Shown here: positions 1 through 64,000 of the stretch, piece after piece
Numbering within the stretch: position 1 is the stretch's first letter
Layout of the letters: each line of letters starts with the position of its first letter
Source of the DNA: Candidatus Margulisiibacteriota bacterium
Lineage (GTDB): Bacteria > Margulisbacteria > WOR-1 > JAHJIW01
Direction: 5' to 3'
Length of the DNA: 64,000 bases
NCBI GenBank assembly: GCA_018823125.1
Contig: JAHJIW010000012.1
Coordinates: 1 to 64,000 of the forward strand
Position numbers and translations under genes: made by a program
Notes under the pieces: generated by a model
Told to the model about the DNA's origin: nothing
Databases searched by the model: none
The model's input: the letters and a program-made list of their open reading frames with translations, nothing else

Positions 1-127
1 AACGCGTGGACAATAATAGACTATACAGGGATAGTGAGGTCTGGCCGGGGAATCCCGCACTATAAATCTTCTCTGAAAATGAATTCCAGGACTGTTTTAA
101 GCTTATGGTAAATGCGCGACCAAGGGT

Positions 128-218
128 CAACCAAAGGTTTTGATGAAATACCGGCGCATTTTTTATTATCCTTTCGCGAAATTGTTGTCGCGGCGAAAAT
201 TTTTTGAAACGGCTCGTA
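128..218 (-). repeat. Left arm of 91-bp inverted repeat (copy of recombinase tail and miaB start)
   Basis: Read on the minus strand this block matches 3199-3289 at 90 of 91 positions (one T/C difference near its start). It carries the last part of the recombinase reading frame, the AAAGGATAAT ribosome-site region, and the first ten miaB codons; where miaB continues with TGC (Cys11) this copy reads TGA. The two copies are in inverted orientation around the cassette, which is not what a simple integration (direct attL/attR) would leave. Positions 1-127 beyond it show no gene I can recognise, only the tail of the minus-strand frame continuing from this copy to a stop near position 60. Confidence 0.9.
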
Positions 219-241
219 ATTTCCCCTCCACCAATCAGTAT

Positions 242-278
242 GGCTTGCGCGCCTCGCTAAATCTCGGCAGCGCAAGCC
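242..278. repeat. 9-bp inverted repeat upstream of the cassette promoter
   Basis: GGCTTGCGC at 242-250 and GCGCAAGCC at 270-278 form a perfect 9-bp stem with a 19-base loop. It lies between the inverted-repeat arm and the promoter of the HTH gene. It could be a terminator for incoming transcription, a recombinase binding site or a regulator site; the sequence alone does not decide. The 1-331 stretch otherwise contains the repeat arm, this stem and the promoter. Confidence 0.5.
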
Positions 279-293
279 GCATTAAAAATTATA

Positions 294-322
294 TTGACAA
301 GAACTGTCAAAAAGCGTAGAAT
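294..322 (+). promoter_or_regulatory. Sigma-70-type promoter with overlapping palindromic operator
   Basis: TTGACA (294-299) and TAGAAT (317-322) are separated by exactly 17 bases and sit 9 bases before the ATG at 332. The -35 box is half of a palindrome, TTGACA-N5-TGTCAA (294-310), so a dimeric regulator bound there would block RNA polymerase. The HTH protein encoded immediately downstream is the obvious candidate for autoregulation (inference). Confidence 0.75.
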
Positions 323-331
323 CACTCCGCT

Positions 332-517
332 ATGGCAAAAGAACAGAAAATTTATAACATGACCGAGCTGGCCGAAAAATTAGGTGTGCCGCGCCAAACT
401 GTTTACTATTGGATCGAAAAAGGGTGGGTGAAACCGAAGAGGGATTACAGGGATTATCCGGTTTTTACTGAAGAAGACTTGGAAGGGATAATAAAATGGA
501 AAAATTTAATCAAATAA
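332..517 (+). CDS. Small MerR/excisionase-like HTH DNA-binding protein
   Basis: This 61-residue protein is almost entirely one helix-turn-helix of the MerR-type: the stretch around residues 10-30 (MTELAEKLGV, RQTVYYWIEKG) followed by a wing-like segment and the FTEEDLEGI helix. It lacks any effector or dimerisation domain, as is usual for excisionase-type or cassette regulators. It is the first gene of a three-gene unit (HTH, HEPN-like, serine recombinase) and its promoter overlaps a TTGACA/TGTCAA palindrome. The likely role is to control the cassette or to direct the recombinase; which of these cannot be told from the sequence. Confidence 0.75.
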   Translation: MAKEQKIYNMTELAEKLGVPRQTVYYWIEKGWVKPKRDYRDYPVFTEEDLEGIIKWKNLIK

Positions 518-535
518 TGAAAATAAGGTGGAATT

Positions 536-1711
536 ATGGAATCGACAATTAGGCAGGAAGTATATGGAAGGATTGTATTTGCAAAATATTTGCAAAAATC
601 TGCCGAATCAGCTTGTTCGAATAAAAATGACAGGATGGAATTTACAAAAGGCATTTTGCTTTTACATGATGCAGTTGAGCAAATGTTAGGAGCAGTTGCT
701 GATCATTTACATGTTAAGTTGAAAGGAAAAAATATATATCTCTTAGAATATTTTGATTTAATTGAACAACATGATCCCGAAAAACGGAAATTGTCTTACA
801 GGATCCAAATGCGCAATTTAAATAGTATTCGTAGAAGTGCTAAGCACGAAGGAATTTTCCCTAATATCAAAACTTCTTCTCATTTCCCCGGCACTGTTTT
901 TGCCCTCTTGGAGGAAGCATGCAAAACATACTTTGACATTGAGCTGCAAACGGTTAGTTTAAAATCGTTGATTAGGAATGACAAAGTTAGAAAATATATT
1001 GACGAGGCAGAACAATTGATCGATAAAGGTGATTATGAAAAAGCATTGATTTCGCTTGCTTTTGCAATGTTCTACATCTGTGAATCATCAACAATGACTT
1101 CTCCATTGCGTAGGCTTATTCTGGGAAAGAAGGATGCAGCTGAGATTGAATTTACACAACCTTACAAGACAGAATATAAACTTGAATTGGTAGAACATGG
1201 CATAGATCCATATTTATATTATCGATTTTGCAACTTAACTCCTCGGATTGCGAGGCATACAGAAACCAATGATTTATATCATTGGTGGAATAAGTATTAT
1301 GGTCATCCAGCTAATTGGACAAAACAGAATGCTCTTTTTTGCCTAAATTTTTGTATTGAAACCGCTTTAAACTATCAAAGAGACGTAAATGAAGGGTATT
1401 CATTAGTGAGTTATATGGAAATTTATGAAGATGTTATTGAGCCTAAACGAGAAACAGCAATAATATATAACTCATCAAAATATCCTTCCAAATATATTCC
1501 CCATGGAAAAACCCTACAACGAAAGCCAATTTTTGAATTAAAAAAAGGGCAATCTATTGTTGGAATTGCAATGGATGATGAGGAAAGATTAGATGAGTGG
1601 TCAATAGCTAGTGACGATCTTTCGTCAAAATCTAATAAATATGGTATTGGATACGTTGCAAAAGGTGAAGTTTTTGTGGAGAGAAGACCGAGAGGAACCC
1701 TTAGGGAATAA
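536..1711 (+). CDS. HEPN-like helical protein in recombinase cassette
   Basis: This 391-residue protein is not a family I can name securely. The N-terminal 150 residues are helical, and a helix with LLLHDAVEQ is followed by NSIRRSAKHEG, which fits the R-x4-H signature of HEPN ribonuclease-type domains and the arrangement of a buried helix before it. The C-terminal half (from about residue 160) is a second helical region rich in Tyr and Trp without a motif I recognise. No signal peptide or membrane segment is visible. GGTGG lies before the ATG. Position between an HTH regulator and a recombinase is typical of cargo genes, often defence or toxin functions; the HEPN reading is tentative. Confidence 0.5.
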   Translation: MESTIRQEVYGRIVFAKYLQKSAESACSNKNDRMEFTKGILLLHDAVEQMLGAVADHLHVKLKGKNIYLLEYFDLIEQHDPEKRKLSYRIQMRNLNSIRRSAKHEGIFPNIKTSSHFPGTVFALLEEACKTYFDIELQTVSLKSLIRNDKVRKYIDEAEQLIDKGDYEKALISLAFAMFYICESSTMTSPLRRLILGKKDAAEIEFTQPYKTEYKLELVEHGIDPYLYYRFCNLTPRIARHTETNDLYHWWNKYYGHPANWTKQNALFCLNFCIETALNYQRDVNEGYSLVSYMEIYEDVIEPKRETAIIYNSSKYPSKYIPHGKTLQRKPIFELKKGQSIVGIAMDDEERLDEWSIASDDLSSKSNKYGIGYVAKGEVFVERRPRGTLRE

Positions 1712-1719
1712 AAATAAGC

Positions 1720-3297
1720 ATGAAATCAGCCATCTACATCCGAGTCAGCACCGAAGATCAAGCCCGTGAGGGTTACTCTCTCGAAGTGCAAAGGGAATAC
1801 TTAACTAACTTTGCTAAACAGCAAGGCTATGAAGTATTTGATATCTATGCTGATGAAGGCATCAGCGCGGGTTCAACCGACCGCCCCGCCTTGCAAAAAC
1901 TCCTCCAGGACGCGCGCCGCAAAAAATTCGATCTGGTCATTGTTTATAAAATAGATCGCTTCAGCCGTCGCCTCAAGGACCTGCTCGAGCTGGTCGAAAA
2001 ACTCGAATCTTTCGGAGTAGGTTTCAAATCCGCCACTGAACCCTTTGACACCACCAACTCCGCCGGAAAATTAATGTTCCAGCAACTTGGCAGCTTTGCC
2101 GAATTCGAAAGAAACCGCCATGCTGAAAGAGTTTTACCCGGCATGATCAAAAGTATTCAAAGTGGTAACTGGCATGGGGCCCGATACGCACCCTTTGGCT
2201 ACTCGTATAATAAACAAAAAAAATTACTCGAAGTAGTTGAATCCGAAGCAAAAGTTGTAAAACTTATCTCTAAAATGTGCCTCGAGGGTAAAAGTATCCA
2301 AAAAATTGCCGATTACTTAAATACTAGTAAACATAAAACCAGAATTGCACGCTACTTCTATACAAAACTAATCCGCGACATTTTAAGAAACCCAATTTAT
2401 ACTGGAAAAATCGTTTGGAATAAAAACCACCCAGACCAAATGGTTGTAGGGCAGGGGAACCATAGGCCATTGGTTTCCGAAGAAGATTTCCAAAAGGCCC
2501 AAACCGCATTAGATCAAAGACGAACATATAACCACAAAAGAAAACATGGCCACTATCCTTTAACCGGTTTACTTTACTGCGACAAATGCAATCACCGCTA
2601 TTTTGGCGTCTCCAATATCTCAAATCACAAAACCGGCAAACGCGACCGTTGGTATCGCTGCTCCGGCCGTCAACAATTCAATATCAGATGTAAGGGCCGG
2701 GCCATAAAATCCAATGACGCCGAAAATATTATTTTATCCGCCATGTTAAATATGCTCGACAGCGATAAGCTCAAAGATAACCGATGGTTATACACGACTA
2801 AAGTCCAAAACGATCAAAATCCTGGCTTTTTTACCGCTGCCTCCGGCAGCACTAAAAAAGCATTGAAAATTAATCAGGAAAAGCAGTTAAAGTTAACTGA
2901 TCTTTATTTAAATAACCAGCTCTCCAAAGAAACTTTTGCGCAAAAAAATGAAGAACTTCGCAAGGAAGAAGAAGAACTTCGGGCCAGTTTAGCCGGTACC
3001 GAATTATTGTTGATGGAGCGCGAAAATTCACGCGAGTACATGGACAAAGTCAGAGAATTTTTGGCCGGCTATAACAGTAAAAAACAAGAGCTAACTACTA
3101 AGGACAAAAAAACTATCCTTTCGCTTGTTTTTAAAAAGATTACTATCAAAAATTCGCCGCGAAAAGTAGACGTAAACGCTCGGATTTCCCCCGCCTTATA
3201 CGAGCCGTTCCAAAAAATTTTCGCCGCGACAACAATTTCGCGAAAGGATAATAAAAAATGCGCCGGTATTTCATCAAAACCTTTGGTTGCCAAATGA
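1720..3297 (+). CDS. Large serine recombinase
   Basis: The 525-residue protein has the full layout of a large serine recombinase: resolvase catalytic domain (residues 1-150) with nucleophile Ser10 in YIRVSTEDQ and the DRFSRRLKD arginines near 75-85, a recombinase domain (about 160-270), a zinc ribbon (CDKCNHRYFG, then YRCSG and RCKG) and a charged coiled coil (about 385-460). It cuts and rejoins DNA through a Ser-DNA intermediate. The last 40 bases overlap miaB, and its final 30 residues are encoded by the inverted-repeat arm. The copy at the other end of the cassette would give a different tail (in-frame, ending near position 60), so inversion would swap the C-terminus. Confidence 0.93.
   Translation: MKSAIYIRVSTEDQAREGYSLEVQREYLTNFAKQQGYEVFDIYADEGISAGSTDRPALQKLLQDARRKKFDLVIVYKIDRFSRRLKDLLELVEKLESFGVGFKSATEPFDTTNSAGKLMFQQLGSFAEFERNRHAERVLPGMIKSIQSGNWHGARYAPFGYSYNKQKKLLEVVESEAKVVKLISKMCLEGKSIQKIADYLNTSKHKTRIARYFYTKLIRDILRNPIYTGKIVWNKNHPDQMVVGQGNHRPLVSEEDFQKAQTALDQRRTYNHKRKHGHYPLTGLLYCDKCNHRYFGVSNISNHKTGKRDRWYRCSGRQQFNIRCKGRAIKSNDAENIILSAMLNMLDSDKLKDNRWLYTTKVQNDQNPGFFTAASGSTKKALKINQEKQLKLTDLYLNNQLSKETFAQKNEELRKEEEELRASLAGTELLLMERENSREYMDKVREFLAGYNSKKQELTTKDKKTILSLVFKKITIKNSPRKVDVNARISPALYEPFQKIFAATTISRKDNKKCAGISSKPLVAK
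3199..3289 (+). repeat. Right arm of 91-bp inverted repeat
   Basis: This is the partner of 128-218 (90/91 identical, opposite orientation). It spans the end of the recombinase gene, the ribosome-site region of miaB and miaB codons 1-10 plus two bases of codon 11. Recombination between the two arms would invert the cassette and keep miaB coding intact, but would replace the DNA upstream of it. Confidence 0.9.
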
Positions 3298-4550
3298 ACG
3301 TCAACGATTCCGAAATCCTGGCTGGGATTTTGGAGGACAATGGTTATGCTTTGGCGGAAGTTCCCCAAAAAGCGGACATTATTTTAGTTAATACCTGTTC
3401 CATCCGTCAAAAAGCCGAAGACCGGGCTTATACTTTTCTGCGCGAATTAAAAAAACTCAAAAAAACTAATCCGGATTTAATCATTGGTATCTGCGGCTGT
3501 GTTCCCCAAAGAGAAAAAGAAAATATTGTTAAACAGCTGCCCTTTGTAGACTTAGTAATGGGCCCTCAATGCGTCGATGATTTTTCAAATATACTGCAGG
3601 AAATCGAACCCAATAAAGAAACTCAATTTTACATCGAAGAAAAAGGCCGGCCGCGAAAAATTCATCCAACCAAACGCGCCAAATCACCGCGTGCGTATAT
3701 AAATATAATGTACGGGTGTAATAATTACTGTTCATACTGCATCGTTCCATACGTTAGGGGCAGGGAAGTGTTTCGCCCCAGTAAAGATATTATGGAAGAA
3801 ATTAAAAAATTAGATAAATCTATCCATAAAGAAGTAATTTTACTGGGACAAAACGTAAATTCCTGGAGCGAAGGAGATAAAACATTTTCAGATTTGCTGC
3901 GTGAAGTGCATAAAGCCCCCGGCGTGGAATGGATCAGCTTTATGACCTCCCATCCTAAGGATATGACTGATGAAATTATCGAAACGGTGGCTAAATTACC
4001 AAAACTAAACAACCATATTCATCTTCCGGTACAATCCGGCAGCACTAAGATCATGAAAGCCATGAATCGTAAGTATGATCGCGACTATTATTTAAAATTA
4101 ATTGAAAAAATCTACAAAAAGATCCCGGAGGCAACGGTAACTTCCGATATTATTGTCGGCTTTCCCGGTGAAACAGGGAAAGATTTTAAAGATTCATTAA
4201 GTATGATTAGGCAAGCCAATTTTGACTCGGTTATTACCGCGGCCTATTCAATTCGTCCGGGCACTAAAGCCGCCGCCATGAAAGGCCAAATCGAAACTTC
4301 AGTAAAAAAAGAGCGCCTCCAAAAAATTATGCAGGTGGTGCAGGATGTGGCCTATCAAAAGAACCAAAAACTGGTCGGGAAAACCATGGATCTTTTAGTT
4401 GAAGGCCCGGCCCAAAAAGGAAAGCTTTCGGGCCGCACGCGCGGCAGTAAAATTGTATATTTTGATGGTTCCAAAAACTTAATTTGTCAGATTATCCCCA
4501 TGAAAATTACCTCTGCAAAATCCTGGGTGCTGGAAGGCCAGCGTACGTAA
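3258..4550 (+). CDS. miaB: tRNA-2-methylthio-N6-dimethylallyladenosine synthase
   Basis: This radical SAM methylthiotransferase converts i6A37 to ms2i6A37 in tRNAs reading codons that start with U. The 430 residues show the N-terminal UPF0004 domain with the three cluster cysteines Cys11 (FGCQMN), Cys47 (NTCSIR) and Cys81, the radical SAM triad Cys154-x3-Cys158-x2-Cys161 (CNNYCSYC), and a C-terminal TRAM domain (about 370-425). The ATG at 3258 lies 40 bases inside the recombinase gene, preceded by the weak site AAAGGAT. Start and ribosome site lie inside the inverted repeat, so transcription currently must come from or through the recombinase cassette. Confidence 0.95.
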   Translation: MRRYFIKTFGCQMNVNDSEILAGILEDNGYALAEVPQKADIILVNTCSIRQKAEDRAYTFLRELKKLKKTNPDLIIGICGCVPQREKENIVKQLPFVDLVMGPQCVDDFSNILQEIEPNKETQFYIEEKGRPRKIHPTKRAKSPRAYINIMYGCNNYCSYCIVPYVRGREVFRPSKDIMEEIKKLDKSIHKEVILLGQNVNSWSEGDKTFSDLLREVHKAPGVEWISFMTSHPKDMTDEIIETVAKLPKLNNHIHLPVQSGSTKIMKAMNRKYDRDYYLKLIEKIYKKIPEATVTSDIIVGFPGETGKDFKDSLSMIRQANFDSVITAAYSIRPGTKAAAMKGQIETSVKKERLQKIMQVVQDVAYQKNQKLVGKTMDLLVEGPAQKGKLSGRTRGSKIVYFDGSKNLICQIIPMKITSAKSWVLEGQRT

Positions 4551-4562
4551 ACGATTGATGTA

Positions 4563-4590
4563 TTGCCCCGCCAAACGGGTATGCTATAAT
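4563..4590 (+). promoter_or_regulatory. Promoter of prs
   Basis: TTGCCC (4563-4568) lies 16 bases before an extended -10, TGC-TATAAT (TATAAT at 4585-4590). An AAGGAG ribosome site (4611-4616) and the ATG at 4627 follow. It is the first sigma-70-type box after miaB and probably drives prs and the adjacent hom gene. Confidence 0.65.
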
Positions 4591-4626
4591 GGCCCTGAAT
4601 TATTTTTTAAAAGGAGAAAACAACCA

Positions 4627-5574
4627 ATGGCAGGCAACGGTGCATTAAAAGTTTTTTTTGGAACCTCTCACGAAGAACTTGGCAGGAAAATTTGCGACTA
4701 TCTAAAAATTGATCCCGGCAAAATTAAAATTTCGCGCTTTGCCGGCGGTGAAATCTATACCCGTATCCTGGAAAACGTACGCGGTCAGCATTGTGTGATT
4801 ATGCAAACCTGTACCGATCAGGTCAATAGCGACTTGATGGAACTTTTTATTATTATCGATGCGATGAAGCGGGCTTCGGCCGAGTCCATCACGGTGGTTA
4901 TTCCTTATTTCGGCTATGCCCGGCAGGACCGCAAAGCCGCTTCCCGTGAGCCGGTTTCTGCCCGTCTGGTTGCCAATCTTTTAGAGAAAGCCGGAGCCGA
5001 CAGGGTAGTGTCGGTTGATCTGCATTCTGATCAAATTCAGGGATTCTTTAATATTCCGGTAGATACGCTGACTTCTTTGCCGCTTTTTGCTAACTATCTC
5101 GAAGAAAAAAATCTTAAAGATATGGTGGTGGTGGCCCCGGATACCGGGCGAGCCAAAGTTGCTAAGAAACTGGCTGATCGCATTGGTGCGGAGCTGGCGA
5201 TCTTACATAAAGTAAGAGCCGAACACCATAAATCGGATGTAACCCACGTAGTTGGTGACGTTGAGGGCAAAACTGTAATCTTAACCGATGACATGATCGA
5301 TACGGCCGGGACGATGACGGCCGGGGTTGCGGCCCTGCGTAAAGCCGGCTGTAATAAAGATATTTATGTCGTTGCAACCCATGGACTATTTTCTGGCCCG
5401 GCTGTCGAGCGCATGGCCAAAGCAAACTTTAAGGAAGTCGTGGTTACCGATTGTTTACCAATTTCCAAAGAAAAACGCTTTAAGGGTTTAGTGGTTTTAC
5501 CTGCGGCTGAACTGTTGGGTGAAGCCATTCGCAGAAACTACGAAAACCAATCAATTAGTTCATTATTTGACTAA
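4627..5574 (+). CDS. prs: Ribose-phosphate pyrophosphokinase
   Basis: PRPP synthetase transfers pyrophosphate from ATP to ribose-5-phosphate, giving PRPP for nucleotide, His and Trp synthesis. The 315-residue protein has the class I features: SRFAGGEIYTRI at the N-terminus, YFGYARQDRK at about 97-106, the GRAKVAKKLA catalytic segment and the PRPP-binding loop VILTDDMIDTAGT. A longer frame reaches an ATG at 4555, but that start would precede the TATAAT box; AAGGAG at 4611-4616 ten bases before ATG 4627 fixes the start. The next gene, hom, follows after ten bases. Confidence 0.96.
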   Translation: MAGNGALKVFFGTSHEELGRKICDYLKIDPGKIKISRFAGGEIYTRILENVRGQHCVIMQTCTDQVNSDLMELFIIIDAMKRASAESITVVIPYFGYARQDRKAASREPVSARLVANLLEKAGADRVVSVDLHSDQIQGFFNIPVDTLTSLPLFANYLEEKNLKDMVVVAPDTGRAKVAKKLADRIGAELAILHKVRAEHHKSDVTHVVGDVEGKTVILTDDMIDTAGTMTAGVAALRKAGCNKDIYVVATHGLFSGPAVERMAKANFKEVVVTDCLPISKEKRFKGLVVLPAAELLGEAIRRNYENQSISSLFD

Positions 5575-5584
5575 GGAGTAAAAC

Positions 5585-6862
5585 GTGGCGAAACAAGTAA
5601 AAGTCGGATTACTGGGATTAGGTACCGTCGGCAGATCAGTACTCGATCTTTTAGTTGCTAATCGTGCGGTCATTCAAGACGGTGCAGGTGTACCGGTACA
5701 ATTAGTGGCGGCTTGCGATATTAAAGCTAAAACCAAGCGCATCAAAGGCGTTCCGGTAGTAAAGGATGCGTTAAAAGTAATTAATGATCCTTCGATTGAT
5801 ATCATTGTTGAAGCGATTGGCGGAGTAAAACCGGCTTTAAACTATATTTTAAAAGCCCTGGCTAGCGGAAAGCACGTGGTAACTTCCAATAAAGAAGTTA
5901 TTGCTAAATATATGCCAACTATTTTTGCGGCAGCGAAAAAAAATAAGGTTTTAGTATTATACGAGGCGGCAGTGGGGGGTGGCGTTCCTATCATCCAGGC
6001 CATTCGTGATAATCTGGCGGCAAACCACATCAATGAAATCTACGGAATCGTAAATGGTACTACTAACTATATATTAGATAGTATGACCAAAAAAGATGTG
6101 GAATTTGCGGATGCCTTAAAAGATGCGCAGGCGCGTGGATTTGCCGAAGCTAATCCAGCGGCCGATGTCGAAGGGTATGATGCGGCTTACAAAGCAGCCA
6201 TCTTAGCGGCCACGGCTTATGGTGCATACGTAGATTGCAATAAAGTTCATCGCGAAGGCATTACTAAAATTAGACAAGAAGATATTCAATATGCCAAAGA
6301 AACGGGATACGTTATTAAACTGATTGCAACTGCCCGCAAATGGACCGGAAATAAATTAGACGTCAGAGTGCATCCGGTTTTTGTGCATAACACGCATCCT
6401 TTAGCCAAAGTTTCCGAAAACTACAACGCCATTTTTGTTAAGGGTGATTATGTGGGCCAGGTTATGTTTCACGGCGAAGGAGCAGGAGGGAAGCCCACGG
6501 CTTCGGCGGTGGTTTCAGATATAATAAAAATTGCGCGGGGCGGTGCCTACCGGGTTTTATCGCAGGCTTATCCAAAACAAAAAGCCGTGCTTTGCGATAT
6601 TAATCAGATCGAACGCAGATATTATTTTAATTTAAAAGTTCCGGACCGGTCCGGAGTTTTGGCCGTCATCTCAAAGGCTTTTGCCAAAAATAACGTAAGT
6701 ATTCAGGCCGTCACCCAGCGTGAAACGGTCGGTAAAATCGCCACCTTAATTATCGTTACCCACGCGGTTTCAGGGGATAATATCCAGGCTACCCTGCGCG
6801 ACCTCGCCAAACTTTCGGTAGTAAAAAAGATTTCAAATGTGGTGCGGGTCGGGCTTTATTAA
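5585..6862 (+). CDS. hom: Homoserine dehydrogenase
   Basis: NAD(P)-dependent reduction of aspartate semialdehyde to homoserine, in the Thr/Met branch of aspartate metabolism. The 425 residues hold an N-terminal Rossmann domain (GLLGLGTVG, residues 8-16), the catalytic homoserine dehydrogenase domain (SNKEVIA near 100, GGGVPII near 127, the ANPAADVEGYDA segment near 195) and a C-terminal ACT domain (from about 350; VPDRSGVLAVISKAF) that usually senses threonine. It starts with GTG, with AGGAG nine bases before. It follows prs closely and probably shares its transcript. Confidence 0.95.
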   Translation: MAKQVKVGLLGLGTVGRSVLDLLVANRAVIQDGAGVPVQLVAACDIKAKTKRIKGVPVVKDALKVINDPSIDIIVEAIGGVKPALNYILKALASGKHVVTSNKEVIAKYMPTIFAAAKKNKVLVLYEAAVGGGVPIIQAIRDNLAANHINEIYGIVNGTTNYILDSMTKKDVEFADALKDAQARGFAEANPAADVEGYDAAYKAAILAATAYGAYVDCNKVHREGITKIRQEDIQYAKETGYVIKLIATARKWTGNKLDVRVHPVFVHNTHPLAKVSENYNAIFVKGDYVGQVMFHGEGAGGKPTASAVVSDIIKIARGGAYRVLSQAYPKQKAVLCDINQIERRYYFNLKVPDRSGVLAVISKAFAKNNVSIQAVTQRETVGKIATLIIVTHAVSGDNIQATLRDLAKLSVVKKISNVVRVGLY

Positions 6863-6869
6863 ATTTTTC

Positions 6870-6898
6870 TTGTGTAAGCCGCTCCCTGCCTTTATAAT
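6870..6898 (+). promoter_or_regulatory. Promoter of secD-secF-uppP
   Basis: TTGTGT (6870-6875) and TATAAT (6893-6898) are 17 bases apart. The secD ATG at 6911 is only 12 bases after the -10 box and has no Shine-Dalgarno-like sequence, so the transcript leader should be about five bases. Confidence 0.7.
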
Positions 6899-6910
6899 AT
6901 GTGACAAGTT

Positions 6911-8239
6911 ATGAAAAATATTAATCAGCTTCGAATATTAATTATCATCGGCATCGTAGCCGTATCTGGGTACATTATATATAACATGCCTATCAATTTA
7001 GGATTAGACCTGCAGGGCGGTACCCGCCTGGTATTAGAAGGACAGTCTACTGATAAGGTTAAAGTTTCGGACGATGCGATGGCCGGAGTGGTAGCGGTGA
7101 TCCGCAACCGTATCGATGCTTTAGGCGTTTCCGAGCCAACCATCCAGCGCAAGGGAAGAAAACAAGTTGTAGTTGAACTTCCCGGCGTCAAAGATCCCGA
7201 GCGGGCCATCAGTCTGGTGGGCGATACCGCACTTTTAGAATTTGTTCCTGCGGAGTGGGCGCCGGCGGGGGCGGATGTCATGCCCAAAGACAAAGTTCAG
7301 GAAATTTACGGCGAAGGTGCGCATATCGATTATGTAGAAGGGGAGCGGGGCGGAGAAATAATTAAGCGTCCCATCATCTTAAAAAAGGCGGCCTTGACCG
7401 GATCCGACCTGAAGGGCGCTTGGCCGGGAGTCGATCAGTACGGAAACCCGGTAGTGGATTTAGAGTTTAACGCTAAGGGAGCTAATATTTTTGCTTCGGT
7501 TACCGCGCAAAATGTGGGCCGCCCGATTGCCATTCTTTTAGATAATAAAGTTATTTCTGCACCAAACGTAAGGGAGGCCATTCCATCCGGTCGAGCACAA
7601 ATTTCGGGTGATTTTACGATTCAGGAAGTCCAGGATTTAGTCATAAAACTTAAAGCCGGTTCATTGCCGATACCGGTAAAAATGATTGAAACCCGTATCG
7701 TTGGACCAACCTTAGGCAGGGATTCGATCGAAAAAAGTAAAATTGCCGGAATTATCGGTTTTGCGATTGTCGTTGCTTTTATGATTATGTATTATCGCCT
7801 GCCGGGATTTTTGGCCGACGTGGCGTTAATTGTGTATCTATTTATTGTATTTGCCTTGCTGGCTTTGATTCATGCTACCTTAACCCTGCCGGGCATTGCC
7901 GGTTTCCTCCTTTCAATTGGTATGGCGGTCGACGCTAACATTATTATATTTGAAAGATTAAAAGAAGAACTGCGCGAAGGCAAAACCATAAAGATGGCGA
8001 TTGAGGCCAGCTTTATCCGGGCCTTTTCGGCCATCTTAGACTCTAATGTTACTACGATTATTGCCGCGGCAACGCTTTTCTGGCTGGGTACCGGAGCCAT
8101 CAAGGGCTTTGCCATCACACTTTCGATCGGTATTTTGGCATCGATGTTTACCGCCATTGTAATTACGCGCATGCTTTTATATATCATGGTCGACAGTAAA
8201 ATTATTAAATCTTCAAAAAGTAAGTTGGTTTATAAATGA
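6911..8239 (+). CDS. secD: Protein translocase subunit SecD
   Basis: SecD works with SecF and SecYEG to complete protein export using the proton motive force. The 442 residues include one N-terminal membrane helix (about 8-25), the NLGLDLQGGTRLVLE signature, a periplasmic region with the P1 head (about 35-260) and five further helices from about 270, with GFLLSIGMAVDANIIIFERLKEE as the conserved RND motif. It overlaps secF by four bases, a translationally coupled pair. The protein is shorter than in enterobacteria (over 600), as is common outside that group. Confidence 0.95.
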   Translation: MKNINQLRILIIIGIVAVSGYIIYNMPINLGLDLQGGTRLVLEGQSTDKVKVSDDAMAGVVAVIRNRIDALGVSEPTIQRKGRKQVVVELPGVKDPERAISLVGDTALLEFVPAEWAPAGADVMPKDKVQEIYGEGAHIDYVEGERGGEIIKRPIILKKAALTGSDLKGAWPGVDQYGNPVVDLEFNAKGANIFASVTAQNVGRPIAILLDNKVISAPNVREAIPSGRAQISGDFTIQEVQDLVIKLKAGSLPIPVKMIETRIVGPTLGRDSIEKSKIAGIIGFAIVVAFMIMYYRLPGFLADVALIVYLFIVFALLALIHATLTLPGIAGFLLSIGMAVDANIIIFERLKEELREGKTIKMAIEASFIRAFSAILDSNVTTIIAAATLFWLGTGAIKGFAITLSIGILASMFTAIVITRMLLYIMVDSKIIKSSKSKLVYK

Positions 8240-9108
8240 ACATAATTGCTAAAAAGAACTTGTGGTTTGCCATCTCGATTACGCTAATTTTAATCAGCGT
8301 GGCGGCCTTTTTGTTTAACAGCTTAACCAAAGGCAAAATCATGAATTTTGGCATTGATTTTACCGGCGGCACACTTTTGACCGTTCGTTTTGATAAAGAA
8401 GTTGCCACCCATGAAATTAGAGATACTTTGGCAAAGTACGGATTAACCCAAAGTGTTATTCAAAAAACCGGCAAAGACGATTTTTCTATTCGTACCGATC
8501 CCCTGGAAACCGATGTGCGCCAAAAGATCATGAATGACCTCAGGGAAAAATTTGGCCAGGTCGAACTTTTAGAGGCAGACGTGATTGGTCCGGTAATCGG
8601 TAAAGAATTGCGCACCCAGGCACTCTGGGCGCTGCTGGTAGCTTCGGTATTAATTACCATTTATGTTTCTTTTCGTTTCGAGTTTAAATATGCGGTAGCG
8701 GCACTGATTGCTTTATATCACGATGCTTTTATTACTGCCGGAATAATTGCCCTGCTTTGGCGAACGGTGGATGCGCCCTTTGTGGCCGCGATCTTAACCA
8801 TTATGGGATATTCAATTAACGACACCATCGTTATTTTCGACCGCATCCGTGAAAACATTAAAAAACCGGGAGCGGTTAAAAAGCACTTTGCCACTATCGT
8901 TAACGAAAGCATTAACCAAACTATGGCCCGTTCAATTAATACGGTATTAACTACGCTGGTCATGGTAACCGCGCTGCTGCTTTTTGGCGGAGCCACTATC
9001 AAAGATTTTGCGCTGGTACTCTTTGTTGGATTTTTAGCGGGAGCTTACTCTTCGATTTTTGTGGCCAGCCCGCTTCTGGTTTTATGGCACAGAGGAAAAA
9101 ATAGATGA
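8236..9108 (+). CDS. secF: Protein translocase subunit SecF
   Basis: Partner of SecD in the SecDF complex of the inner membrane. The 290-residue protein has a first helix at about 8-27, the GIDFTGGTLLTVRF motif, a short periplasmic domain, and five more helices with the conserved TIMGYSINDTIVIFDRIREN segment near 195-215. It overlaps secD (ATGA) and in turn overlaps uppP by four bases, so the three genes form one operon. Confidence 0.95.
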   Translation: MNIIAKKNLWFAISITLILISVAAFLFNSLTKGKIMNFGIDFTGGTLLTVRFDKEVATHEIRDTLAKYGLTQSVIQKTGKDDFSIRTDPLETDVRQKIMNDLREKFGQVELLEADVIGPVIGKELRTQALWALLVASVLITIYVSFRFEFKYAVAALIALYHDAFITAGIIALLWRTVDAPFVAAILTIMGYSINDTIVIFDRIRENIKKPGAVKKHFATIVNESINQTMARSINTVLTTLVMVTALLLFGGATIKDFALVLFVGFLAGAYSSIFVASPLLVLWHRGKNR

Positions 9109-9932
9109 GTATTTTCCAAGCTCTGGTTCTTGGAATTATTCAAGGCTTAACCGAATTTCTTCCCGTTTCTTCCTCAGGTCATTTAGTGATTGCTCAGCAT
9201 CTCATTGGAATTCCCAATAATATTTCTTTTGATCTGGTGGTGCATCTGGCCACCGTTTTAGCGGTCATTATTTATTTTGCTCGAGATATCTGGGAGCTGA
9301 TCGTGGCTTTTATCCTTGGCACCTTAGAAGCTTTTAAAATTAAAAGATCCCAAAACTATGTATTCGGTCAACACTTTAGAGTGGGTTGGCTAATTATTAT
9401 AGCGTCCATCCCCACCGCACTGATGGGTTTTTTCTTTAAAGATTTTTTCGAGGCTTTGTTTAATTCTAACCTTGCGGTAGGCGGCTTTTTATTAGTTACC
9501 GCCGCGGTAATTTTGCTGGCCGAATGGCGGGGTAAAAATAACCGCGACGAATTTCAGGTTGGGTTTTTAGATGCGATTATCATCGGTGTGGCGCAAGGGT
9601 GTGCCATCGCGCCAGGACTTTCCAGGTCCGGCGCTACCGTTTCGGCTGCTCTATGGCGGGGATTAAAACGGGACTTTGCCGCCCGTTTTTCGTTTTTGCT
9701 GGCGATTCCGGCAATACTTGGTGCAGGAATTTTTAAATTTGGTGATGTATCATCCGATATTGCTGGCGGAGTGATTGGGGTTTGGCCGCTTTTAGCAGGG
9801 GCGATAGCCGCGCTGGTTTCGGGCTTGTTTGCAATTAAGATTTTTATGGAAATTATCCGCCGTACCTCGATCCGTTGCTTCGCTTATTATTGTATCGTGC
9901 TGGGCATTGTTGTGATTGTTTGTTTTAGATAA
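9105..9932 (+). CDS. uppP: Undecaprenyl-diphosphate phosphatase
   Basis: BacA-type integral membrane phosphatase that recycles undecaprenyl pyrophosphate to the monophosphate carrier used for peptidoglycan and other wall polymers; overexpression gives bacitracin resistance. The 275 residues contain the two inverted BacA motifs, GLTEFLPVSSSGHLVI (about 15-30) and GLSRSGATVSAAL (about 172-184), and seven to eight hydrophobic helices. ATG overlaps the secF stop. The last gene of the sec operon; 89 non-coding bases with a sigma-28-like promoter follow. Confidence 0.95.
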   Translation: MSIFQALVLGIIQGLTEFLPVSSSGHLVIAQHLIGIPNNISFDLVVHLATVLAVIIYFARDIWELIVAFILGTLEAFKIKRSQNYVFGQHFRVGWLIIIASIPTALMGFFFKDFFEALFNSNLAVGGFLLVTAAVILLAEWRGKNNRDEFQVGFLDAIIIGVAQGCAIAPGLSRSGATVSAALWRGLKRDFAARFSFLLAIPAILGAGIFKFGDVSSDIAGGVIGVWPLLAGAIAALVSGLFAIKIFMEIIRRTSIRCFAYYCIVLGIVVIVCFR

Positions 9933-9948
9933 ATAATTTTCCCAAAAA

Positions 9949-9978
9949 GTGAAATTTTTTACCTGCATTAACGATAGT
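9949..9978 (+). promoter_or_regulatory. Sigma-28-like promoter, site A
   Basis: GTGAAATTTT (9949-9958), 14 bases, GATAGT (9973-9978), preceded by a run of five A. In FliA-type notation it reads GAAATTTT-N11-AACGATAG. The next gene start, with its AGGAG site, is at 10022, 43 bases downstream. The same motif stands before five other units in the window. Confidence 0.7.
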
Positions 9979-10021
9979 TTTATGTGTAAATCCTCCGGTG
10001 ATCTTTAATCAGGAGATTATT

Positions 10022-11065
10022 ATGGCCCCAGGTTTAACTTTTCGAAATGTTCCAATCTGCAGAAAAATTAACTGGCGAACCGGCAAAATTAATTTGCCGA
10101 TGAACTTTCATTTTTCCCGGCCGGACGGGACCGGAAGGAAAAACTTTATGATTCAGGCCAGCGGTTCGGGTTTTTTAGCTTCTCCGGTCGCTTTTGGTCC
10201 GGTGGAGAAGCCGGGTAAATCACTGGTTTTGGGAGTATTGCCGGAGCATGCCCAGGTATTAGAGATTTATCCCAGAGAAGTTTTAGTAAGCAATTCGTAC
10301 GGGGCGGAAAGAACCATCGCGGAAACAACTGCGCGGGATGTGGTGGTAGGTATCCCTTACGCGATGTTGCCCGGCGATGTTTCCGGGTGCATGCGTGAGG
10401 CGGTGCAGGAAAAAAAGCTATTTCCTTTTAGGCACAGAGGAATGAGCGTAGCTTTATCGCAAGATCCGCGCACTAATCCGGCCAGCGCCAACTGGGTTTT
10501 ATTTTTACTAGGAAAGCACGAAGATGAGTGGGCCGGAAAACTTTGCTTTGCCGAGGTTTTCAGGATCAGGGATCAAGTATATTTCGCCGAACATAAAGCA
10601 CGCATAAAATTAACAGGCAGCGGTGAATATGCGGAGGACCGTGCTGCGCGGAGGGTTGATATACATTTGAAATTACAAGGCGTAGACCGTGTCCTGGGTA
10701 ACGGCCAGTCCCGGGAGCTGGATCAGATAACGGTTGATAGGAAGCCTTATTTCCGGGCCGGAAGAGAAAGCCGGGCATTCGATCAGGTCCGGATCCCATT
10801 TTTAGAACAATGGTTTTCAGCCCTTTTCGGGTTTAGCAGTGCTCAAGGATTATATGACAAATTAGCCGGGTCCCGGTTTGCTATAGATTTAAACCGTTTG
10901 CCGGTCGAGGGACCTTTCACTTTTAATTGCGTGGAGATGGTTTTTGGACGTAATATTTTCGATGCCGAGGACCGCGCGGCCGCACTCTTTTTCAGAAACG
11001 TTATCCCTCATTTAACGCCGGGCTATCACTGGGACGGCCGGGGAAAATTTGTGTTTTCCAGATAG
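10022..11065 (+). CDS. Unknown protein, member of the sigma-28-like regulon
   Basis: I do not recognise this 347-residue protein. It is soluble, without signal peptide or membrane segment, and beta-rich in its first half (residues 1-200), with many basic residues (KINWRTGKINLP, PDGTGRKNF). The last 100 residues look mixed alpha/beta (PFLEQWFSALFGF). A frame-open ATG lies at 9998, but AGGAG at 10011-10015 points to ATG 10022. It stands alone between uppP and ftsK under promoter site A. It shares no clear motif with the giant regulon proteins; only the promoter links them. Confidence 0.7.
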   Translation: MAPGLTFRNVPICRKINWRTGKINLPMNFHFSRPDGTGRKNFMIQASGSGFLASPVAFGPVEKPGKSLVLGVLPEHAQVLEIYPREVLVSNSYGAERTIAETTARDVVVGIPYAMLPGDVSGCMREAVQEKKLFPFRHRGMSVALSQDPRTNPASANWVLFLLGKHEDEWAGKLCFAEVFRIRDQVYFAEHKARIKLTGSGEYAEDRAARRVDIHLKLQGVDRVLGNGQSRELDQITVDRKPYFRAGRESRAFDQVRIPFLEQWFSALFGFSSAQGLYDKLAGSRFAIDLNRLPVEGPFTFNCVEMVFGRNIFDAEDRAAALFFRNVIPHLTPGYHWDGRGKFVFSR

Positions 11066-11092
11066 TTTGTTCCGCGGCCAAAATTATGGTAA

Positions 11093-11098
11093 TATAAT
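11093..11098 (+). promoter_or_regulatory. -10 box of ftsK (leaderless arrangement)
   Basis: TATAAT lies five bases before the ftsK ATG (11104), with no Shine-Dalgarno sequence between. Transcription should start at or within a base or two of the ATG. A TTCCGC at 11070-11075 could be the -35 at 17-base spacing but is weak. Confidence 0.55.
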
Positions 11099-11103
11099 TC
11101 CAA

Positions 11104-13386
11104 ATGGCTCGAAAAACCACGCGAAAAACCAGAAGAGTCAAGAGGAGAACCGGTGACTCCCAGCTTCGACACGAATTTAAGCAAGATGCGGTAGGAATTT
11201 TACTACTGGCAGTTGCGGCCTTCATTCTTGTATCTAATCTGTCTTCTTCGACCGGCGCGGTCGGTTTATATTTCGTTAAAAATGTTCTGCGGATGGGTTT
11301 TGGGGTAGGGGTTTACGTCCTGCCGTTTTTCATTGCCATGTTTGGCGTGATTGTTTTAATCCGTCATGAAATCAAAGAATTAGCCGTGCGTTTGTTGGGC
11401 CTTATTCTTTTATTTTTTACTTTTATTACTACTATGCAGTTTCGTGCACCGGCCTATTTCAACCTTGAGATCGAACCATTTGCCGGGGCGGGGGGCATTG
11501 TTGGATTTGCCATGAAGCTGGGGTTAATTAAGATTGTGGGGAACTGGGGTGGCTATATAGTTTTAGCTTCGGTTGGTTTAATCTCTTTACTGCTAATTTT
11601 TAACGTTACGGTTATGGCGGCGCTTAAGTTTATCTGGGCTGTACTTTGTTTTATCGGAAGATTCGTAAAAGACATTTTCACCGTACAAAAGAAAGGCGAA
11701 AAAGACAAAGCTAAACCGGTTGCCAAACCTAATTTTAAACTTCCTAATGAAGTGCTGCCTCCTCCGCTGGATTTTGATAAAGAGGACAAAGAAGAAATTG
11801 TAGTCACGCCTCCCAGGATGAAGGTTCCCCCGCCTCCACTACCAGAATTTAAACTTGAAAATGATGATGCGGCAAAGGATGCGGATGAGGACGATGCGCC
11901 GTTCAGAAGCAAATCCGGCGGAGCCTATAAGCTTCCTTCAACTGATCTTTTAGATGATCCAACTAAAGCGGAGAAAAAGCGCGAGGAAGCCATGCTGGAA
12001 ACTACCGAAGCCCGCAAGCAGGTACTCGAAAATGTTTTGCGAAACTTTGGCGTAGGCGCATCCGTAGTTTCGGCTTCGCAGGGACCGGCGGTTACCAAAT
12101 TTGAAATTCAGCCTGAACTGGGCGTAAAAGTCAGTAAAATATTTAACTTGGCGGATGATATTGCGCTTAATTTGGCTACCGGTGGAGTTCGCATCGAAGG
12201 TCCGGTTTCGGGTAAATCAGTGATCGGGATCGAAGTTCCTAATCTGGCGGTTACTCCGGTAAGACTGAAAAAGATAGTGCAGGCGGTTGAATTTAAGCGG
12301 CATCAATCGAAATTATTTTTAGGTTTAGGCGAAGATCTGTCGGGGACGCCGATTTACGGCGACTTGACGAAGATGCCCCACTTATTAATTGCCGGAACCA
12401 CCGGATCCGGAAAAAGCGTTTGTATTAACTCCATTATTATTAGTATTTTACTGCGTGCTCGACCGGATGAAGTGAAGATGATTATGATCGATCCCAAAAT
12501 GGTTGAGCTTTCAACCTATGACGGCATTCCGCATCTGATCGCTCCGGTAGTAACCGATGCCAAAAAAGCAGCGGGAACGCTGAAGTTTTGGGTTTTAAAA
12601 GAAATGGAGCGCCGCTATAAAGAGTTTCATAAAGAAGGAGCTAGGAACCTGGCGGCCTATAACAGTAAAATGGAAGCCGCCGGCCAAAAAGAAAGAAAAA
12701 TACCGCTAACCGTGGTGATTGTTGATGAATTAGCGGATCTAATGATGGTTGCGGCGAACGAAGTGGAAACCTCAATCTGCCGTATTGCGCAAATGGCGCG
12801 GGCCACCGGAATTCACTTAATTATTGCTACCCAGCGTCCGTCGGTTGACGTCATTACCGGTTTGATTAAAGCTAACATTCCTTCCCGCATTGCATTTGCG
12901 GTGGCAACCCAAATTGACTCCAGGGTTATTTTAGATTCCAACGGTGCCGAAAAACTATTAGGCCGCGGCGATATGCTTTATAACCCGATCGGTGCGATGA
13001 AACCGACCAGACTGCAGGGTTCATTTTTATCTGACAAAGAAATTGACCGCATTGTAAAACACGTTAAATCACAAGGTAAACCAGATTATGTTAAAGAAAT
13101 TATTGATCTGAAAATGGACGACATTAAACTTGAAGGAGAAGGGGGCGAGGGTGGTGGAGATGGACGGGATGCCTTATTTAAAGAAGCCGTCAGAATCGTG
13201 TTAAATGGAGGCAATCCTTCAACCTCTCACTTACAACGCCGCCTGCGCGTCGGCTATAACCGTGCTGCCAGACTGATGGACGAATTAGAAGCCGCCGGAA
13301 TCGTATCTGCCATGGAAGGTGAAAATAAAGCCCGCACCGTGACCGCCAACCCCGAAGTTTTAGCTAAATTAGGTCTTAATGAGTAG
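11104..13386 (+). CDS. ftsK: DNA translocase FtsK/SpoIIIE
   Basis: Septum-located DNA pump that clears and decatenates chromosome termini at division. The 760 residues show a basic N-terminus, four membrane helices (about 28-185), an acidic and Pro-rich linker (about 195-300) and the motor: Walker A GTTGSGKSVCINS near 430, Walker B VDELADLMM near 540, and the ATQRPSVDVITGLIKANIP segment. Residues about 690-760 are the winged-helix gamma domain that reads KOPS-type sequences (FKEAVRIVLNGGNPSTSHLQRRLRVGYNRAARLMD). The start has a -10 box only five bases upstream, so it is probably translated from a leaderless mRNA. Confidence 0.95.
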   Translation: MARKTTRKTRRVKRRTGDSQLRHEFKQDAVGILLLAVAAFILVSNLSSSTGAVGLYFVKNVLRMGFGVGVYVLPFFIAMFGVIVLIRHEIKELAVRLLGLILLFFTFITTMQFRAPAYFNLEIEPFAGAGGIVGFAMKLGLIKIVGNWGGYIVLASVGLISLLLIFNVTVMAALKFIWAVLCFIGRFVKDIFTVQKKGEKDKAKPVAKPNFKLPNEVLPPPLDFDKEDKEEIVVTPPRMKVPPPPLPEFKLENDDAAKDADEDDAPFRSKSGGAYKLPSTDLLDDPTKAEKKREEAMLETTEARKQVLENVLRNFGVGASVVSASQGPAVTKFEIQPELGVKVSKIFNLADDIALNLATGGVRIEGPVSGKSVIGIEVPNLAVTPVRLKKIVQAVEFKRHQSKLFLGLGEDLSGTPIYGDLTKMPHLLIAGTTGSGKSVCINSIIISILLRARPDEVKMIMIDPKMVELSTYDGIPHLIAPVVTDAKKAAGTLKFWVLKEMERRYKEFHKEGARNLAAYNSKMEAAGQKERKIPLTVVIVDELADLMMVAANEVETSICRIAQMARATGIHLIIATQRPSVDVITGLIKANIPSRIAFAVATQIDSRVILDSNGAEKLLGRGDMLYNPIGAMKPTRLQGSFLSDKEIDRIVKHVKSQGKPDYVKEIIDLKMDDIKLEGEGGEGGGDGRDALFKEAVRIVLNGGNPSTSHLQRRLRVGYNRAARLMDELEAAGIVSAMEGENKARTVTANPEVLAKLGLNE

Positions 13387-13599
13387 TCCCGGGACATTCC
13401 CGTTAATTCTGGTTACCTCTAAAAAATCCTGCGGTTGAAATCTAAATTTATGTGGTAGGGCAAAATCAGCACCAACCCTCAGGAGAGCATCATTGTAGGC
13501 GGATGAATTTGCCGCGATCCATCCCCTGAATCCAATTTCACGAGTTCTTAATACATAAATTAATTCGGTTCCGCTAGTTCCTGCTAAAGCACCGTCCAT
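13369..13599 (-). pseudogene. Receiver-domain-like remnant lacking its N-terminal half
   Basis: The 76 residues read like strands beta-3 to beta-5 of a CheY-type receiver: FLMDGALAGTSGTELI resembles the phosphoacceptor Asp strand and following loop, GFRGWIAANSS the beta-4 strand with its Ser/Thr, and GADFALPHKF the beta-5 Lys. The beta-1/Asp-pair part is missing, because upstream the strand is occupied by the end of the DUF2344 gene. No ribosome site precedes the ATG at 13599. It fills exactly the gap between two convergent genes and overlaps the ftsK stop. Decayed gene is the best reading; a coupled small protein is possible. Confidence 0.4.
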
Positions 13600-13609
13600 G
13601 AGGAAAGAT

Positions 13610-14227
13610 TTATCTAAATAGAATCTTATTACGCACAATCTTTAGCGGATGAATATCCAAAACTGCGCAAAGTTCTCTGGGGCGCAGTGTTCCGTGATTA
13701 GTAGTCTGCAGTGAGGCAGAAAAAGTGGTTCCGGATAATGAGGCCGCATAAATCATCGGGCGAATATTGGTTTTTTTGATGCCCGTTTTTGATTTTTTAT
13801 CAATGAAGATATCGTTTTGTTCCAAAATTTGGCCAAGTTTACTTTTTAACTTCTTGGCCTCGTTTTCTTCTAGTTCAAAAGTGTATTCAGAGGCTTCGGC
13901 TGCAGCATCTAGTGAAGTAGCCTTTGGATTTGCAATTTCAATATTTAAAATTTCTAAACCTTCCGGGAATTTACCTTCTAATTCAGGTTTTATGCTATTG
14001 GGTTTGATCCAACCATCGAATTCAACGACTAAAGCTTCGGCTAAGCCGTCAACGCCAACCGGTAAGGGTGGTCCGTACTCAATTTTCATGCGTGGATTAA
14101 AGCCTTCGGAATATTTTACCGGTAAATTAGTGCGGCGCAGTGCGCGTTCCAATATTTTCATCCAATCCAGATGAGAAATATATTTAGCCGGTCCGACTTT
14201 TTTATAGATAACCCTTACTTTTTGCAT
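13610..14227 (-). CDS. DUF2344 (TIGR03936) radical SAM-linked protein
   Basis: This 205-residue protein has the DUF2344 signature at its N-terminus (VRVIYKKVGPAKYISHLDWMKILERALRR, then PVKYSEGFNPRMKIEYGPPLPVG). It is nearly always next to, or fused with, the TIGR03960 radical SAM protein, and here the two overlap by 13 bases. The function is unknown; association with RNase G/E and ribosomal protein genes elsewhere suggests an RNA or ribosome modification (inference). Translation is clearly coupled to the upstream gene. Confidence 0.88.
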   Translation of the reverse strand: MQKVRVIYKKVGPAKYISHLDWMKILERALRRTNLPVKYSEGFNPRMKIEYGPPLPVGVDGLAEALVVEFDGWIKPNSIKPELEGKFPEGLEILNIEIANPKATSLDAAAEASEYTFELEENEAKKLKSKLGQILEQNDIFIDKKSKTGIKKTNIRPMIYAASLSGTTFSASLQTTNHGTLRPRELCAVLDIHPLKIVRNKILFR

Positions 14228-15900
14228 GAGTGTGCTTTTTCTCTTTCCCGGATCAATAAATCACGTGAAATTCCCACGTTAATAAAATCCCACGGGAGTT
14301 TTTCATCGGGTTTTCTTTCCCTTAGGTAGTCTATGGGTTTAATTCCCGAAGTTTCGATGGCTTTTTGCCAGGGTTCATATTTAAATTGGTCGCCCCAGGC
14401 GTCAAAGCGGGCGCCGGCTTTCCAGGCGGCCTCGATTAAGTCCGCCGACTGCTCATCTCCGCGAGCCAGCAGTCCTTCTAAGTAACTAAGTTCAGCCTGA
14501 TGCCAGCGCAGGTCGATTCCCTTGCCTTTTTTTAAGGTATGTTTGATGAGGTTTTGCTTAACCAGCGTTTCTTCGAGTGTAATTTGCTTTTCCCACTGGA
14601 AAGGAGTGTGCGGCTTAGGCACAAAAGTTGATAAATTGACGGTAACTTTAGTTCGTTTATTAACTTCGCGCCCGATTTTTAATATTTTTTGGGACAATTC
14701 GCAAATTGCTTTTACATCTTCCTCGGTTTCGGTAGGAAGTCCTAACATGAAATATAATTTCAACGAATTAATCCCTGCGGCAAAGGCAATTTTAGCGCCT
14801 TCTAAAATCTCTGCTTCACTTAAATCTTTTCGAATCACGTCTCTTAAGCGCTGTGTCCCGGCTTCGGGCGCTACGGTCAGATTTTTAGACCTGACTTTCA
14901 AAATATCTTGAATCAGATTGATGGTAAAATTATTAAGCCTCAGCGAAGGCAGTGCAATATTGATTTTTTTCTTTTTGAGCTCGTCCGCTAATTTTTTAGC
15001 CAGCTCTTCAATCTTTGAATAATCACTGCTGGAAAGAGAAACCAGGGATAATTCTTGGTAGCCGGTATTATCGATTAATGTTTTAGCGTAATTTAGCAGA
15101 TTTTCCGGGCTGCGTTCCCTGACCGGTTTTAAAGTATACCCCGCCATGCAAAAACGACAGCCGCGTTTACAGCCCCGCATAATTTCAAGCACCGCCCGGC
15201 CGTGAACTACGTCGATATTAGGCACTAAAGGCTTAGTCGGACAGAAGGTCTGATTCAGATCTGTTACTTTGCGCATTTTTACTGATTTAGTTAATCCGGG
15301 AACATATACGCCTTCAATTTTGGCTAAAGCAGCTAACTTTTCGGATTTACTTTTATCTTTATTGGATTTATAGACTTCTATAATTTCTAAAATAGCGTCT
15401 TCGGCATCCCCCACTAAAATGAAATCAAAGAAAGGGGCGAGGGGAGCAGGGTTGAGAGTGCCCGGTCCTCCGGCAAAGATAATTGGATCGCTTTCGGCAC
15501 GGTCTTTAGCGCGCAACTTTAATCCGGCCAGATCCAGCATGTTTAAAAAGTTGGTATAGGTAAGTTCGTGCTGCATGGAAAATCCCCATAAATCAAAATC
15601 TTTGGCGGGGCGCTGATTTTCCAGAGAAAAAAGAGGAAGTTGGTTTTGGCGCATCTCTGCTTCCATGTCGGGCCAGGGGGCAAAGGTGCGTTCAGCTAAT
15701 GCATCTTCTTTTTGATTGATGAGATCATATAAAATCTGGATGCCCAGATTAGACATGCCAATTTCATACGCGTCGGGGTAGGAAAGGAGAATCTTTAAAG
15801 GTACTTTATCCCAGTCCTTTTTTACCGAATTTATCTCTCCGCCAACGTAGCGCGCTGGTTTTGAGACTTTAGGGAGTATTTTGTCGAGAAGATTTTGCAC
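14215..15900 (-). CDS. TIGR03960-family radical SAM protein
   Basis: The 561 residues begin with a B12-binding-like region (about 1-190; SYPDAYEIGMSNLGIQILYDLIN) and continue with a radical SAM barrel carrying the Cys triad CKRGCRFCMAGY near 240-250, the SLSSSDYS segment and APEAGTQRLRDVI. It pairs with the DUF2344 gene downstream. The reaction is not known. The start is GTG at 15900, six bases after a TATAAT box (15907-15912), with no Shine-Dalgarno sequence, so this looks like a leaderless message covering both genes. Confidence 0.9.
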   Translation of the reverse strand: MQNLLDKILPKVSKPARYVGGEINSVKKDWDKVPLKILLSYPDAYEIGMSNLGIQILYDLINQKEDALAERTFAPWPDMEAEMRQNQLPLFSLENQRPAKDFDLWGFSMQHELTYTNFLNMLDLAGLKLRAKDRAESDPIIFAGGPGTLNPAPLAPFFDFILVGDAEDAILEIIEVYKSNKDKSKSEKLAALAKIEGVYVPGLTKSVKMRKVTDLNQTFCPTKPLVPNIDVVHGRAVLEIMRGCKRGCRFCMAGYTLKPVRERSPENLLNYAKTLIDNTGYQELSLVSLSSSDYSKIEELAKKLADELKKKKINIALPSLRLNNFTINLIQDILKVRSKNLTVAPEAGTQRLRDVIRKDLSEAEILEGAKIAFAAGINSLKLYFMLGLPTETEEDVKAICELSQKILKIGREVNKRTKVTVNLSTFVPKPHTPFQWEKQITLEETLVKQNLIKHTLKKGKGIDLRWHQAELSYLEGLLARGDEQSADLIEAAWKAGARFDAWGDQFKYEPWQKAIETSGIKPIDYLRERKPDEKLPWDFINVGISRDLLIREREKAHSCKK

Positions 15901-15906
15901 GTTCTA

Positions 15907-15912
15907 ATTATA
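15907..15912 (-). promoter_or_regulatory. -10 box, leaderless radical SAM transcript
   Basis: On the minus strand TATAAT is followed after six bases (TAGAAC) by the GTG start of the radical SAM gene. The predicted transcription start coincides with the initiation codon. Confidence 0.5.
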
Positions 15913-16468
15913 ACATGGCTACCAGAAACATTCTTCCGGTGCCGGGCCCATCTCCGCGGTAAGAATAGTATTTGTCGGTGTTACAGCAGGTGCAGTCGGG
16001 ATGTATGTCGATTTTTTCTTTTTGCACTCCGGCTTTTTCCAGTTGTTTGAGATTTTCTCCACCGATATCCATCGGATAGCAGCATTTTCCAATACAAGGA
16101 CCTATTTTTGCGGTTAAATCTTTAGGGTTGGATCCCAATGATTTCATTTTTTCGATAGTTTTAGTCGTGATTTCTAATTCGGTTCCTTTGCGGCCGGCGT
16201 GCACCAGGGCAAGGATATTTTTTTGCGGATCATAAATCAATATTGGCGCACAATCGGCAGTACGGATGACTAATGGTACCCCTTTTTCGGAAGTGATCAG
16301 AGCGTCGACTAAGGAAATCTTTTGTCCCAGATATCTTTTATTTACTACCGAGATGCCGTCGCCGTGAATTTGTTCAGCCGATATCAAATCTTTTTCTTTT
16401 ATATTTAATTCATGGCAGACTTGGGCCAGGGTTTGGTTTTTATGAGATTGGGTATGGAGAGGGAACAT
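15908..16468 (-). CDS. pgeF: PgeF/YfiH-type laccase-domain protein, N-terminally short
   Basis: This family (COG1496) is described as a purine nucleoside phosphorylase/adenosine deaminase-like enzyme and as a peptidoglycan editing factor that removes misplaced Ser from cell-wall precursors. The 186 residues keep the metal and active-site motifs: EQIHGDGI (His34), RTADCAPIL, HAGRKGT (family consensus HAGWRGT) and GPCIGKCCY. The usual first 50-60 residues, with the STRHGG-type strand, are missing, and the frame is bounded by leuS, whose stop codon overlaps the ATG by one base. It may be a genuine short form. Confidence 0.85.
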   Translation of the reverse strand: MFPLHTQSHKNQTLAQVCHELNIKEKDLISAEQIHGDGISVVNKRYLGQKISLVDALITSEKGVPLVIRTADCAPILIYDPQKNILALVHAGRKGTELEITTKTIEKMKSLGSNPKDLTAKIGPCIGKCCYPMDIGGENLKQLEKAGVQKEKIDIHPDCTCCNTDKYYSYRGDGPGTGRMFLVAML

Positions 16469-18954
16469 TACTTCACCACAATATTAACTAACTTACCTTT
16501 GATGTAAATTACTTTAACTACATTTTTGCCCGAGGTGTAAGTTTTCACTTTTTCACAAGCTTGTGCGGTCTCTTTAATTTTGTCTTCTGCGGCATTGACG
16601 GCCATGGTGATTTTATCTCTTACGCGGCCGTTAACTTGAACAATAATTTGGATATTTTCTTCTTTTAGTACCGAATCATCATATTTAGGCCAACTCTGCT
16701 TATGAATGCTTTGGGTCTCTAGTCTTTGGTCTCCGGTCTCTGGTCTTTGTATTTGTGCCCACAGTTCTTCGGTCATAAACGGTGCGAAAGGAGAAAGTAG
16801 GAGTAATAGCGCCTTGATGGCCGCGTTCCATTCTTTAAGTTTGCTCTTTTCTGCCCGCATGGGGTAAAGCGCATTCACAAATTCCATCAGTTTTGCAATC
16901 GCGGTATTAAATGAAAATCTTTCGATGTCTTCGGTAATCGATTTAATAGTTTTATGTGTGATTTGTTTAAGCTTTTGATCAGAGGGCGGGGCGGCGGCGG
17001 CCGGGCTCTGGTCTTTGGTCTCTGGTCCCTGGTCTGTAACTAATCTCCATACTCGATTCAAAAACCGATACGATCCCTCAACGCCTTTATCAGACCATTC
17101 CAACTCTTTCTCAGGGGGAGAAGCAAAAAGAATGAACAGCCGAGCCGTATCGGCGCCGTGTTTTTCAATAATGTGATCCGGATCGACCACGTTGCCTTTA
17201 CTTTTACTCATTTTGGCGCCGTCTTTGATGACCATGCCCTGCGTTAAAAGATTTTTGAAGGGTTCGGATTCTTTAGTGAGCTTTAAATCATGTAAAACCT
17301 TAGTAAAAAAGCGCGAATATAATAAATGGAGAATGGCGTGTTCAATTCCCCCGATATATTGATCGACCGGCATCCAGAAATCTACTTTAGATTTATCAAA
17401 TGCGGTTTTATCATTTTTAGCGTCGCAGTATCTTAGGTAATACCAGGAAGAACAAATAAAAGTATCCATGGTATCAACTTCGCGGCGAGCCTTAGCCCCG
17501 CACTTTGGACACTTAGTTTCTGTAAACTTTTTATTTTTAGCTAAAGGAGATGCGCCTTTACCGGTAAATTCAACGTCTTCCGGAAGTTTAACCGGTAAAT
17601 CTTTATCAGGAACTGGTTGCAGTCCACATTTTTCGCAATAAATAATCGGGATCGGTACTCCCCAGTAACGTTGTCTGGAAATTAACCAATCGCGCAGTTT
17701 AAAATTGGTTTTCCAGGTGCCGACTTTCTTTTCTGCCAGCCAGTCGCCAATGTTTTTGATCCCTTCGGTAGAAGTTTGACCATCAAACTGGCCCGAGTTC
17801 AACATTTCACCTTCATCGACAAAGGCTTTATCGATTGTATCCTCAAAAATTTCTGCATCTTTCGGTTTAATGACGATCTGTAGCGGTAAATCATTTCTTT
17901 TAGCAAACTCAAAATCGCGCTGGTCATGGGCCGGTACCGCCATAACCGCTCCGGTCCCGTATTCCATCAATACATAATCTGAAATCCAAATCGGAACTTC
18001 TTCGTTATTCGCTGGATTGACGGCAAAGGCTCCGGTAAATACGCCAACTTTTCCGGCGCTTTCTTCTCTTTCGTGGAGGGTTTCGTGTTTTACTTTTTCT
18101 TTAAAGGCTTGAACTGCTTTTTCGTGCGGAGTGCCTTTGGTTAATTCATCAACCATCGGATGTTCCGGAGCTAAAACCATGTAAGTAACACCAAAAAGCG
18201 TATCCGGCCGCGTGGTATAGATCAATAGTTCTTGATTCTTATCTTTCAATTTAAATTTTATCTCTACGCCGCGTGATTTACCGATCCAGTTTTTCTGCAT
18301 AGTGCGCACATTTTCCGGCCAACCGGTAAGTTTTTCGAGATCCTGAAGGAGCCTTTCCGAATAATCGGTGATTTTGAGAAACCATTGTTCCAAATCTTTT
18401 TCTTCCACTGCGGAAGAACATCTCCAGCAAGCTCCGTTTTCAACCTGTTCGTTGGCCAATACCGTTTCACAACTGGGGCACCAGTTAACTTTAGCCTTTT
18501 TGCGGTAGGCCAATCCTTTTTCAAAGAATTTTAAGAACAGCCATTGGGTCCATTTGTAGTAATCGGGTTTACAGGTGGTTACTTCACGGTCCCAATTGTA
18601 AGAAAAACCCAATCTTTTCAATTGTACGGTCATGTTGGCAATACATTGATCGGTCCATTGGGAGGGGTGGGTATTGTGTTTTATTGCAGCGTTTTCGGCG
18701 GGTAGTCCAAAGGCATCCCAGCCGATGGGGTGGAGGACATTTAATCCCTGCATGGTTTTATAACGGGCAATGACGTCGCCGATTGAGTAGTTTCGGACAT
18801 GTCCCATGTGGATTTTCCCGGAAGGATAGGGGAACATAACTAGATCATAGTATTTTTGTTTGGAGGAATCTTCTTTAGAATTGTAAATTCCGTCCTTTTC
18901 CCAGGTTTTACACCATTTTTCTTCGATTTGCGTGAAGTTATATATCGCGGCCAT
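16468..18954 (-). CDS. leuS: Leucyl-tRNA synthetase
   Basis: Charges tRNA-Leu. The 828 residues hold the class Ia Rossmann fold with HIGH-like HMGH (49-52), a zinc-ribbon insertion (CPSCETVLANEQVENGACWRC region), the editing domain CP1 (about 225-415, with YTTRPDTLFGVTYMVLAPEH), a second Cys-rich insertion, KMSKS (near 578) and the anticodon-binding and C-terminal domains. Two odd insertions at about residues 639-651 and 736-747 (GPETKDQ and RPETGDQRLET) are encoded by heptanucleotide arrays at 17003-17037 and 16714-16748. The gene precedes pgeF and overlaps it. Confidence 0.95.
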   Translation of the reverse strand: MAAIYNFTQIEEKWCKTWEKDGIYNSKEDSSKQKYYDLVMFPYPSGKIHMGHVRNYSIGDVIARYKTMQGLNVLHPIGWDAFGLPAENAAIKHNTHPSQWTDQCIANMTVQLKRLGFSYNWDREVTTCKPDYYKWTQWLFLKFFEKGLAYRKKAKVNWCPSCETVLANEQVENGACWRCSSAVEEKDLEQWFLKITDYSERLLQDLEKLTGWPENVRTMQKNWIGKSRGVEIKFKLKDKNQELLIYTTRPDTLFGVTYMVLAPEHPMVDELTKGTPHEKAVQAFKEKVKHETLHEREESAGKVGVFTGAFAVNPANNEEVPIWISDYVLMEYGTGAVMAVPAHDQRDFEFAKRNDLPLQIVIKPKDAEIFEDTIDKAFVDEGEMLNSGQFDGQTSTEGIKNIGDWLAEKKVGTWKTNFKLRDWLISRQRYWGVPIPIIYCEKCGLQPVPDKDLPVKLPEDVEFTGKGASPLAKNKKFTETKCPKCGAKARREVDTMDTFICSSWYYLRYCDAKNDKTAFDKSKVDFWMPVDQYIGGIEHAILHLLYSRFFTKVLHDLKLTKESEPFKNLLTQGMVIKDGAKMSKSKGNVVDPDHIIEKHGADTARLFILFASPPEKELEWSDKGVEGSYRFLNRVWRLVTDQGPETKDQSPAAAAPPSDQKLKQITHKTIKSITEDIERFSFNTAIAKLMEFVNALYPMRAEKSKLKEWNAAIKALLLLLSPFAPFMTEELWAQIQRPETGDQRLETQSIHKQSWPKYDDSVLKEENIQIIVQVNGRVRDKITMAVNAAEDKIKETAQACEKVKTYTSGKNVVKVIYIKGKLVNIVVK
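16714..16748. repeat. Heptanucleotide array 1 inside leuS
   Basis: Five consecutive seven-base units: GGTCTCT, AGTCTTT, GGTCTCC, GGTCTCT, GGTCTTT. They translate in leuS (minus strand) as a Thr/Glu/Asp/Gln-rich loop. The unit matches that of the second array 255 bases away. Confidence 0.9.
17003..17037. repeat. Heptanucleotide array 2 inside leuS
   Basis: Five consecutive units: GGGCTCT, GGTCTTT, GGTCTCT, GGTCCCT, GGTCTGT, flanked by a (GCG)n stretch that encodes four Ala. As in array 1, five units (35 bases) are present and the reading frame of leuS stays open. Confidence 0.9.
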
Positions 18955-19048
18955 AGTGAAGAAAATCTTAGCAGATACGGTTGGCCTTTACAAGTAGGCT
19001 CAAAGTCAGCAAAATCAAGGCTTTCCTAATAATAATGTATGCAAAAAA

Positions 19049-19078
19049 GTGAAATTTTTAGCCATATTTTCAGATATA
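19049..19078 (+). promoter_or_regulatory. Sigma-28-like promoter, site B
   Basis: GTGAAATTTT (19049-19058), 14 bases, GATATA (19073-19078), again preceded by a run of A. It reads GAAATTTT-N11-TCAGATAT. The ATG at 19093 follows after 14 bases with a GGTGAT in between. The promoter would drive both giant genes. Confidence 0.72.
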
Positions 19079-19092
19079 TTACTGGTGATTAC

Positions 19093-21876
19093 ATGAAAAT
19101 TAGTATTGGTCGAGAATATCGAACTTTAACCGCGCAACCAACCTTGCGTTGGTATCCGCTGGTGCAGCGGATTCGCGCTGCAATGCCTCAATTTGCCCGA
19201 TTTGCTCCGGAAAGAGTGGAACGGCAACTGGAATGGACATTAATTTTTGAATCTAGAAGAACCCGAAGGGTAAATACGTACGGAAAAATAAAATTAATGC
19301 CGCTTAATCCGCGGGTCGACTTTAAAAATATGAACGGCGTACGGTCAGTGAGGCAGTTACTTAATCCATTTGATCAATTTCTGGCGAATTATGACATGTA
19401 TATACCGGATATCGTTACTCGATCGGTTATGTCGGTTGCCCGGCAGCTTGGAATAGGAACCGCGCTGTCCCGTAATGAAGTTATCTCAAATTTGATTAAT
19501 GCCGGGATATTCGGAGCACCGACTGAAAATGATAAAGAGCAAGCTGAAACTGTATTTGGTCAGGATCCCTTGTTAACGCGGGCGGTTTCAGTTGTAAGCA
19601 AAGAGCTGGGAGTGAAACCATTGGGCGGATGGCTGACCGGTTGGTACGAAGGACAAGGATATCCATGTCCAACCCGGGATCACATGGTTTCTTTTATTGA
19701 CCGTAAGCTGGGAGCAGGAGGGTTTGAAGTATGGGCCGTGCCCCGCGCAGAGGGAAGAACTGTAATTGACCGTGAATGGCACAAAATGTCGGATATTGAT
19801 ACTGCTTTCGAGAGAATTTTAACTTCAATTATTGCTTCGGTACTGGCTAATAAATCCGAAATGATGTTAATTAACGAACTTACGCGTTGGTATCAGGATT
19901 ATTTGACTTTGCTGGCAGAAACGGTAGGTCAAAAGGGACAAGCATTTAGCGCGGATGCTTTGAGCCAGCTAAACGGGGGAGTTTTATCTTTATACGAAAG
20001 GTTGAGAGTTTTAGAAAAAGCGGTCACCCAGGAAAGAAAACTAAAACGCAAAGATATTGCTTTGCCGGAATCATTTAGGCTATTAGATCGGGATGTAGTT
20101 GAAGAAATTTTAAATGATTTATTGAAAAATGCTTGCGGCTGTAAAAGTTTAAGTTATATGGCATTACCGGAAATATTAATTGTTAATAAAAGAAATTGTC
20201 CCAAAGGAATCGTTAATATTAATGGCGTAAATTATGATTTATCTCGATACGGAGATTGTCTGGTATTGCCGTTTTATGATTTTGCCAGAGTATATAACTT
20301 CCACTCTGGAGAAAGACGCGGAGATTTTACTTATGCCGGTGCGACTGCTAGTAGAGTGGTTACCCCAACCTTGCAAGAGGAAGCGCTGGATCACGTTTTT
20401 GTTGCGTCAGATAAACGCTATGCCATTAGCGTCGGAGTCAGTACCCGCGTATATTTTTATCGAAGTCGCGAATATGCCGGAAGTCAGAAAATTATGTTGG
20501 CGGATAAGATTGTTAGATTTCATGGACTATTTAACGTTTATGATCAGGGAGGTAACTTTATTGGAGCGGTTCCGGTTGACGCGCTAAATAGCGGATCGTC
20601 TCGGGGCGAACACGTCCCCGATATTTCAACCTTATTGCACGGAGCGGCACTAAGGGTGGCCAGTACCTTTTTTACCCATCGACGCATAAGATACAATTTG
20701 GTGTTTGGCGAAGGCCGATCAGATTTTGTATTTGAAGATTTTGCGGTGGATCCGGTTGATATCTGGAATTTAGGCTACGTGTACGCCAGGAAGAAAAACG
20801 CAAGAAAACGAGAATTATTAGGTGCGGTTCGTTTAAGGGATAAGCTGCCAGCAAAGGGAGCACCGCCAAAGGCAATTTTACTTAATGTACCACTTACGGA
20901 AATTGAGGCAGAGGTTCCATTGCTGGGGGCCAGAGCGCTGCGCGTTTATGAAAAGCCGGGCAATAGCACCCGATATATTCAATTAAGAAGTATGCGCATA
21001 CACCTTGGTCCCTGGGCACAACCGGGAACCTGGGCATATTTATCTCCGGATCGGCGTCAGGTACATATTATTCATCCGCGCGGCAAAGCCAGCGTGATTC
21101 CGGTTGAGCCGGATCAAGCTACGGTCCCGATTTATGCAACCCGCAGATACTCGAGCGGATTAATTCCGCGTAGTTTTATTAAGGAACCGGATACCGGAGG
21201 AGTTATTTCTCTGGAAGGTACGCGTTACGGAACCGGAAACGTTGGGCCGGTTGAATTTGTATTGATGCCGGAAGAAGGCGGATTGCCTTTTGGCAGAACC
21301 GTTGCCGGAAGATTTATTTTAGAGGGTAGCCCTTTTAGGTTTTACGGAGATGGTAACGGTGAAGTAGCGGCGTCTAGAGCGGGAAGAAAAACTAAAAGAA
21401 GAGGCGTATTCGTTGGTGATTTACTTCAGCCTTTTCAGCAATTGAAACCATCCGGTCGGCTTTTAATTGGTGGCGTGCATTACCGGGTTCCAGGTGCTTT
21501 GCAATATTTTAGAGCCTTACATGATTATGCATTATTTACCGATCGTGCCGGAAGCATTATTCAATGTGTTGATTATCGTTTGTTAGCCGAACATGGTTTG
21601 GCAAACGCTTTAGAAATTAACGCCGGAATCGAAAAATTAGAAGATATTCAAAGTTTTTCGATATACCAGATTAATCATTTGTACGAATTATTGCATCGTG
21701 CTGGCGTCAGGTTGGTGGATGTTAAGGAAGGCAACCAATTATCTTTTAGTCAGTGCTTAGCGCTTTTATCTTTTATGCGTTCTTATGAACCGCGGGAAAG
21801 ATCCCGTGCGATTGAAACGCAGCTGCGCTTTGCCGGCCGCTCATTTATTTTAAATTTAGGGTGGGGAGGAAATTAA
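19093..21876 (+). CDS. Giant unknown protein, first of a tandem paralogous pair
   Basis: No known family recognised. The 927-residue protein is soluble by sequence: no signal peptide, no membrane helix. Residues 1-340 are mostly helical; from about 360 it is beta-rich, with the segment NGVNYDLSRYGDCLVLPFYDFARVY in two pieces, a FNVYDQGGNFIGAVP repeat and, near 780, GVFVGDLLQPFQQLKPSGR. It ends with a helical stretch INHLYELLHRAGVR. These motifs recur in the same order in the next gene, so the two are paralogues. An ATG at 19039 is in frame but lies upstream of the -35 region of site B; ATG 19093 is preferred. Confidence 0.75.
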   Translation: MKISIGREYRTLTAQPTLRWYPLVQRIRAAMPQFARFAPERVERQLEWTLIFESRRTRRVNTYGKIKLMPLNPRVDFKNMNGVRSVRQLLNPFDQFLANYDMYIPDIVTRSVMSVARQLGIGTALSRNEVISNLINAGIFGAPTENDKEQAETVFGQDPLLTRAVSVVSKELGVKPLGGWLTGWYEGQGYPCPTRDHMVSFIDRKLGAGGFEVWAVPRAEGRTVIDREWHKMSDIDTAFERILTSIIASVLANKSEMMLINELTRWYQDYLTLLAETVGQKGQAFSADALSQLNGGVLSLYERLRVLEKAVTQERKLKRKDIALPESFRLLDRDVVEEILNDLLKNACGCKSLSYMALPEILIVNKRNCPKGIVNINGVNYDLSRYGDCLVLPFYDFARVYNFHSGERRGDFTYAGATASRVVTPTLQEEALDHVFVASDKRYAISVGVSTRVYFYRSREYAGSQKIMLADKIVRFHGLFNVYDQGGNFIGAVPVDALNSGSSRGEHVPDISTLLHGAALRVASTFFTHRRIRYNLVFGEGRSDFVFEDFAVDPVDIWNLGYVYARKKNARKRELLGAVRLRDKLPAKGAPPKAILLNVPLTEIEAEVPLLGARALRVYEKPGNSTRYIQLRSMRIHLGPWAQPGTWAYLSPDRRQVHIIHPRGKASVIPVEPDQATVPIYATRRYSSGLIPRSFIKEPDTGGVISLEGTRYGTGNVGPVEFVLMPEEGGLPFGRTVAGRFILEGSPFRFYGDGNGEVAASRAGRKTKRRGVFVGDLLQPFQQLKPSGRLLIGGVHYRVPGALQYFRALHDYALFTDRAGSIIQCVDYRLLAEHGLANALEINAGIEKLEDIQSFSIYQINHLYELLHRAGVRLVDVKEGNQLSFSQCLALLSFMRSYEPRERSRAIETQLRFAGRSFILNLGWGGN

Positions 21877-21879
21877 TCT

Positions 21880-24696
21880 ATGCCTTTAACCTTACACCCA
21901 ACTTCAAATATTGCTCGTCGCTTAAGGCAAACCCCGGTGGAGCGCTGGGGTTTTGTAGCCCATGCCATGGCCAGCCGGATTCCCACCCTTAAGGGAAGAG
22001 AAAGAGCCTTAATGAGTATGATCGTGGACCGGGTCAATGATGCCAAACTAGCGCGTCAATTAGATGGACCAGATAGAAGATTTCTTTTGCACGAAAGTAC
22101 GGGAGTCAGAGAGATGTTAGAGCGGGGAGAAGTAAAGGTTGAAAGAATTGTGGCTCCGAATGGAATTGTGCTGCAACGCGCGGAAAGGATTATTCCTCAC
22201 GTATTAATCTCGAGTGCCATGAAAGTTGTGGAAAGCGAAGGGCAGCCGATCAATGCCGGCCAAATTGTTGAAGGCTTAAAAGCATCAGACATTTTACAGG
22301 AAACTACGAATGGGGTGAATAACGGCACCCGGAGAATACTAACCCATGGCCAGCAAAAAGAAGAAGATCCATTTGTTGGGCATGCACAAAGACTGATGCA
22401 AAGATGGGAAAACTATGAGGTTGAAAGACATCCCGCATTACAAGAAATGAAAGTAAGTAGGTTATTGGATCTGGTAGGGGTGGTGGAAGGTCGAATTGCC
22501 CGCGGTGTCGAAAGAGGGCGATGGGAAATTTTATTCCCAAATATTTTACGTGAATTGCAGGTTGATCAAAGAAAAGAATTGCAGAAACTTACTAAGGTAC
22601 ATCGATTTTTGATGCAGTATTTTAATGCGGTTATATTGCAGGTGATTTCCGGTAAAGCGGAAATCGAAGTAGTTAACGAGACTATCCGCTGCTTTAGGGA
22701 TTATATCGATTTAATGGTAGCGGCCCGGCAGCAAAAAACCCTGGATCGCGAGTTTTGGGGGGAGTTTGAAGCACGCTTGTTACACTTGTATAGAAGATTA
22801 TCGTTGCTGTTCATTGCGGCAAAGCGTGGCCAAAGACTGGGCAGATCACATATCGTTTTTCCTTTTGCTTATCCGTCGCTGCCTGATATTCGTACTCGTA
22901 TATTAGATGATACGTTTGCTCTGGATCGGTTTGGAAGTGAAACTTTTGGCCGCTATATTGTTTTTCCGGAAAAAGTGTTTACGGTAGATAGAGGGGGGCT
23001 GGTTTATGACGGCGAAGCTGGAAAAATCAGACGGGATGGTCTGATTAAAATTAGGGGGGTAAATTACGATGTATCAGCTTTGCCAGACTGTATCATTATT
23101 CCCTGGAAAAGATTTGCCCGCGTTTATGATATTAATACCGGAGAAAGAATTGCAGAAATAAAATATCTGGGGACGGGGCCGAAAGTTCCGCCAGCTACGC
23201 CGGTCAAAGTTTATTCTAATGATGATTTTACTCCGCTTCCATTTAATGTTGAGGGCAGCCAAAAAATTACGGTTAGCATAGATAAAAGAATTAGTTTTTT
23301 ACGCAAAGAACATTCTGATCGTAATACGTTTCCTTCGCCGGCGGCTTATATAGTCTTATCTTTCGGGATTTGTAATGTTTATGATCGCGAGGGTAAATTT
23401 TTAGGAGCGGTGCCGGAAAGAGATATCGTGGTCCAACCCGGAGCAAATACCACCAATATTTCAGAGCTTTTGTGTGGAATGAACTGGAGGCAATTGAATG
23501 GGGTGGGTTTGGTTTTTCTGGACAAGGTGCAATACCGCTTAGTTAGGCAAAGAGATGTAAAGATGAAGAAAGGCAAATTGCGTTATGCGGATGATTTAGT
23601 CTGGAAAGATTTATTAGTAACACCAATTTATCCTTTTGGAGAAGTTTTGGTTTGCTCTGGAGAAAAGCGTACTTTAATTGGATCATTTCAAATGAGAGAT
23701 GCTTCTGCCGCAACCAGTGAAGCTGGCGTATTATACGTAAAATTTGATGACATGGCGGATGAAATTCCGGCTTTACGTTCCCGGGCAGTACCTGAAGTTA
23801 CAATTGGCGGAAGAAACAATTTGAATCTTTTCGGACAAACATTGTGTTTTGGCCCGTATCCTCCGGAAGGGATTACTGCTCAAGTTTTGGCGGGTGGTGA
23901 AATAAATCTTTCAACTGGCAGGACATGGTTGGGAAGAGCTACGGTAAATCCAGCTAAAAATCGTTTTGCTTATTGGGATTTAGTCCGACAGGTTCCCGGA
24001 GTAATTAGAGGAGAAATGGAGCTTTATCCACAAGCTAACGACGGGCTAGTCGGGATTTTTGCTGCCGAATACCGTACCCTGCAGAATCAACCGATTAGAG
24101 TTAAGTTAAATCCGGGAAGAGGACGCATTCCTTACGGGTACCTTGAAGAGAGAAGGTTTTTATTAGATCGGGATCCTTTTGAACCCGGCAAACGGCGTAA
24201 ATCGATATACGTTGCAGACTTACTAGCTCCTTTTGATGAAGTACAACCGGTTGATCGTTATCAATATTATCCACCAGGATTTACCGATCCAGTTACTTTA
24301 ACGGTCCCTCAAATATATGTTAACCAAGGATGGCAATTGGCGGTGGGAACCAGAGATCATTTTCTTTTTGTTGAGCGACGTACCAAAACAGTGTTGGGGC
24401 TAGCCGAGCGTGCGCTGGCGCAAAAAACGCTAAAAAGAAAAATCTTTCCAATATCTGATTACGATGGAGTTTTACCGCAGATTATGGATTTGAATGCGAT
24501 TAATGATATTCTGAGGCTCATGCATCAGGTTGGCGTAAGACCGGGCAGTACTGCCAGAGAAAAACTTCCCACTTTAAATCAACTTTCTAGATTGATGCTT
24601 TTTTCACTTGAATATGGAAATGAGGAATTAACTTACCAGCTAGCTACCAGAGGCACTCCATTTATTCATACTTTAGAGATGGGATTTCCTTTTTAG
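21880..24696 (+). CDS. Giant unknown protein, second of the tandem pair
   Basis: The 938-residue product follows its paralogue after three bases, with GGAGG before ATG. Matching elements, in order: helical N-terminal third, RGVNYDVSALPDCIIIPW and FARVYDINTGER (about 390-420), NVYDREGKFLGAVP (about 500), SIYVADLLAPFDEVQPVDR (about 770), RDHFLFVERRTKTVLGLAERAL, and INDILRLMHQVGVR near the end. Overall identity is low but the collinearity is clear, so duplication is old. The repeated NVYDxxGxFxGAVP block may be a beta-propeller or similar blade-like unit (inference). No enzymatic motif seen. Confidence 0.75.
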   Translation: MPLTLHPTSNIARRLRQTPVERWGFVAHAMASRIPTLKGRERALMSMIVDRVNDAKLARQLDGPDRRFLLHESTGVREMLERGEVKVERIVAPNGIVLQRAERIIPHVLISSAMKVVESEGQPINAGQIVEGLKASDILQETTNGVNNGTRRILTHGQQKEEDPFVGHAQRLMQRWENYEVERHPALQEMKVSRLLDLVGVVEGRIARGVERGRWEILFPNILRELQVDQRKELQKLTKVHRFLMQYFNAVILQVISGKAEIEVVNETIRCFRDYIDLMVAARQQKTLDREFWGEFEARLLHLYRRLSLLFIAAKRGQRLGRSHIVFPFAYPSLPDIRTRILDDTFALDRFGSETFGRYIVFPEKVFTVDRGGLVYDGEAGKIRRDGLIKIRGVNYDVSALPDCIIIPWKRFARVYDINTGERIAEIKYLGTGPKVPPATPVKVYSNDDFTPLPFNVEGSQKITVSIDKRISFLRKEHSDRNTFPSPAAYIVLSFGICNVYDREGKFLGAVPERDIVVQPGANTTNISELLCGMNWRQLNGVGLVFLDKVQYRLVRQRDVKMKKGKLRYADDLVWKDLLVTPIYPFGEVLVCSGEKRTLIGSFQMRDASAATSEAGVLYVKFDDMADEIPALRSRAVPEVTIGGRNNLNLFGQTLCFGPYPPEGITAQVLAGGEINLSTGRTWLGRATVNPAKNRFAYWDLVRQVPGVIRGEMELYPQANDGLVGIFAAEYRTLQNQPIRVKLNPGRGRIPYGYLEERRFLLDRDPFEPGKRRKSIYVADLLAPFDEVQPVDRYQYYPPGFTDPVTLTVPQIYVNQGWQLAVGTRDHFLFVERRTKTVLGLAERALAQKTLKRKIFPISDYDGVLPQIMDLNAINDILRLMHQVGVRPGSTAREKLPTLNQLSRLMLFSLEYGNEELTYQLATRGTPFIHTLEMGFPF

Positions 24697-24700
24697 CCGA

Positions 24701-27529
24701 TTATCTGGTCTTTTTTCTATCGCTGGGTTTCATTTTGCCTGCCGATTCCGGTTTTTCGTCTTTAACTTCTTTAATGCGGTGGCCTTTACCCCTTTTTTCT
24801 TTGAGCGGAGTAGTTTCTCTTGGTTTTATTTTAGTTTTTTCGAATATAACTTTTCCGTCAATGCCTTTAGCGAGCACTCCTTCTCCTTCTTTAAATTTAC
24901 CTTCCAGGATCTGATTGGAGAGGGGGTTTTCGATTAACTGCTGGATGGCGCGGCGCAGGGGACGGGCGCCAAATTTTGGATCGTAGCCGGTGGTTACAAT
25001 AATATCTTTGGCCGCGGCATCAATTTCCAGGGACATATTTTTTTCTTCAATCTGTAATTTAACGTCTTTTAGCAAGATATCTACAATTTGGGTTAATTGT
25101 TCTTTGGTCAGCGGATGGAAAACAATAATTTCATCAATCCGGTTTAAAAACTCAGGTCGAAAAACATGTTTGGCCTCGTCTAAAACATGCTCTTTCATTT
25201 TAGTATAGGAGGCTTCTTCGTCTTTAGCGGTAATAAAGCCTACCGGGCCTTCGCCGTGGATCATTTTTTGACCAATATTAGTGGTCATAATGATGACCGT
25301 GTTTTTAAAATCAACCACCCGGCCTTTACTATCAGTTAAGCGCCCGTCATCTAAAATTTGCAGTAGTACATTAAAGATGTCGGGGTGCGCTTTTTCAATT
25401 TCATCAAATAAAATTACCGAATAAGGTTTTCTCCGCACCGCTTCGGTTAAGCGGCCGCCTTCTTCGTAGCCCACGTATCCGGGAGGGGCGCCAATTAAAC
25501 GCGAAACCGTGTGTTTTTCCATAAATTCTGACATATCTAGTCGAATTAATGCTTCCTGGGTGCCAAACAAAAATTCCGCCAGGCGCCGTGCCACTTCGGT
25601 TTTACCTACTCCGGTAGGACCGGCAAAAATAAATGAACCAATTGGTTTTGCGGGAGGCTTTAGGCCCGCGCGTCCTCGTCGGATTGCTTGGGAAATAGCC
25701 GTAATCGCATCGTCTTGCCCGATTACTCTTTTGTGGAGCGTGTCTTCCATGTGAACCAGCTTTTCGGTTTCAGCTTCGGTAAGTTTTACTACCGGAATTC
25801 CGGTCCAGTCTGAAACCACTTCGGCAATATCGTCTTCGGTGACGGCCGCAATCCCGCCGCCTTTTTCCAATTGCCACTGGGATTCCATTTCGTTAAGCTG
25901 TCGGGATATTTCTTTGATTTTGTCTCTGAGCTCGGCGGCTTTTTCGTAATGTTGCGAGCTGAGTGCGGCTTCTTTTTCCTTGCGGGCCTTAACTAATTCT
26001 TTTTGGATGGTCCGGATTTCTTTATTTGGGGAAATTAACCGCAATCTTACTTTTGCCGCGGCTTCATCCATCAGGTCGATAGCTTTATCCGGTAAAAACC
26101 GATCAGAAATATAGCGATCGGAAAGGGTAGCGGCGGCAATGACGGCGGCATCGGGTATTTTTACCCGGTGGTGATCTTCGTATTTGTCTTTTACCCCTTT
26201 AAGAATTTGGATAGTTTCGTCTACGGTGGGTTCAACTACGTGCACCGGTTGAAATCTGCGCTCGAGAGCCGCATCTTTTTCAACATATTTGCGGTATTCA
26301 TCCACGGTTGTGGCGCCGATAACCTGTAATTCGCCGCGGGCCAGAGAAGGCTTTAAAATATTGGCGGCATCAATGGCGCCTTCGGCGCCGCCGGCACCTA
26401 CTAAAGTATGTAATTCATCGATAAATAAAATAATTTGCCTGGATTTTGAAACTATTTCTTCGAGCATCTTCTTTACTCGGGCTTCAAATTCGCCGCGGTA
26501 TTTAGTGCCGGCAACCATGCCCGCTAAATCCAGGGCAATTACTTGTTTGTCTTTAATGCTATCCGGAACTTCTCCTTTAATAATCTTATCGGCTAATCCT
26601 TCCACGATGGCGGTTTTACCAACGCCGGGGTCACCGATCAGCGCCGGATTGTTTTTAGTGCGGCGGGAAAGAATGCGGATTACGCGATCAATTTCTTTTT
26701 GGCGGCCGATGACCGGATCTAATTTATTTTCTTTTGCCAGGGCCGTTAAGTCTCTGCCAAAAGAGGCCAGCGCCGGTTTTTTAGCTTTGGGAGGTGCGGC
26801 CATTCCCGGAAAAGCAAAAAATCCTCCACCGCCGGGTATCCCTTCGATTGGGAATTCATCTTCACTAAATTCTTCGGGGCCAACTTCTTCCGGACCGCGG
26901 GCTTTTTCAATTTCGTTTAATATTTCTCTGACCGCTTTATCAAAACTGACTTTTCTTTTGTGCAGAGCCTGAGAGGCAATTGATTCTCCTTCTCTGATAA
27001 TTCCAAGTAAAAGATGTTCGGGCCCCACGTAGTTAAAACCTAATTCGCGGGCGACGTTATAAGCAATCTCCAGTACTTTTTTTGCCCGGGGAGAAAGCGT
27101 GATTTCTTTTGGGGTTTTTGCGCCGTGGCCGATTAAGGCTTCGACATCCGAAAAAAGATTAACTAAATCTACGCCTAGGGTTTTAAGTACGTTGGCAGCT
27201 AATCCGTCTTGTTTGATTAGACCTAATAAAATATGTTCGGTTCGTAAATGATCGTGCGATAGTCTTTTAGCTTCTTCACTGGCCAGGGTAATGACGCGTG
27301 AAGCATCTTCTGAAAAGTAATCAAAAATTCGATCTGCCGGACGGCGCTTGAAAAGTGAAGCAAAGATATCCGGAAAGTCAAAAAATCCCGGAAAGTTTAA
27401 GTCTTCGGGTGGAATAAACCCTAACTTGGCCGCACACTGCGTACACAGATGTTTTACCACCTTTTTTCCGTTAATTATTTTAGTGATGTGGATCGAAGCC
27501 GGATTTTTATTGCATTCTTGGCAAAGCAT
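24701..27529 (-). CDS. clpC: ClpC ATPase with N-terminal McsA-like zinc domain
   Basis: AAA+ unfoldase feeding ClpP. The 942 residues begin with a treble-clef-like head, Cys3-x2-Cys6 ... Cys29-x2-Cys32, as in McsA/UvrB-type proteins, followed by the double Clp N-domain (about 75-220), AAA module 1 (Walker A GDPGVGKTAIVEG), a middle region with a UVR-like helix (YEKAAELRDKIKEI) and AAA module 2 (GPTGVGKTEVARR; LFDEIEKAHPD). GGGAGG precedes ATG 27529; a longer frame to 27583 would overlap the promoter. In Firmicutes McsA is a separate protein activating the arginine kinase McsB; here the zinc domain is fused to ClpC. The C-terminal tail is Lys-rich. Confidence 0.93.
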   Translation of the reverse strand: MLCQECNKNPASIHITKIINGKKVVKHLCTQCAAKLGFIPPEDLNFPGFFDFPDIFASLFKRRPADRIFDYFSEDASRVITLASEEAKRLSHDHLRTEHILLGLIKQDGLAANVLKTLGVDLVNLFSDVEALIGHGAKTPKEITLSPRAKKVLEIAYNVARELGFNYVGPEHLLLGIIREGESIASQALHKRKVSFDKAVREILNEIEKARGPEEVGPEEFSEDEFPIEGIPGGGGFFAFPGMAAPPKAKKPALASFGRDLTALAKENKLDPVIGRQKEIDRVIRILSRRTKNNPALIGDPGVGKTAIVEGLADKIIKGEVPDSIKDKQVIALDLAGMVAGTKYRGEFEARVKKMLEEIVSKSRQIILFIDELHTLVGAGGAEGAIDAANILKPSLARGELQVIGATTVDEYRKYVEKDAALERRFQPVHVVEPTVDETIQILKGVKDKYEDHHRVKIPDAAVIAAATLSDRYISDRFLPDKAIDLMDEAAAKVRLRLISPNKEIRTIQKELVKARKEKEAALSSQHYEKAAELRDKIKEISRQLNEMESQWQLEKGGGIAAVTEDDIAEVVSDWTGIPVVKLTEAETEKLVHMEDTLHKRVIGQDDAITAISQAIRRGRAGLKPPAKPIGSFIFAGPTGVGKTEVARRLAEFLFGTQEALIRLDMSEFMEKHTVSRLIGAPPGYVGYEEGGRLTEAVRRKPYSVILFDEIEKAHPDIFNVLLQILDDGRLTDSKGRVVDFKNTVIIMTTNIGQKMIHGEGPVGFITAKDEEASYTKMKEHVLDEAKHVFRPEFLNRIDEIIVFHPLTKEQLTQIVDILLKDVKLQIEEKNMSLEIDAAAKDIIVTTGYDPKFGARPLRRAIQQLIENPLSNQILEGKFKEGEGVLAKGIDGKVIFEKTKIKPRETTPLKEKRGKGHRIKEVKDEKPESAGKMKPSDRKKTR

Positions 27530-27554
27530 AATTTCCCTCCCAGATAACCTATAT

Positions 27555-27583
27555 AGTATAAAAGCTGTAGCCGGATTTATCAA
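27555..27583 (-). promoter_or_regulatory. Promoter of clpC
   Basis: On the minus strand TTGATA (27583-27578) and TATACT (27560-27555) have 17-base spacing and lie 25 bases before the clpC ATG. It is divergent from sigma-28-like site C, 30 bases away. Confidence 0.7.
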
Positions 27584-27612
27584 GGCAGGGTCTGAAATTT
27601 AGCCCCTAAAAT

Positions 27613-27642
27613 GTGAAATTTTACTCTTAAAATGCCGAAATA
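27613..27642 (+). promoter_or_regulatory. Sigma-28-like promoter, site C
   Basis: GTGAAATTTT (27613-27622), 14 bases, GAAATA (27637-27642). In FliA notation GAAATTTT-N11-GCCGAAAT, the best match here to the GCC part of the sigma-28 -10. The start codon at 27661 follows with AGGTGA between. Confidence 0.7.
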
Positions 27643-27660
27643 TATTAGGTGAATTATAAA

Positions 27661-30600
27661 ATGGCAAAAGTAAGGCAAAGGGTTCAATTTACGCAAAGAA
27701 GTAATCTAGCCCCCGGAGTACAGAGGGAGCTACAGGGGTTTTTGCATGGCGCGTCTCATGGTGTGCAAGCGCTGCAGCCTGTAAATAGACGAACATATTT
27801 AGCGCAAAGATTGGCTGGCGCACCTCCTGCTCAACAAGATATTTTACGTCGGATTTTATACGCTGACGATACTAATCATTTTAATGGATTAGTCAGGGCG
27901 GTTAGGGATCTGGAAATGTCATGTACCAAAAAAGCATTGCGCCGAAGAGAAGCGATTGTGATTTCTAACGAGGTTTTCGGGGAATTGTATGAACTGGTTG
28001 GCCGGCAGGGAATAAAGGCCAAACAATATGTAGAGGCAGTTGAATTTGGGGTAAAGATTTTTACGGTTAGAGCTACCCGCAACTTTGAAAGTGCTTTCGC
28101 GATTCTTTCAATTATATTAAAAGAATACGAAAGACTTGGTGGGGAAACCCAAAGCCGCATTAATCGTCACCTTCTTCCCTTAGTGACCAGAGATTTAGCG
28201 AGGGTTATTCCGCGCCTGGATATATACGAATTGCAGCTGCGCTTTGCTTATCTGCAGCAGGTATATCCGCATCGATATTTAAGAGAAAAAATTGATATGG
28301 CGGAAAGGCTTTTTGAGTTGTATGCCGAACCGCATGGTAAAAGGTTAGCAGCGGTAGCGTACCTGGACAATGCCTGGAAAGCACAAAGATTTATGGGTAA
28401 AGAAGGTCTGGACGCGGCAAGAGTTAGAAAAATGGCAGAGTATATACTTGATAATCATGCCGGGGCTTTGCAGCGGGCATTCATGACCGATACAGAGGAA
28501 TTAGCGGCTTTAGAAGCAGGGCAGGCGATGGTTGGGCTGGAGGGTGGATTTGAAACCTTTGTGGTATTTTTAGGCGCGTTTGGATTTGTCGATTTGCAAA
28601 AAAGAGCTTTGCTGATCCGTATGCCGCTGTTGGATGAGCCGGTTTTAGTTTATGCCCGATTATGTGAACTGGAAACGGTTCCGCTCCGGCAGACTGAAAG
28701 CGCTTATCGTGAAGCGTGTCGTCTATACAGCAAGGGAGGCATAACGTTAGACACTGAAAAAGAGATATCAGAGACGATAGCTGATCAAATAGGTGCGCAG
28801 ATAACCAAAATTTCCCGCCGATATTTCGAATCATTATTTCAGCAAAGAGGATTAAGATCGGTTGGCGCGCTTAACCAGCATGCGCCCCAATTAGAATATG
28901 CAGTTCAGTATAAACCGGCGCAGGAGTTTCCGCGTATTATGGAATTGATCAGCCGGATGAAGAAAAAAATCCTTACTTATGCGCACCGCAGTATTGCGGA
29001 CGGCAATCAATTTGCATGTATTACTAATGTGGTGACCCTGTCTGCTTCTCCCGCAGTTGATGCCAGGGTAGTTTTTATCAATATTCCTCACTCGGAAGCG
29101 GTGGAAGTTTATGTTTGCTTAGAAGTTGACGGCATTCAGGATGCGCACGTAATAAAATTTAAGTTTAGGAAAACGACTAAGGGCTTGGGCAGTTATCCTG
29201 AGTTTGCGGATGAAACCATTATTGAAGGGATAAATTTTAAACATCGCAGTAGCATCCCCCTTTGGGTTGAAGTTTATGCCCTGCGCGCATTGGAATATAC
29301 TTTACTTGCTAAATTGTCTGATAACTTGGATGTTTACTGTACTGAATTAGCAGAAACGGATCGCCAAATTATTGGTCAAATTGCCACCGCTGATTTTATT
29401 GAACAAAACCGTTCCGCATTAGAAAGTATGCAGGCTGGTTTTGAACAAGGACCATTACCCCGGGCATTTGAGGATGTGGGGGCCCAAGTGGATTTAAGCA
29501 GCCGGCTAAGAACGGCCAGAGATATTGTTAGAAATACCATCCCGGAAGTAGTTAGTGGAAATGCTCCGGTAGATGAATTAGATATTTTATATGAACTGGG
29601 AGATTCGGTGGATATTATTGAAACCGGCGAACTCAGAAGAATTATGGCTACACTTTCTCCTTCGGATGCCGCATTATTTCCAAGGCCCAATGGATCCAAT
29701 CGGCTGCCGATGGGAGTAATTTATCGTCCACGAAAAGGAAATGATGTATTTGGAGTTTTTGACACCTTTGATCGGGTAAGTATTTTAGGGGCATCCAGGA
29801 ACGGACATATTTTTGACCGCTTGTTGACCGAGCTGGCTCTACAATCGGTAGTAAAAGTTGCCATGCCGGGTGTTTCGCGAAGAGCTCGCAGCTATTCTCG
29901 TTCAAGAACCGATGGTTTTGCTGGACACGGATTTGAAGCCAATGTTACTGAGGTTCTTCAACCAGGATTAAGATATTTAGATGAAATTTATGCGACCCGG
30001 TTTTATGAAGAAGTTAGAGAGGATGGGCTTTGGGGTCGACCTTGGTTTATGCAAGATGTGGAAGGTTATTTTATGCCCGTTATTGATCCGATTGCTAGTT
30101 TAGCGGAAAGAGAAATTGACGCGGCTAAAGAAAGGGCTTTAATTCAGTACGGCCGTTCCGGAATTTTTGTGGCGGTGGGGAGAGGGCGGGGTAGTCTTCG
30201 ACGTTTGCGTCTTAGAGGAAGAAAAACCCGCCACGGAAGAGAATGGAATCCGGAAAGTCCTACCAGCCGACAATTAGAGCAACAAAATTTAATGGGCGAT
30301 AATCAAGCGTTGCCTACTCACTGGGGATTGTTTGTAATTACTTCTCTTTCGGACGGGAGAGCAATTGCCGCAAAAGTTACTTCAAGACCTACCGAAAACG
30401 AAGTATGGGGTTTAATTGATGAAGAAACTGCACGCTTAGACAATGGCGAATTTAGAAATGAAGAGTGGTTGTTGGCGCAAGTACCGGATGACGGCCGCCG
30501 AGACGCCCTGCGCGATGATTTTAGAAGCGGAAAAGTTAGCATCAGCGCTCAAACCATGGATGTAAATGAAATTAATCATACTTATGTTCTTCCCCGATTA

Positions 30601-30663
30601 GTTCCTATTTCTGAATTACTGGAAAGAGAAGATTTAGGAATTCAATTAAGAAAAGAACCGTAA
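27661..30663 (+). CDS. Giant unknown protein of the sigma-28-like regulon
   Basis: Not recognised. The 1000-residue protein has no signal peptide or membrane span. Residues 1-450 are helical and repeat-like, with alternating amphipathic helices; about 470-560 is a beta-rich block (LSASPAVDARVVFINIPHSEAVEVYVCLEVDG read in pieces); 560-1000 is mixed, with an Arg-rich patch near 835-870 (GRGRGSLRRLRLRGRKTRHGR in part) that may bind nucleic acid. A GTG at 27649 is in frame; AGGTGA at 27647-27652 favours ATG 27661. It stands alone between clpC and lemA. I see no clear match to the tandem pair. Confidence 0.72.
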   Translation: MAKVRQRVQFTQRSNLAPGVQRELQGFLHGASHGVQALQPVNRRTYLAQRLAGAPPAQQDILRRILYADDTNHFNGLVRAVRDLEMSCTKKALRRREAIVISNEVFGELYELVGRQGIKAKQYVEAVEFGVKIFTVRATRNFESAFAILSIILKEYERLGGETQSRINRHLLPLVTRDLARVIPRLDIYELQLRFAYLQQVYPHRYLREKIDMAERLFELYAEPHGKRLAAVAYLDNAWKAQRFMGKEGLDAARVRKMAEYILDNHAGALQRAFMTDTEELAALEAGQAMVGLEGGFETFVVFLGAFGFVDLQKRALLIRMPLLDEPVLVYARLCELETVPLRQTESAYREACRLYSKGGITLDTEKEISETIADQIGAQITKISRRYFESLFQQRGLRSVGALNQHAPQLEYAVQYKPAQEFPRIMELISRMKKKILTYAHRSIADGNQFACITNVVTLSASPAVDARVVFINIPHSEAVEVYVCLEVDGIQDAHVIKFKFRKTTKGLGSYPEFADETIIEGINFKHRSSIPLWVEVYALRALEYTLLAKLSDNLDVYCTELAETDRQIIGQIATADFIEQNRSALESMQAGFEQGPLPRAFEDVGAQVDLSSRLRTARDIVRNTIPEVVSGNAPVDELDILYELGDSVDIIETGELRRIMATLSPSDAALFPRPNGSNRLPMGVIYRPRKGNDVFGVFDTFDRVSILGASRNGHIFDRLLTELALQSVVKVAMPGVSRRARSYSRSRTDGFAGHGFEANVTEVLQPGLRYLDEIYATRFYEEVREDGLWGRPWFMQDVEGYFMPVIDPIASLAEREIDAAKERALIQYGRSGIFVAVGRGRGSLRRLRLRGRKTRHGREWNPESPTSRQLEQQNLMGDNQALPTHWGLFVITSLSDGRAIAAKVTSRPTENEVWGLIDEETARLDNGEFRNEEWLLAQVPDDGRRDALRDDFRSGKVSISAQTMDVNEINHTYVLPRLVPISELLEREDLGIQLRKEP

Positions 30664-30681
30664 AACCATTACCTAATTCCA

Positions 30682-30710
30682 TTGAGCTACTCATATTCTC
30701 CTGTTATAAT
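30682..30710 (+). promoter_or_regulatory. Promoter of lemA-htpX
   Basis: TTGAGC (30682-30687), 17 bases, TATAAT (30705-30710). A 30-base leader with a TAGGAG ribosome site precedes the lemA ATG at 30750. Confidence 0.72.
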
Positions 30711-30749
30711 ACCCACTCGTCTGCATAAATAAACTAGGAGAGTGATTTT

Positions 30750-31304
30750 ATGATAGCTTTATGGATTATTTTAGCGATTATCGTACTGGTGATATTATTT
30801 GTAATTGCGGTGTATAACGGATTGATCAAGCTTAGAACCCGCTGCGAAGAAGCCTGGTCGGATATCGATATCCAACTCAAAAGAAGATATAACTTAATCC
30901 CCAATTTAATGGAAACGGTAAAAGGTTATGCCGCTCACGAAAAAGGTGTTTTCCAAAGCGTAACCGAAGCGCGTACCAAAGCGATGGGAGCCAGCGGGGT
31001 GGCGGATAAAGCCAAAGCCGAAAATATGCTTTCCCAAACTTTAAAGTCTTTATTTGCGGTAGCCGAAGCTTATCCAGATTTAAAAGCTAACCAAAACTTT
31101 TTAGAACTACAAAGAGAACTGCGCGACACCGAAGACAAAATTACTTATTCACGCCGATTCTATAACACCAATGTCAGAGATCTAAATATTAAGGTTCAAA
31201 CTTTCCCATCTAACATGATTGCTAATATGTTTGGGTTTACCAAGAAAGATATGTTTGAATTAACTGAAGAAGCCGCCCGGGAAGTTCCTAAAGTTAAGTT
31301 TTAA
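30750..31304 (+). CDS. lemA: LemA family protein
   Basis: The 184-residue protein has one N-terminal membrane helix (about 3-24) and the LemA helical bundle with LIKLRTRCEEAWSDIDIQLKRRYNLIPNLMETVKGYA. It is anchored in the cytoplasmic membrane; its biochemical role is unclear, but it is commonly paired with the HtpX protease, as here (three bases between). The pair is usually linked to membrane protein quality control. Confidence 0.92.
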   Translation: MIALWIILAIIVLVILFVIAVYNGLIKLRTRCEEAWSDIDIQLKRRYNLIPNLMETVKGYAAHEKGVFQSVTEARTKAMGASGVADKAKAENMLSQTLKSLFAVAEAYPDLKANQNFLELQRELRDTEDKITYSRRFYNTNVRDLNIKVQTFPSNMIANMFGFTKKDMFELTEEAAREVPKVKF

Positions 31305-31307
31305 CCA

Positions 31308-32243
31308 ATGCCCAAGGCCTATAGCAAAATAAATATCTACGACCAAATCGCTTCTAATAAGCGCAAAACCTGGATTTTCTTAATTCTATTTGTCCTCTTT
31401 ATTGTTTTAGTCGGTTATGTGTTTGGTATGGCCATGAGTGATGATGCGCTGGGGCCAATGGGAGTGTTTGGTGTCATCGCCATTTTCTTTGGGATTATGG
31501 GCTACTTTTTTAGCGGCAATATGGTGATGGCGGTTTCGCGGGCCAAACAAATTAAAAAAGAAGATAATCCTGAGTTGTTTCGCGTAGTCGAAAACATGTC
31601 GATTGCCGCCGGCATTCCTCAACCTAAAGTTTATATTATTGATGATTCGGCTCCTAATGCTTTTGCGGCGGGGCGCGATCCTAAACACGCCATGGTGGCG
31701 GTTACCACAGGTCTTTTGGATAAACTGGAACGTACTGAACTTGAGGGTGTCATTGCCCACGAAATTTCACATATCCGAAACTATGATGTTAAGTTAATGT
31801 CACTGGTGGCAATTTTAGCCGGCACGGTTGCGCTGTTATCGGATATATTTCTGCGTTGGACTTTTTGGGGTGGGGGAAGACGTCGCTCAAAAAGTGATGG
31901 CGGTGGCCAACTACAATTAATCATGTTTGTGGTAGCTATTGCGCTGGCACTTTTGGCTCCGTTGATTGCAGTGATAATCAAAATGGAAATTTCCCGCAAA
32001 AGAGAATATTTAGCCGATGCATCGGGAGCCATGTTAACCCGCTATCCGGAAGGATTGGCCCGCGCCTTAGAAAAAATTTCACTGGATAAAGAACCTTTAG
32101 AAGCAGCTAATAAGGCCACGGCGCATATGTACATCATTAATCCGCTTAAAGAATTCAAGGGATCTCCCCGTGGTTGGTTTTCGGGAATGTTTCAGACTCA
32201 TCCTCCGGTTGAAGAACGCATTGCAGCACTTAGGGCGATGTAA
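31308..32243 (+). CDS. htpX: HtpX-type membrane zinc metalloprotease
   Basis: M48 family protease that cuts misfolded membrane proteins. The 311 residues show two N-terminal helices (about 20-75), the HEISH zinc motif near 148 (VIAHEISHIRNYDVKL), two more helices (about 165-225) with a Gly/Ser/Arg-rich linker, and the third-ligand segment KREYLADASGA near 232. Cotranscribed with lemA. It meets the convergent minus-strand unit with only two bases between. Confidence 0.94.
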   Translation: MPKAYSKINIYDQIASNKRKTWIFLILFVLFIVLVGYVFGMAMSDDALGPMGVFGVIAIFFGIMGYFFSGNMVMAVSRAKQIKKEDNPELFRVVENMSIAAGIPQPKVYIIDDSAPNAFAAGRDPKHAMVAVTTGLLDKLERTELEGVIAHEISHIRNYDVKLMSLVAILAGTVALLSDIFLRWTFWGGGRRRSKSDGGGQLQLIMFVVAIALALLAPLIAVIIKMEISRKREYLADASGAMLTRYPEGLARALEKISLDKEPLEAANKATAHMYIINPLKEFKGSPRGWFSGMFQTHPPVEERIAALRAM

Positions 32244-32245
32244 GG

Positions 32246-32944
32246 TTAATTTCTGAGAAAATAAACCAAATAATAAAGATTAGCATCTGTAACTGACATG
32301 AGTGATAGTATTGGTAGATTGATATTAATTACTCCAGCATGTTTTTCTGCACTTTGTAAAGCGGCAGTTTGACCCGCACGATCAAAAGTTACCAGATCAT
32401 GGGGAAAAGGCGCAAAAACCCTCAGATAAGAATCCGGGGTCTCGGCTAAATATAATCCACAAGGTAAAATATCAACTTCTTGGTTACATTCGATCAGCGA
32501 AAAGGTAGCAACTCTGGTGTCGGGGCCTAAGCTTTTTTTAGATAACTGAGCTACTACATTATTTTGCCCTAAGCTGGCAAAGAAATCTTCATTTGGAACC
32601 CTTGCTAAAGTTATTGAGGCATCCCATAAAAAGTCTGGCGGTTGACCTTCCGCATTAAACCTTGCTTGCGGAAATTTTCCGGCCTTGACGTCAAAGGATT
32701 GGACAGGGTGGCCAGCAGGAGGGGACGAAATTTTTCGGTAAAATCCGATTGCGCCTTCTTGGATTGAGGTAGCCAAAAATTCAAAATCATTCTGGAGAAA
32801 TTGCGGGCTTCTTTGCGTCGGATGAGACGGTACCAAAATTCTGGTATTTTCCCATGGCTTAGCTACCAGAATATGTGATTTACTTCTTGAGCTGCCTTTC
32901 CCAATTAAATGTACATATAATAGCGTGCGTCCGACTGTGGGCAT
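32246..32944 (-). CDS. Unknown protein downstream of the aminotransferase
   Basis: The 232-residue product is not recognised. It has no membrane span or signal sequence; the N-terminus contains a short beta region (RTLLYVHLIGKG, SKSHILVAKPW) and the C-terminal 100 residues are hydrophobic and Leu-rich (VININLPILSLMSV, NLYYLVYFLRN). It begins 14 bases after the aminotransferase stop and so should share its sigma-28-like promoter (site D). It is a further lineage-specific protein of this regulon. Confidence 0.65.
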   Translation of the reverse strand: MPTVGRTLLYVHLIGKGSSRSKSHILVAKPWENTRILVPSHPTQRSPQFLQNDFEFLATSIQEGAIGFYRKISSPPAGHPVQSFDVKAGKFPQARFNAEGQPPDFLWDASITLARVPNEDFFASLGQNNVVAQLSKKSLGPDTRVATFSLIECNQEVDILPCGLYLAETPDSYLRVFAPFPHDLVTFDRAGQTAALQSAEKHAGVININLPILSLMSVTDANLYYLVYFLRN

Positions 32945-32958
32945 CGTTTATCTCCTTT

Positions 32959-34308
32959 TTATATCGCTACCGGAAACACCCATCCGTGTCTATCTTCAGC
33001 TTGCTGGGTTTGAATGGCGGTTAAAGCTTCATAAAGTATTCGTACTGTTGGATCAACCTCGCCATTATTGAAAATTTTCTTTATATCGCCATGAGTAATT
33101 GAACCGATGGGGCTGATTACGGCTGCGGTACCGGTGCAAAAAGCCGCGGTTGCATTTTGCATTACAAAATCAATTGGGACCCTCTCATGTTCTATTACTT
33201 CATATCCTAAATCTCTGGCAATTTGGATTACGCTGGCTCGGGTAATTCCCGGTAATATTGTGCCGGTAAGTTTGGGAGTATGGATTGTATTGCCGCAAAT
33301 ACAGAAAAAGTTTGCCGCACCTACTTCTTCTACGTATTTATGTTCTTGGGCATCCAGGTAAATTACTTCAGCAAATCCAGCTGCTTTGGCTTCTTTTGCA
33401 GGCATCATACCGGGGGCGTAATTTCCACCGGCCTTTACACTACCTGATCCTCCGGGGGCGGCACGGTGATTTTTTTCACTTACAATTAAATCGATAGCAG
33501 TTAATCCACCTTTAAAATATGGTCCTACCGGTGTAACAAAAACCATAAAAGTATTTTCAGGTGCGGGCGCTACGCCAACGATTGGTCCGGATCCAATTAA
33601 TAACGGACGGATATATAAAGCACCTTTACCATGCGGTGGTATCCAACGTCGGTTGGCTCTTACCACTCGGGTTACCGCGTTTAAAAAATAATCAACCGGA
33701 ACCGAAGTAAGGCCTAACCTTTTTGCGCCATCAATCGCTCTCTTTGCGTTTTCTTTTGGTCGAAACAGAACTACATTTCCTTCGGGAGTATTTAGTGCTT
33801 TCATGCCTTCGAATAGTTGTTGTCCATAGTTTAGTGCTCCGGCGGCAGGACTAATTTCAATGTGATCAAAAGGAACAAGGGCTGAAGCAGGCCAGACGTC
33901 GCCGTTTGGAATAGTTACCTTAAACATCGCATCCGTAGGAGTAATTGAAAAAGACAAACCATCAAAGTTTATAGCTCCTTTTTGAACCAACTGTAATCGT
34001 CCTCTTACTTGAGGAACTTGTTCTAAAACTTCTTGAGCTCTTCTAAGTACCGGGCCATCAACAAAGGTTTGATTTACTGCATTGGGGTGGAGGGAGGGTT
34101 CAAGTGAAATGTGTCTAAAATCATCTAGTCTGCCTTGGGCTATGAAATGATTTGTTCCATCGGTAACGTGGTATTGTATTCCTAACCCTTCACGTTTCAT
34201 TTCTCTTACTGCCGGACTTTTTGACCCTGCCTTATAACCCATTCTGGTACGACATCCAATACGAGTGGTTCCTCTTACTTCAACTCTTTTAACTACTAAT
34301 TTACCCAT
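32959..34308 (-). CDS. Branched-chain aminotransferase, plant-like, with N-terminal extension
   Basis: Residues about 115-449 are a complete fold-type IV PLP enzyme that transaminates Leu, Ile and Val with 2-oxoglutarate: SITPTDAMFKV, IEISPAAGALNYGQQLFEGMKAL, LYIRPLLIGSG, the catalytic Lys292 in GSGSVKAGGNYAPG, EVGAANFF and SGTILPGIT-type loops. The sequence resembles eukaryotic/plant BCATs more than E. coli IlvE. Residues 1-112 form an Arg/Lys-rich extension I cannot place. The gene lies under sigma-28-like site D, not a housekeeping promoter, and is followed by an unknown protein. ilvC is elsewhere in the window, so branched-chain synthesis exists independently. Confidence 0.88.
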   Translation of the reverse strand: MGKLVVKRVEVRGTTRIGCRTRMGYKAGSKSPAVREMKREGLGIQYHVTDGTNHFIAQGRLDDFRHISLEPSLHPNAVNQTFVDGPVLRRAQEVLEQVPQVRGRLQLVQKGAINFDGLSFSITPTDAMFKVTIPNGDVWPASALVPFDHIEISPAAGALNYGQQLFEGMKALNTPEGNVVLFRPKENAKRAIDGAKRLGLTSVPVDYFLNAVTRVVRANRRWIPPHGKGALYIRPLLIGSGPIVGVAPAPENTFMVFVTPVGPYFKGGLTAIDLIVSEKNHRAAPGGSGSVKAGGNYAPGMMPAKEAKAAGFAEVIYLDAQEHKYVEEVGAANFFCICGNTIHTPKLTGTILPGITRASVIQIARDLGYEVIEHERVPIDFVMQNATAAFCTGTAAVISPIGSITHGDIKKIFNNGEVDPTVRILYEALTAIQTQQAEDRHGWVFPVAI

Positions 34309-34380
34309 TTTAATTCCCCTTTCATTTGTGTGGCCCTTGAGATTTGCGAGGCTCTAATGTAGAAATATGTTTGACAGTTT

Positions 34381-34410
34381 TTTATCGGTGTTTCTGCTGG
34401 AAAATTTCAC
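34381..34410 (-). promoter_or_regulatory. Sigma-28-like promoter, site D
   Basis: Minus strand: GTGAAATTTT (34410-34401), 14 bases, GATAAA (34386-34381), preceded by six A. As GAAATTTT-N11-ACCGATAA it matches the FliA -10 consensus GCCGATAA at seven of eight positions. The aminotransferase ATG lies 72 bases downstream. Confidence 0.75.
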
Positions 34411-34449
34411 TTTTTTAGTAAGATATTTTGGCGGTTTGGCGATTTTTAA

Positions 34450-34478
34450 TTGAATGAATCTATGGAATAGAATATAAT
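34450..34478 (+). promoter_or_regulatory. Promoter of trpBA
   Basis: TTGAAT (34450-34455), 17 bases, TATAAT (34473-34478). The trpB ATG at 34488 is nine bases downstream with no ribosome-binding sequence, so the leader is at most two or three bases. Confidence 0.7.
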
Positions 34479-34487
34479 CACTTTATT

Positions 34488-35669
34488 ATGAATAATTTAC
34501 CCGATAAATCAGGACATTTTGGAGATTTTGGCGGGCGTTTTGTTCCGGAAACGCTGATCGAACCTTTGCGTCAACTGGAAGAAGCCTACGCACGTCTGCA
34601 GGACAATGCCGATTTTAAACGCGACCTCGAATATTATTTAGATGATTACGCCGGTCGTCCCACCCCGCTATTTTATGCCGAACGCCTTTCTAAACATTTA
34701 GGCAAAGGTAAAATCTATCTTAAAAGAGAAGATCTTTGCCACACCGGCGCGCATAAAATAAATAATACTATTGGCCAAACTCTGTTGGCCAAGTACATGG
34801 GAAAAACCCGCATTATTGCCGAAACCGGGGCGGGGCAGCACGGCGTGGCTACGGCAACTACCGCAGCACTATTTGGAATTAAATGTGTAGTTTACATGGG
34901 CGCTGAAGACGTAAAACGACAGGCCTTAAATGTTTATAAGATGAAATTACTAGGAGCAGAAGTCGTTCCGGTAAATTCCGGCAGTAAAACTTTAAAGGAT
35001 GCCACCAACGAAGCTTTACGAGACTGGATGGCAAATGTAAACGATACCTTTTATGTTTTAGGTTCCTGTGTCGGACCGCATCCGTATCCGATGATTGTCC
35101 GTGATTTTCAGTCGGTTATTGGGTTGGAGGCGAGGGGGCAAATTTTAAACCAGGCCGGCAAGCTTCCCGACTATTTAGTGGCCTGCGTTGGCGGCGGTAG
35201 TAATTCGATTGGTCTTTTTCATCCATTTATCGGCGATCACGCGGTAAAAATGGTTGGGGTTGAAGCTGGCGGACTTGGAATTAACACCAAAGAACACGCC
35301 GCTTCCATTGTTAAAGGATCCAAAGGGATTTTACACGGAGCACTAAGTTACCTCTTGCAAAATGAAGATGGGCAAGTTGAACCAACGCACTCAATTTCGG
35401 CGGGGTTGGATTATCCAGGAGTTGGCCCCGAACATAGTTATTTAAAAGACTCTGGTAGAGCAGACTACGTTTCGGTAACTGATAAAGAAGCTTTAGAAGG
35501 ATTTAAACTTTTATCCAAAACCGAAGGGATTATTCCTGCGCTCGAATCGGCGCATGCGCTGGCTTATCTAAAAACCTTAACCAAAAAAATTAACAAAGAT
35601 GATATTGTCATCGTTTGTCTTTCCGGCCGCGGCGACAAGGATATGGATATCGTAAGGGGGGCTAAGTAA
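34488..35669 (+). CDS. trpB: Tryptophan synthase beta chain
   Basis: PLP enzyme joining indole and serine to make Trp. The 393 residues show the typical TrpB1 start ([19 protein letters not shown]), PLP Lys90 in HTGAHKINN, the phosphate-binding GGGSNSIG near 233 and the C-terminal SGRGDKD. Its stop overlaps the trpA start by one base. No other trp genes are nearby, although prs supplies PRPP in this window. Confidence 0.96.
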
Positions 35670-36442
35670 TGGAATTTCCTAAACGTAAAGCCCTCATACC
35701 ATATATAACCGCCGGGGATCCCGATCTTGCGACTACCGAAAAGTTAATTTATGAACTGGAGAAGGCTGGGGCAGATGTAATTGAGCTGGGTATTCCATTT
35801 TCCGATCCGTTAGCCGATGGTCCGGTGATTCAAGAATCACATTTCCGGGCGCTCAAGAAAAAAACTTCACTGGCGGACGTCTTTCGGTTAGTGGCTAAAG
35901 TTCGCAGGAAATCAAAAATCCCCATTATTTTCATGCTCAGTGTCAATCTGGTTTATAAATACGGGGTTAATAAGTTTATCGAACGGGCAGGGGAAGATGG
36001 TGTGCACGGAGTAGTGATTCCTGATCTTCCACCGGAAGAAGAAGCTTCAGAAAAGTTTAAAATCTTAAAAGAATCCGACTTAGACACAATTTTATTAGTA
36101 GCCCCCAATACTCCCGAGGAAAGAGTAGAAAAAATCTGCGAGCAATCATCGGGATTTATTTATTTAGTATCTTTAACTGGGGTTACCGGAGTTAGAAAAG
36201 CACTTTCTGATACGATTTCCGCATCAGTCAAGAAAATTAAAAAACATACCGGCCTGCCGGTTTACGTGGGCTTTGGAATATCGACTCCGGCCCAGGCTAA
36301 ACAAGCTGCCACGGTCAGTGACGGCGTAATTGTTGGTTCCGCCATCGTTAAAATTCTTGCCGAAGAAAAATCAAAATCTGCCGCCGTGAGCAAAGTTGCC
36401 AAGTTTGTTAAAAGTTTAAGGAAAGCCATCGATGCCGCATGA
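35669..36442 (+). CDS. trpA: Tryptophan synthase alpha chain
   Basis: TIM-barrel enzyme releasing indole from indole-3-glycerol phosphate for TrpB. The 257 residues contain PYITAGDPD, ELGIPFSDPLADGPVIQ (catalytic Glu and Asp), GVVIPDLPPEE and the phosphate-binding GFGIS and GVIVGSAIV. It overlaps trpB upstream and the HD-domain gene downstream, suggesting one transcript for trpB, trpA, HD and the HgdB-like gene. Confidence 0.96.
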   Translation: MEFPKRKALIPYITAGDPDLATTEKLIYELEKAGADVIELGIPFSDPLADGPVIQESHFRALKKKTSLADVFRLVAKVRRKSKIPIIFMLSVNLVYKYGVNKFIERAGEDGVHGVVIPDLPPEEEASEKFKILKESDLDTILLVAPNTPEERVEKICEQSSGFIYLVSLTGVTGVRKALSDTISASVKKIKKHTGLPVYVGFGISTPAQAKQAATVSDGVIVGSAIVKILAEEKSKSAAVSKVAKFVKSLRKAIDAA

Positions 36443-36986
36443 AAGTTTAAAGCAACGACTTCCTTACCGGGCCAAACAACTTAAATTTGCCCTGTTTACC
36501 AGTTATAAAAAAGAACACATCGAATTTGCCCGTAAGTATTTGAGTATTAAAGAGCTGGCTTTATTTGATCAGCTTCCCCGCTACGAAAAAAAGCACGCGG
36601 TGCAGGTTGCCAAACATCTTTTAGCGGATGCCCACGGCAAATTTAATATTGATGAGCGAAAATTAGCTAAACTTGCGCTTTTACATGATATTGGTAAAGC
36701 CGCCACTAAACTTTCGGTGGTGGATAAAGTACTTTTAGTAATTTTAAACCGCTATTTTCCTAAACTTTACTGCCAGCTGGCCGAAAAAGGACAGCGTGAA
36801 AAGGCCCGTTCGATCTATCGCAAAGTATACGTCCATAAATATCATAATCAGATTGGCGCCGAAATGTTAAAACGGGCCGGAGCCGGTCCGGACATCGTTT
36901 ACGCGGTCGAACATCATACCCGTGAAGAAGATCCGAATGATCCGATTGAATTAAGGCTCCTGAGAAAAGCGGATTCAACCTATTAA
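36432..36986 (+). CDS. HD-domain phosphohydrolase
   Basis: The 184 residues show metal-binding signatures of HD hydrolases: KKHAVQVAKHLL (near 54-65), the LLHDIGKAAT HD pair (near 83-90) and VEHHTREE (near 160). Substrates in this family are nucleotides or phosphorylated signals; none is implied here. Its first bases overlap the trpA stop by 11 and it precedes the HgdB-like gene by three bases. Confidence 0.85.
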   Translation: MPHESLKQRLPYRAKQLKFALFTSYKKEHIEFARKYLSIKELALFDQLPRYEKKHAVQVAKHLLADAHGKFNIDERKLAKLALLHDIGKAATKLSVVDKVLLVILNRYFPKLYCQLAEKGQREKARSIYRKVYVHKYHNQIGAEMLKRAGAGPDIVYAVEHHTREEDPNDPIELRLLRKADSTY

Positions 36987-36989
36987 ATT

Positions 36990-37997
36990 ATGAAAAGAAA
37001 AATCGGCATTACTACAACAATTCCTTCCGAAGTTATTTTTGCCTCGGGTGCGGTCCCGGTTGATTTAAACAATGTCTTTGTAAATTTTAAAGGGAAGGGA
37101 GACGTAAAAACTCCGGCCGATCTGATCCGCATTGCGGAAGAGGATGGTCTGCCCCGTAATATTTGCAGTTGGATTAAAGGAATTTACGGGGCTTTAAAAG
37201 TTAACCCGGATATTCAGGAGGTCGTGGTGGTGGTGAGAGGAGATTGCAGCAATTCGGTAGCGCTGGCGGATGTGTTAAGGTCAAAAAAATATAAAGTTAT
37301 CCCGTTTGCTTATCCGGATAGTAAGGACGGGGCTTCATTCACTCAGGAATTAAACCGCTTCATGAAGCACTTTGGCGTATCCCGTAAAGAAGTTGATAAA
37401 AAGAAAGCCGAACTGGATAAAATTCGCGAAAAAATATTTATTCTGGATGAGATGACCTGGCGGGAAAATAAAGTTACCGGATTGGAAAATCATCTTTATC
37501 TGGTTTCTACTTCTGATTTTGAATCCGATCCTCCGGCCTTTTCGGAAAAGGTGGATCATTTTTTAAAAAAGGCCAGCTACCGCAAGCCCTATACCGAAAA
37601 AGTGCGCTTGGCCTACGTCGGAGTGCCGCCCATCGTTTCGGATCTTTATGCATACGTGGAAGAGCTGGAAGGCCGGGTAGTTTACAACGAAGTTCAGTTC
37701 CAATTTTCCATGTGTGAGCTAACCGACGACATTGTGGAACAATATTTAATGTACACTTATCCTTACGATGTATTTGGCAGGGTAGTGGATATTAAAGAAG
37801 AAATTGAAGAAAGACAGATTGACGGCGTTATTCATTATTTACAAAGCTTCTGCCATCATCAGATTGAAGATATGATTTTACAGAAAGAACTTCCGGTGCC
37901 GGTGTTGGCTTTAGAATGTGACCAGCCGGGACACCTTGAACTCCGCAACAAACTCCGCCTCGAGGCTTTTGTGAACATGCTGAAAGAAAAGAAGTAG
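36990..37997 (+). CDS. HgdB/BcrC-type 2-hydroxyacyl-CoA dehydratase-family protein
   Basis: The 335 residues resemble one subunit of 2-hydroxyacyl-CoA dehydratases or the related double-cubane-cluster proteins, which use low-potential electrons from an ATP-driven activator. Possible iron-sulfur ligands are NICSWIKG (near 56), RGDCSNS (near 86), QSFCHHQ (near 290) and LECDQPG (near 312). Only a single such subunit is present here, and a matching activator of the HgdC type lies 870 bases downstream beyond pyrF. A classical dehydratase needs two different subunits, so the single-subunit type is more likely (inference). Confidence 0.82.
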   Translation: MKRKIGITTTIPSEVIFASGAVPVDLNNVFVNFKGKGDVKTPADLIRIAEEDGLPRNICSWIKGIYGALKVNPDIQEVVVVVRGDCSNSVALADVLRSKKYKVIPFAYPDSKDGASFTQELNRFMKHFGVSRKEVDKKKAELDKIREKIFILDEMTWRENKVTGLENHLYLVSTSDFESDPPAFSEKVDHFLKKASYRKPYTEKVRLAYVGVPPIVSDLYAYVEELEGRVVYNEVQFQFSMCELTDDIVEQYLMYTYPYDVFGRVVDIKEEIEERQIDGVIHYLQSFCHHQIEDMILQKELPVPVLALECDQPGHLELRNKLRLEAFVNMLKEKK

Positions 37998-38000
37998 CCG

Positions 38001-38828
38001 CTAATTTCCCCCGAACCGGTAACTATTAATTTCATCTTTTAAGGCTTTAGCTTTTTCCCGGGCAGCCTTGGCAAAATTTTCGGTTGAATCCGCGTAGATA
38101 ATCCCTCTGGATGAATTAATGATTGCCCGCCCGCCGTTTTTGTCGGTTCCCACCGTTGCGCATTCTTTAACTGATCCGCCTTGCGCCCCAACCCCCGGAA
38201 TTAATATGGGCATGTCTTTAACCATGCCTCTAATTTCTTTTAGTTCCTGCGGTTTAGTGGCGCCCACCACCAGCCCAATGTTTTTGTATTGTTGCTGCCA
38301 AATCAATGCGTATTTAACTACTTTTTTGTACAAAGGAATATCGCCGCGCTCTATTCCGTGGATTTGTAGAACCCGTGCTCCTTGATTAGAAGTTAAACAG
38401 AGCACAAAAATTCCTTTATCGCGATATTCCGCAAAAGGTAAAACCGATTCGGGTCCTAAATATGGGTTTACGGTAGTGGCATCCGCTTTATAAAGTTCAA
38501 AAATTGCCTTGGCGTAGGCGGCCGCCGTATGTCCGATGTCTCCCCGTTTAGCATCCAGAATGACCGGAATGCTTTTAGGGATATATTCGATGGTGCGTTT
38601 TAAGGATTCCATCCCGTAGGTGCCGTGCATTTCGTAAAATGCGATATTGGGCTTATAAGCACAGACTAAATCGCGGGTTTGATCGATGATGGCTTTATTA
38701 AAAAGAAAGATCGGATCTTCCTGGTTTAGTAAAAATTTGGGAATTTTACTCATGTCGATGTCTAATCCGATGCAAAGTAAACTGTTGTTAGCGGCGCTGG
38801 CGTGATCTAGTTTTTGGTTGAAATTCAT
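38001..38828 (-). CDS. pyrF: Orotidine 5'-phosphate decarboxylase (subfamily 2)
   Basis: Last step of UMP synthesis. The 275 residues are of the longer type 2 enzyme, with LCIGLDID, AYKPNIAFYEMHG, the catalytic DAKRGDIGHTAAAYA near 92-105, LTSNQGAR and VGAT. It is on the minus strand between the HgdB-like gene and its activator, ending three bases from the former. A TAAAAT (38843-38838) sits nine bases upstream of its ATG, again with a near-leaderless layout. Confidence 0.94.
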   Translation of the reverse strand: MNFNQKLDHASAANNSLLCIGLDIDMSKIPKFLLNQEDPIFLFNKAIIDQTRDLVCAYKPNIAFYEMHGTYGMESLKRTIEYIPKSIPVILDAKRGDIGHTAAAYAKAIFELYKADATTVNPYLGPESVLPFAEYRDKGIFVLCLTSNQGARVLQIHGIERGDIPLYKKVVKYALIWQQQYKNIGLVVGATKPQELKEIRGMVKDMPILIPGVGAQGGSVKECATVGTDKNGGRAIINSSRGIIYADSTENFAKAAREKAKALKDEINSYRFGGN

Positions 38829-38854
38829 TTGGATGTTATTTTAACACAATTTGT

Positions 38855-38860
38855 TATAAT
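38855..38860 (+). promoter_or_regulatory. -10 box, leaderless HgdC-like gene
   Basis: TATAAT followed by six bases (AGTCCT) and the ATG of the activator gene at 38867. No Shine-Dalgarno sequence fits between. Confidence 0.55.
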
Positions 38861-38866
38861 AGTCCT

Positions 38867-39601
38867 ATGATGAGAATCGGCATCGATCTGGGCTCCAGAT
38901 CAGTCAAAGTAATCAAAAAAGAAGGGGATCAAATCGTCGCTAAAGAGGTATTTGATTCTTTTCAATTTTATACTAATTTTCTGAAGGATAGTACCGGTAA
39001 GCACATCCTAAAAAATGTCGGCAGTGGCGAAGTTGTGATTACCGGCTACGGAAAATTCAGCTCCAAGGTTGAGGGAGCCAATAAAATTTCGGAAGTAGAA
39101 GCCCACGTTAGAGGGGCCAAGCACCAAACCGGACTAACCGATTTCACTTTATTGGATATCGGCGGACAGGATACCAAAGTGATTAAAGTTGAGGGCGGCC
39201 AAGCCATCAATTTTACCATGAATGATAAATGTGCCGCCGGATCGGGCCGCTTTTTAGAAAACATGTGTAAAATTTTGGATGTCTCGATGGAAGAATTATC
39301 TAAACATGCGGGGGAGGGGCCGACCTTAAGCTCCACCTGTGCCATTTTTGCCGAATCCGAACTGATTGCTAAAATTATTGATGGTTATTCGCTGGATGAA
39401 TTATGTGCCGGAGTAAATCGCACCTTAATTTTAAGAACCCTTCCCATGATTAAGCGCCATCTTGAGGAAAAACTGGTTTTTGTGGGGGGAGGGGCCAAAA
39501 GCCCAGCTATCAAACAGATGCTTGAACAAGAGCTTAAAATCCCGGTGATTATTCCGCGTGAGCCGCAGTTTAACGGGGCGCTGGGTTGTGTGTTAAGTTA
39601 G
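38867..39601 (+). CDS. HgdC/BadF-type ATPase activator
   Basis: ASKHA-fold ATPase carrying a [4Fe-4S] cluster at its dimer interface; it fires electrons into a dehydratase or double-cubane protein on ATP hydrolysis. The 244 residues show the phosphate-1 motif RIGIDLGSRSVKV, LLDIGGQDTKVIKV, NDKCAAGSGRFLENM with the cluster Cys, STCAIFAESE with the second Cys and FVGGGAKSPAIKQML. Together with the HgdB-like gene it makes a complete electron-activation pair. Its stop overlaps the rpsA stop on the opposite strand. Confidence 0.92.
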   Translation: MMRIGIDLGSRSVKVIKKEGDQIVAKEVFDSFQFYTNFLKDSTGKHILKNVGSGEVVITGYGKFSSKVEGANKISEVEAHVRGAKHQTGLTDFTLLDIGGQDTKVIKVEGGQAINFTMNDKCAAGSGRFLENMCKILDVSMEELSKHAGEGPTLSSTCAIFAESELIAKIIDGYSLDELCAGVNRTLILRTLPMIKRHLEEKLVFVGGGAKSPAIKQMLEQELKIPVIIPREPQFNGALGCVLS

Positions 39602-41094
39602 CCTTCGGTTTTATTTTCTGCCGGCGCAATTTCAATATCAGTTTGCACACTCATGGATTCTTCGGTTTTTTCTTCTTTTTCTGCTTTGCGTTCGGCCTTT
39701 TCAACTTCTTTTTGCTTCATCATGTCGCCGATGGTTACTTTGGTTTCTTCTTCTTTTTTGGCTTGGGTTTCTTTTAGCTTAGCTTTTTCCCGATCCTGGA
39801 TAACCCGCTTGATCGATAATCCAATTTTTTGTTCATCAGGAAGAACTCTAAGTATTTTAACGTCAACTTCGTCTCCGGGCTTAACGACATCCTGCGGATG
39901 CGCGATCTTTTCGTTTGAAATTTCAGATATGTGACAGAGACCTTCCAGATCATGCCCCAGCTCAATGAAAGCTCCAAAGTTAGTTAGTCGAGCTATTTTT
40001 CCTTTAACTATTTGTCCGGGTTTATAATGAGAGGTCGCTGCTTCCCACGGATCGGGCTGTAGTTCTTTAAGCCCCAGCGCAACTTTTTTGTTTACTTTGT
40101 CTACGCCCAGTACAAATACATCCAATTCCTGGCCAACTTTTACTACTACCGATGGATGTTTTACTCTTTTCCAGGAAAGTTCGGTGATATGGATTAATCC
40201 TTCGATGCCGCCCAGGTCAACAAAGGCGCCAAAATTTTTAACGCTGCTGACGGTGCCGTGTTTTACTTGTCCAACTTCGATTTCGTTTAATATTTTTTCT
40301 TTTTCGTGGTTTTTCTTTTCGCCGGCCGCTAATTTATGGGAAAGAACTACTTTGCCGGCTCTGCGATCAATTTGAATGACTTTAATCGGAATAACCGTTC
40401 CGACAAAATCTTCTAATTTGGCATTTTGCGCCTTTTTTACTTGTGACGCGGGGATAAATCCGCGAATGCCGCTGTAGTCAACTACTAATCCGCCTTTAAC
40501 GGCAGAAGTTACTTTGGCATCCAGGACACTTCTTTCTTTATAAGCTTGGTAGGCTTGATTCCAACTTACTTCATAGTCTGCTTTTTCTTTTGAAAGCTCA
40601 ACGTAACCCTCGCGGTTTTCGAGTTTCTCAATTAAAACGTTGATTTTATCGCCAACTTTTAAGCCTGCTTTTTGATCTTTGGAAGATAAATCCTTAATTG
40701 CCAAAATCCCTTCGGCTTTATAACCGATATCTACTAAAAGCGAATTATTATCAACCTTGACTACCGTTCCGGGAACGATATCGCCGCTTTTGTATTCCTT
40801 AAAGGTGGCGGCATAGGAGTCTTTGGGTTCTTCCGGCTTTGCTTTTGGTGCTTTGGTTTCCGGTTTTGGTGCGGTGGCTTGGGGCTGGGGGGCTTCTTTT
40901 TTAGGGGTGGGTGATAAGGGAGTTCCCTTAAATGATTTTTCTTCTTTTATTTCGGTAGCGGCCTTGGGGGGTTCTTTCCTTTCGGCCTGAGTGGCGGCTA
41001 ATGTTTCCTTAATCAGTGCCTCTACGTCGGTGTCACCCATGGAGCCTTTTCCTTGACTGAGATTGGTACCTTGTAAATTTTCTGATTCTGCCAT
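39598..41094 (-). CDS. rpsA: Ribosomal protein S1
   Basis: RNA-binding ribosomal protein that helps recruit mRNAs. The 498 residues contain an unusual N-terminal extension (1-100), rich in Pro, Lys, Glu and Ala, followed by four S1 domains: GDIVPGTVVKVDNNSLLVDIG near 106, SVLDAKVTSAVKGGLVVDY near 193, GQVKHGTVSSVKNFGAFVDLG near 277 and GQIVKGKIARLTNFGAFIELG near 362. A Lys/Glu-rich tail follows. E. coli S1 has six S1 domains; four is common in other phyla. GGAAGG precedes the ATG. Convergent with the HgdC-like gene. Confidence 0.93.
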   Translation of the reverse strand: MAESENLQGTNLSQGKGSMGDTDVEALIKETLAATQAERKEPPKAATEIKEEKSFKGTPLSPTPKKEAPQPQATAPKPETKAPKAKPEEPKDSYAATFKEYKSGDIVPGTVVKVDNNSLLVDIGYKAEGILAIKDLSSKDQKAGLKVGDKINVLIEKLENREGYVELSKEKADYEVSWNQAYQAYKERSVLDAKVTSAVKGGLVVDYSGIRGFIPASQVKKAQNAKLEDFVGTVIPIKVIQIDRRAGKVVLSHKLAAGEKKNHEKEKILNEIEVGQVKHGTVSSVKNFGAFVDLGGIEGLIHITELSWKRVKHPSVVVKVGQELDVFVLGVDKVNKKVALGLKELQPDPWEAATSHYKPGQIVKGKIARLTNFGAFIELGHDLEGLCHISEISNEKIAHPQDVVKPGDEVDVKILRVLPDEQKIGLSIKRVIQDREKAKLKETQAKKEEETKVTIGDMMKQKEVEKAERKAEKEEKTEESMSVQTDIEIAPAENKTEG

Positions 41095-41242
41095 AACGAG
41101 TTTACCTTCCTTTGCGATATTTAGAAACTCCGATTGAAAAATGTAAGCAGATAGCGGCTTTGATTTATGCTCTATGCTTTAGTTATGAACCGGAGCAAAC
41201 AAGGGGAAAGAATAGCATATTTTAGAGGAAAGGGCAATGATC

Positions 41243-41271
41243 TTGCGCCCCCAAACTAATTTAGATATAAT
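41243..41271 (+). promoter_or_regulatory. Promoter of the citrate/homocitrate synthase-like gene
   Basis: TTGCGC (41243-41248), 17 bases, TATAAT (41266-41271). A 38-base leader with AGAAGGAG precedes ATG 41316. The remaining intergenic bases (41095-41242) upstream show no gene. Confidence 0.7.
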
Positions 41272-41315
41272 AAGGTCTCTTCAATAGATGTTCGACCTTA
41301 GAAGGAGTAAAAAAT

Positions 41316-42548
41316 ATGGGAAAAGTGTACTTAATTGACGTTACTAACCGGGACGGAGTGCAGACTTCGCGCATTGGTTTGGCCAAGCTCGAAAAAACCA
41401 TCGTGAATATGTACCTCAATGATTTAGGTGTTTATCAATCTGAGTTTGGGTTTCCTTTTACTACGCACGAAGTCAACTATTTAAATGCCAACCTCGAATT
41501 AGTGGAAATGGGCGTCATTAAGCCCATGAAGCTGGAGGGCTGGATTCGGGCCATTACTAAAGATGTGGAAACGGCTTTTAAATTTGTTCCAAAGATCAAG
41601 CATTTCAACATGTCCATTTCTACCTCAGATTTAATGCTGGAAGCTAAATTTGGCGGTAAGTTTTCTCGAAAAGACATCATCAAAAACATGCAGGACGCCG
41701 TTAAATTAGGATACGAAAAGGGCGCCGAAACCATCGGGGTTAATGCCGAAGATGCTTCCCGCACCGACTTAAATTACTTAATTGAATTTGCGCAGGCCGC
41801 CAAGGAAATTGGCGCCAAACGGGTCCGCTATTGTGATACCTTGGGCGCGGATGATCCGCAAACCATTTATGAGCGCCTAAAAACCATTGCCCAAAAAACA
41901 AAAATCGATTTAGAAATGCATTGTCATAACGATTTAGGGATGGCGGTGGCTTGTTCGGTGATGGGAGCTAAGGGAGCAATTGATGGTGGAGTAGATGCCT
42001 ATATCAATACCACGATTAATGGTATTGGTGAGCGTGCCGGTAACGCCGATTTATTGGGTGTTCTTTTGGCATTAAAGTATTCCAGCGGCTTAAAAGATAA
42101 AAAGATGTTTCCCGAAAATATTACGTTAAGCAAAATTTGGGAATTTGCAAAGTATGCTTCTTATGCTTTTGGGATTCCGATTCCGGTTAATCAGGTTGGG
42201 GTAGGTGATAATGCCTTTGCCCACGAGTCGGGGATTCACGCGGACGGAGCACTAAAAAATCGCAGAAACTATGAACTTTATGATTATGAAGAACTAGGTC
42301 GCGGCGAAACCGAACTGGTTGAATCCGGCCGCATGATCACCGTGGGTGAATACAGCGGCATTAAAGGATTTGCTAATGTTTACGGAAAGCTCGAAATCGA
42401 ATTTAAAAACGATAAAGAAGCAGCCGAAATTTTAGAATTGGTAAGATATGCCAATGTGCATACCCAGAAACCGCTGACTAAAAACGAGCTGTTCTTTATT
42501 GCCAGATATCCTAAGCAAGCTCGACAGATTATGACGGTATCACCCTAA
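41316..42548 (+). CDS. Homocitrate / Re-citrate synthase-like enzyme (DRE-TIM)
   Basis: The 410 residues belong to the DRE-TIM metallolyase family (homocitrate, isopropylmalate, Re-citrate synthases) that condense acetyl-CoA with a 2-oxoacid: IDVTNRDGVQTSR near 7-19 in place of the usual TLRDGEQ, EMHCHNDLGMAVACS near 207 with the metal His pair and NGIGERAGNADL near 243. The replacement of the common motif puts it nearer the family that includes Re-citrate synthases, which give anaerobes a non-standard first TCA step. No leu or nif operon genes are adjacent, so function stays open. It precedes purE by eleven bases. Confidence 0.85.
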   Translation: MGKVYLIDVTNRDGVQTSRIGLAKLEKTIVNMYLNDLGVYQSEFGFPFTTHEVNYLNANLELVEMGVIKPMKLEGWIRAITKDVETAFKFVPKIKHFNMSISTSDLMLEAKFGGKFSRKDIIKNMQDAVKLGYEKGAETIGVNAEDASRTDLNYLIEFAQAAKEIGAKRVRYCDTLGADDPQTIYERLKTIAQKTKIDLEMHCHNDLGMAVACSVMGAKGAIDGGVDAYINTTINGIGERAGNADLLGVLLALKYSSGLKDKKMFPENITLSKIWEFAKYASYAFGIPIPVNQVGVGDNAFAHESGIHADGALKNRRNYELYDYEELGRGETELVESGRMITVGEYSGIKGFANVYGKLEIEFKNDKEAAEILELVRYANVHTQKPLTKNELFFIARYPKQARQIMTVSP

Positions 42549-42559
42549 GGGAGAGTAAA

Positions 42560-43015
42560 ATGGCAAAACCAAATATACTAATTATTATGGGTTCCTCTTC
42601 GGATATGCCTAAGCTGGAACCCGCTAAACAAATCCTACAAGAATTTGGGATTGGATTTAAAGTAGTAGTGGCTTCCGCGCACCGTAATCCTAAAAAAGTG
42701 ATGGCGGTGGTTAAATCTGCAGATAAAAATTGCGATTTAATTATTGCCGCTGCTGGTATGGCCGCCCACCTGCCGGGCGTAGTAGCCTCACACACTACAC
42801 TGCCGGTCATCGGCGTGCCGATCATGAGCAAATCTTTATCCGGGTTTGATGCCCTTTATTCAATTGTACAGATGCCTTCCGGTATTCCGGTCGCTTGTGT
42901 GGCAATTGACGGGGCTAAAAACGCAGCGATCCTGGCCGCCGAGATTTTAAGTTTAAAATATACGGCGCTTAAAACTAAATTGAAAACTTTTAGGACCAAA
43001 TTAGCAAAAAGGTAG
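42560..43015 (+). CDS. purE: N5-carboxyaminoimidazole ribonucleotide mutase
   Basis: Rearranges N5-CAIR to CAIR in purine synthesis. The 151 residues show IIMGSSSDMPKLEPA, VASAHRNPKK and AAGMAAHLPGVVASHTTLPVIGVP, the class I PurE pattern. No purK is in view. ATG has AGAG-type spacing after the preceding stop; the gene follows closely and precedes cvpA by 13 bases, so it is part of a longer run to mutL. Confidence 0.95.
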   Translation: MAKPNILIIMGSSSDMPKLEPAKQILQEFGIGFKVVVASAHRNPKKVMAVVKSADKNCDLIIAAAGMAAHLPGVVASHTTLPVIGVPIMSKSLSGFDALYSIVQMPSGIPVACVAIDGAKNAAILAAEILSLKYTALKTKLKTFRTKLAKR

Positions 43016-43028
43016 GTGAGGTAAATCC

Positions 43029-43703
43029 TTGCCAAATTGGATCGATACCGTCTTTATGGTTTTTCTGGCGGCGGTAGCTATTACCTCCTTCCGTAACGGA
43101 ACCTTCCGTTCATTGATCGAAATCCTGATGATTTTTATCAGTATTTATATCTCCGAAAAAATCTGTCAGGCCCTTATTTTTCAGGCCGGTCTTTTTGAAG
43201 CTTCCAATGCTTTGGCTTATGCCGTATTTTTTGTGCTATTTTTCGTGATTGCCTATGCCATCCTGAAAGTAGCGTTATGGTTTGTTTCTAAAGTGATAAA
43301 AATTGCTAACCTGGGGATTTTTGATAAAGCCCTGGCGGCCTTAACCGGAGTGTTAATCGCTCTTTTGTTTGCCGGACTTTTTATCGACGTGGCGCTGATG
43401 GTTCCGCTTTCTCCGGAAGCCAAAAATTATATCGAATCTTCTCAAACCCAGCGTTTTGCTACTCCGGTATTTAACAAAATGTACGACTGGGCTTTTCAGT
43501 TTGCGCCCGAAATGGATAAATTAATCGGCAAAAATATTGATGAAAAAGTTAATCAGTTTAAAGCAGAAAAAACCATCGATAATATAACTCAAGAAGCCGC
43601 CTCGAAAATTGAAGCCGCTAAAGAAACGGTCATTAATTTAAAGCTGCCTAAGTTAGAGTCTTCAGAGCTGCCTAAATTATCTATAGAAAAAGAACTTAAA
43701 TGA
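43029..43703 (+). CDS. CvpA-family membrane protein
   Basis: The 224 residues start with four membrane helices (about 7-115) including the DTVFMVFLAAVAITSFRNG start and the CvpA-type FDKALAALTGVLIALLFAG, and end with a charged, helical tail (about 160-224). CvpA proteins are required for colicin V production and for envelope stress resistance in enteric bacteria. The start is TTG with AGGTGAGG upstream; purE-cvpA adjacency is common in bacteria (purF or mutS2 partners). Confidence 0.85.
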   Translation: MPNWIDTVFMVFLAAVAITSFRNGTFRSLIEILMIFISIYISEKICQALIFQAGLFEASNALAYAVFFVLFFVIAYAILKVALWFVSKVIKIANLGIFDKALAALTGVLIALLFAGLFIDVALMVPLSPEAKNYIESSQTQRFATPVFNKMYDWAFQFAPEMDKLIGKNIDEKVNQFKAEKTIDNITQEAASKIEAAKETVINLKLPKLESSELPKLSIEKELK

Positions 43704-44281
43704 TAAAGTATCGGCCGCTGCCGCGCCATTTTTATGATCGTTCCACCCTTACGGTTGCCAAAAATCTTTTGGGGAAACTTTTGGTGCATAAAGTTGGCAA
43801 AAGTATATTATCGGGAGTGATTGTTGAGACCGAAGCTTACACCGCCAATGATCCGGCTTGTCATGCTTCCAGAGGTAAAACCAAAAGAAATGCAGTGATG
43901 TATGGCAGACCCGGGCACGCTTACGTCTATTTTATTTACGGAAACCATTTTTGTATTAATGCGGTAACCGAATCACACGGAATAGCCGGCGCAGTTTTAA
44001 TCCGAGCGCTGGCGCCGGTAGACGGCGTGCGCTCGATGCAGAGACGCCGCCGCAAAAGCGAAGTAACCCACTTAGCCAATGGTCCCGGAAAACTATGCCA
44101 GGCGCTGGGGATTGCCCGGGCAGAGAATGGTTGCGACTTAACTCTCGGAAGCCTTATAATAGCAGCGTACGATTTCGGTAAATTTAGTATGGTTAAAGCA
44201 CCCCGGATCGGGATCAGCCAGGCGACAGACTGGCCTTGGCGGTTTTATGTGAAGGGGAACAAATTTGTTTCGAGGTTATAG
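43700..44281 (+). CDS. mpg: 3-methyladenine DNA glycosylase (AAG/MPG type)
   Basis: Excises alkylated or deaminated purines from DNA. The 193 residues contain LAKNLLGKLLVHKV, the catalytic Glu in VIVETEAYTANDPACHASRG, NAVMYGRPGHAYVYFIYG and LANGPGKLCQALGI. It overlaps the cvpA stop by four bases and precedes apgM by three bases. Confidence 0.94.
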   Translation: MIKYRPLPRHFYDRSTLTVAKNLLGKLLVHKVGKSILSGVIVETEAYTANDPACHASRGKTKRNAVMYGRPGHAYVYFIYGNHFCINAVTESHGIAGAVLIRALAPVDGVRSMQRRRRKSEVTHLANGPGKLCQALGIARAENGCDLTLGSLIIAAYDFGKFSMVKAPRIGISQATDWPWRFYVKGNKFVSRL

Positions 44282-44284
44282 TAA

Positions 44285-45490
44285 ATGAAATACGTGGTTT
44301 TAATCGGTGACGGCATGACGGATGAACCGTTAAGTGAACTAAACGGAAAAACTCCGCTGGAAGTTGCCAATATTCCTAATATGGATTTTATCGCCAAAAG
44401 CGGCATCGGCGGGTACGTGCGCACTGTGCCGCAAGGATTTATTCCGGGATCCGATGTCGCCAACATGAGTGTCTTTGGCTACGACCCCAAAAAGTATTAC
44501 ACCGGACGTGGACCACTGGAAGCGACATCTTTAGGGGTTGAGTTGAAAAAAGATGAAGTGGCATTTAGGTGTAATCTGGTAACGGTTAAAGATGGGGTGA
44601 TGGATGATTTTACTGCCGGCCACATTTCTACCGATGAAGCCAAGGTCATCATTGAAGATTTAAACGCAAACTTTGGCAATAACGATATTCGTTTCATTCC
44701 GGGATTAAGTTATCGTCATTTAGTGGTGATAAAAAACGGACCGGAAAAAGCCGAATGCACGGCGCCGCATGATATTACCGGTAAAAAAATTAATCTTTAT
44801 CTGTCGCGGGGAAAAGGCGAAGAGCTTTTAAATAATTTGATGAAAGAAAGTGTAATTTTCCTGGCCCGGCATCCGGTCAATAAAAAGCGGGTGGCGGAAG
44901 GCAAGAAACCGGCCACCATGATTTGGTTGTGGGGGCAGGGCAGGCGACCGGCTTTTCCTCTATTTCAAAAAGTTTACAAAAAAACGGGCGCGGTAATTAC
45001 CGCCGTGCATCTCTTAAAAGGGATCGGAAAAAATGTGGGGTTTGAAGTGATTAATGTTCCGGGCGCCACCGGTTTTATTGATACTAATTATGAAGGCAAA
45101 GCCAGCGCGGCTATCGAGGCGTTGAAAAATGTGGACGTCGTGTTTTTACACGTCGAATCTCCGGACGAATGCGGTCACATGGGAAATCTCAAGCTAAAAA
45201 TTAAAGCTATTGAAGATTTTGATCAGCGCGTAGTTGGTAATGTGCTGCAAGGGTTAAAACAATTTGGAGAGTTTGGAGTCATGGTTTTACCTGATCATCC
45301 GACCCCGATCGCTAAAAAAACCCATACCGCGGATCCGGTTCCTTTTGCAATTTATAAGAGCAAACTGGAAGGAAAACGACCCCTTCCGGTTGAATCCGAA
45401 GTTTCCGCATACAATGAAAAAGCGGTTTCCGCATCTGAATTATTTGTGAATAAAGGCGAAGACCTGCTCAGGTTGTTTTTTGAGATATAA
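44285..45490 (+). CDS. apgM: 2,3-bisphosphoglycerate-independent phosphoglycerate mutase, archaeal type
   Basis: Interconverts 3- and 2-phosphoglycerate in glycolysis. The 401-residue protein is of the alkaline-phosphatase superfamily ApgM: VLIGDGMTDEPL with metal Asp, FIPGSDVANMSVFGYDP with the nucleophilic Ser, YTGRGPLEA, FLHVESPDECGHMGN and VLPDHPTPI. This type is typical of archaea and some deep bacteria. Confidence 0.93.
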   Translation: MKYVVLIGDGMTDEPLSELNGKTPLEVANIPNMDFIAKSGIGGYVRTVPQGFIPGSDVANMSVFGYDPKKYYTGRGPLEATSLGVELKKDEVAFRCNLVTVKDGVMDDFTAGHISTDEAKVIIEDLNANFGNNDIRFIPGLSYRHLVVIKNGPEKAECTAPHDITGKKINLYLSRGKGEELLNNLMKESVIFLARHPVNKKRVAEGKKPATMIWLWGQGRRPAFPLFQKVYKKTGAVITAVHLLKGIGKNVGFEVINVPGATGFIDTNYEGKASAAIEALKNVDVVFLHVESPDECGHMGNLKLKIKAIEDFDQRVVGNVLQGLKQFGEFGVMVLPDHPTPIAKKTHTADPVPFAIYKSKLEGKRPLPVESEVSAYNEKAVSASELFVNKGEDLLRLFFEI

Positions 45491-45501
45491 GGAGCACTTT
45501 T

Positions 45502-46359
45502 TTGGTTAACAAAGTAGCAATTATCGGAATGGGACTGATCGGCGGATCTCTCGGATTAGCTCTCCAGCAAAAAAAACTGGCCGAAATGGTCATTGGCATC
45601 CCCCGCCGTCCCGAAACCATTGACGAAGCCTTAAATATCAAAGCGATAATCAAGGGAACGCTGAATGTTGCCGAAGGAGTACGCGAGGCCGATCTGATTT
45701 TTATCTGTACTCCGATTTCACTGATCATTCCAAAACTTAAAGAAATTATTCCGCACGTTAAAAAAGGAGCCATTATTACCGATGTCGGCAGCACTAAGGA
45801 ACAAATTGTAGCCGAAGCCGAAAAAATTGTTCCGTCTGGCATTTATTTTATCGGCGGACATCCGATGGCCGGCAAAGAAAAATCCGGCGTGGCTCAGTCC
45901 GAAGCTTCACTTTTTTATAAAAAACCCTACGTTTTAATCAAAACTAAAAAAACTAACGGCAAAGCTTTTAATACGTTGAAAAAGATAATTTCTAATATAG
46001 GGGGGAACGTTATGGAAATGGATGCAAAATCACATGATTTAGCGGTAGCTTCGATTAGCCACCTGCCGATTGTGGTGGCGGCTTCGTTGGTCAATGCGGT
46101 CGTGGATATGGGAGACGTAAAAGAAAAAGCCAAAAAGCTGGCTTCCACCGGTTTTGGTGATACCACCCGCATTGCTTCGGGTGATCCAAAGTTGGGCTTA
46201 GATATTTTCAGGACCAATGCCGAATCGGTTTTATCGGTTTTAGAAAAATTTAAAAAAGAAATTGATATCTTTCAAAAAGCCCTGCAGGAACAAGACGAAG
46301 TTCAAATTGTAAATAAATTGTCGGACGCCAAAAAGTTTCGAGATTCAATTTATTCATAA
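45502..46359 (+). CDS. tyrA: Prephenate dehydrogenase
   Basis: NAD(P)-dependent oxidative decarboxylation of prephenate to 4-hydroxyphenylpyruvate for tyrosine. The 285 residues have a Rossmann start (VAIIGMGLIGGSLGLAL), the TDVGSTKEQI segment, FIGGHPMAGKEKSGV with the catalytic His and the helical dimerisation domain with SISHLPIVVAAS. The start is TTG, with AAGGAG upstream. It lies between apgM and aroA, which completes the shikimate branch nearby. Confidence 0.94.
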   Translation: MVNKVAIIGMGLIGGSLGLALQQKKLAEMVIGIPRRPETIDEALNIKAIIKGTLNVAEGVREADLIFICTPISLIIPKLKEIIPHVKKGAIITDVGSTKEQIVAEAEKIVPSGIYFIGGHPMAGKEKSGVAQSEASLFYKKPYVLIKTKKTNGKAFNTLKKIISNIGGNVMEMDAKSHDLAVASISHLPIVVAASLVNAVVDMGDVKEKAKKLASTGFGDTTRIASGDPKLGLDIFRTNAESVLSVLEKFKKEIDIFQKALQEQDEVQIVNKLSDAKKFRDSIYS

Positions 46360-46364
46360 ATTAT

Positions 46365-47663
46365 ATGAGCAAAAATGAAATTGTAGTTAAATCCGGTCCC
46401 TTAAAAGGCGAAATTCACATTCCGGGAGATAAATCCATTTCTCACCGGGCGCTGCTGCTTTCTGCTTTGGCGGATGGGCCGGTCGAAATTAATGGTTTTC
46501 TCAAAGGAGCCGATCCTTTAGAGACCATGGCCTGTTTGCGTGCATTAGGAGTTAAGATCGATGCGCTGTCAGGAGATAAATTAATAGTGCACGGCATCTC
46601 CGGCAAATTTACTAAACCAAAAAAGCCGCTTTACGTTGGTAATTCGGGTACGACCATTCGAATATTATCCGGAATATTAGCTGCACAAGATTTTGAATGT
46701 GAAATTGCGGGCGATGCTTCGATTAATCAGCGTCCCATGAAAAGAATTGTTGAGCCCCTCAGTCAGATGGGCGCCCAGCTTTCCGGTAAAGTTGAAAAGG
46801 GCCAGGTTTTTCCGCCCCTTAAGATAAAAGGCGCAAAACTAAAAGGAATAAAATATAAATTACCCATTGCTTCGGCTCAGGTTAAATCCTCAATCTTGCT
46901 GGCGGGTTTGTTTGCCAATGGAGTCACTGAAGTGGTTGAACCGGATCAGTCGCGTGATCATACCGAAAGGATGCTGAAACACTTCGGCGTAAAAATTGAA
47001 CAGACCGAACGTCAAATCAAACTGGCCGGCGGCCAAAAACTAAAAGGGAAAACCGATATTTTAGTGCCCGGCGACATTTCTTCTGCAGCGTATTTAATTG
47101 CGGCGGCGATTTTAGTGCCGGGCTCAGCGCTGATCCTCAGAAATGTAGGGCTCAATCCAACCCGGATTGGGATTTTAGAAGTTTTGCGCCGGATGGGCGG
47201 GGGGGTTGAAGTATTGGATGAGGAATTGCTGTCTGAAGAGCCGCGCGGAACGTTGAAAGTTACTAATCGTAAGCTTAAAGGAATTGAAATTCAGGGAAGT
47301 TTAATCCCGCGCTTGATTGACGAAATCCCGGTCATTGCCGTTTTAGCTACCCAAGCCCAGGGTGATACCGTGATCAAAGATGCCCGGGAGCTGCGCGTAA
47401 AAGAAAGCGACCGCATTGCCACGGTTTCGGGTGAGTTAAAGAAGATGGGCGTAAATATTACTCCAACCGAGGACGGCATGATCATTACCGGCGGAACAAA
47501 ACTTAAAGGGACCAAAGTAAAATCACATGGCGATCACCGTTTAGCGATGTCGCTTTCGATTGCGGGATTAATTGCCGAAGGCAAAACCGAAATTGAAGAT
47601 ACTGCTTGTGTCGAAACCTCCTTCCCGGGATTTTTTAAGGTGCTAAATAGTGTCAAATCGTAA
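46365..47663 (+). CDS. aroA: 3-phosphoshikimate 1-carboxyvinyltransferase (EPSP synthase)
   Basis: Transfers enolpyruvate from PEP to shikimate-3-phosphate. The 432 residues show GDKSISHRALLL near 18, the YVGNSGTTIRILSG motif near 92, DASINQRPMKRI, PVASAQVKSS-type KLPIASAQVKS, RVKESDRIA-type RELRVKESDRIATV near 345 and GDHRLAMSL near 390. It shares its last 14 bases with mutL (different frame). Confidence 0.95.
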   Translation: MSKNEIVVKSGPLKGEIHIPGDKSISHRALLLSALADGPVEINGFLKGADPLETMACLRALGVKIDALSGDKLIVHGISGKFTKPKKPLYVGNSGTTIRILSGILAAQDFECEIAGDASINQRPMKRIVEPLSQMGAQLSGKVEKGQVFPPLKIKGAKLKGIKYKLPIASAQVKSSILLAGLFANGVTEVVEPDQSRDHTERMLKHFGVKIEQTERQIKLAGGQKLKGKTDILVPGDISSAAYLIAAAILVPGSALILRNVGLNPTRIGILEVLRRMGGGVEVLDEELLSEEPRGTLKVTNRKLKGIEIQGSLIPRLIDEIPVIAVLATQAQGDTVIKDARELRVKESDRIATVSGELKKMGVNITPTEDGMIITGGTKLKGTKVKSHGDHRLAMSLSIAGLIAEGKTEIEDTACVETSFPGFFKVLNSVKS

Positions 47664-49326
47664 GCTTAAAGTCCTTCCTGAAAATTTAATTAACAAAATT
47701 GCCGCCGGAGAAGTAGTCGAGCGTCCGGCCTCGGTAGTTAAAGAGTTAGTCGAAAACTCAATTGATGCCGGCGCTAAAAAAATTACGGTTGAAATCAAAA
47801 AAGCCGGCAAAATTTTGATCCGGGTTTCAGATGACGGCGCCGGGATGAATAAGGAAGAGCTGGCGTTAAGTTTAGAGCGTCATTCTACTTCTAAAATCAG
47901 CCAGCTGGACGATCTTTTCGCGATTAACACGTTGGGCTTTCGCGGGGAAGCACTGCCTTCGATTGCTTCAATTTCACGGATCAATATTTTCTCTCATAAA
48001 AAAGGCGAAAATTCAGGCGCCAAAATCGTACTCGAAGGCGGTAAACAAGTAATTTTTGAAGACTTTGGCTGTCCCCAGGGTACCACGGTTGAAGTGAAAG
48101 ACCTTTTTTATAATACTCCGGCCCGCAAAAAGTTTTTAAAAGCCGAGCAGACCGAGCTTTTTCACATTACTTCGTTTTTTACTAATATAATTTTGTCCCA
48201 TCCCGAAATTGCTTTTAAATTGGTAGCGGAAGGCAAAATTATTTTAGCTTCTACCGGCTCGGGAGACTTGAAGGACTGTTTAGTTTCGGTTTTTGGGGCG
48301 CATATCGCTTCAAATTTTATCCCCATCGGCCTTGACGGGGTTGCGGGGTACGTGAGTAAGCCCAGTGTTTCCAGAATGGATAAAAAATACCAAAGCTTTT
48401 TTGTGAACGGGCGTTACGTAAAGAATTTTTTATTGTCACGCGCTCTGCAGGATGCGCTGGTCAATGTAATTCCTAAGGGGCGCTATCCGATGGCGGTTAT
48501 GTTTATTGAAGTGGATCCCAAAAACGTAGATGTAAACGTTCATCCCACTAAACGAGAAGTAAAATTTGCCAATCAGGGAGAAGTTTTAGCCAGGATCAAA
48601 GCTGCGGTGGAAAAAATTGCCGGTAAATCAGAGCGTGCCTTTGCCTCTAATGAATGGAGCCCGGCAGCTGCCGAAGTATGGCAGAGAGAAATTGCGGAGC
48701 CGGCCTTTGACTTTAAGTTGGGGCAGGAGCCACCGGACGAAACTTTACCCTATATTCCACTCTATCAAGTTGATAATACTTATATCATTGCGGTAGGCCA
48801 AAAAGAATTTATATTAATCGATCAACACGCAGCTCACGAGCGGATTTTATTCGATCGCCTGCAGATCGCCAGGGCAAAAAAGGAAACATTTTCACAAAAA
48901 TTGCTGATTCCAGAAAATATTAATCTTTCTAAAGCGGATAGCGCGGTGCTAGAAGCAAATCTAAACTATCTTAATGCCCTGGGCTTTGAGATCGAGCCTT
49001 TTGGAAAGGATACTTTTGCGCTGCGTTCGGTTCCGGCAGTTTTGGCCGGTGCGGTGGCGCAGGAAGTAATTCAAGATATTATTTCCGAGTACGCTGCAAT
49101 GGGTAAATCCGGCAGCGTCGCCGAACGTGAAGACCGCATTTTAAAAATGCTGGCCTGTAAAGGTGCCATTAAAGCCGGACAAAAGCTTTCCGCAGAAGAA
49201 ATGCGAACTTTAATTAAAGATTTGTTTAGTTCCAAACAGCCGCATACCTGTCCCCACGGCCGCCCCACGCTGATAAAATACGGTATCGATGATCTGGAAA
49301 AGATGTTTAAACGCCGCGGGTTTTAA
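47650..49326 (+). CDS. mutL: DNA mismatch repair protein MutL
   Basis: The 558 residues have the GHKL ATPase N-terminus (ENLINKIAAGEVVERPASVVKELVENSIDAGAKK in pieces, GFRGEAL) and the MutL C-terminal domain (from about 375). Metal-site motifs of the nicking MutL type are present: DQHAAHERILFD (Asp at the place of the usual last Glu), ACKGAIKAG, CPHGRP. MutS is not in this window. The Glu-to-Asp change is notable but could be tolerated. Overlaps aroA upstream. Confidence 0.94.
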   Translation: MSNRKLKVLPENLINKIAAGEVVERPASVVKELVENSIDAGAKKITVEIKKAGKILIRVSDDGAGMNKEELALSLERHSTSKISQLDDLFAINTLGFRGEALPSIASISRINIFSHKKGENSGAKIVLEGGKQVIFEDFGCPQGTTVEVKDLFYNTPARKKFLKAEQTELFHITSFFTNIILSHPEIAFKLVAEGKIILASTGSGDLKDCLVSVFGAHIASNFIPIGLDGVAGYVSKPSVSRMDKKYQSFFVNGRYVKNFLLSRALQDALVNVIPKGRYPMAVMFIEVDPKNVDVNVHPTKREVKFANQGEVLARIKAAVEKIAGKSERAFASNEWSPAAAEVWQREIAEPAFDFKLGQEPPDETLPYIPLYQVDNTYIIAVGQKEFILIDQHAAHERILFDRLQIARAKKETFSQKLLIPENINLSKADSAVLEANLNYLNALGFEIEPFGKDTFALRSVPAVLAGAVAQEVIQDIISEYAAMGKSGSVAEREDRILKMLACKGAIKAGQKLSAEEMRTLIKDLFSSKQPHTCPHGRPTLIKYGIDDLEKMFKRRGF

Positions 49327-49450
49327 TTGTTGTTATCTTCATCACCTGTCCCCAATTTCGTCACTTTCAAGCGTGATCTGGCTGGCAAAAAAATTGCTTT
49401 ACTATCCTTTAGGTTTACAAAATTATAAAAGAAAGGTACACTGGTTCAAT

Positions 49451-49456
49451 TATAAT
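49451..49456 (+). promoter_or_regulatory. -10 box of topA
   Basis: TATAAT at 49451-49456; no good -35. A ribosome site TAGGAG (49465-49470) and TTG start at 49477 follow. The rest of the mutL-topA gap (49327-49450) contains nothing I recognise. Confidence 0.5.
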
Positions 49457-49476
49457 ATAATAATTAGGAGTTTAAC

Positions 49477-51762
49477 TTGTCAAAAAAGAAGAAAAATTTA
49501 GTAATCGTTGAGTCACCGGCAAAAGCCAGGACCCTCGAAAAGTTTTTAGGAAAGGACTTCGAGGTTAAGGCTTGCGGCGGGCACGTCCGGGATTTGCCTC
49601 CCCAGCGTTTAGGCGTGGATCTTAAGGATAAATTTGAACCCACCTACATCACGGTTAAAGGAAAATCCGATACTATCAAAAACCTTAAAGCGGCGGCCCA
49701 AAAAGCCAATATTGTTTATCTAGCTCCCGACCCGGACCGTGAAGGAGAGGCCATTGCCTGGCACCTGCAAAATGCTTTGGGCAAAGGCTTAACCATAAAG
49801 CGTATTGAGTTCAACGAAATTACTAAAAGCGCAGTACAGGCAGCGGTGGCTCATCCGCGCGATATCGATCAAGACCGGGTTGATGCACAACAAGCGCGCC
49901 GGGTCCTGGACCGTTTGGTAGGGTACAAGATTAGTCCGATTTTATGGAAAAAAATTCGCAAAGGTTTATCGGCAGGCAGAGTACAATCGGTGGCTTTGCG
50001 ATTGATTTGTGATCGCGATGCAATCATCAAAGCCTTTAAACCCGAAGAATACTGGAAAATTACCGCAAAGGTAAATAAATCCGAACAGGAAAATACTTTT
50101 GAAGCCCGCTTTATCGGCCAGGGCGAAGAAAAAATAAAAGTTACTAAGGATAAGCAAGCCAATAAAATTGTAGATGCGGTTAAGGCGGCTCCCTTTAATA
50201 TAACCAACGTAGTTCGTAAAGAACAAAAACGCCATCCGGCCCCGCCGTTTATTACCAGCTCCCTGCAGCAGGAAGCGTCCCGAAAACTTGGCTACAATGC
50301 CCGCCGAACGATGAGTATTGCGCAGCGCCTCTACGAAGGTATGGAGGTTAAGGGAGAGGAGAGGGTCGGGTTGATCACGTATATGCGTACCGATTCATTT
50401 AGGGTAGCAGACCAGGCTTTAGACGAAGTGCGTCGTTTTATTGGTGATAAGTATGGCAAAAAATATCTGCCGCCTAAACCCATAGTTTATAAAAAGAAAA
50501 AACAAGCGCAGGACGCGCACGAAGCCATTCGTCCGACCTCAGTTTTCAGAGATCCGGAAAAATTGAAGGATAGTTTGACCCCCGAACAATACAAGTTATA
50601 CCTTTTAATCTGGAATCGATTTATCGCCTGTCAGATGGAGTCTGCGCGCATCGACCAAACCGCAGTCGATATTGATGCGGCGGGTTATACTTTTAGAGCT
50701 AATGGATCAATTATTACTTTTGATGGATTCATTGCCGTATATACCGAAGGAAAAGATGAGGAAGAAGAAGAACAACCAGAAGGTGTTTTACCAGAATTAG
50801 CCGAAGGCGAAACCCTAAATCTGCAGGAAATTATTCCTACCCAGCATTTTACCCAGCCGCCGGCCCGTTATTCGGAGGCCAGTCTGGTTAAAGAACTAGA
50901 ACAAAAAGGAATTGGCCGGCCGTCAACCTACGCGCCCATTATGGGAACCATTACCAGTAGAGGATACGTTGAAAAAGAAGGTAAGTTTTTACAACCCACT
51001 AAACTGGGCGATACCATTAATTTTGCCATGGTTAAACATTTTCCTAACATCGTTAACGTTTCCTTTACCGCTCACATGGAAGATGATTTGGATGACATTG
51101 TAGAAGGAAAGGTAAAATGGCGCAAAATGATTGCCGATTTTTACACACCATTTGAAAAAACCTTAAAAAAAGCCGACAAAGAAATGAAAAAAATAAAAAA
51201 AGAAAAAATGCTCGACGAAAAATGTCCTAAATGCGGTAAAAACTTAATGATCAGAGATGGACGCTACGGTGAGTTTATTGCTTGTTCGGGATTTCCAAAA
51301 TGCAGATTTACCCGCGCCATCGAAGAAAAAAAGCCGGAAGGCGAAGCCGCTAAGGGTCAGCCGGCAGAAGAAAAACCAAAAGAAATCTGCGATAAATGCG
51401 GAAAACCAATGGTCATGAAACGCAGCCGCTATGGGGCTTTTTGGGCCTGCTCGGGATATCCGGATTGTAAAAATATTAAGTCCATTGTTAAAGAAATTGG
51501 TATCGATTGTCCAGACTGCGGCGGAAAATTAATCGTGCGCCGATCCCGCCGTGGAAAAATATTTTACGGCTGCAGTAATTATCCAAAATGCAAATTTGGC
51601 CTCTGGAGTAGACCTACCGGAGAAAAATGCCCCCAATGTGGTTCGTTATTAGTTGATAAAATCAGTAAAGGGGTAGTGGTGGGCCATAAATGCAGCAGTA
51701 AAACCTGCGATTACGTAAAAAAGCTAGACGAAAAGCCAGCTGAAGGAGAATCCAATGTTTAA
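49477..51762 (+). CDS. topA: DNA topoisomerase I
   Basis: Type IA enzyme relaxing negative supercoils. The 761 residues contain the Toprim domain (KNLVIVESPAKARTLEKFL; PDPDREGEAIAW), the catalytic Tyr in GLITYMRTDSF near 300 and, from about 580, four zinc-ribbon repeats: CPKCGKN, CDKCGKP, CPDCGGK and CPQCGSL, each with a partner CxxxxxxC. The start is TTG at 49477 with a TAGGAG site. A 33-residue peptide gene overlaps its stop. Confidence 0.95.
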   Translation: MSKKKKNLVIVESPAKARTLEKFLGKDFEVKACGGHVRDLPPQRLGVDLKDKFEPTYITVKGKSDTIKNLKAAAQKANIVYLAPDPDREGEAIAWHLQNALGKGLTIKRIEFNEITKSAVQAAVAHPRDIDQDRVDAQQARRVLDRLVGYKISPILWKKIRKGLSAGRVQSVALRLICDRDAIIKAFKPEEYWKITAKVNKSEQENTFEARFIGQGEEKIKVTKDKQANKIVDAVKAAPFNITNVVRKEQKRHPAPPFITSSLQQEASRKLGYNARRTMSIAQRLYEGMEVKGEERVGLITYMRTDSFRVADQALDEVRRFIGDKYGKKYLPPKPIVYKKKKQAQDAHEAIRPTSVFRDPEKLKDSLTPEQYKLYLLIWNRFIACQMESARIDQTAVDIDAAGYTFRANGSIITFDGFIAVYTEGKDEEEEEQPEGVLPELAEGETLNLQEIIPTQHFTQPPARYSEASLVKELEQKGIGRPSTYAPIMGTITSRGYVEKEGKFLQPTKLGDTINFAMVKHFPNIVNVSFTAHMEDDLDDIVEGKVKWRKMIADFYTPFEKTLKKADKEMKKIKKEKMLDEKCPKCGKNLMIRDGRYGEFIACSGFPKCRFTRAIEEKKPEGEAAKGQPAEEKPKEICDKCGKPMVMKRSRYGAFWACSGYPDCKNIKSIVKEIGIDCPDCGGKLIVRRSRRGKIFYGCSNYPKCKFGLWSRPTGEKCPQCGSLLVDKISKGVVVGHKCSSKTCDYVKKLDEKPAEGESNV

Positions 51763-51856
51763 AGCGTTTTTTACCCGGAATATTGGATATAAAATATTAG
51801 CCATTATTTTAGCGATTGTACTCTGGCTTTTAGCCCGGTACTGGTTTATCAGCTAA
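51755..51856 (+). CDS. 33-residue single-span membrane peptide, YbbR/CdaR-like helix
   Basis: Short open frame overlapping the last eight bases of topA, with AAGGAG seven bases before its ATG. The product (FKAFFTRNIGYKILAII, then LAIVLWLLARYWF) is one membrane helix preceded by a basic N-terminus. The NIGYKILAIILAIVLWL pattern is that of the first helix of YbbR/CdaR proteins, which regulate the diadenylate cyclase CdaA, but no YbbR domains follow: a stop ends the frame. It could be a decayed or stand-alone anchor peptide. Confidence 0.6.
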   Translation: MFKAFFTRNIGYKILAIILAIVLWLLARYWFIS

Positions 51857-51884
51857 AATATTCATTGGGATATGAGGGCCTCGA

Positions 51885-52736
51885 ATGCGTCTGATTAAAT
51901 CCATTCCTCAGATGATAAAATATGCCAAAGCTGTCCAAAAGAAGGGAAAAGTTATTGGCTTGGTTCCGACTATGGGATTTTTGCATGCCGGCCATCTTTC
52001 TCTGATCGATATTGCGAAAAGAAGTTGCGATATAGTAGTAGTTAGCATTTTTGTTAATCCAACTCAGTTTGGTCCCAAAGAAGATTTTAAGAAATACCCC
52101 CGCAATCTTGCTCGCGACCTAAAACTTTTGCGGCGCATGGGAGTAGATATCGTTTTTTGCCCTTCCGCCCAGGAAATGTATCCCAAAGGTTTTCAAACTA
52201 AAATCACGGTACCTAAGCTCGCGAAAAAGTTGTGCGGAATTTCGCGCCCCCATCATTTTGCCGGAGTAGTTACGGTAGTTTTAAAACTTTTTAATATAGT
52301 TTTACCGGATATTGCAGTTTTTGGTGAAAAAGATTATCAACAGCAGTTAATCATTAAACAAATGGCAGTTGATTTAAATTTAGACGTAAAAATCCTAACC
52401 GGAAAAATTGTCCGCGAAAGAAACGGCTTAGCGATGAGTTCGCGTAATAAATATTTAAGCAATCTTAATCAGGAACGGGCAGCCCGATTGTATGCGGCTC
52501 TTTCCTTTGGTAAAAAGTTAGCTGAGCAAGGCGAGAAAAGCCCAGAACACCTGAGGCGCAGTATTTTAGCCCATCTCAAAGGTAAACAGATTAACATTGA
52601 ATATTGTGAAGTGTTAAACGCAGATACTTTAGAATCACTCCCACGCCTAAAAGGTAAGGTTTTAATTGCTCTGGCGGCGCGCATCGATGGGGTACGCCTC
52701 ATTGATAATATTGTTGTTAGTTTAGGGAGGACGTGA
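51885..52736 (+). CDS. panC: Pantothenate synthetase
   Basis: ATP-dependent joining of pantoate and beta-alanine. The 283 residues show PTMGFLHAGHLSLI with the HIGH-type motif, VSIFVNPTQFGPKEDF, FGEKDYQQQLIIK and AMSSRNKYLS (KMSKS-type). The last 4 bases overlap the start of the pseudopilin gene (GTGA). No panB or panD is adjacent. Confidence 0.95.
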   Translation: MRLIKSIPQMIKYAKAVQKKGKVIGLVPTMGFLHAGHLSLIDIAKRSCDIVVVSIFVNPTQFGPKEDFKKYPRNLARDLKLLRRMGVDIVFCPSAQEMYPKGFQTKITVPKLAKKLCGISRPHHFAGVVTVVLKLFNIVLPDIAVFGEKDYQQQLIIKQMAVDLNLDVKILTGKIVRERNGLAMSSRNKYLSNLNQERAARLYAALSFGKKLAEQGEKSPEHLRRSILAHLKGKQINIEYCEVLNADTLESLPRLKGKVLIALAARIDGVRLIDNIVVSLGRT

Positions 52737-53185
52737 GGAGGGGGCACAGGGGGGCAGGTTTTACTTTAGTTGAGATTTGCGTTTGTCTTTCGATCCTGGC
52801 TTTATTGTTCACGTTGTCTTCATCGGCATTATCTTCGTTTTTAGAAATGTATTACCTCAATATGTACCGGCGCCAGATTGTTTCGGACCTGCGCGAAGCT
52901 AAACATGCGGCGGTAAAGGGCGGCAATTACGTAGCCTGTCAATTTTACAAAAAAGACGGGTCCACCAGTGCATACTACACCATCTCTTCCATTTTACCGG
53001 ACACTAAAGAGAAACTTTTATCACAAGCTACACTTAATCCGTGGCTGGATTTTGTGGAAGATCAGGAAATCAGGTTTTCAAATTCTTCGTTTTGCTTGCC
53101 GGGCTACCTGGGATCAATTTATATCCAAGGACGCAGCGGTAGATTGGTAGGGGTGGTGGTTTCTTCGATGGGGAGAGTGAGATAA
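52733..53185 (+). CDS. Minor pseudopilin, GspH/FimT-like
   Basis: The 150 residues have a type IV prepilin signal: basic leader, Gly-cleavage site and GFTLVEICVCLSILALLF hydrophobic helix (from about residue 9). The cleavage site is between Gly and Phe, with Glu at +5. It is the first of four such genes at 52733-54389. GTG start overlaps panC. Shape (Glu5, about 140-residue mature domain) resembles the H or FimT-type minor pseudopilins of type II secretion or type IV pili. Confidence 0.8.
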   Translation: MRRGHRGAGFTLVEICVCLSILALLFTLSSSALSSFLEMYYLNMYRRQIVSDLREAKHAAVKGGNYVACQFYKKDGSTSAYYTISSILPDTKEKLLSQATLNPWLDFVEDQEIRFSNSSFCLPGYLGSIYIQGRSGRLVGVVVSSMGRVR

Positions 53186-53188
53186 AAC

Positions 53189-53530
53189 ATGAAAAAGAAG
53201 AACGGTTTTACATTACTTGAGGTTTTATTCGCCATAGTTTTACTGCTTTTGATCACCGGTTTTTTATTACCTAGTTTAGGGTTGGTTTCCAGAATAAAAG
53301 GAAGGGCCGAAGGTAAATTTAAGCGCATTCAGGAAAGCGCCAATGTGATGGAGGGGGTTTTAACCGCTTCGTTTGAAGGTTTAAGCGTATTCGATGGTTA
53401 CTCTTTTTTTGAGGGAGCAGGAAAAGTAAAGATTTCGGATGTCTCATCTACTTTAAAGAAAATTGTGGTGGTGATCGGGGAGGGAGGGGCCGCCGAAACC
53501 AAACTTGAAACGCTGGCGGTAAAGCAATGA
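53189..53530 (+). CDS. Minor pseudopilin, GspI-like
   Basis: The 113-residue protein starts with KKKNGFTLLEVLFAIVLLLL, a prepilin peptidase site followed by the assembly helix. The mature part is short (about 105 residues), as in GspI/PilV-type minor pseudopilins. Second gene of the cluster, three bases after the first. Confidence 0.8.
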   Translation: MKKKNGFTLLEVLFAIVLLLLITGFLLPSLGLVSRIKGRAEGKFKRIQESANVMEGVLTASFEGLSVFDGYSFFEGAGKVKISDVSSTLKKIVVVIGEGGAAETKLETLAVKQ

Positions 53531-53964
53531 ACAAAAAAGGATTTACGCTTATCGAAATTCTGGTTTCGTTAACCTTATTTTCTCTAATATTATCTTCAAC
53601 CTTTTTGATTTTAAAAACTCCTTCCATGTTTTGGAATAGATTTGTGAATAAAATGGCTGCATTTGAGGTTGTTTCAAGCGTTTCCGGGGTGATTATGCGT
53701 GATATTTGGGAAGCCATTAATATTTCTGTTGAAGAAGGCGGTTTGCGATTAATCTTAATTGATAGCGGATATAGTCAAATTCAATATGAACTGGTGGGTG
53801 GAAAAATCAGAAGAAAAAAAGGAGGCAGTAGTTCATATTTAACCTATGACGAGCAGGTTGACCTGCTTGAGTTTGAGGATTTAGGCGATGGGCTGGTTGG
53901 ATTTAAATTGGGCGTAAGCACTGCAGAGGTATTTTCATTTTTAATGCGAAGCAGGAATCTATGA
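53527..53964 (+). CDS. Minor pseudopilin, GspJ-like
   Basis: The 145 residues begin NKKGFTLIEILVSLTLFSLIL, prepilin signal and helix. It overlaps the preceding stop by four bases. Medium size and order (H, I, J, K-like) match the pseudopilin set at the tip of type II secretion filaments or type IV pili. Confidence 0.8.
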   Translation: MNKKGFTLIEILVSLTLFSLILSSTFLILKTPSMFWNRFVNKMAAFEVVSSVSGVIMRDIWEAINISVEEGGLRLILIDSGYSQIQYELVGGKIRRKKGGSSSYLTYDEQVDLLEFEDLGDGLVGFKLGVSTAEVFSFLMRSRNL

Positions 53965-54389
53965 ATAAAGGGTATATCAGTATTTTTTTGATGATGGTGA
54001 TGGTGGTAATTTTAGCGGCAGTTGCTACCGCAGGGTCGGTCATGATTTCAAATATGAAAAGTAACGTTGCGGTTGAAGAAACGTATAAGCTTTTCTATCT
54101 AGCCGAAGCGGGGATTGCTTATGGAATTGATAAAATTAAAACATCTCCCGGTTTTTATACTGATCCTCCGGCGGGAGCCCCCTTAAAAAATTGGTTGGTG
54201 GCAGAAAGTTTGGGCAATACTTATCCGATGGCCGCGGGCGGATTTAAAATTATCTGTCCCAGCAGCGGGGGAGTATTTTATTCAGTTGGATTTTTAGGGG
54301 GAGATATTGCGGCGTCCGAAGGATATGGTTTCATTAAAATTGAGTTTGTAGCCGATCCGTTTAAAGTGCTAAAATGGGAAAGATTTTAA
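53961..54389 (+). CDS. GspK/PilX-like tip component
   Basis: The 142 residues start NKGYISIFLMMVMVVILAAVATAGSVMIS, without the classical G-F-T-L-x-E but with a short leader and long N-terminal helix as in PilX/GspK proteins, then YLAEAGIAYGIDKIK, a segment characteristic of PilX-type proteins. It overlaps the GspJ-like gene by four bases. Main pilin, ATPase and secretin genes are not in this window. Confidence 0.7.
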   Translation: MNKGYISIFLMMVMVVILAAVATAGSVMISNMKSNVAVEETYKLFYLAEAGIAYGIDKIKTSPGFYTDPPAGAPLKNWLVAESLGNTYPMAAGGFKIICPSSGGVFYSVGFLGGDIAASEGYGFIKIEFVADPFKVLKWERF

Positions 54390-54400
54390 GGAGGCAACTC

Positions 54401-54760
54401 ATGATTAATTATATTTTACTTTTTATTTCAATTGGCATGGCGGTCATTGGTCAGCTGCTGATGAAGCACGGGATGCGCATGATCGGTTTTTTTCCGCTTT
54501 CGCAGCTCTTTTCCCGGTTTTTTTCGATAATCTTTAACCCGTTTGTGTTTAGCGGGATTTCTATGTTTGCGCTTTCGGCGATTGTTTGGTTAGTGGTTCT
54601 TTCCCGTTTCGAGTTATCGTTTGTTTATCCGATGGTATCGGTGGGATATGTTATTGTTGCGCTCGCTTCCATGTTTTTCTTTCATGAATCGATTACGTTA
54701 GTTCGTTGGCTGGGAATTGGCACCATTATTTTAGGAGTTTTCTTGATTTCGAGGTCGTAA
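54401..54760 (+). CDS. Small multidrug-resistance-type (EamA/SMR) membrane protein
   Basis: The 119 residues form four membrane helices (INYILLFISIGMAVIGQLLMKHGMR, then IFNPFVFSGISMFALSAIVWLVVLSRFELSFVYPMVSVGYVIVALASMFFF in parts). SMR/ArnE-type proteins of this size form dimers that move drugs or lipid carriers. AGGAGG precedes ATG 54401; a longer frame would start inside the pseudopilin gene. It could flip a sugar-lipid, as ArnE/F do; unproven. Confidence 0.78.
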   Translation: MINYILLFISIGMAVIGQLLMKHGMRMIGFFPLSQLFSRFFSIIFNPFVFSGISMFALSAIVWLVVLSRFELSFVYPMVSVGYVIVALASMFFFHESITLVRWLGIGTIILGVFLISRS

Positions 54761-55252
54761 TTAGTCTTTCTTGTAATACTTGGTGAAGTCTTCGGGTTTC
54801 ATGTTGTTGATAAAGTCTTTAAACTTTTTGGTTTCTTCTTCGTCTTTTTCGGCGTTTACCAGTTTAGCCTGCATCATTACTATTTCGGCTACATTGATCG
54901 GGCATTTAGTGCGTACCGCTAAAGCAATCGCATCACTGGGGCGGGAATCGAGTTCAATTATTTTGCCGGCTTTGTCTTTTATCTCAATGATTGCGTAGAA
55001 AGTACCCTCTTTTACGTCACTGATCACAACCCTCTCGATCTTGGCGTCAAAAGCTTTGATCGTTTCTTTAATGAGGTCGTGGGTCATGGGGCGGGGAGGC
55101 GTAACGTTTTGCAGCTCCATCGCAATGGCGGCCGCTTCAAAAATACCAATCCAAATAGGCAGGAAGTTTAATTCTTCTTGATCTTTTAAGAGGACCAGTG
55201 GAGATAGATTTTTAGGATCAAAACCCAGTCCCCCGATTTGCATCTGAATCAT
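54761..55252 (-). CDS. DUF151 bifunctional nuclease-like protein
   Basis: The 163 residues have the DUF151 (bifunctional nuclease) pattern: VLLKDQEELNFLPIWIGIFEAAAIAMELQ, PRPMTHDLIKETI, DSRPSDAIALAVRTKCPI near 110-127. Family members in plants and some bacteria cut RNA and DNA; in most bacteria the role is unknown. It meets the SMR gene convergently and lies after rplT on the same strand. Confidence 0.88.
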   Translation of the reverse strand: MIQMQIGGLGFDPKNLSPLVLLKDQEELNFLPIWIGIFEAAAIAMELQNVTPPRPMTHDLIKETIKAFDAKIERVVISDVKEGTFYAIIEIKDKAGKIIELDSRPSDAIALAVRTKCPINVAEIVMMQAKLVNAEKDEEETKKFKDFINNMKPEDFTKYYKKD

Positions 55253-55271
55253 GTTTTTTCTCCCGGTTTAC

Positions 55272-55625
55272 TTAGGCGGCTACTTTTACTTTTTCTACCA
55301 GTTTAGCAAAAGTAGGCATATCGGTAGCGGCGATATCCGCTAAAATCTTGCGGTCGAGGCGGATATTTGCCTTTTTTAGCTTACCGATCAGCTGGCTGTA
55401 TGAGATGCCTTGCATTTTGGCGGCCGCGGAGATGCGCGCAATCCATAATCCGCGGAAAGTGCGCTTTTTTTCTTTGCGGTGGCGGGTGGCATGCGTTTTG
55501 GCTTTCGTGTCTGCTTGTTTAGCTGCGCGAAATACGTTTTTCAGCGTTCCCCTGTAACCTTTGTTGCTTTTAAATAATTTTTTCTTTCTTTTACGGGCTA
55601 CATTTCCTCTTTTTACTCTAACCAC
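55272..55625 (-). CDS. rplT: Ribosomal protein L20
   Basis: The 117 residues are a typical L20: basic N-terminus with VKRGNVARKRKKKLFKSNKGYRGTLKN, then RGLWIARISAAAKMQGISYSQLIGKL. It binds 23S rRNA early in assembly. Last gene of infC-rpmI-rplT in the order found throughout bacteria. Confidence 0.97.
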   Translation of the reverse strand: MVRVKRGNVARKRKKKLFKSNKGYRGTLKNVFRAAKQADTKAKTHATRHRKEKKRTFRGLWIARISAAAKMQGISYSQLIGKLKKANIRLDRKILADIAATDMPTFAKLVEKVKVAA

Positions 55626-55641
55626 TTTTTGTTCCTCCTAA

Positions 55642-55839
55642 TTAAAACCCGGGGAGCATCTTTTTTACTCTTTTGACGTCAGACGGGCTGATCACAACAT
55701 CCCGGCGTCCCTGCCGCTTATTTTTCTTAGATTTACTTTCTAGGATATGACGGCGATTGGTGTTGCCTCTTTTAATCTTTCCGGTTCCGGTTTTTTTAAA
55801 TCTTTTAGCAGCGGCCTTTCTGGTTTTTAACTTTGGCAT
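55642..55839 (-). CDS. rpmI: Ribosomal protein L35
   Basis: The 65 residues ([38 protein letters not shown] in parts) form the L35 pattern. It lies between infC (nine bases) and rplT (16 bases), the standard operon order. Confidence 0.97.
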
Positions 55840-55848
55840 AATTTTCTC

Positions 55849-56355
55849 CTAATTTGGTGCTACGATCAGGTTCATATTTCGACCTTCTTGTTTGGGAGGA
55901 GCTTCGGGCTGCCCTTTTTCCTTAATACTCTCGATTACGGTTTTTAATAGATCCCGGCCTAAATTGCGGTGGGACATCTCCCGTCCCCTAAAAAACAAAT
56001 TAAACTTTACTTTGTAGCCTTTTTCTAAAAATTTTATGCAATGTTTTACTTTTACGTCTAAATCGTGCTGTCCAATTTTTAGTGACAGTTTAATTTCTTT
56101 TAAAACCCCGGTTTTGCGAGATTTTCTAGCTTCTTTTTCCTTTTTGGCGGCTTCGTACTTGAGTTTGCCGATGTCCCCAATTTTACATACCGGAGGTTTT
56201 GCTTGCGGTGCAATGAGGATTAAGTCTAACTCATTTTCGGCGGCTTTCTCGCGTGCTGACTCTAAACTTACGATTCCAAATTGCTCTCCTGTTTCGCCGA
56301 TTAACCGGACCTCGGTTCCCCTGATCTGCTCGTTAATAATGTACCTTTTTGCTAT
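55849..56355 (-). CDS. infC: Translation initiation factor IF-3 with AUA start
   Basis: The 168-residue product is a clear IF-3: INEQIRGTEVRLIGETGEQ, GIVSLESARE, PQAKPPVCKIGDIGKLKYE, VLKEIKLSL near 85 and GREMSHRNLGRDLL near 130. No ATG, GTG or TTG occurs in frame before the IF-3 domain: an in-frame TGA lies nine bases upstream of an ATA codon at 56355-56353, and AGGTGG sits nine bases before it. The frame (ATA)-AKRYIINEQIRG matches normal IF-3 N-termini. IF-3 in E. coli begins with AUU, which allows autoregulation because IF-3 rejects rare starts; AUA would act the same way. Confidence 0.88.
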   Translation of the reverse strand: MAKRYIINEQIRGTEVRLIGETGEQFGIVSLESAREKAAENELDLILIAPQAKPPVCKIGDIGKLKYEAAKKEKEARKSRKTGVLKEIKLSLKIGQHDLDVKVKHCIKFLEKGYKVKFNLFFRGREMSHRNLGRDLLKTVIESIKEKGQPEAPPKQEGRNMNLIVAPN

Positions 56356-56385
56356 GAGATCTCACCACCTAATATACGTGAAATT

Positions 56386-56428
56386 TGTGTAACGAAGGGT
56401 AATTTTATAGTAAAAAACGCGCTAAGTC
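56386..56428 (-). promoter_or_regulatory. Promoter of infC-rpmI-rplT
   Basis: On the minus strand TTGACT, 17 bases, then TAAAAT lies upstream of the infC leader, which is about 40-50 bases long. It drives infC, rpmI and rplT. Exact ends are approximate. Confidence 0.6.
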
Positions 56429-56446
56429 AAGGTTGAAGGGGCATAG

Positions 56447-56631
56447 GAGCTTCCCCAAAATTATAAAAATCAATGGCCCGCGCAAACACGCCTCGAAAAT
56501 CCCACCGAGATTTTCGAGGCTAACATTTCGACCTCGCTCCCCCTCTCCGCCTTTGGCGGATCGGGGACCATGGCCGCTCGGTCTCATGATTGTTTGCTTT
56601 GGGCCATTGCTTCTAATCTTTGGGGAAGCTC
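56447..56631. ncRNA. Branched, strongly folded intergenic element (candidate structured RNA or mobile repeat)
   Basis: The element has a three-part closing stem: GAGCTTCCCCAAA (56447-56459) with TTTGGGGAAGCTC (56619-56631), CAATGGCCC (56471-56479) with GGGCCATTG (56601-56609) and GCAAACA (56482-56488) with TGTTTGC (56591-56597). Inside are a 12-bp hairpin GCCTCGAAAATC/GATTTTCGAGGC (56490-56520), a TCCGCC-TTT-GGCGGA hairpin (56546-56560) and a possible GACC/GGTC stem (56566-56583). It is richer in G+C than its flanks. Strand unknown. It could be a structured RNA or a palindromic mobile element; no transposase is visible. With the promoter sequences it fills 56356-56752, a stretch without a gene. 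Confidence 0.5.
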
Positions 56632-56674
56632 AATTACATTATGACGATAAAATCAGGTAGAAAAATACATAAAA

Positions 56675-56704
56675 TTGAAATTTCAACCTAGTTTTAACGA
56701 TATA
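56675..56704 (+). promoter_or_regulatory. Sigma-28-like promoter, site E
   Basis: TTGAAATTTC (56675-56684), 14 bases, GATATA (56699-56704), one of the slightly divergent copies; the -35 is part of a perfect palindrome TTGAAATTTCAA. The AAGGAG site and ATG 56753 follow after 48 bases. Confidence 0.62.
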
Positions 56705-56752
56705 TATATGGAATGATAATTTAGTATGTTTTCGGAACAAGGAGATGCTGGA

Positions 56753-57475
56753 ATGCCTGGAAGATTAGGTTTCTCATTAAGGAAGCCAGTTGAATGGTTA
56801 AAAAAGAGGGTGGATTGCCTTAAACGCAATTCTGTGCAGCTTCAGCCCAATCAAATTAATGACCTTTTACCGGGTTTTTTGGGACGATGTGGATGGCAAC
56901 CAGGCATGCAAATCATAATTTCACGGGGTCGGCATGATTTTACGCTTACGGACCTTTCACAAATTAAAAATGGGCAAAGAATGCAGCTTTGGGATGGAGA
57001 GCCGGTGGCGATCATGAGAAGAGGAAATACTTTAACCATTGATTATTTTGAACTTCCTTCAACCTTAGCGCGTAGGACGTTCCCCTTAGATATTTCGGTA
57101 ATTGTTCCAGAAGGGTTATCCGAACGAGAAATATTTGATAGGAATCTCGAATTTGTACTTTCTCCTGAATATTCTAAAGCTCGGTTACGTGAAAGCCAGG
57201 GAGGGAATACAAGGGTAGGTGTATTAGCGGTGAATATCTTGACTACTCCTGAGGGTAGATTTGTGGAAGTGTCCAATAGTGCTAAGCTAGGATTTGAAAC
57301 GGTTACTTATGCTCACCATGAATTTGAGTTTGATGCTGTCGGACAAATCCGTATCCTTGGGGGAAAGATAGTTGATATCAAGGTGTCTTCGGAAAAAATT
57401 TGGCCGATGGCACGTGAAGTAGCAAAAACATATAATAACTGCGTAAAAGTAGCTCCAGACGGGGTAAGACTATAG
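56753..57475 (+). CDS. Unknown 240-residue protein of the sigma-28-like regulon
   Basis: No family recognised. Soluble and basic at the N-terminus (RKPVEWLKKRVDCLKRN), then beta-rich (MQIIISRGRHDFTLTDL, RMQLWDGEPVAIMRRG, FELPSTLARRTF) and alpha/beta toward the end. An ATG at 56726 is in frame, but AAGGAG at 56739-56744 fits ATG 56753. The gene sits on the opposite strand between thrS and infC, normally adjacent in bacteria, so it and the folded element are an insertion into that cluster. Convergent with thrS, the ends overlapping by six bases. Confidence 0.7.
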   Translation: MPGRLGFSLRKPVEWLKKRVDCLKRNSVQLQPNQINDLLPGFLGRCGWQPGMQIIISRGRHDFTLTDLSQIKNGQRMQLWDGEPVAIMRRGNTLTIDYFELPSTLARRTFPLDISVIVPEGLSEREIFDRNLEFVLSPEYSKARLRESQGGNTRVGVLAVNILTTPEGRFVEVSNSAKLGFETVTYAHHEFEFDAVGQIRILGGKIVDIKVSSEKIWPMAREVAKTYNNCVKVAPDGVRL

Positions 57476-59182
57476 TTCTTTAACGAAGGAGGCCGTAATT
57501 TCTTTCACCGACTTCTGTCCCAAATCGCCCTTGCCGTGCTTGCGAACTGAGACTTTTTTAGCTTCCATTTCTTTATCGCCGATGATTAACATGTAGGGGA
57601 TCTTTTCAACTTCGGCATTGCGGATTTTATTGCCGATTTTTTCGCTACGGGTATCAATGGTTACACGAAAATCTTGTTTTTGAAGTTCTTCCGCTACATT
57701 ATTTGCATATTCGTTATGACGATCGGCTAAGGGCAGGATGGCAACCTGAGTGGGTGCCAGCCAAAGCGGGAAATTTCCGCCGTAATGTTCAATTAAACCA
57801 CCAATAAATCGCTCTAGACTACCTAAAATTGCGCGGTGAATCATGACCGGACGATGTTTTTTGCCGTCTTCACCGGTATAGGTAAGGTCAAAACGTTCCG
57901 GCAGATTAAAATCAACTTGAATGGTAGGTCCTTGCCACAGTCTTCCCAGCGCATCTTTAAGTTTTATGTCGATTTTAGGACCGTAAAATACGCCGCCACC
58001 GGGTTCGGGTTCATAATCAATCTTATTTTTCTTTAAGACTTCTTCTAATATTTCTTCGGCGTGATCCCAGGATTCGGGGCTGCCCACAAATTTTTCGGGG
58101 CGCAGCGCCAAAATAACTTTATATTCATACCCGAATTTTTTCATCACAAAGTCCACAAATTCAATTACTTTGTGAATTTCATCCATTAATTGATCTGGAC
58201 GACAGAAAATATGGGCGTCGTCCTGGGTAAATCCGCGAACGCGGAGTAAGCCGTGCAATACTCCGGATTTTTCGTAACGATAGACGGTGCCAAACTCAAA
58301 ATATCTGATTGGCAAGTCTCGATAACTGATGAGTTTGCGTTTAAAAATTGTGATGTGACCGGGACAGTTCATGGGTTTAATTACATAATCTTGTTTGTCG
58401 ATTTCCATGAAATACATATTTTCTTTGTAATAACCGGTGTGTCCGGAGGTTTGGAAAAGATCAATTTTCGCGATATGGGGAATGGCGACAAACTCGTAGC
58501 CTCTTTTTAGGTTTTCTTTTTTGAGAAATTCTTCAATGATACTGCGCAGCATCGCTCCCTTAGGATGCCAGTAAACAAATCCAGCGCCGCATTCTTCGTG
58601 GATGCTGAATAAGTCTAATTCTTTACCTAAGCGGCGGTGGTCTCTTTTGTGAGCTTCTTCTAGATTATTAAGATATTTTTCAAGTTCTTCTTTAGTAGGG
58701 AAGGCGGTGCCGTAAATGCGCTGCAGCATCTTGTTTTTTTCACTGCCCAGCCAGTAGGCTCCGGCAATGGAAAGAAGTTTAAACGCTTTAATTTTTTTAG
58801 AGAAGTTTACGTGAGGGCCTTTGCATAAATCTACAAAATCGCCGTGCTGATAGATGGTTACGTTGGCATCATCCAGCTTTTTAAGTAGTTCAACTTTGTA
58901 GGTTTGGCCTTTTTCTTTGAAAAATTGAATGGCTTCTTTGCGATCCATCTCTCGTTTTTCAAATTTAAGATTTTTCTTGATGATTTCCTTCATTTTTGCT
59001 TCGATTTTGGGAAGGTCTTCGGGTTTTAAGACGTGTTCCATATCAAAATCGTAGTAAAAACCATTCTCGATGGCGGGGCCAATCCCTAATTTTACGTTGG
59101 GAAAAAGCTGCATGACGGCGTCAGCCATAATATGGGTGGTGGAGTGACGAAGCATTTCTAAATCTTGAGTACCTTTTGTCAT
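57470..59182 (-). CDS. thrS: Threonyl-tRNA synthetase without TGS domain
   Basis: The 570 residues lack the N-terminal TGS domain of E. coli ThrRS (about 60 residues) and start in the editing/SAD region: MLRHSTTHIMADAVMQLFP with the HxxxH motif, YHGDFVDLCKGPH with the editing Cys/His. The class II catalytic core has motif 2 (FGTVYRYEKSGVLHGLLRVRGFTQDDAH) and motif 3 (HRAILGSLERFIGGLIEHYGG), and the C-terminal anticodon-binding domain runs from about 470. A TATAAT (59196-59191) eight bases upstream makes it near-leaderless; no ribosome site. Confidence 0.94.
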   Translation of the reverse strand: MTKGTQDLEMLRHSTTHIMADAVMQLFPNVKLGIGPAIENGFYYDFDMEHVLKPEDLPKIEAKMKEIIKKNLKFEKREMDRKEAIQFFKEKGQTYKVELLKKLDDANVTIYQHGDFVDLCKGPHVNFSKKIKAFKLLSIAGAYWLGSEKNKMLQRIYGTAFPTKEELEKYLNNLEEAHKRDHRRLGKELDLFSIHEECGAGFVYWHPKGAMLRSIIEEFLKKENLKRGYEFVAIPHIAKIDLFQTSGHTGYYKENMYFMEIDKQDYVIKPMNCPGHITIFKRKLISYRDLPIRYFEFGTVYRYEKSGVLHGLLRVRGFTQDDAHIFCRPDQLMDEIHKVIEFVDFVMKKFGYEYKVILALRPEKFVGSPESWDHAEEILEEVLKKNKIDYEPEPGGGVFYGPKIDIKLKDALGRLWQGPTIQVDFNLPERFDLTYTGEDGKKHRPVMIHRAILGSLERFIGGLIEHYGGNFPLWLAPTQVAILPLADRHNEYANNVAEELQKQDFRVTIDTRSEKIGNKIRNAEVEKIPYMLIIGDKEMEAKKVSVRKHGKGDLGQKSVKEITASFVKEL

Positions 59183-59204
59183 GATGAGGGATTATAGCAT
59201 GCAG

Positions 59205-59390
59205 GAAAAAGCGTTGGAAGGCCCGGGAGGGCCCATGAAGTGATAGGGGGCTTAGGGCTAGCAAAGGCATAGAAGGGTAAAGTGATAGAAGAGCTTGCTG
59301 GTATAAACATCTAGATACCCTTAAGCCTTCTTTGCCTTCAAACACTTATGCCTTCGTTTTACCTCAAGGGCCTTCATGGGCCCTTATCGC
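59205..59390. repeat. Inverted-repeat-rich element 1 (between thrS and HicB-like gene)
   Basis: Purine-rich words occur on both strands: GGGCCCATGAAG (59229-59240) and its inverse CTTCATGGGCCC (59372-59383), ATGAAGTGATAG (59235-59246), and CTTATGCCTTC (59345-59355). The last two recur, one inverted, in element 2 at 59795-59806 and 59830-59840. No gene in this stretch. Confidence 0.6.
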
Positions 59391-59405
59391 TTTGCTTTTG
59401 GGGAA

Positions 59406-59678
59406 TTAGTTCATCGAAACCGGAAAGTTGTTGAACTTCAGGTTACCCGTCATGGGAATGCCTTTTTTAATCGATTGCCCGGGGTTTTTCGGTAAATTTT
59501 TAAATATCTGCTTTAAGTCTTTTTTAATCTTCTGAGAAATATTAGCGGAAATCAAATCTGATAATTTATCCAGCGCTTCGTCTAGATTGCCGCCTTCCGT
59601 TTCGCAGCCGGGAATGGTAGGGCACTGAACGATGAATTTTCCTTCTTTGGTGGTATGTACTTTAATTTCGAGATGCAT
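59406..59678 (-). CDS. HicB-like antitoxin-type protein
   Basis: The 90 residues begin with a typical HicB/UPF0150 fold: MHLEIKVHTTKEGKFIVQCPTIPGCETEGGNLDEALDKLSDLI in parts, followed by a helical tail. HicB proteins are antitoxins of HicA, but no HicA-like gene lies alongside, so it may be a stand-alone member. A TATAAT box lies six bases before the ATG at 59678 (leaderless); a longer frame in the same direction crosses the repeat element and is unlikely. Confidence 0.75.
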   Translation of the reverse strand: MHLEIKVHTTKEGKFIVQCPTIPGCETEGGNLDEALDKLSDLISANISQKIKKDLKQIFKNLPKNPGQSIKKGIPMTGNLKFNNFPVSMN

Positions 59679-59684
59679 GGGGTA

Positions 59685-59690
59685 ATTATA
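59685..59690 (-). promoter_or_regulatory. -10 box, leaderless HicB-like gene
   Basis: Minus-strand TATAAT, six bases (TACCCC), ATG. No Shine-Dalgarno sequence between. Confidence 0.55.
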
Positions 59691-59692
59691 AC

Positions 59693-59862
59693 ATAATAGA
59701 AGGGTTAAGATGGCGTAAGAGGGCGGCAGGGGTGGAAAGAAGCGAGGGAAGTGGTAAAAGCGGCGGGCCCCATCATATTTTACCTCTTTCACCTCTATCA
59801 CTTCATCGCCGCTAACCCTTTTCCCTCTTCTTATGCCTTCTATCGCCTTCTATTTTCCTTAA
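59693..59862. repeat. Inverted-repeat-rich element 2
   Basis: A second copy of the kind found at 59205-59390. It holds AAGGGTTA (59700-59707) with TAACCCTT (59813-59820) and AGCGGCG (59759-59765) with CGCCGCT (59807-59813), and shares with element 1 ATAGAAGGGT-type words, the ATGAAGTGATAG word (inverted) and CTTATGCCTTC. It separates the HicB-like promoter from sigma-28-like site F. Confidence 0.6.
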
Positions 59863-59879
59863 AATAATTGATCCAAAAA

Positions 59880-59910
59880 GTGAAATTTTTTTTGCAGATG
59901 TGAAGATATA
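59880..59910 (+). promoter_or_regulatory. Sigma-28-like promoter, site F
   Basis: GTGAAATTTT (59880-59889), 15 bases (one more than elsewhere), GATATA (59905-59910). The ATG at 59940, with AAGGGGG ribosome site, follows after 29 bases. Confidence 0.65.
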
Positions 59911-59939
59911 GAGGTGAAATAAGCTTAAGGGGGAAAATT

Positions 59940-60452
59940 ATGGGAGCACCATTAATTGCTACGGTTGGAAAAAGAACCTACACTTTGAATCACGATATTA
60001 TCAAAGAAAAAATAGAACTTTCGGTGGAAGAAGGCAATAATGAAGAAGTGTATATTATCAAACCCCAGTCTGATATGTATTATGCTCATGTAACTAGTCC
60101 CCAAGAAACCACGCTGGAAGAACAAGATGCTCAAGAAGAAGGATCCGACCTTCCTAATGACTTTTCCTGGGTTGAATATCAAGCTTGGCAAAACCTTTAT
60201 TCACTTTTGCAAGCTAATGCCGAAGACGTGAAGTTTGTTGCCGGCAATAGAGAACGACTGCAAATTTTATACACTAACTTTGTTCGTATGGCCTTAAATA
60301 ATCCGCGTGAGGCAGTGCCTTTTGATCAAGAGCCAATACGTTTTTGTAGTGAACGAGGGGCAATGCAAACAAAGATTTTTGGTTCATACCCAGAAACTCG
60401 TCAGGAATGTATAGATGCAATTCTGGCAGAGAATCCGCTGATTGAAGAATAA
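59940..60452 (+). CDS. Unknown 170-residue acidic protein of the sigma-28-like regulon
   Basis: No family recognised. The 170 residues are soluble and acidic, with a beta-rich first 65 residues (GAPLIATVGKRTYTLNHDIIKEKIELSV), an acidic linker (ETTLEEQDAQEEGSDL) and a helical last half (WVEYQAWQNLYSLLQANAEDVKF). The gene stands alone between the repeat element and dxr. A strong ribosome site (AAGGGGG) and promoter site F support it. Confidence 0.72.
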   Translation: MGAPLIATVGKRTYTLNHDIIKEKIELSVEEGNNEEVYIIKPQSDMYYAHVTSPQETTLEEQDAQEEGSDLPNDFSWVEYQAWQNLYSLLQANAEDVKFVAGNRERLQILYTNFVRMALNNPREAVPFDQEPIRFCSERGAMQTKIFGSYPETRQECIDAILAENPLIEE

Positions 60453-60453
60453 A

Positions 60454-61587
60454 CTAATTAGCTTCCCTTGCCCACTTATCCGCAGCGAGGATATCTTCGA
60501 TAGTTGGATTAGCTTTACTCTGATGTTTATCTAGCGCAGCCTTGACTTGTTCCGCAATTTGCATAAATCCAATTTTCTTACCCAAAAACTGTTTAACCGC
60601 TACTTCATTAGCCGCATTTAGTACGGCACCGGCAGTTCCACCTTTTTTAGCCGCTTCGTAAGCTAGTTTTAAGCACTGAAACTTATTTAAATCCGGTTTT
60701 GCGAAGTTAAGCGTTGATAGTTTAGTAAAATCAATTCGTTTAAAAAAGTTTTGTGCACGTTTTCCGTCTAATAATGCATATTGAATTGGAAGCCGCATGT
60801 CAGCCGGTCCTAATTGAGCCATAACCGATCCGTCAACAAATTCAACCATCGAGTGAATAACGCTTTGCGGATGGATGATCACTTCAATATTTTTATAATC
60901 AATCCCAAACAAATAATGGGCTTCGATAACTTCTAAACCTTTGTTCATTAAGGTGGCGGAATCAATAGTGATTTTGGGGCCCATTTTCCAGGTGGGATGA
61001 GCCAGCGCTTCTTTAGGCGTCATAGCGGCTAATTTTTCAACCGGCGTATTTAAAAATGGACCGCCGGAAGCGGTTAAGATAATTTTTTTAACTTTCTTTT
61101 TATCTTCGCCGGCTAAACATTGATAAATGGCACTATGTTCCGAATCGATCGGCATAACTTTAATGCCGGCTTTTTTAATCTCTTCCATCATGAGGTCGCC
61201 GCCAGCGACTAAAATTTCTTTAGTGGCCAGGGCTAAATCTTTTTTGGCTTTGATGGCTTCCAGGGTGGGGGTGAGCGAAAGTGAGCCAGGGATGGCAACC
61301 ACTACCGTGTTTACGGCTGGATCAGTAGCTGCTGCAAGTAAACCTTCGGAATTAGTAAGTATTTTTGTGTTAGTTTTGCCAAGTGCAGCTTCAACTTTGG
61401 ATTTGGTAGCATCATCCGCAACCGAAACGATTTTTGGAGAGAATTTTTTGATCTGTTCGACAATTAAATCAACTTCGTCTTTAGCGGCTAAGGCAACTAC
61501 ATTAAAACTGGAGGGGTAGGCTAATACAACTTCTAAGGTTTGTTTGCCGATGGAGCCGGTGGACCCTAAAACTGCTAACTTTTTCAT
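60454..61587 (-). CDS. dxr: 1-deoxy-D-xylulose-5-phosphate reductoisomerase
   Basis: Second step of the MEP isoprenoid pathway, making 2-C-methyl-D-erythritol 4-phosphate. The 377 residues show the NADPH-binding AVLGSTGSIGKQTL, ALATKEILVAGG, the substrate site PIDSEHSAIYQCL near 145 and HPTWKMGPKITIDSATLMNKGLEVIEAHYLF near 200. It matches a leaderless layout: TATTAT (61599-61594) six bases before ATG. Confidence 0.95.
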   Translation of the reverse strand: MKKLAVLGSTGSIGKQTLEVVLAYPSSFNVVALAAKDEVDLIVEQIKKFSPKIVSVADDATKSKVEAALGKTNTKILTNSEGLLAAATDPAVNTVVVAIPGSLSLTPTLEAIKAKKDLALATKEILVAGGDLMMEEIKKAGIKVMPIDSEHSAIYQCLAGEDKKKVKKIILTASGGPFLNTPVEKLAAMTPKEALAHPTWKMGPKITIDSATLMNKGLEVIEAHYLFGIDYKNIEVIIHPQSVIHSMVEFVDGSVMAQLGPADMRLPIQYALLDGKRAQNFFKRIDFTKLSTLNFAKPDLNKFQCLKLAYEAAKKGGTAGAVLNAANEVAVKQFLGKKIGFMQIAEQVKAALDKHQSKANPTIEDILAADKWAREAN

Positions 61588-61593
61588 GGCGTA

Positions 61594-61599
61594 ATAATA
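61594..61599 (-). promoter_or_regulatory. -10 box, leaderless dxr
   Basis: Minus-strand TATTAT, six bases (TACGCC), ATG; no ribosome-binding sequence. Confidence 0.5.
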
Positions 61600-61642
61600 T
61601 CACAGAAGATAAATTTGTCAAAAAGTGAGATTTTGGCGAAAA

Positions 61643-62116
61643 TTAAGTAAAGAAATTAATAATCCCCAAACTAGCCAGCGTCATCAAGGTAGTAGCAATA
61701 ATCGTTCCTAAAATCGCACAGATAAAAGTAGGCAGCCACCTTAGGCCAAAGAGATAAGCCGCGATACACCCAGTCCACACCCCGGTTCCTGGAAAGGGGA
61801 TCCCGATAAACAAAATTAACCCGATCAGTTCAAATTCCTGGATAATTTTACTTTTGGCACGGGTGCGGGCAAACAGCCAGGTGAAAAATTTATCCCACCA
61901 GGGGATTTTTCGAAGTTTTATAGTCAGTGTATTTAAAAACCAGAGAATGGGAATAACTGGAATTACACTTCCAACTACATTCAGGCTGAAGTTTAACTGC
62001 CAGGGGAGGCCGAGGTAAAAGCCAAAAGGTACGGCGCCGCGAACTTCAATTACCGGGGTGGCGGCCATAATGAAAACCGCAAGCTCCTTAGGAAGGCTTT
62101 GAAAAAATTCCAGCAT
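61643..62116 (-). CDS. COG2426-type small integral membrane protein
   Basis: The 157 residues are mostly membrane helices, with the family hallmarks PVIEVRGAVPFGFYLGLPW near 20-38, FELIGLILFIGIPFPGTGVWTGCIAAYLFGL near 95-125. The family has been called small multidrug export protein, but no transport function has been established to my knowledge. It begins directly at the end of ilvC (shared base), suggesting cotranscription. Confidence 0.8.
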   Translation of the reverse strand: MLEFFQSLPKELAVFIMAATPVIEVRGAVPFGFYLGLPWQLNFSLNVVGSVIPVIPILWFLNTLTIKLRKIPWWDKFFTWLFARTRAKSKIIQEFELIGLILFIGIPFPGTGVWTGCIAAYLFGLRWLPTFICAILGTIIATTLMTLASLGIINFFT

Positions 62117-63186
62117 TATTTCTTTTTAGACTTTTTCTTGCTGACAGTGGCTTTTGTTTCAGCCTTTTTAGGGGCAGGTTTTACTTCCGCTTTTTTAGCT
62201 TTAAGCCAGCTCATCATAGAACGCAGCTCAGTGCCAACTTGTTCGATTAAATGTTTGCGGTCTTTACTCATTAGTTTATTAAATACTGGTCGGCCGGCCT
62301 GATTTTCTAAAATCCATTCTTTGGCAAAAGAACCATTTTGCACCCGATTTAATACATAGCGCATTTTTTGTTTAACATTTTCATCGATTAACATTGGGCC
62401 TACGGTTAAGTCGCCGTATTTTGCGGTGTTTGAAATGGCACAGCGCATTCCGTATATGCCTTGTTGATACATTAAATCAACGATAAGTTTTAACTCATGT
62501 AAGCACTCAAAATAAGCCATTTCAGGCTGATAGCCGGCTTCTACTAAAACTTCAAATCCCGCTTTTACTAAAGATGTACATCCGCCGCATAATACCGCTT
62601 GTTCACCAAAAAGATCAGTTTCAGTTTCTTCTTTGAAAGTGGTTTCAAATACTCCGGCACGAGTTCCGCCAATGCCTTTAGCATGGGCCAAGGCGATTTT
62701 TTTAGCTCGGCCAGTGGCGTCTTGATAAATTGCGATCAGAGAAGGAACCCCCGCGCCATTTAGATAAGTTTCTCTGACCATTGGTCCGGGTCCTTTAGGA
62801 GCCACCATGATAACGTCCACGTCTTTGGGAGGGAGGATTTGGTTATAATGAATATTAAAACCATGAGAAAATACTAAACATTTCCCTTTGGTTAAGTACT
62901 TTTCAATAGATGATTTGTAGACCTTGGCTTGAAGTTCATCCGGAACTAACATTTGAATAATATCGCCTTTTTTAGCGGCTTCTTCCGCTGACATGACTTT
63001 CATGCCGGCTTCTTTGGCGCGGTCCCAGTTTGGTGTTCCTTCTACTTCAGCTACGATAACGTTGGCGCCGCTGTCTTGTAGATTTTGTGATTGAGCACTG
63101 CCTTGCGATCCAAAACCAATAATTGCTATGGTTTTTCCTTTCAAAACTCCAAAATCTGCGTCTTTATCGTAATATACTTTTGCCAT
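62116..63186 (-). CDS. ilvC: Ketol-acid reductoisomerase
   Basis: Second step of Val/Leu/Ile synthesis. The 356 residues show the class I pattern: [21 protein letters not shown] near 18-38, [11 protein letters not shown] near 130, E-rich metal-binding segments [16 protein letters not shown] near 188 and [16 protein letters not shown] near 230. The last 30 residues are a Lys/Ala-rich tail not part of the fold. GGAGGG precedes the ATG, and TATAAT at 63223-63218 is the probable -10. Confidence 0.95.
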
Positions 63187-63211
63187 GATAATCCCTCCAT
63201 AATTTGAATGA

Positions 63212-63349
63212 GTGGGTATTATATCACAAATTGACTTGGGTGTTGAAGAGGTGAATTACAATTTAACTGATGAAAGCAAAAAAATTGATTATAAAGTGCA
63301 ATTTTTACCGGCTTATGACGATAAAGAAATGCAAGTGTGCGGTATATAG
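63212..63349 (+). CDS. Possible 45-residue peptide upstream of the EF-hand gene
   Basis: A GTG-started frame ([28 protein letters not shown] in parts) that ends in TAG overlapping the ribosome-site region of the next gene. It resembles the C-terminal end of a larger beta-rich protein rather than a full protein and has no clear ribosome site; it overlaps the ilvC promoter on the other strand. Low support. Confidence 0.3.
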
Positions 63350-63352
63350 GAG

Positions 63353-64000
63353 ATGGTTAATTTGACCAGGATCGGGGAACCCTTATTTAATTATTATAAA
63401 CTGCAGAATTTTGGTTTTGATTTGAATCAGAATCAAAGCATTGAACCTAATGAGAGGATTGATCTTAATGAAGACCAGACCATTTCTCTGGATGAATATC
63501 ATAATTTCGTTGAGAGAAATTCAAATCAGCTTAGCCGACAGATAATGAATGATGTTTTGAGCGAAATTTACGATGCGATTCGCTTTTTGGATAATCTTCA
63601 ATCCCACTATTATGATTTTAGCTCTCTGGATATTTACAATTATTCACTGGAAACGGTTTTATCTCAAAATGTTCTGGCGAGCGCCAGGTATGAAATTGAA
63701 CGCAGCCATTCCCGCATGGGGCGTGATTCGGAGGAAAATGTTCAAAAAATAAAACAGTATTATGTGAACATGAAAGAAAGACTTAATTCTTTGTATGCTT
63801 TGACGCCTACGGAGGAAGAGCTGGATAGGGTCGTATCGGTTATTGAAAATAATTATGCCCACGGCGCGGGGTTTTTAGCCCCGCAGGCGCCGACGATTCA
63901 ACTTGCGTTTGGCATGCCGGCCGAAAATGATTTGCGCGTACTTGAAAATTTCATCTCTAAATATCCGAACCACGAGTTTGCCTATGTAATTCAGGTAATT
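63353..64000 (+). CDS. Unknown protein with paired EF-hand-like calcium loops, cut by the window end
   Basis: Open to the window edge; 216 codons visible. Residues 23-34 and 37-48 form two loops with EF-hand spacing, DLNQNQSIEPNE and DLNEDQTISLDE (canonical D-x-N-x-D-x-T-I-S-x-x-E). The rest is helical with no motif I recognise. AGGAG touches the ATG at 63353 too closely, so TTG at 63362, nine bases after AGGAG, is an alternative start. No signal peptide is obvious in the visible part. Confidence 0.55.
   Translation, partial: MVNLTRIGEPLFNYYKLQNFGFDLNQNQSIEPNERIDLNEDQTISLDEYHNFVERNSNQLSRQIMNDVLSEIYDAIRFLDNLQSHYYDFSSLDIYNYSLETVLSQNVLASARYEIERSHSRMGRDSEENVQKIKQYYVNMKERLNSLYALTPTEEELDRVVSVIENNYAHGAGFLAPQAPTIQLAFGMPAENDLRVLENFISKYPNHEFAYVIQVI

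What the first reader, a model, noticed from the sequence alone, without database searches (positions are those of the whole stretch)
19093..24696. Tandem giant paralogues of a seemingly undescribed protein family
Two adjacent proteins of 927 and 938 residues share an ordered set of blocks (GVNYD..DC, FARVY..GER, NVYD..G.F.GAVP, VxDLLxPF, helical end) but little else. No catalytic, membrane or export motif appears. They are large for a compact genome (about 5.6 kb of coding), translated from one sigma-28-like promoter, and so presumably made in bulk under one condition. Structural, sheath-like or intracellular-particle roles are possible.
Basis: partly seen in the sequence, partly recalled or inferred. 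Interest (0 to 1): 0.7.

Follow-up and report, generated by a model that had tools for sequence, protein, structure and literature searches.

The report
Giant proteins in flagellar-type export regulon
Two large, previously undescribed sister proteins of an uncultivated bacterium are switched on by a control sequence used at roughly a hundred places in its genome and tied to a flagellum-like export machine that has no propeller, so they are probably cargo of an unrecognised protein-export system.

Summary
The two tandem ORFs are real paralogues (25% identity over 746 aa, E 5e-45) without any match in Pfam, NCBIfam, PHROGs, PDB, phages, viral contigs or 73 other genomes of the phylum. Their importance lies in their promoter. 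AAAAAGTGAAATTTTT-N12-CGATA upstream of the pair recurs at about 114 sites in this 1.73-Mb genome (7 in the reversed control), nearly always between ORFs and just before a start codon. The downstream genes are mostly orphans, arginine-rich and lysine-poor, with a basic, acid-poor, non-hydrophobic N-terminus. The same promoter occurs in all 30 sampled genomes of the class (named relatives: Candidatus Saganbacteria). It sits behind flhA, before a sigma-factor gene, in this class and in another class of the phylum. All but one of the class genomes have a recognisable FlhA, but none has flagellin or the FliG torque domain. FlhA phylogeny separates this non-motile flagellar-type system from the motility flagellum that some relatives carry as well. 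In one relative, unrelated proteins (LRR, FGE-sulfatase and others) of the regulon share one N-terminal leader module. Best reading: the giant pair is lineage-specific cargo of a non-motile flagellum-derived type III export system. Regulon membership is well supported; export itself is inferred and untested.

The parts
19044..19076 (+). Promoter of the giant pair: AAAAAGTGAAATTTTT-N12-AGATA
   Evidence: same spacing (12) in 31 of 32 sites with at most one mismatch in the 16-mer
19093..21876 (+). Giant paralogue 1 (P1), 927 aa, R 9.3% K 3.9%
21880..24696 (+). Giant paralogue 2 (P2), 938 aa, R 9.6% K 4.4%, second gene of the operon
9944..9976 (+). Same promoter upstream of an orphan gene
10022..11065 (+). 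Orphan regulon protein (about 347 aa from ATG 10022; ORF from GTG 9998), R-rich
   Evidence: no PHROG/NCBIfam match
27608..27640 (+). Weaker copy of the promoter (score 24.7)
27661..30663 (+). Third giant orphan (about 1000 aa), unrelated in sequence to P1/P2, R 9.8% K 3.4%
34383..34415 (-). Same promoter
32959..34308 (-). Branched-chain aminotransferase with about 110-aa N-terminal extension, regulon member
32246..32944 (-). Orphan, second gene of the aminotransferase operon
56670..56702 (+). Promoter variant (score 22)
56726..57475 (+). Orphan R-rich regulon protein, 249 aa
59875..59908 (+). 16-mer exact but spacing 13 and AGATA -10; upstream of 59940-60452; doubtful member
63291..63323 (+). 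Promoter variant upstream of an EF-hand-like orphan that begins at 63353 and runs past the window end

Best explanation
P1 and P2 are lineage-specific, duplicated cargo proteins of a non-motile, flagellum-derived type III export system in a Saganbacteria-like bacterium (phylum Margulisbacteria sensu lato). A sigma factor of the sigma-28 type, encoded in the flagellar-export gene clusters, transcribes them with roughly a hundred other genes from GTGAAATTTTT-N12-CGATA promoters. The proteins, which lack Sec signals, are recognised by a basic, acid-poor, non-hydrophobic N-terminus and pass through the FlhA/FlhB/FliPQR gate and the rod out of the cell. Once outside they act as effectors or surface proteins. 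Shown: paralogy, promoter, regulon, class-wide conservation, link to flhA and sigma, absence of flagellin and torque domain, separate FlhA clade. Inferred: which sigma reads the promoter, that the leader is an export signal, that P1/P2 leave the cell, and what they do there.
For: Promoter: 114 sites at up to 1 mismatch versus 7 in the reversed control; 76 of 78 sites in the sampled regions lie outside ORFs against a 13% background, mostly 33-130 nt before a start codon. Class-wide: 2-109 sites in each of 30 class relatives, reversed control 0-1, median 1 in the other classes. Flagellar link: flhA-promoter-small ORF(s)-sigma order in G000 and G001 and, in another class, G037 and G047; fliA between flgJ and flgB here and in two named Saganbacteria; flagellin promoters of flagellated relatives, where readable, have the same architecture and spacing with TAAA for GAAA. 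Non-motile: FlhA in 30 of 31 class genomes, flagellin 0 of 31, FliG_C 0 of 31, while all 8 flagellin-bearing relatives have FliG_C and at least two FlhA matches; FliG here is 186 aa, N and M domains only. FlhA tree splits the systems at 100/100. Cargo-like: R/(R+K) 0.65 versus 0.35, p 9e-23; N-terminal 30 residues acid-, Leu- and hydrophobic-poor, Ser/Thr/Pro- and Arg-rich, 2 of 65 with an N-terminal TM-like segment versus 118 of 442. In relative G018, regulon proteins with unrelated bodies (LRR, FGE-sulfatase, others) share one N-terminal module of about 60 aa.
Against: No experiment or transcript. Known exported rod/hook proteins of the same genome are not R-rich (pooled R/(R+K) 0.38 versus 0.35 for cytosolic flagellar proteins), so arginine enrichment is not a direct export mark. 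The leader statistics are weaker in relatives: N-terminal Arg p 0.03 in G006 and G018, acid depletion not significant, R/(R+K) significant only in G018. G000 has no shared leader motif like that of G018. Some regulon genes look like ordinary cytosolic enzymes or a primary-sigma gene, and a few relatives have the promoter before housekeeping genes (topA in G018). P1/P2 are very large for type III cargo.
Confidence: 0.5

Rival explanations
1. The regulon is a developmental or stress programme of a non-motile cell. The flagellum-type sigma factor was recruited to run late or dormancy genes, as sigma-28 does in Chlamydia, and P1/P2 are intracellular structural or nucleoid/storage proteins that never leave the cell.
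For: Regulon contains duplicated enzymes with N-terminal extensions (class II lysyl/aspartyl/asparaginyl-type aaRS, aminotransferase, UDPGP, PCMT), RelA/SpoT and Ser/Thr kinases; Chlamydia sigma-28 controls hctB and tsp without a flagellum (PMC10597470); no Sec signal in most members.
Against: The promoter is physically linked to the export gate gene flhA in two classes; members sit inside flagellar clusters; the modular N-terminal leader on unrelated bodies in G018 points to targeting; basic, non-hydrophobic N-terminal leaders are not expected of ordinary cytosolic enzymes.
Confidence: 0.3
2. P1/P2 are exported but structural: they build a surface appendage, sheath or matrix on top of the non-motile basal body in place of flagellin.
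For: Flagellin is absent while rod, rings and a short hook-type protein are present; P1/P2 are very large, with a helical part followed by many short strands in a low-confidence model.
Against: No homologue in 30 class relatives, nearly all of which carry the system, so they cannot be its conserved filament; the AlphaFold2 model is unusable (mean pLDDT 33).
Confidence: 0.14
3. P1/P2 are remnants of a mobile element or foreign acquisition that happens to have captured a host promoter.
For: No homologue in relatives; lysine/arginine usage unlike the housekeeping genes.
Against: No phage or viral similarity where searched; the same composition is shared by dozens of unrelated regulon genes spread over the contigs between housekeeping genes.
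Confidence: 0.06

Closest known systems
Buchnera flagellar basal bodies without filament or motor (PMC8109811)
   Same: Flagellar export gate, basal-body and ring genes kept; flagellin lost; proposed protein export role
   Different: Buchnera is a reduced endosymbiont with no known cargo or secreted proteins; here there is a large sigma regulon of candidate cargo, a FliG without torque domain, and the system is class-wide
Flagellar class-3 regulon of sigma-28 (FliA)
   Same: -10 CGATAA, the same -35/-10 spacing (4-15-8), sigma genes in flagellar clusters
   Different: -35 reads GTGAAATTT instead of TAAAGTTT; targets are orphans instead of flagellin, motor and chemotaxis genes
Non-flagellar type III secretion systems, including the motility-less Myxococcales form (PMC3459982)
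   Same: FlhA/FlhB/FliPQR-type export gate serving protein delivery without motility
   Different: Here rod, hook-type, P-ring and L-ring genes are of flagellar type; secretin and needle were not looked for
Salmonella SPI-2 effectors with a shared N-terminal translocation motif (recalled, not tested here)
   Same: In relative G018, unrelated bodies carry one common N-terminal module
   Different: The module was not compared with the Salmonella motif, and it was not found in G000
Chlamydia trachomatis sigma-28 regulon (PMC10597470)
   Same: Sigma-28 kept in a bacterium without flagella
   Different: Two target genes in Chlamydia versus about a hundred promoters here

Membership tests
Any described protein family (P1/P2) | Significant match to a curated profile, phage family or solved structure | tested here: not met
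   Pfam, PHROGs and NCBIfam 0 hits; PDB by sequence and by profile nothing convincing
Sigma-28 promoter | -10 GCCGATAA with 15 nt between the -35 tetramer and the -10 octamer | tested here: met
   CGATA at constant spacing in 31 of 32 sites; flagellin promoters of relatives have the same spacing
Sigma-28 promoter | -35 TAAA(GTTT) | tested here: not met
   GAAA(TTTT) preceded by GT
Flagellar type III export apparatus | FlhA, FlhB, FliP, FliQ, FliR, FliF, FliI plus rod and ring genes | tested here: met
   Pfam for FlhA, FlhB, FliP; FliQ, FliR, FliF, FliI, FlgB/C/F/G/H/I recognised by eye from ORFs
Motile bacterial flagellum | Flagellin | tested here: not met
   PF00669 0 of 31 class genomes, 8 same-phylum genomes positive
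Motile bacterial flagellum | FliG C-terminal torque domain | tested here: not met
   PF01706 0 of 31 class genomes, all 8 flagellin-bearing genomes positive
Motile bacterial flagellum | MotA/MotB stator | not tested
Injectisome (non-flagellar type III secretion system) | Secretin and needle subunit | not tested
Type III export substrate | Uncleaved, disordered, non-hydrophobic N-terminal signal | tested here: inconclusive
   Composition fits in G000, weaker in relatives; shared N-terminal module in G018; no export assay
Phage, contractile or sheath structural protein | Similarity to phage structural families | tested here: not met
   PHROGs, phage records and viral contigs negative

The most novel reading that the evidence does not exclude
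The phylum Margulisbacteria sensu lato possesses an ancient dedicated secretion system derived from the flagellum, distinct from and sometimes coexisting with its motility flagellum, and Saganbacteria have expanded its sigma regulon into tens to a hundred fast-evolving cargo proteins per genome, among them the giant pair P1/P2, delivered to neighbouring cells.
Probability: 0.35. Interest if true: 0.92.

Novelty: new variant of a known kind. Interest (0 to 1): 0.77.

Why it matters
It gives a testable role to dozens of 'hypothetical' genes per genome in an uncultivated class next to Cyanobacteria, for which the main genome paper in the library mentions neither flagella nor secretion (PMC6349859). 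A flagellar export machine kept for its transport function, with a linked sigma factor and a readable promoter, makes the candidate cargo list predictable from sequence and offers an independent case for how flagella and secretion systems convert into one another.

Tried and rejected
AlphaFold2 of P2 with P1 as the only other row: mean pLDDT 33, not used for any fold search. Homologue hunting for P1/P2 in viral contigs, phages, GTDB contigs and 73 other genomes of the phylum: nothing above chance; the only hit (G044, E 0.01) was discarded. The third giant orphan in the window (27661-30663) is not homologous to P1/P2, and the second giant paralogue trio (L045 x2, L096) is not a detectable distant relative either (hhalign probability 0.1). 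An ECF/SigW-type reading of the promoter (TGAAA..CGTA) was considered and dropped because the -10 and the spacing fit sigma-28 better and flagellin promoters of relatives have the same layout. 'Arg-rich because exported' was tested on rod and hook proteins and not supported. FliA versus the flhA-linked second sigma as cognate factor could not be decided: the second sigma is flhA-linked and preceded by the promoter in G000, G001, G037 and G047, but it is not next to flhA in several class genomes. The whole genome was not available as a file; about 636 kb, the window included, chosen around promoter sites, were read instead, so counts of regulon genes come from a sample biased to such sites, with a simple longest-ORF gene caller.

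Full report
Observation. The two ORFs are at the stated coordinates, 3 nt apart, 927 and 938 residues. They are the only two members in the genome. No profile, phage, viral or PDB match was found, nor any relative in 30 genomes of the same class or 43 further genomes of the phylum, nor in GTDB contigs at the sensitivity of that search. AlphaFold2 on the two-row alignment failed (mean pLDDT 33). The family is therefore real, undescribed and, as far as can be seen, lineage-specific.

The promoter is the way in. Upstream of P1 lies AAAAAGTGAAATTTTT, and the same 16-mer lies upstream of an orphan gene at 9998 and elsewhere in the window. In the whole 1.73-Mb genome the 16-mer with at most one mismatch occurs 35 times against 0 for the reversed pattern. 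Aligning the sites shows a second box: AAAAAGTGAAATTTTT-N12-CGATAWWW, with spacing 12 in 31 of 32 sites. The composite pattern TGAAATTT-N14-CGATA with at most one mismatch gives 114 sites against 7 for the reversed control. In the 636 kb read around such sites, 76 of 78 scored sites fall outside ORFs of at least 100 aa, against 13% expected from position alone, and most lie 33-130 nt before a start codon. This is a promoter of sigma-28 layout: counted from GAAA, the spacing to NNCGATAA is the 15 nt of FliA promoters.

What the promoter drives. Most of the first genes are orphans. They are rich in arginine and poor in lysine (median R/(R+K) 0.65 against 0.35 for 441 other ORFs, Mann-Whitney p 9e-23). 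P1 and P2 are typical (R 9.3-9.6%, K 3.9-4.4%). Pfam finds domains in a minority: Ser/Thr kinases, HEAT and TPR repeats, UDPGP, PCMT, RelA/SpoT, DHH, Memo, metallo-beta-lactamase, saccharopine dehydrogenase, a class II (D, K, N) aminoacyl-tRNA synthetase, phosphoribosyl synthetase, and the aminotransferase in the window. At least two (the aminoacyl-tRNA synthetase and the phosphoribosyl synthetase) are extra copies of enzymes found elsewhere in the genome, and several carry N-terminal extensions of 110-250 residues. Tandem giant paralogues recur: 1009 and 1026 aa side by side (E 5e-179) with a third copy of 992 aa elsewhere, unrelated to P1/P2.

N-termini. The first 30 residues of 65 regulon proteins are depleted in acidic residues (5.1% against 8.6%), leucine and hydrophobic residues, and enriched in Arg and in Ser/Thr/Pro; 2 of 65 have a TM-like segment there against 118 of 442 others. 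These are not Sec signals; they fit the general description of type III export signals, which is established knowledge and not a test.

Flagellar connection. The genome has a flagellar operon with flgG, flgA, flgH, flgI, flgJ, fliA, flgB, flgC, fliE, fliF, fliG, fliH, fliI, fliJ and a second cluster with fliK, flgD, a short flgE-type gene, fliM, fliN, fliO, fliP, fliQ, fliR, flhB and flhA (Pfam support for FliK, FlgE, FliM, FliP, FlhB, both sigma factors and truncated FliG, weak for FlgD). Names of genes not listed for or 63 rest on my reading of the ORFs. Regulon promoters sit inside these clusters: behind flhB, before the C3 operon and about 60 bp behind flhA. In G000 and G001, and in G037 and G047 of another class, the order is flhA, promoter, small ORF, with a sigma factor of 200-209 aa one or two genes on. 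The fliA gene is syntenic in two named relatives, Candidatus Saganbacteria CG08_land_8_20_14_0_20_45_16 and bin.294 (64-65% identity), which places the class.

Distribution. All 30 same-class genomes have 2 to 109 copies of the promoter pattern (median about 16), reversed control 0 or 1; the 26 genomes of other classes have a median of 1, with one family (G043, G054) at 12-27. FlhA is found in 30 of 31 class genomes; flagellin in 0 of 31; the FliG torque domain in 0 of 31. Eight genomes of other classes have flagellin; all eight have the FliG torque domain and at least two FlhA matches. Of their flagellin genes whose upstream DNA was read, two show canonical sigma-28 promoters (TAAAGTTT-N11-ACCGACAA in L141, TAAAGATA-N11-ACCGATAA in L145).

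Phylogeny of FlhA (21 sequences, IQ-TREE) separates two groups by long, fully supported branches. One holds the motility FlhA of flagellin-bearing genomes. The other holds the only full FlhA of Saganbacteria, the FlhA of flagellin-less families of other classes, and the second FlhA of the flagellin-bearing genomes, including the copies followed by the promoter and sigma gene. The simplest reading is an old, mostly vertically inherited, non-motile flagellar-type system, present beside a motility flagellum in some lineages and alone in others. The tree is midpoint-rooted and has no outgroup, so direction of change is not shown.

Independent support for targeting. In relative G018, regulon proteins whose bodies are unrelated (LRR repeats in L164, FGE-sulfatase domains in L170 and L167, unnamed families in L171, L132, L135) share an N-terminal module of about 60 residues, M..K.KIISFD..E.L....P......LR..G.PIAK.LIP, with pairwise E-values down to 1e-11 confined to that part for several pairs. 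A common N-terminal module on unrelated bodies is what a delivery signal would look like. G000 lacks that motif. In G018 the R/(R+K) shift is present (0.48 against 0.34, p 2e-4); in G006 (10 genes) it is not significant; acid depletion of the leader is not significant in either.

Most likely mechanism. A flagellum-linked sigma factor transcribes P1-P2 with the rest of the regulon, perhaps coupled to completion of the basal body as in canonical flagella (inferred). The products are taken by their N-termini to the FlhA/FlhB gate and exported through a rod and ring structure without a filament (inferred). Whether they then act on other cells, on the surface or in the medium is unknown. I put regulon membership of the giant pair at about 0.95, the link of the regulon to the flagellar-type system at about 0.8, and export of P1/P2 at about 0.5. 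Weak points: rod and hook proteins of the same genome are not R-rich, P1/P2 are very large, and part of the regulon looks metabolic.

Comparison with the known. Buchnera keeps filament- and motor-less basal bodies with no known cargo (PMC8109811). Chlamydia keeps sigma-28 without flagella but with two targets (PMC10597470). Non-flagellar type III systems derive from flagella, and a motility-less intermediate is proposed in Myxococcales (PMC3459982). Library searches found no description of this arrangement in Saganbacteria or Margulisbacteria; subscription papers and preprints were not covered. I file P1/P2 as a new protein family and the system as a new variant of flagellum-derived type III export, not as an injectisome and not as a motile flagellum.

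Noticed in passing
24701-27583 (-): ClpC-like AAA+ protein with an N-terminal McsA-like Cys motif (CQECNKNP...CTQCAAKLG) apparently fused in one ORF.
   Followed up: no
L170:4893-7225 and L167:7517-8632 (relative G018): Regulon proteins with FGE-sulfatase (C-type-lectin-like) bodies differ strongly near their C-termini between conserved RGGSW-like and LGFRGA-like stretches, as in targets of diversity-generating retroelements; no reverse transcriptase was looked for.
   Followed up: no
L053:41-1145 (G000 C10:158541-159644): A promoter of the regulon type precedes an RpoD-like primary sigma gene.
   Followed up: partly
L045:2911-9024 (-) and L096:12280-15258 (-): Second family of giant regulon paralogues (1009, 1026 and 992 aa), two in tandem, also without solved-structure match.
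   Followed up: partly
L049:6734-8731 (-): Extra class II (D, K, N) aminoacyl-tRNA synthetase with about 140 extra N-terminal residues in the regulon, 45% identical to a second copy in L050.
   Followed up: partly
52733-54389 (+): Run of genes with type IV prepilin-like N-termini.
   Followed up: no
G043 and G054 (other class): 27 and 12 promoter-like sites, mostly AAATGAAATTT: this family may have a related regulon.
   Followed up: no

Follow-up and report, generated by a model that had tools for sequence, protein, structure and literature searches.

Where does translation of infC begin when its reading frame offers no ATG, GTG or TTG near the 5′ end? The question is raised by a bacterial contig of which a stretch of 64,000 nucleotides, referred to here as the window, was analyzed, and for which an initial annotation had proposed an AUA start. 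We consider it highly probable that this is an ordinary infC gene with an AUA start codon, which would come under the classic IF3 autoregulation of Escherichia coli, AUA taking the role of AUU.

The infC Gene and Its Start Region

The gene and the elements surrounding its proposed start are:

55849..56355, minus strand: infC, translation initiation factor IF-3, proposed start ATA, 168 amino acids (TIGR00168; PF05198 and PF00707)
56353..56355, minus strand: proposed ATA start codon, from the sequence; the homologous start is ATA, ATT or ATC in 60 of 61 relatives and GTA in the remaining one
56362..56364, minus strand: in-frame TGA closing the infC frame upstream and overlapping the Shine-Dalgarno
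56362..56370, minus strand: Shine-Dalgarno AGGTGGTGA, 8 of 10 matches to AAGGAGGTGA with the preceding base counted

The frame had been annotated as an IF-3 gene, and a profile search bears this out, with a score of 190 bits against TIGR00168 (cut-off 60) across 165 residues. Both Pfam IF3 domains are complete (IF3_N at residues 7-76, covering 1-70 of the 70 model positions; IF3_C at residues 85-168, covering 3-86 of 86), and the gene is the sole IF3_C match in the whole 1.73-Mb assembly. From stop to stop the frame stays open for 170 codons (55849-56361, minus strand), with the infC stop codon at 55849-55851.

On the minus strand the start region reads ...TATATT AGG TGG TGA GAT CTC ATA GCA AAA AGG TAC ATT ATT AAC GAG CAG. 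The ATA at 56355-56353 lies where it had been reported, behind an in-frame TGA (56364-56362) that begins nine bases upstream and behind AGGTGG (56370-56365) with nine bases between. Only GAT, CTC and ATA are usable codons near the Shine-Dalgarno after the TGA; an NTG start is absent, and a codon from the AUU/AUC/AUA set stands behind the Shine-Dalgarno. The spacing of 9 nt from GGTGG to ATA is toward the upper limit of the 6-10 nt found in relatives. This genome's 16S rRNA has the standard tail, ending in GGATCACCTCCTTTCT, and an ordinary Shine-Dalgarno is therefore expected; AGGTGGTGA pairs with this tail except for a single internal mismatch. The gene is in all likelihood intact and ordinary, its AUA read by the initiator tRNA (anticodon CAU) under the guidance of the Shine-Dalgarno 9 nt upstream, and the protein would read (f)Met-AKRYIINEQIR...

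Counted from the ATA, the first in-frame ATG, GTG or TTG comes at residue 120, a TTG at 55998, so that the figure of 130 given initially was slightly too high. A start at this TTG would delete the entire N-terminal domain, and a gene caller limited to ATG, GTG and TTG would shrink infC to a 49-residue fragment, leaving an essential factor seemingly missing. Among stop-to-stop frames of at least 100 codons in the window, infC has the longest NTG-free run (121 codons; the next has 92), and at the NTG frequency of the phylum's infC genes the probability of 118 successive codons lacking NTG is about 0.001. This run is nevertheless incidental, and the case for AUA as the probable start rests on comparison with relatives. 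An alternative upstream start had been named as what could overturn the AUA reading; canonical starts upstream of infC were sought in any frame, and none was usable. The nearest upstream ATG on the minus strand (56444-56442) is out of frame, runs into a stop five codons on, and precedes the probable promoter.

infC Start Codons Across the Phylum

The genomes searched comprised 31 in the class and 66 in the phylum (completeness at least 70%), the window's own genome included; none of the same family was found among them, and the comparison is therefore one of class and phylum. The infC gene and its upstream region were fetched for 62 genes, including that of the window, and start codons were assigned by hand. 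The homologous start codon is ATA in 26, ATT in 25, ATC in 10 and GTA in one, and none of the 62 shows a clear ATG, GTG or TTG start. Aligning the starts of relatives, the check that had been proposed for the AUA reading, therefore favors it, the non-canonical class being kept throughout (61 of 62 AUH, one GUA). The accompanying description of AUA as a rare variant does not hold, because AUA is the commonest infC start in the phylum and is documented in Staphylococcus aureus (PMC13009471).

The placement of these starts is consistent across the loci. In nearly all 62, the start codon lies 6-10 nt past a GGAGG-like core, and 51 have no ATG, GTG or TTG whatsoever between the upstream stop and the start codon. 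Among the 11 that do, six belong to a single family (f10) in which a GTG overlaps the Shine-Dalgarno GAGGTG, while in the others the NTG codons lie at least five codons further upstream. An ambiguity of one codon attaches to L053, L062 and L074, which carry two adjacent AUH codons, and to L058, where an ATT at spacing 3 is followed by a GTC at spacing 6. Within the class of the window's genome, L008, L018, L019, L022 and L028 have the residues I-A-K/R-x-Y after the start in common, and the homologous start position is therefore fixed. From this conservation of the start site, which is directly observed, we infer that infC is initiated at AUA in vivo.

These comparisons bear on two other explanations. 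First, the codon could truly be ATG, or a frameshift could hide an upstream ATG, the ATA being an error of sequencing or assembly. The assembly is indeed a draft of 19 contigs, but the homologous codon is ATA in 25 other genomes of the phylum and ATT or ATC in 35, and the ATG at 56444-56442 is out of frame and soon followed by a stop. We give this explanation almost no credence, and judge it very unlikely from the aligned loci that either a sequencing error or an overlooked ordinary start accounts for the pattern. Second, translation could start at another non-canonical in-frame codon, either the CTC at 56358-56356, which sits 6 nt past GGTGG at a spacing common among relatives, or the ATT at residue 6 or 7, a codon within the accepted non-canonical set. 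However, the CTC is not conserved, and CUC is not known as an infC start. Both ATT codons lie at least 24 nt from the Shine-Dalgarno, and the stretch of residues between the ATA and the ATTs is conserved among relatives whose start position carries ATC or ATA. A start at any of these codons is only slightly less improbable than an error, and the AUA start remains our preferred reading.

Two relatives depart from the AUH set or may do so. In L024 (genome G010, same class) the homologous start is GTA, which lies 7 nt past GGAGG and immediately follows an in-frame TAA; the only NTG close by is the TTG at residue 6, preceded by a weak AGGG. This infC is either GUA-started, or shortened and UUG-started, or affected by an assembly error. 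In L058 (genome G052, same phylum) the ATT lies 3 nt past GGAGG and the next codon, GTC, at 6 nt; the GTC aligns with the start of some relatives, and this infC could have a GUC start like that of Streptomyces sigR. We tentatively propose, at somewhat less than even confidence, that the infC start drifts freely among AUA, AUU and AUC and never to AUG, GUG or UUG, with GUA used in at least one lineage (that of L024) and GUC maybe in that of L058. If true, GUA, a codon weak at both its first and third base, would enlarge the range of infC starts subject to IF3 autoregulation.

Neighboring Genes and Start Codon Switching

The genes that follow infC in its operon served as controls:

55642..55839, minus strand: rpmI (L35), starting with ATG, second in the operon (TIGR00001, 85 bits)
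55272..55625, minus strand: rplT (L20), starting with GTG, third in the operon (TIGR01032, 140 bits)

The order infC-rpmI-rplT is the one expected for infC, and a gene with a bifunctional-nuclease domain follows rplT on the same strand as infC. All 30 loci that extend over the two genes have ATG or GTG as the start of both rpmI and rplT (direct counts 26 and 30, respectively, the other four rpmI genes having an ATG two codons away from where the alignment places the start). Within this check, which for ATA starts elsewhere covered the frames of the window and the rpmI and rplT genes of relatives, the non-canonical start is specific to infC.

To place the start codons on a phylogeny, a maximum-likelihood tree of IF3 was built with the start region left out; it is a quick tree with many weak branches. 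By parsimony the start codon switches at least 14 times on this tree, always within ATA, ATT, ATC and GTA, and on the strongly supported branches alone about 4-5 changes are forced for each of the three common codons. No switch leads to ATG, GTG or TTG, and ATA is a single transition away from ATG. The pattern is what selection for a start discriminated against by IF3 predicts, and the comparative evidence points to selection on the codon class (rejectable by IF3) rather than on a particular codon.

A further possibility is that AUA is the start but merely holds infC expression low, without IF3 feedback. Reporters in S. aureus lend this some plausibility, as non-canonical starts there gave about 10% of AUG expression in poor medium (PMC13009471). 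Yet GUG, UUG or a weak Shine-Dalgarno would do for that purpose, whereas about 14 switches never produced an NTG start and most relatives have kept a strong Shine-Dalgarno. Together these two features fit selection for a codon open to discrimination by IF3, and we regard low expression without feedback as unlikely, though less so than the two explanations considered above. The reading in which AUA couples infC to its own product is preferred.

Promoter, Leader and Upstream DNA

A motif search upstream of infC returned one candidate:

56402..56430, minus strand: probable promoter TTGACT-17 nt-TAAAAT, 10 of 12 matches

One such site was found where 1.1 are expected by chance, making the match weak when taken alone; its position would give infC a leader of about 40 nt. 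Across the phylum, 41 of 61 loci have an exact TATAAT in the 90 nt preceding infC, as against about 6% of shuffles; the window's counterpart is the TTGACT-17 nt-TAAAAT site. Within the class it lies mostly 27-37 nt before the start. It is conserved in L003-L028 and ends about 15-30 nt before the infC start in most of these, at 15 in L025. With TATAAT so close to the start, the leader of the infC mRNA can only be very short, some relatives coming close to leaderless, and infC seems to open its transcript. No Rfam match was found in 54500-57500 at E≤1, and the infC leader folds no more stably than its shuffled versions (z -0.04), so a structural switch is not claimed.

Two features of the upstream DNA were also recorded. 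A palindromic element of about 150 nt (56465-56620), just upstream of the infC promoter, folds at -81 kcal/mol vs. -47 kcal/mol in shuffles (z -8.6) and three other copies, 73-80% identical, occur in the genome; the element resembles a small repeat of the MITE or REP type. Between thrS and infC, an open frame of 249 amino acids (56726-57475, plus strand) lies on the opposite strand and has no Pfam match.

Autoregulation and Comparison With Known Systems

The proposed mechanism follows from the way IF3 inspects start codons. IF3 destabilizes 30S initiation complexes in which the third codon base pairs improperly with CAU, and in a reconstituted system it tolerates third-base Watson-Crick and G/U pairs and disfavors weaker ones (PMC10158994). 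AUA would form an A-C pair at the third position, and IF3 should discriminate against it as against AUU and AUC. Since IF3 destabilizes poorly paired starts, infC translation from AUA should fall as free IF3 rises, a homeostatic loop such as AUU provides in E. coli. The link between the AUA start and IF3 autoregulation is supported by its fit to the comparative evidence, while the feedback itself is proposed by analogy with other species. This would extend a textbook translational feedback loop to this phylum.

In E. coli, infC starts with AUU, and IF3 rejects the start of its own gene, thereby repressing itself (PMC5472188); changing AUU to AUG abolishes this control (Butler et al. 1987, as cited in PMC5472188). 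The window's gene resembles that of E. coli in having a non-NTG start that differs from AUG at the third base only and is preceded by a Shine-Dalgarno, but the codon is AUA rather than AUU and feedback is presumed from the likeness. Streptomyces infC starts with AUC and regulates itself, and both this gene and Streptomyces sigR, which starts with GUC, are IF3-repressed from non-canonical starts, sigR showing that a GUN codon can be an IF3-repressed start too (PMC5472188). Unlike these, the codon here is AUA, with GUA in one relative (L024) only. The closest parallel is S. aureus infC, the same gene with the same AUA start, at which retapamulin-enriched ribosome density was observed and for which the authors propose autoregulation (PMC13009471). 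S. aureus is a distant organism, and the start in the window is deduced from sequence. Because the S. aureus AUA start is published, the AUA described here is a new instance of a known situation; what is new is the pattern of starts across the phylum, along with the GUA that may serve as start in L024.
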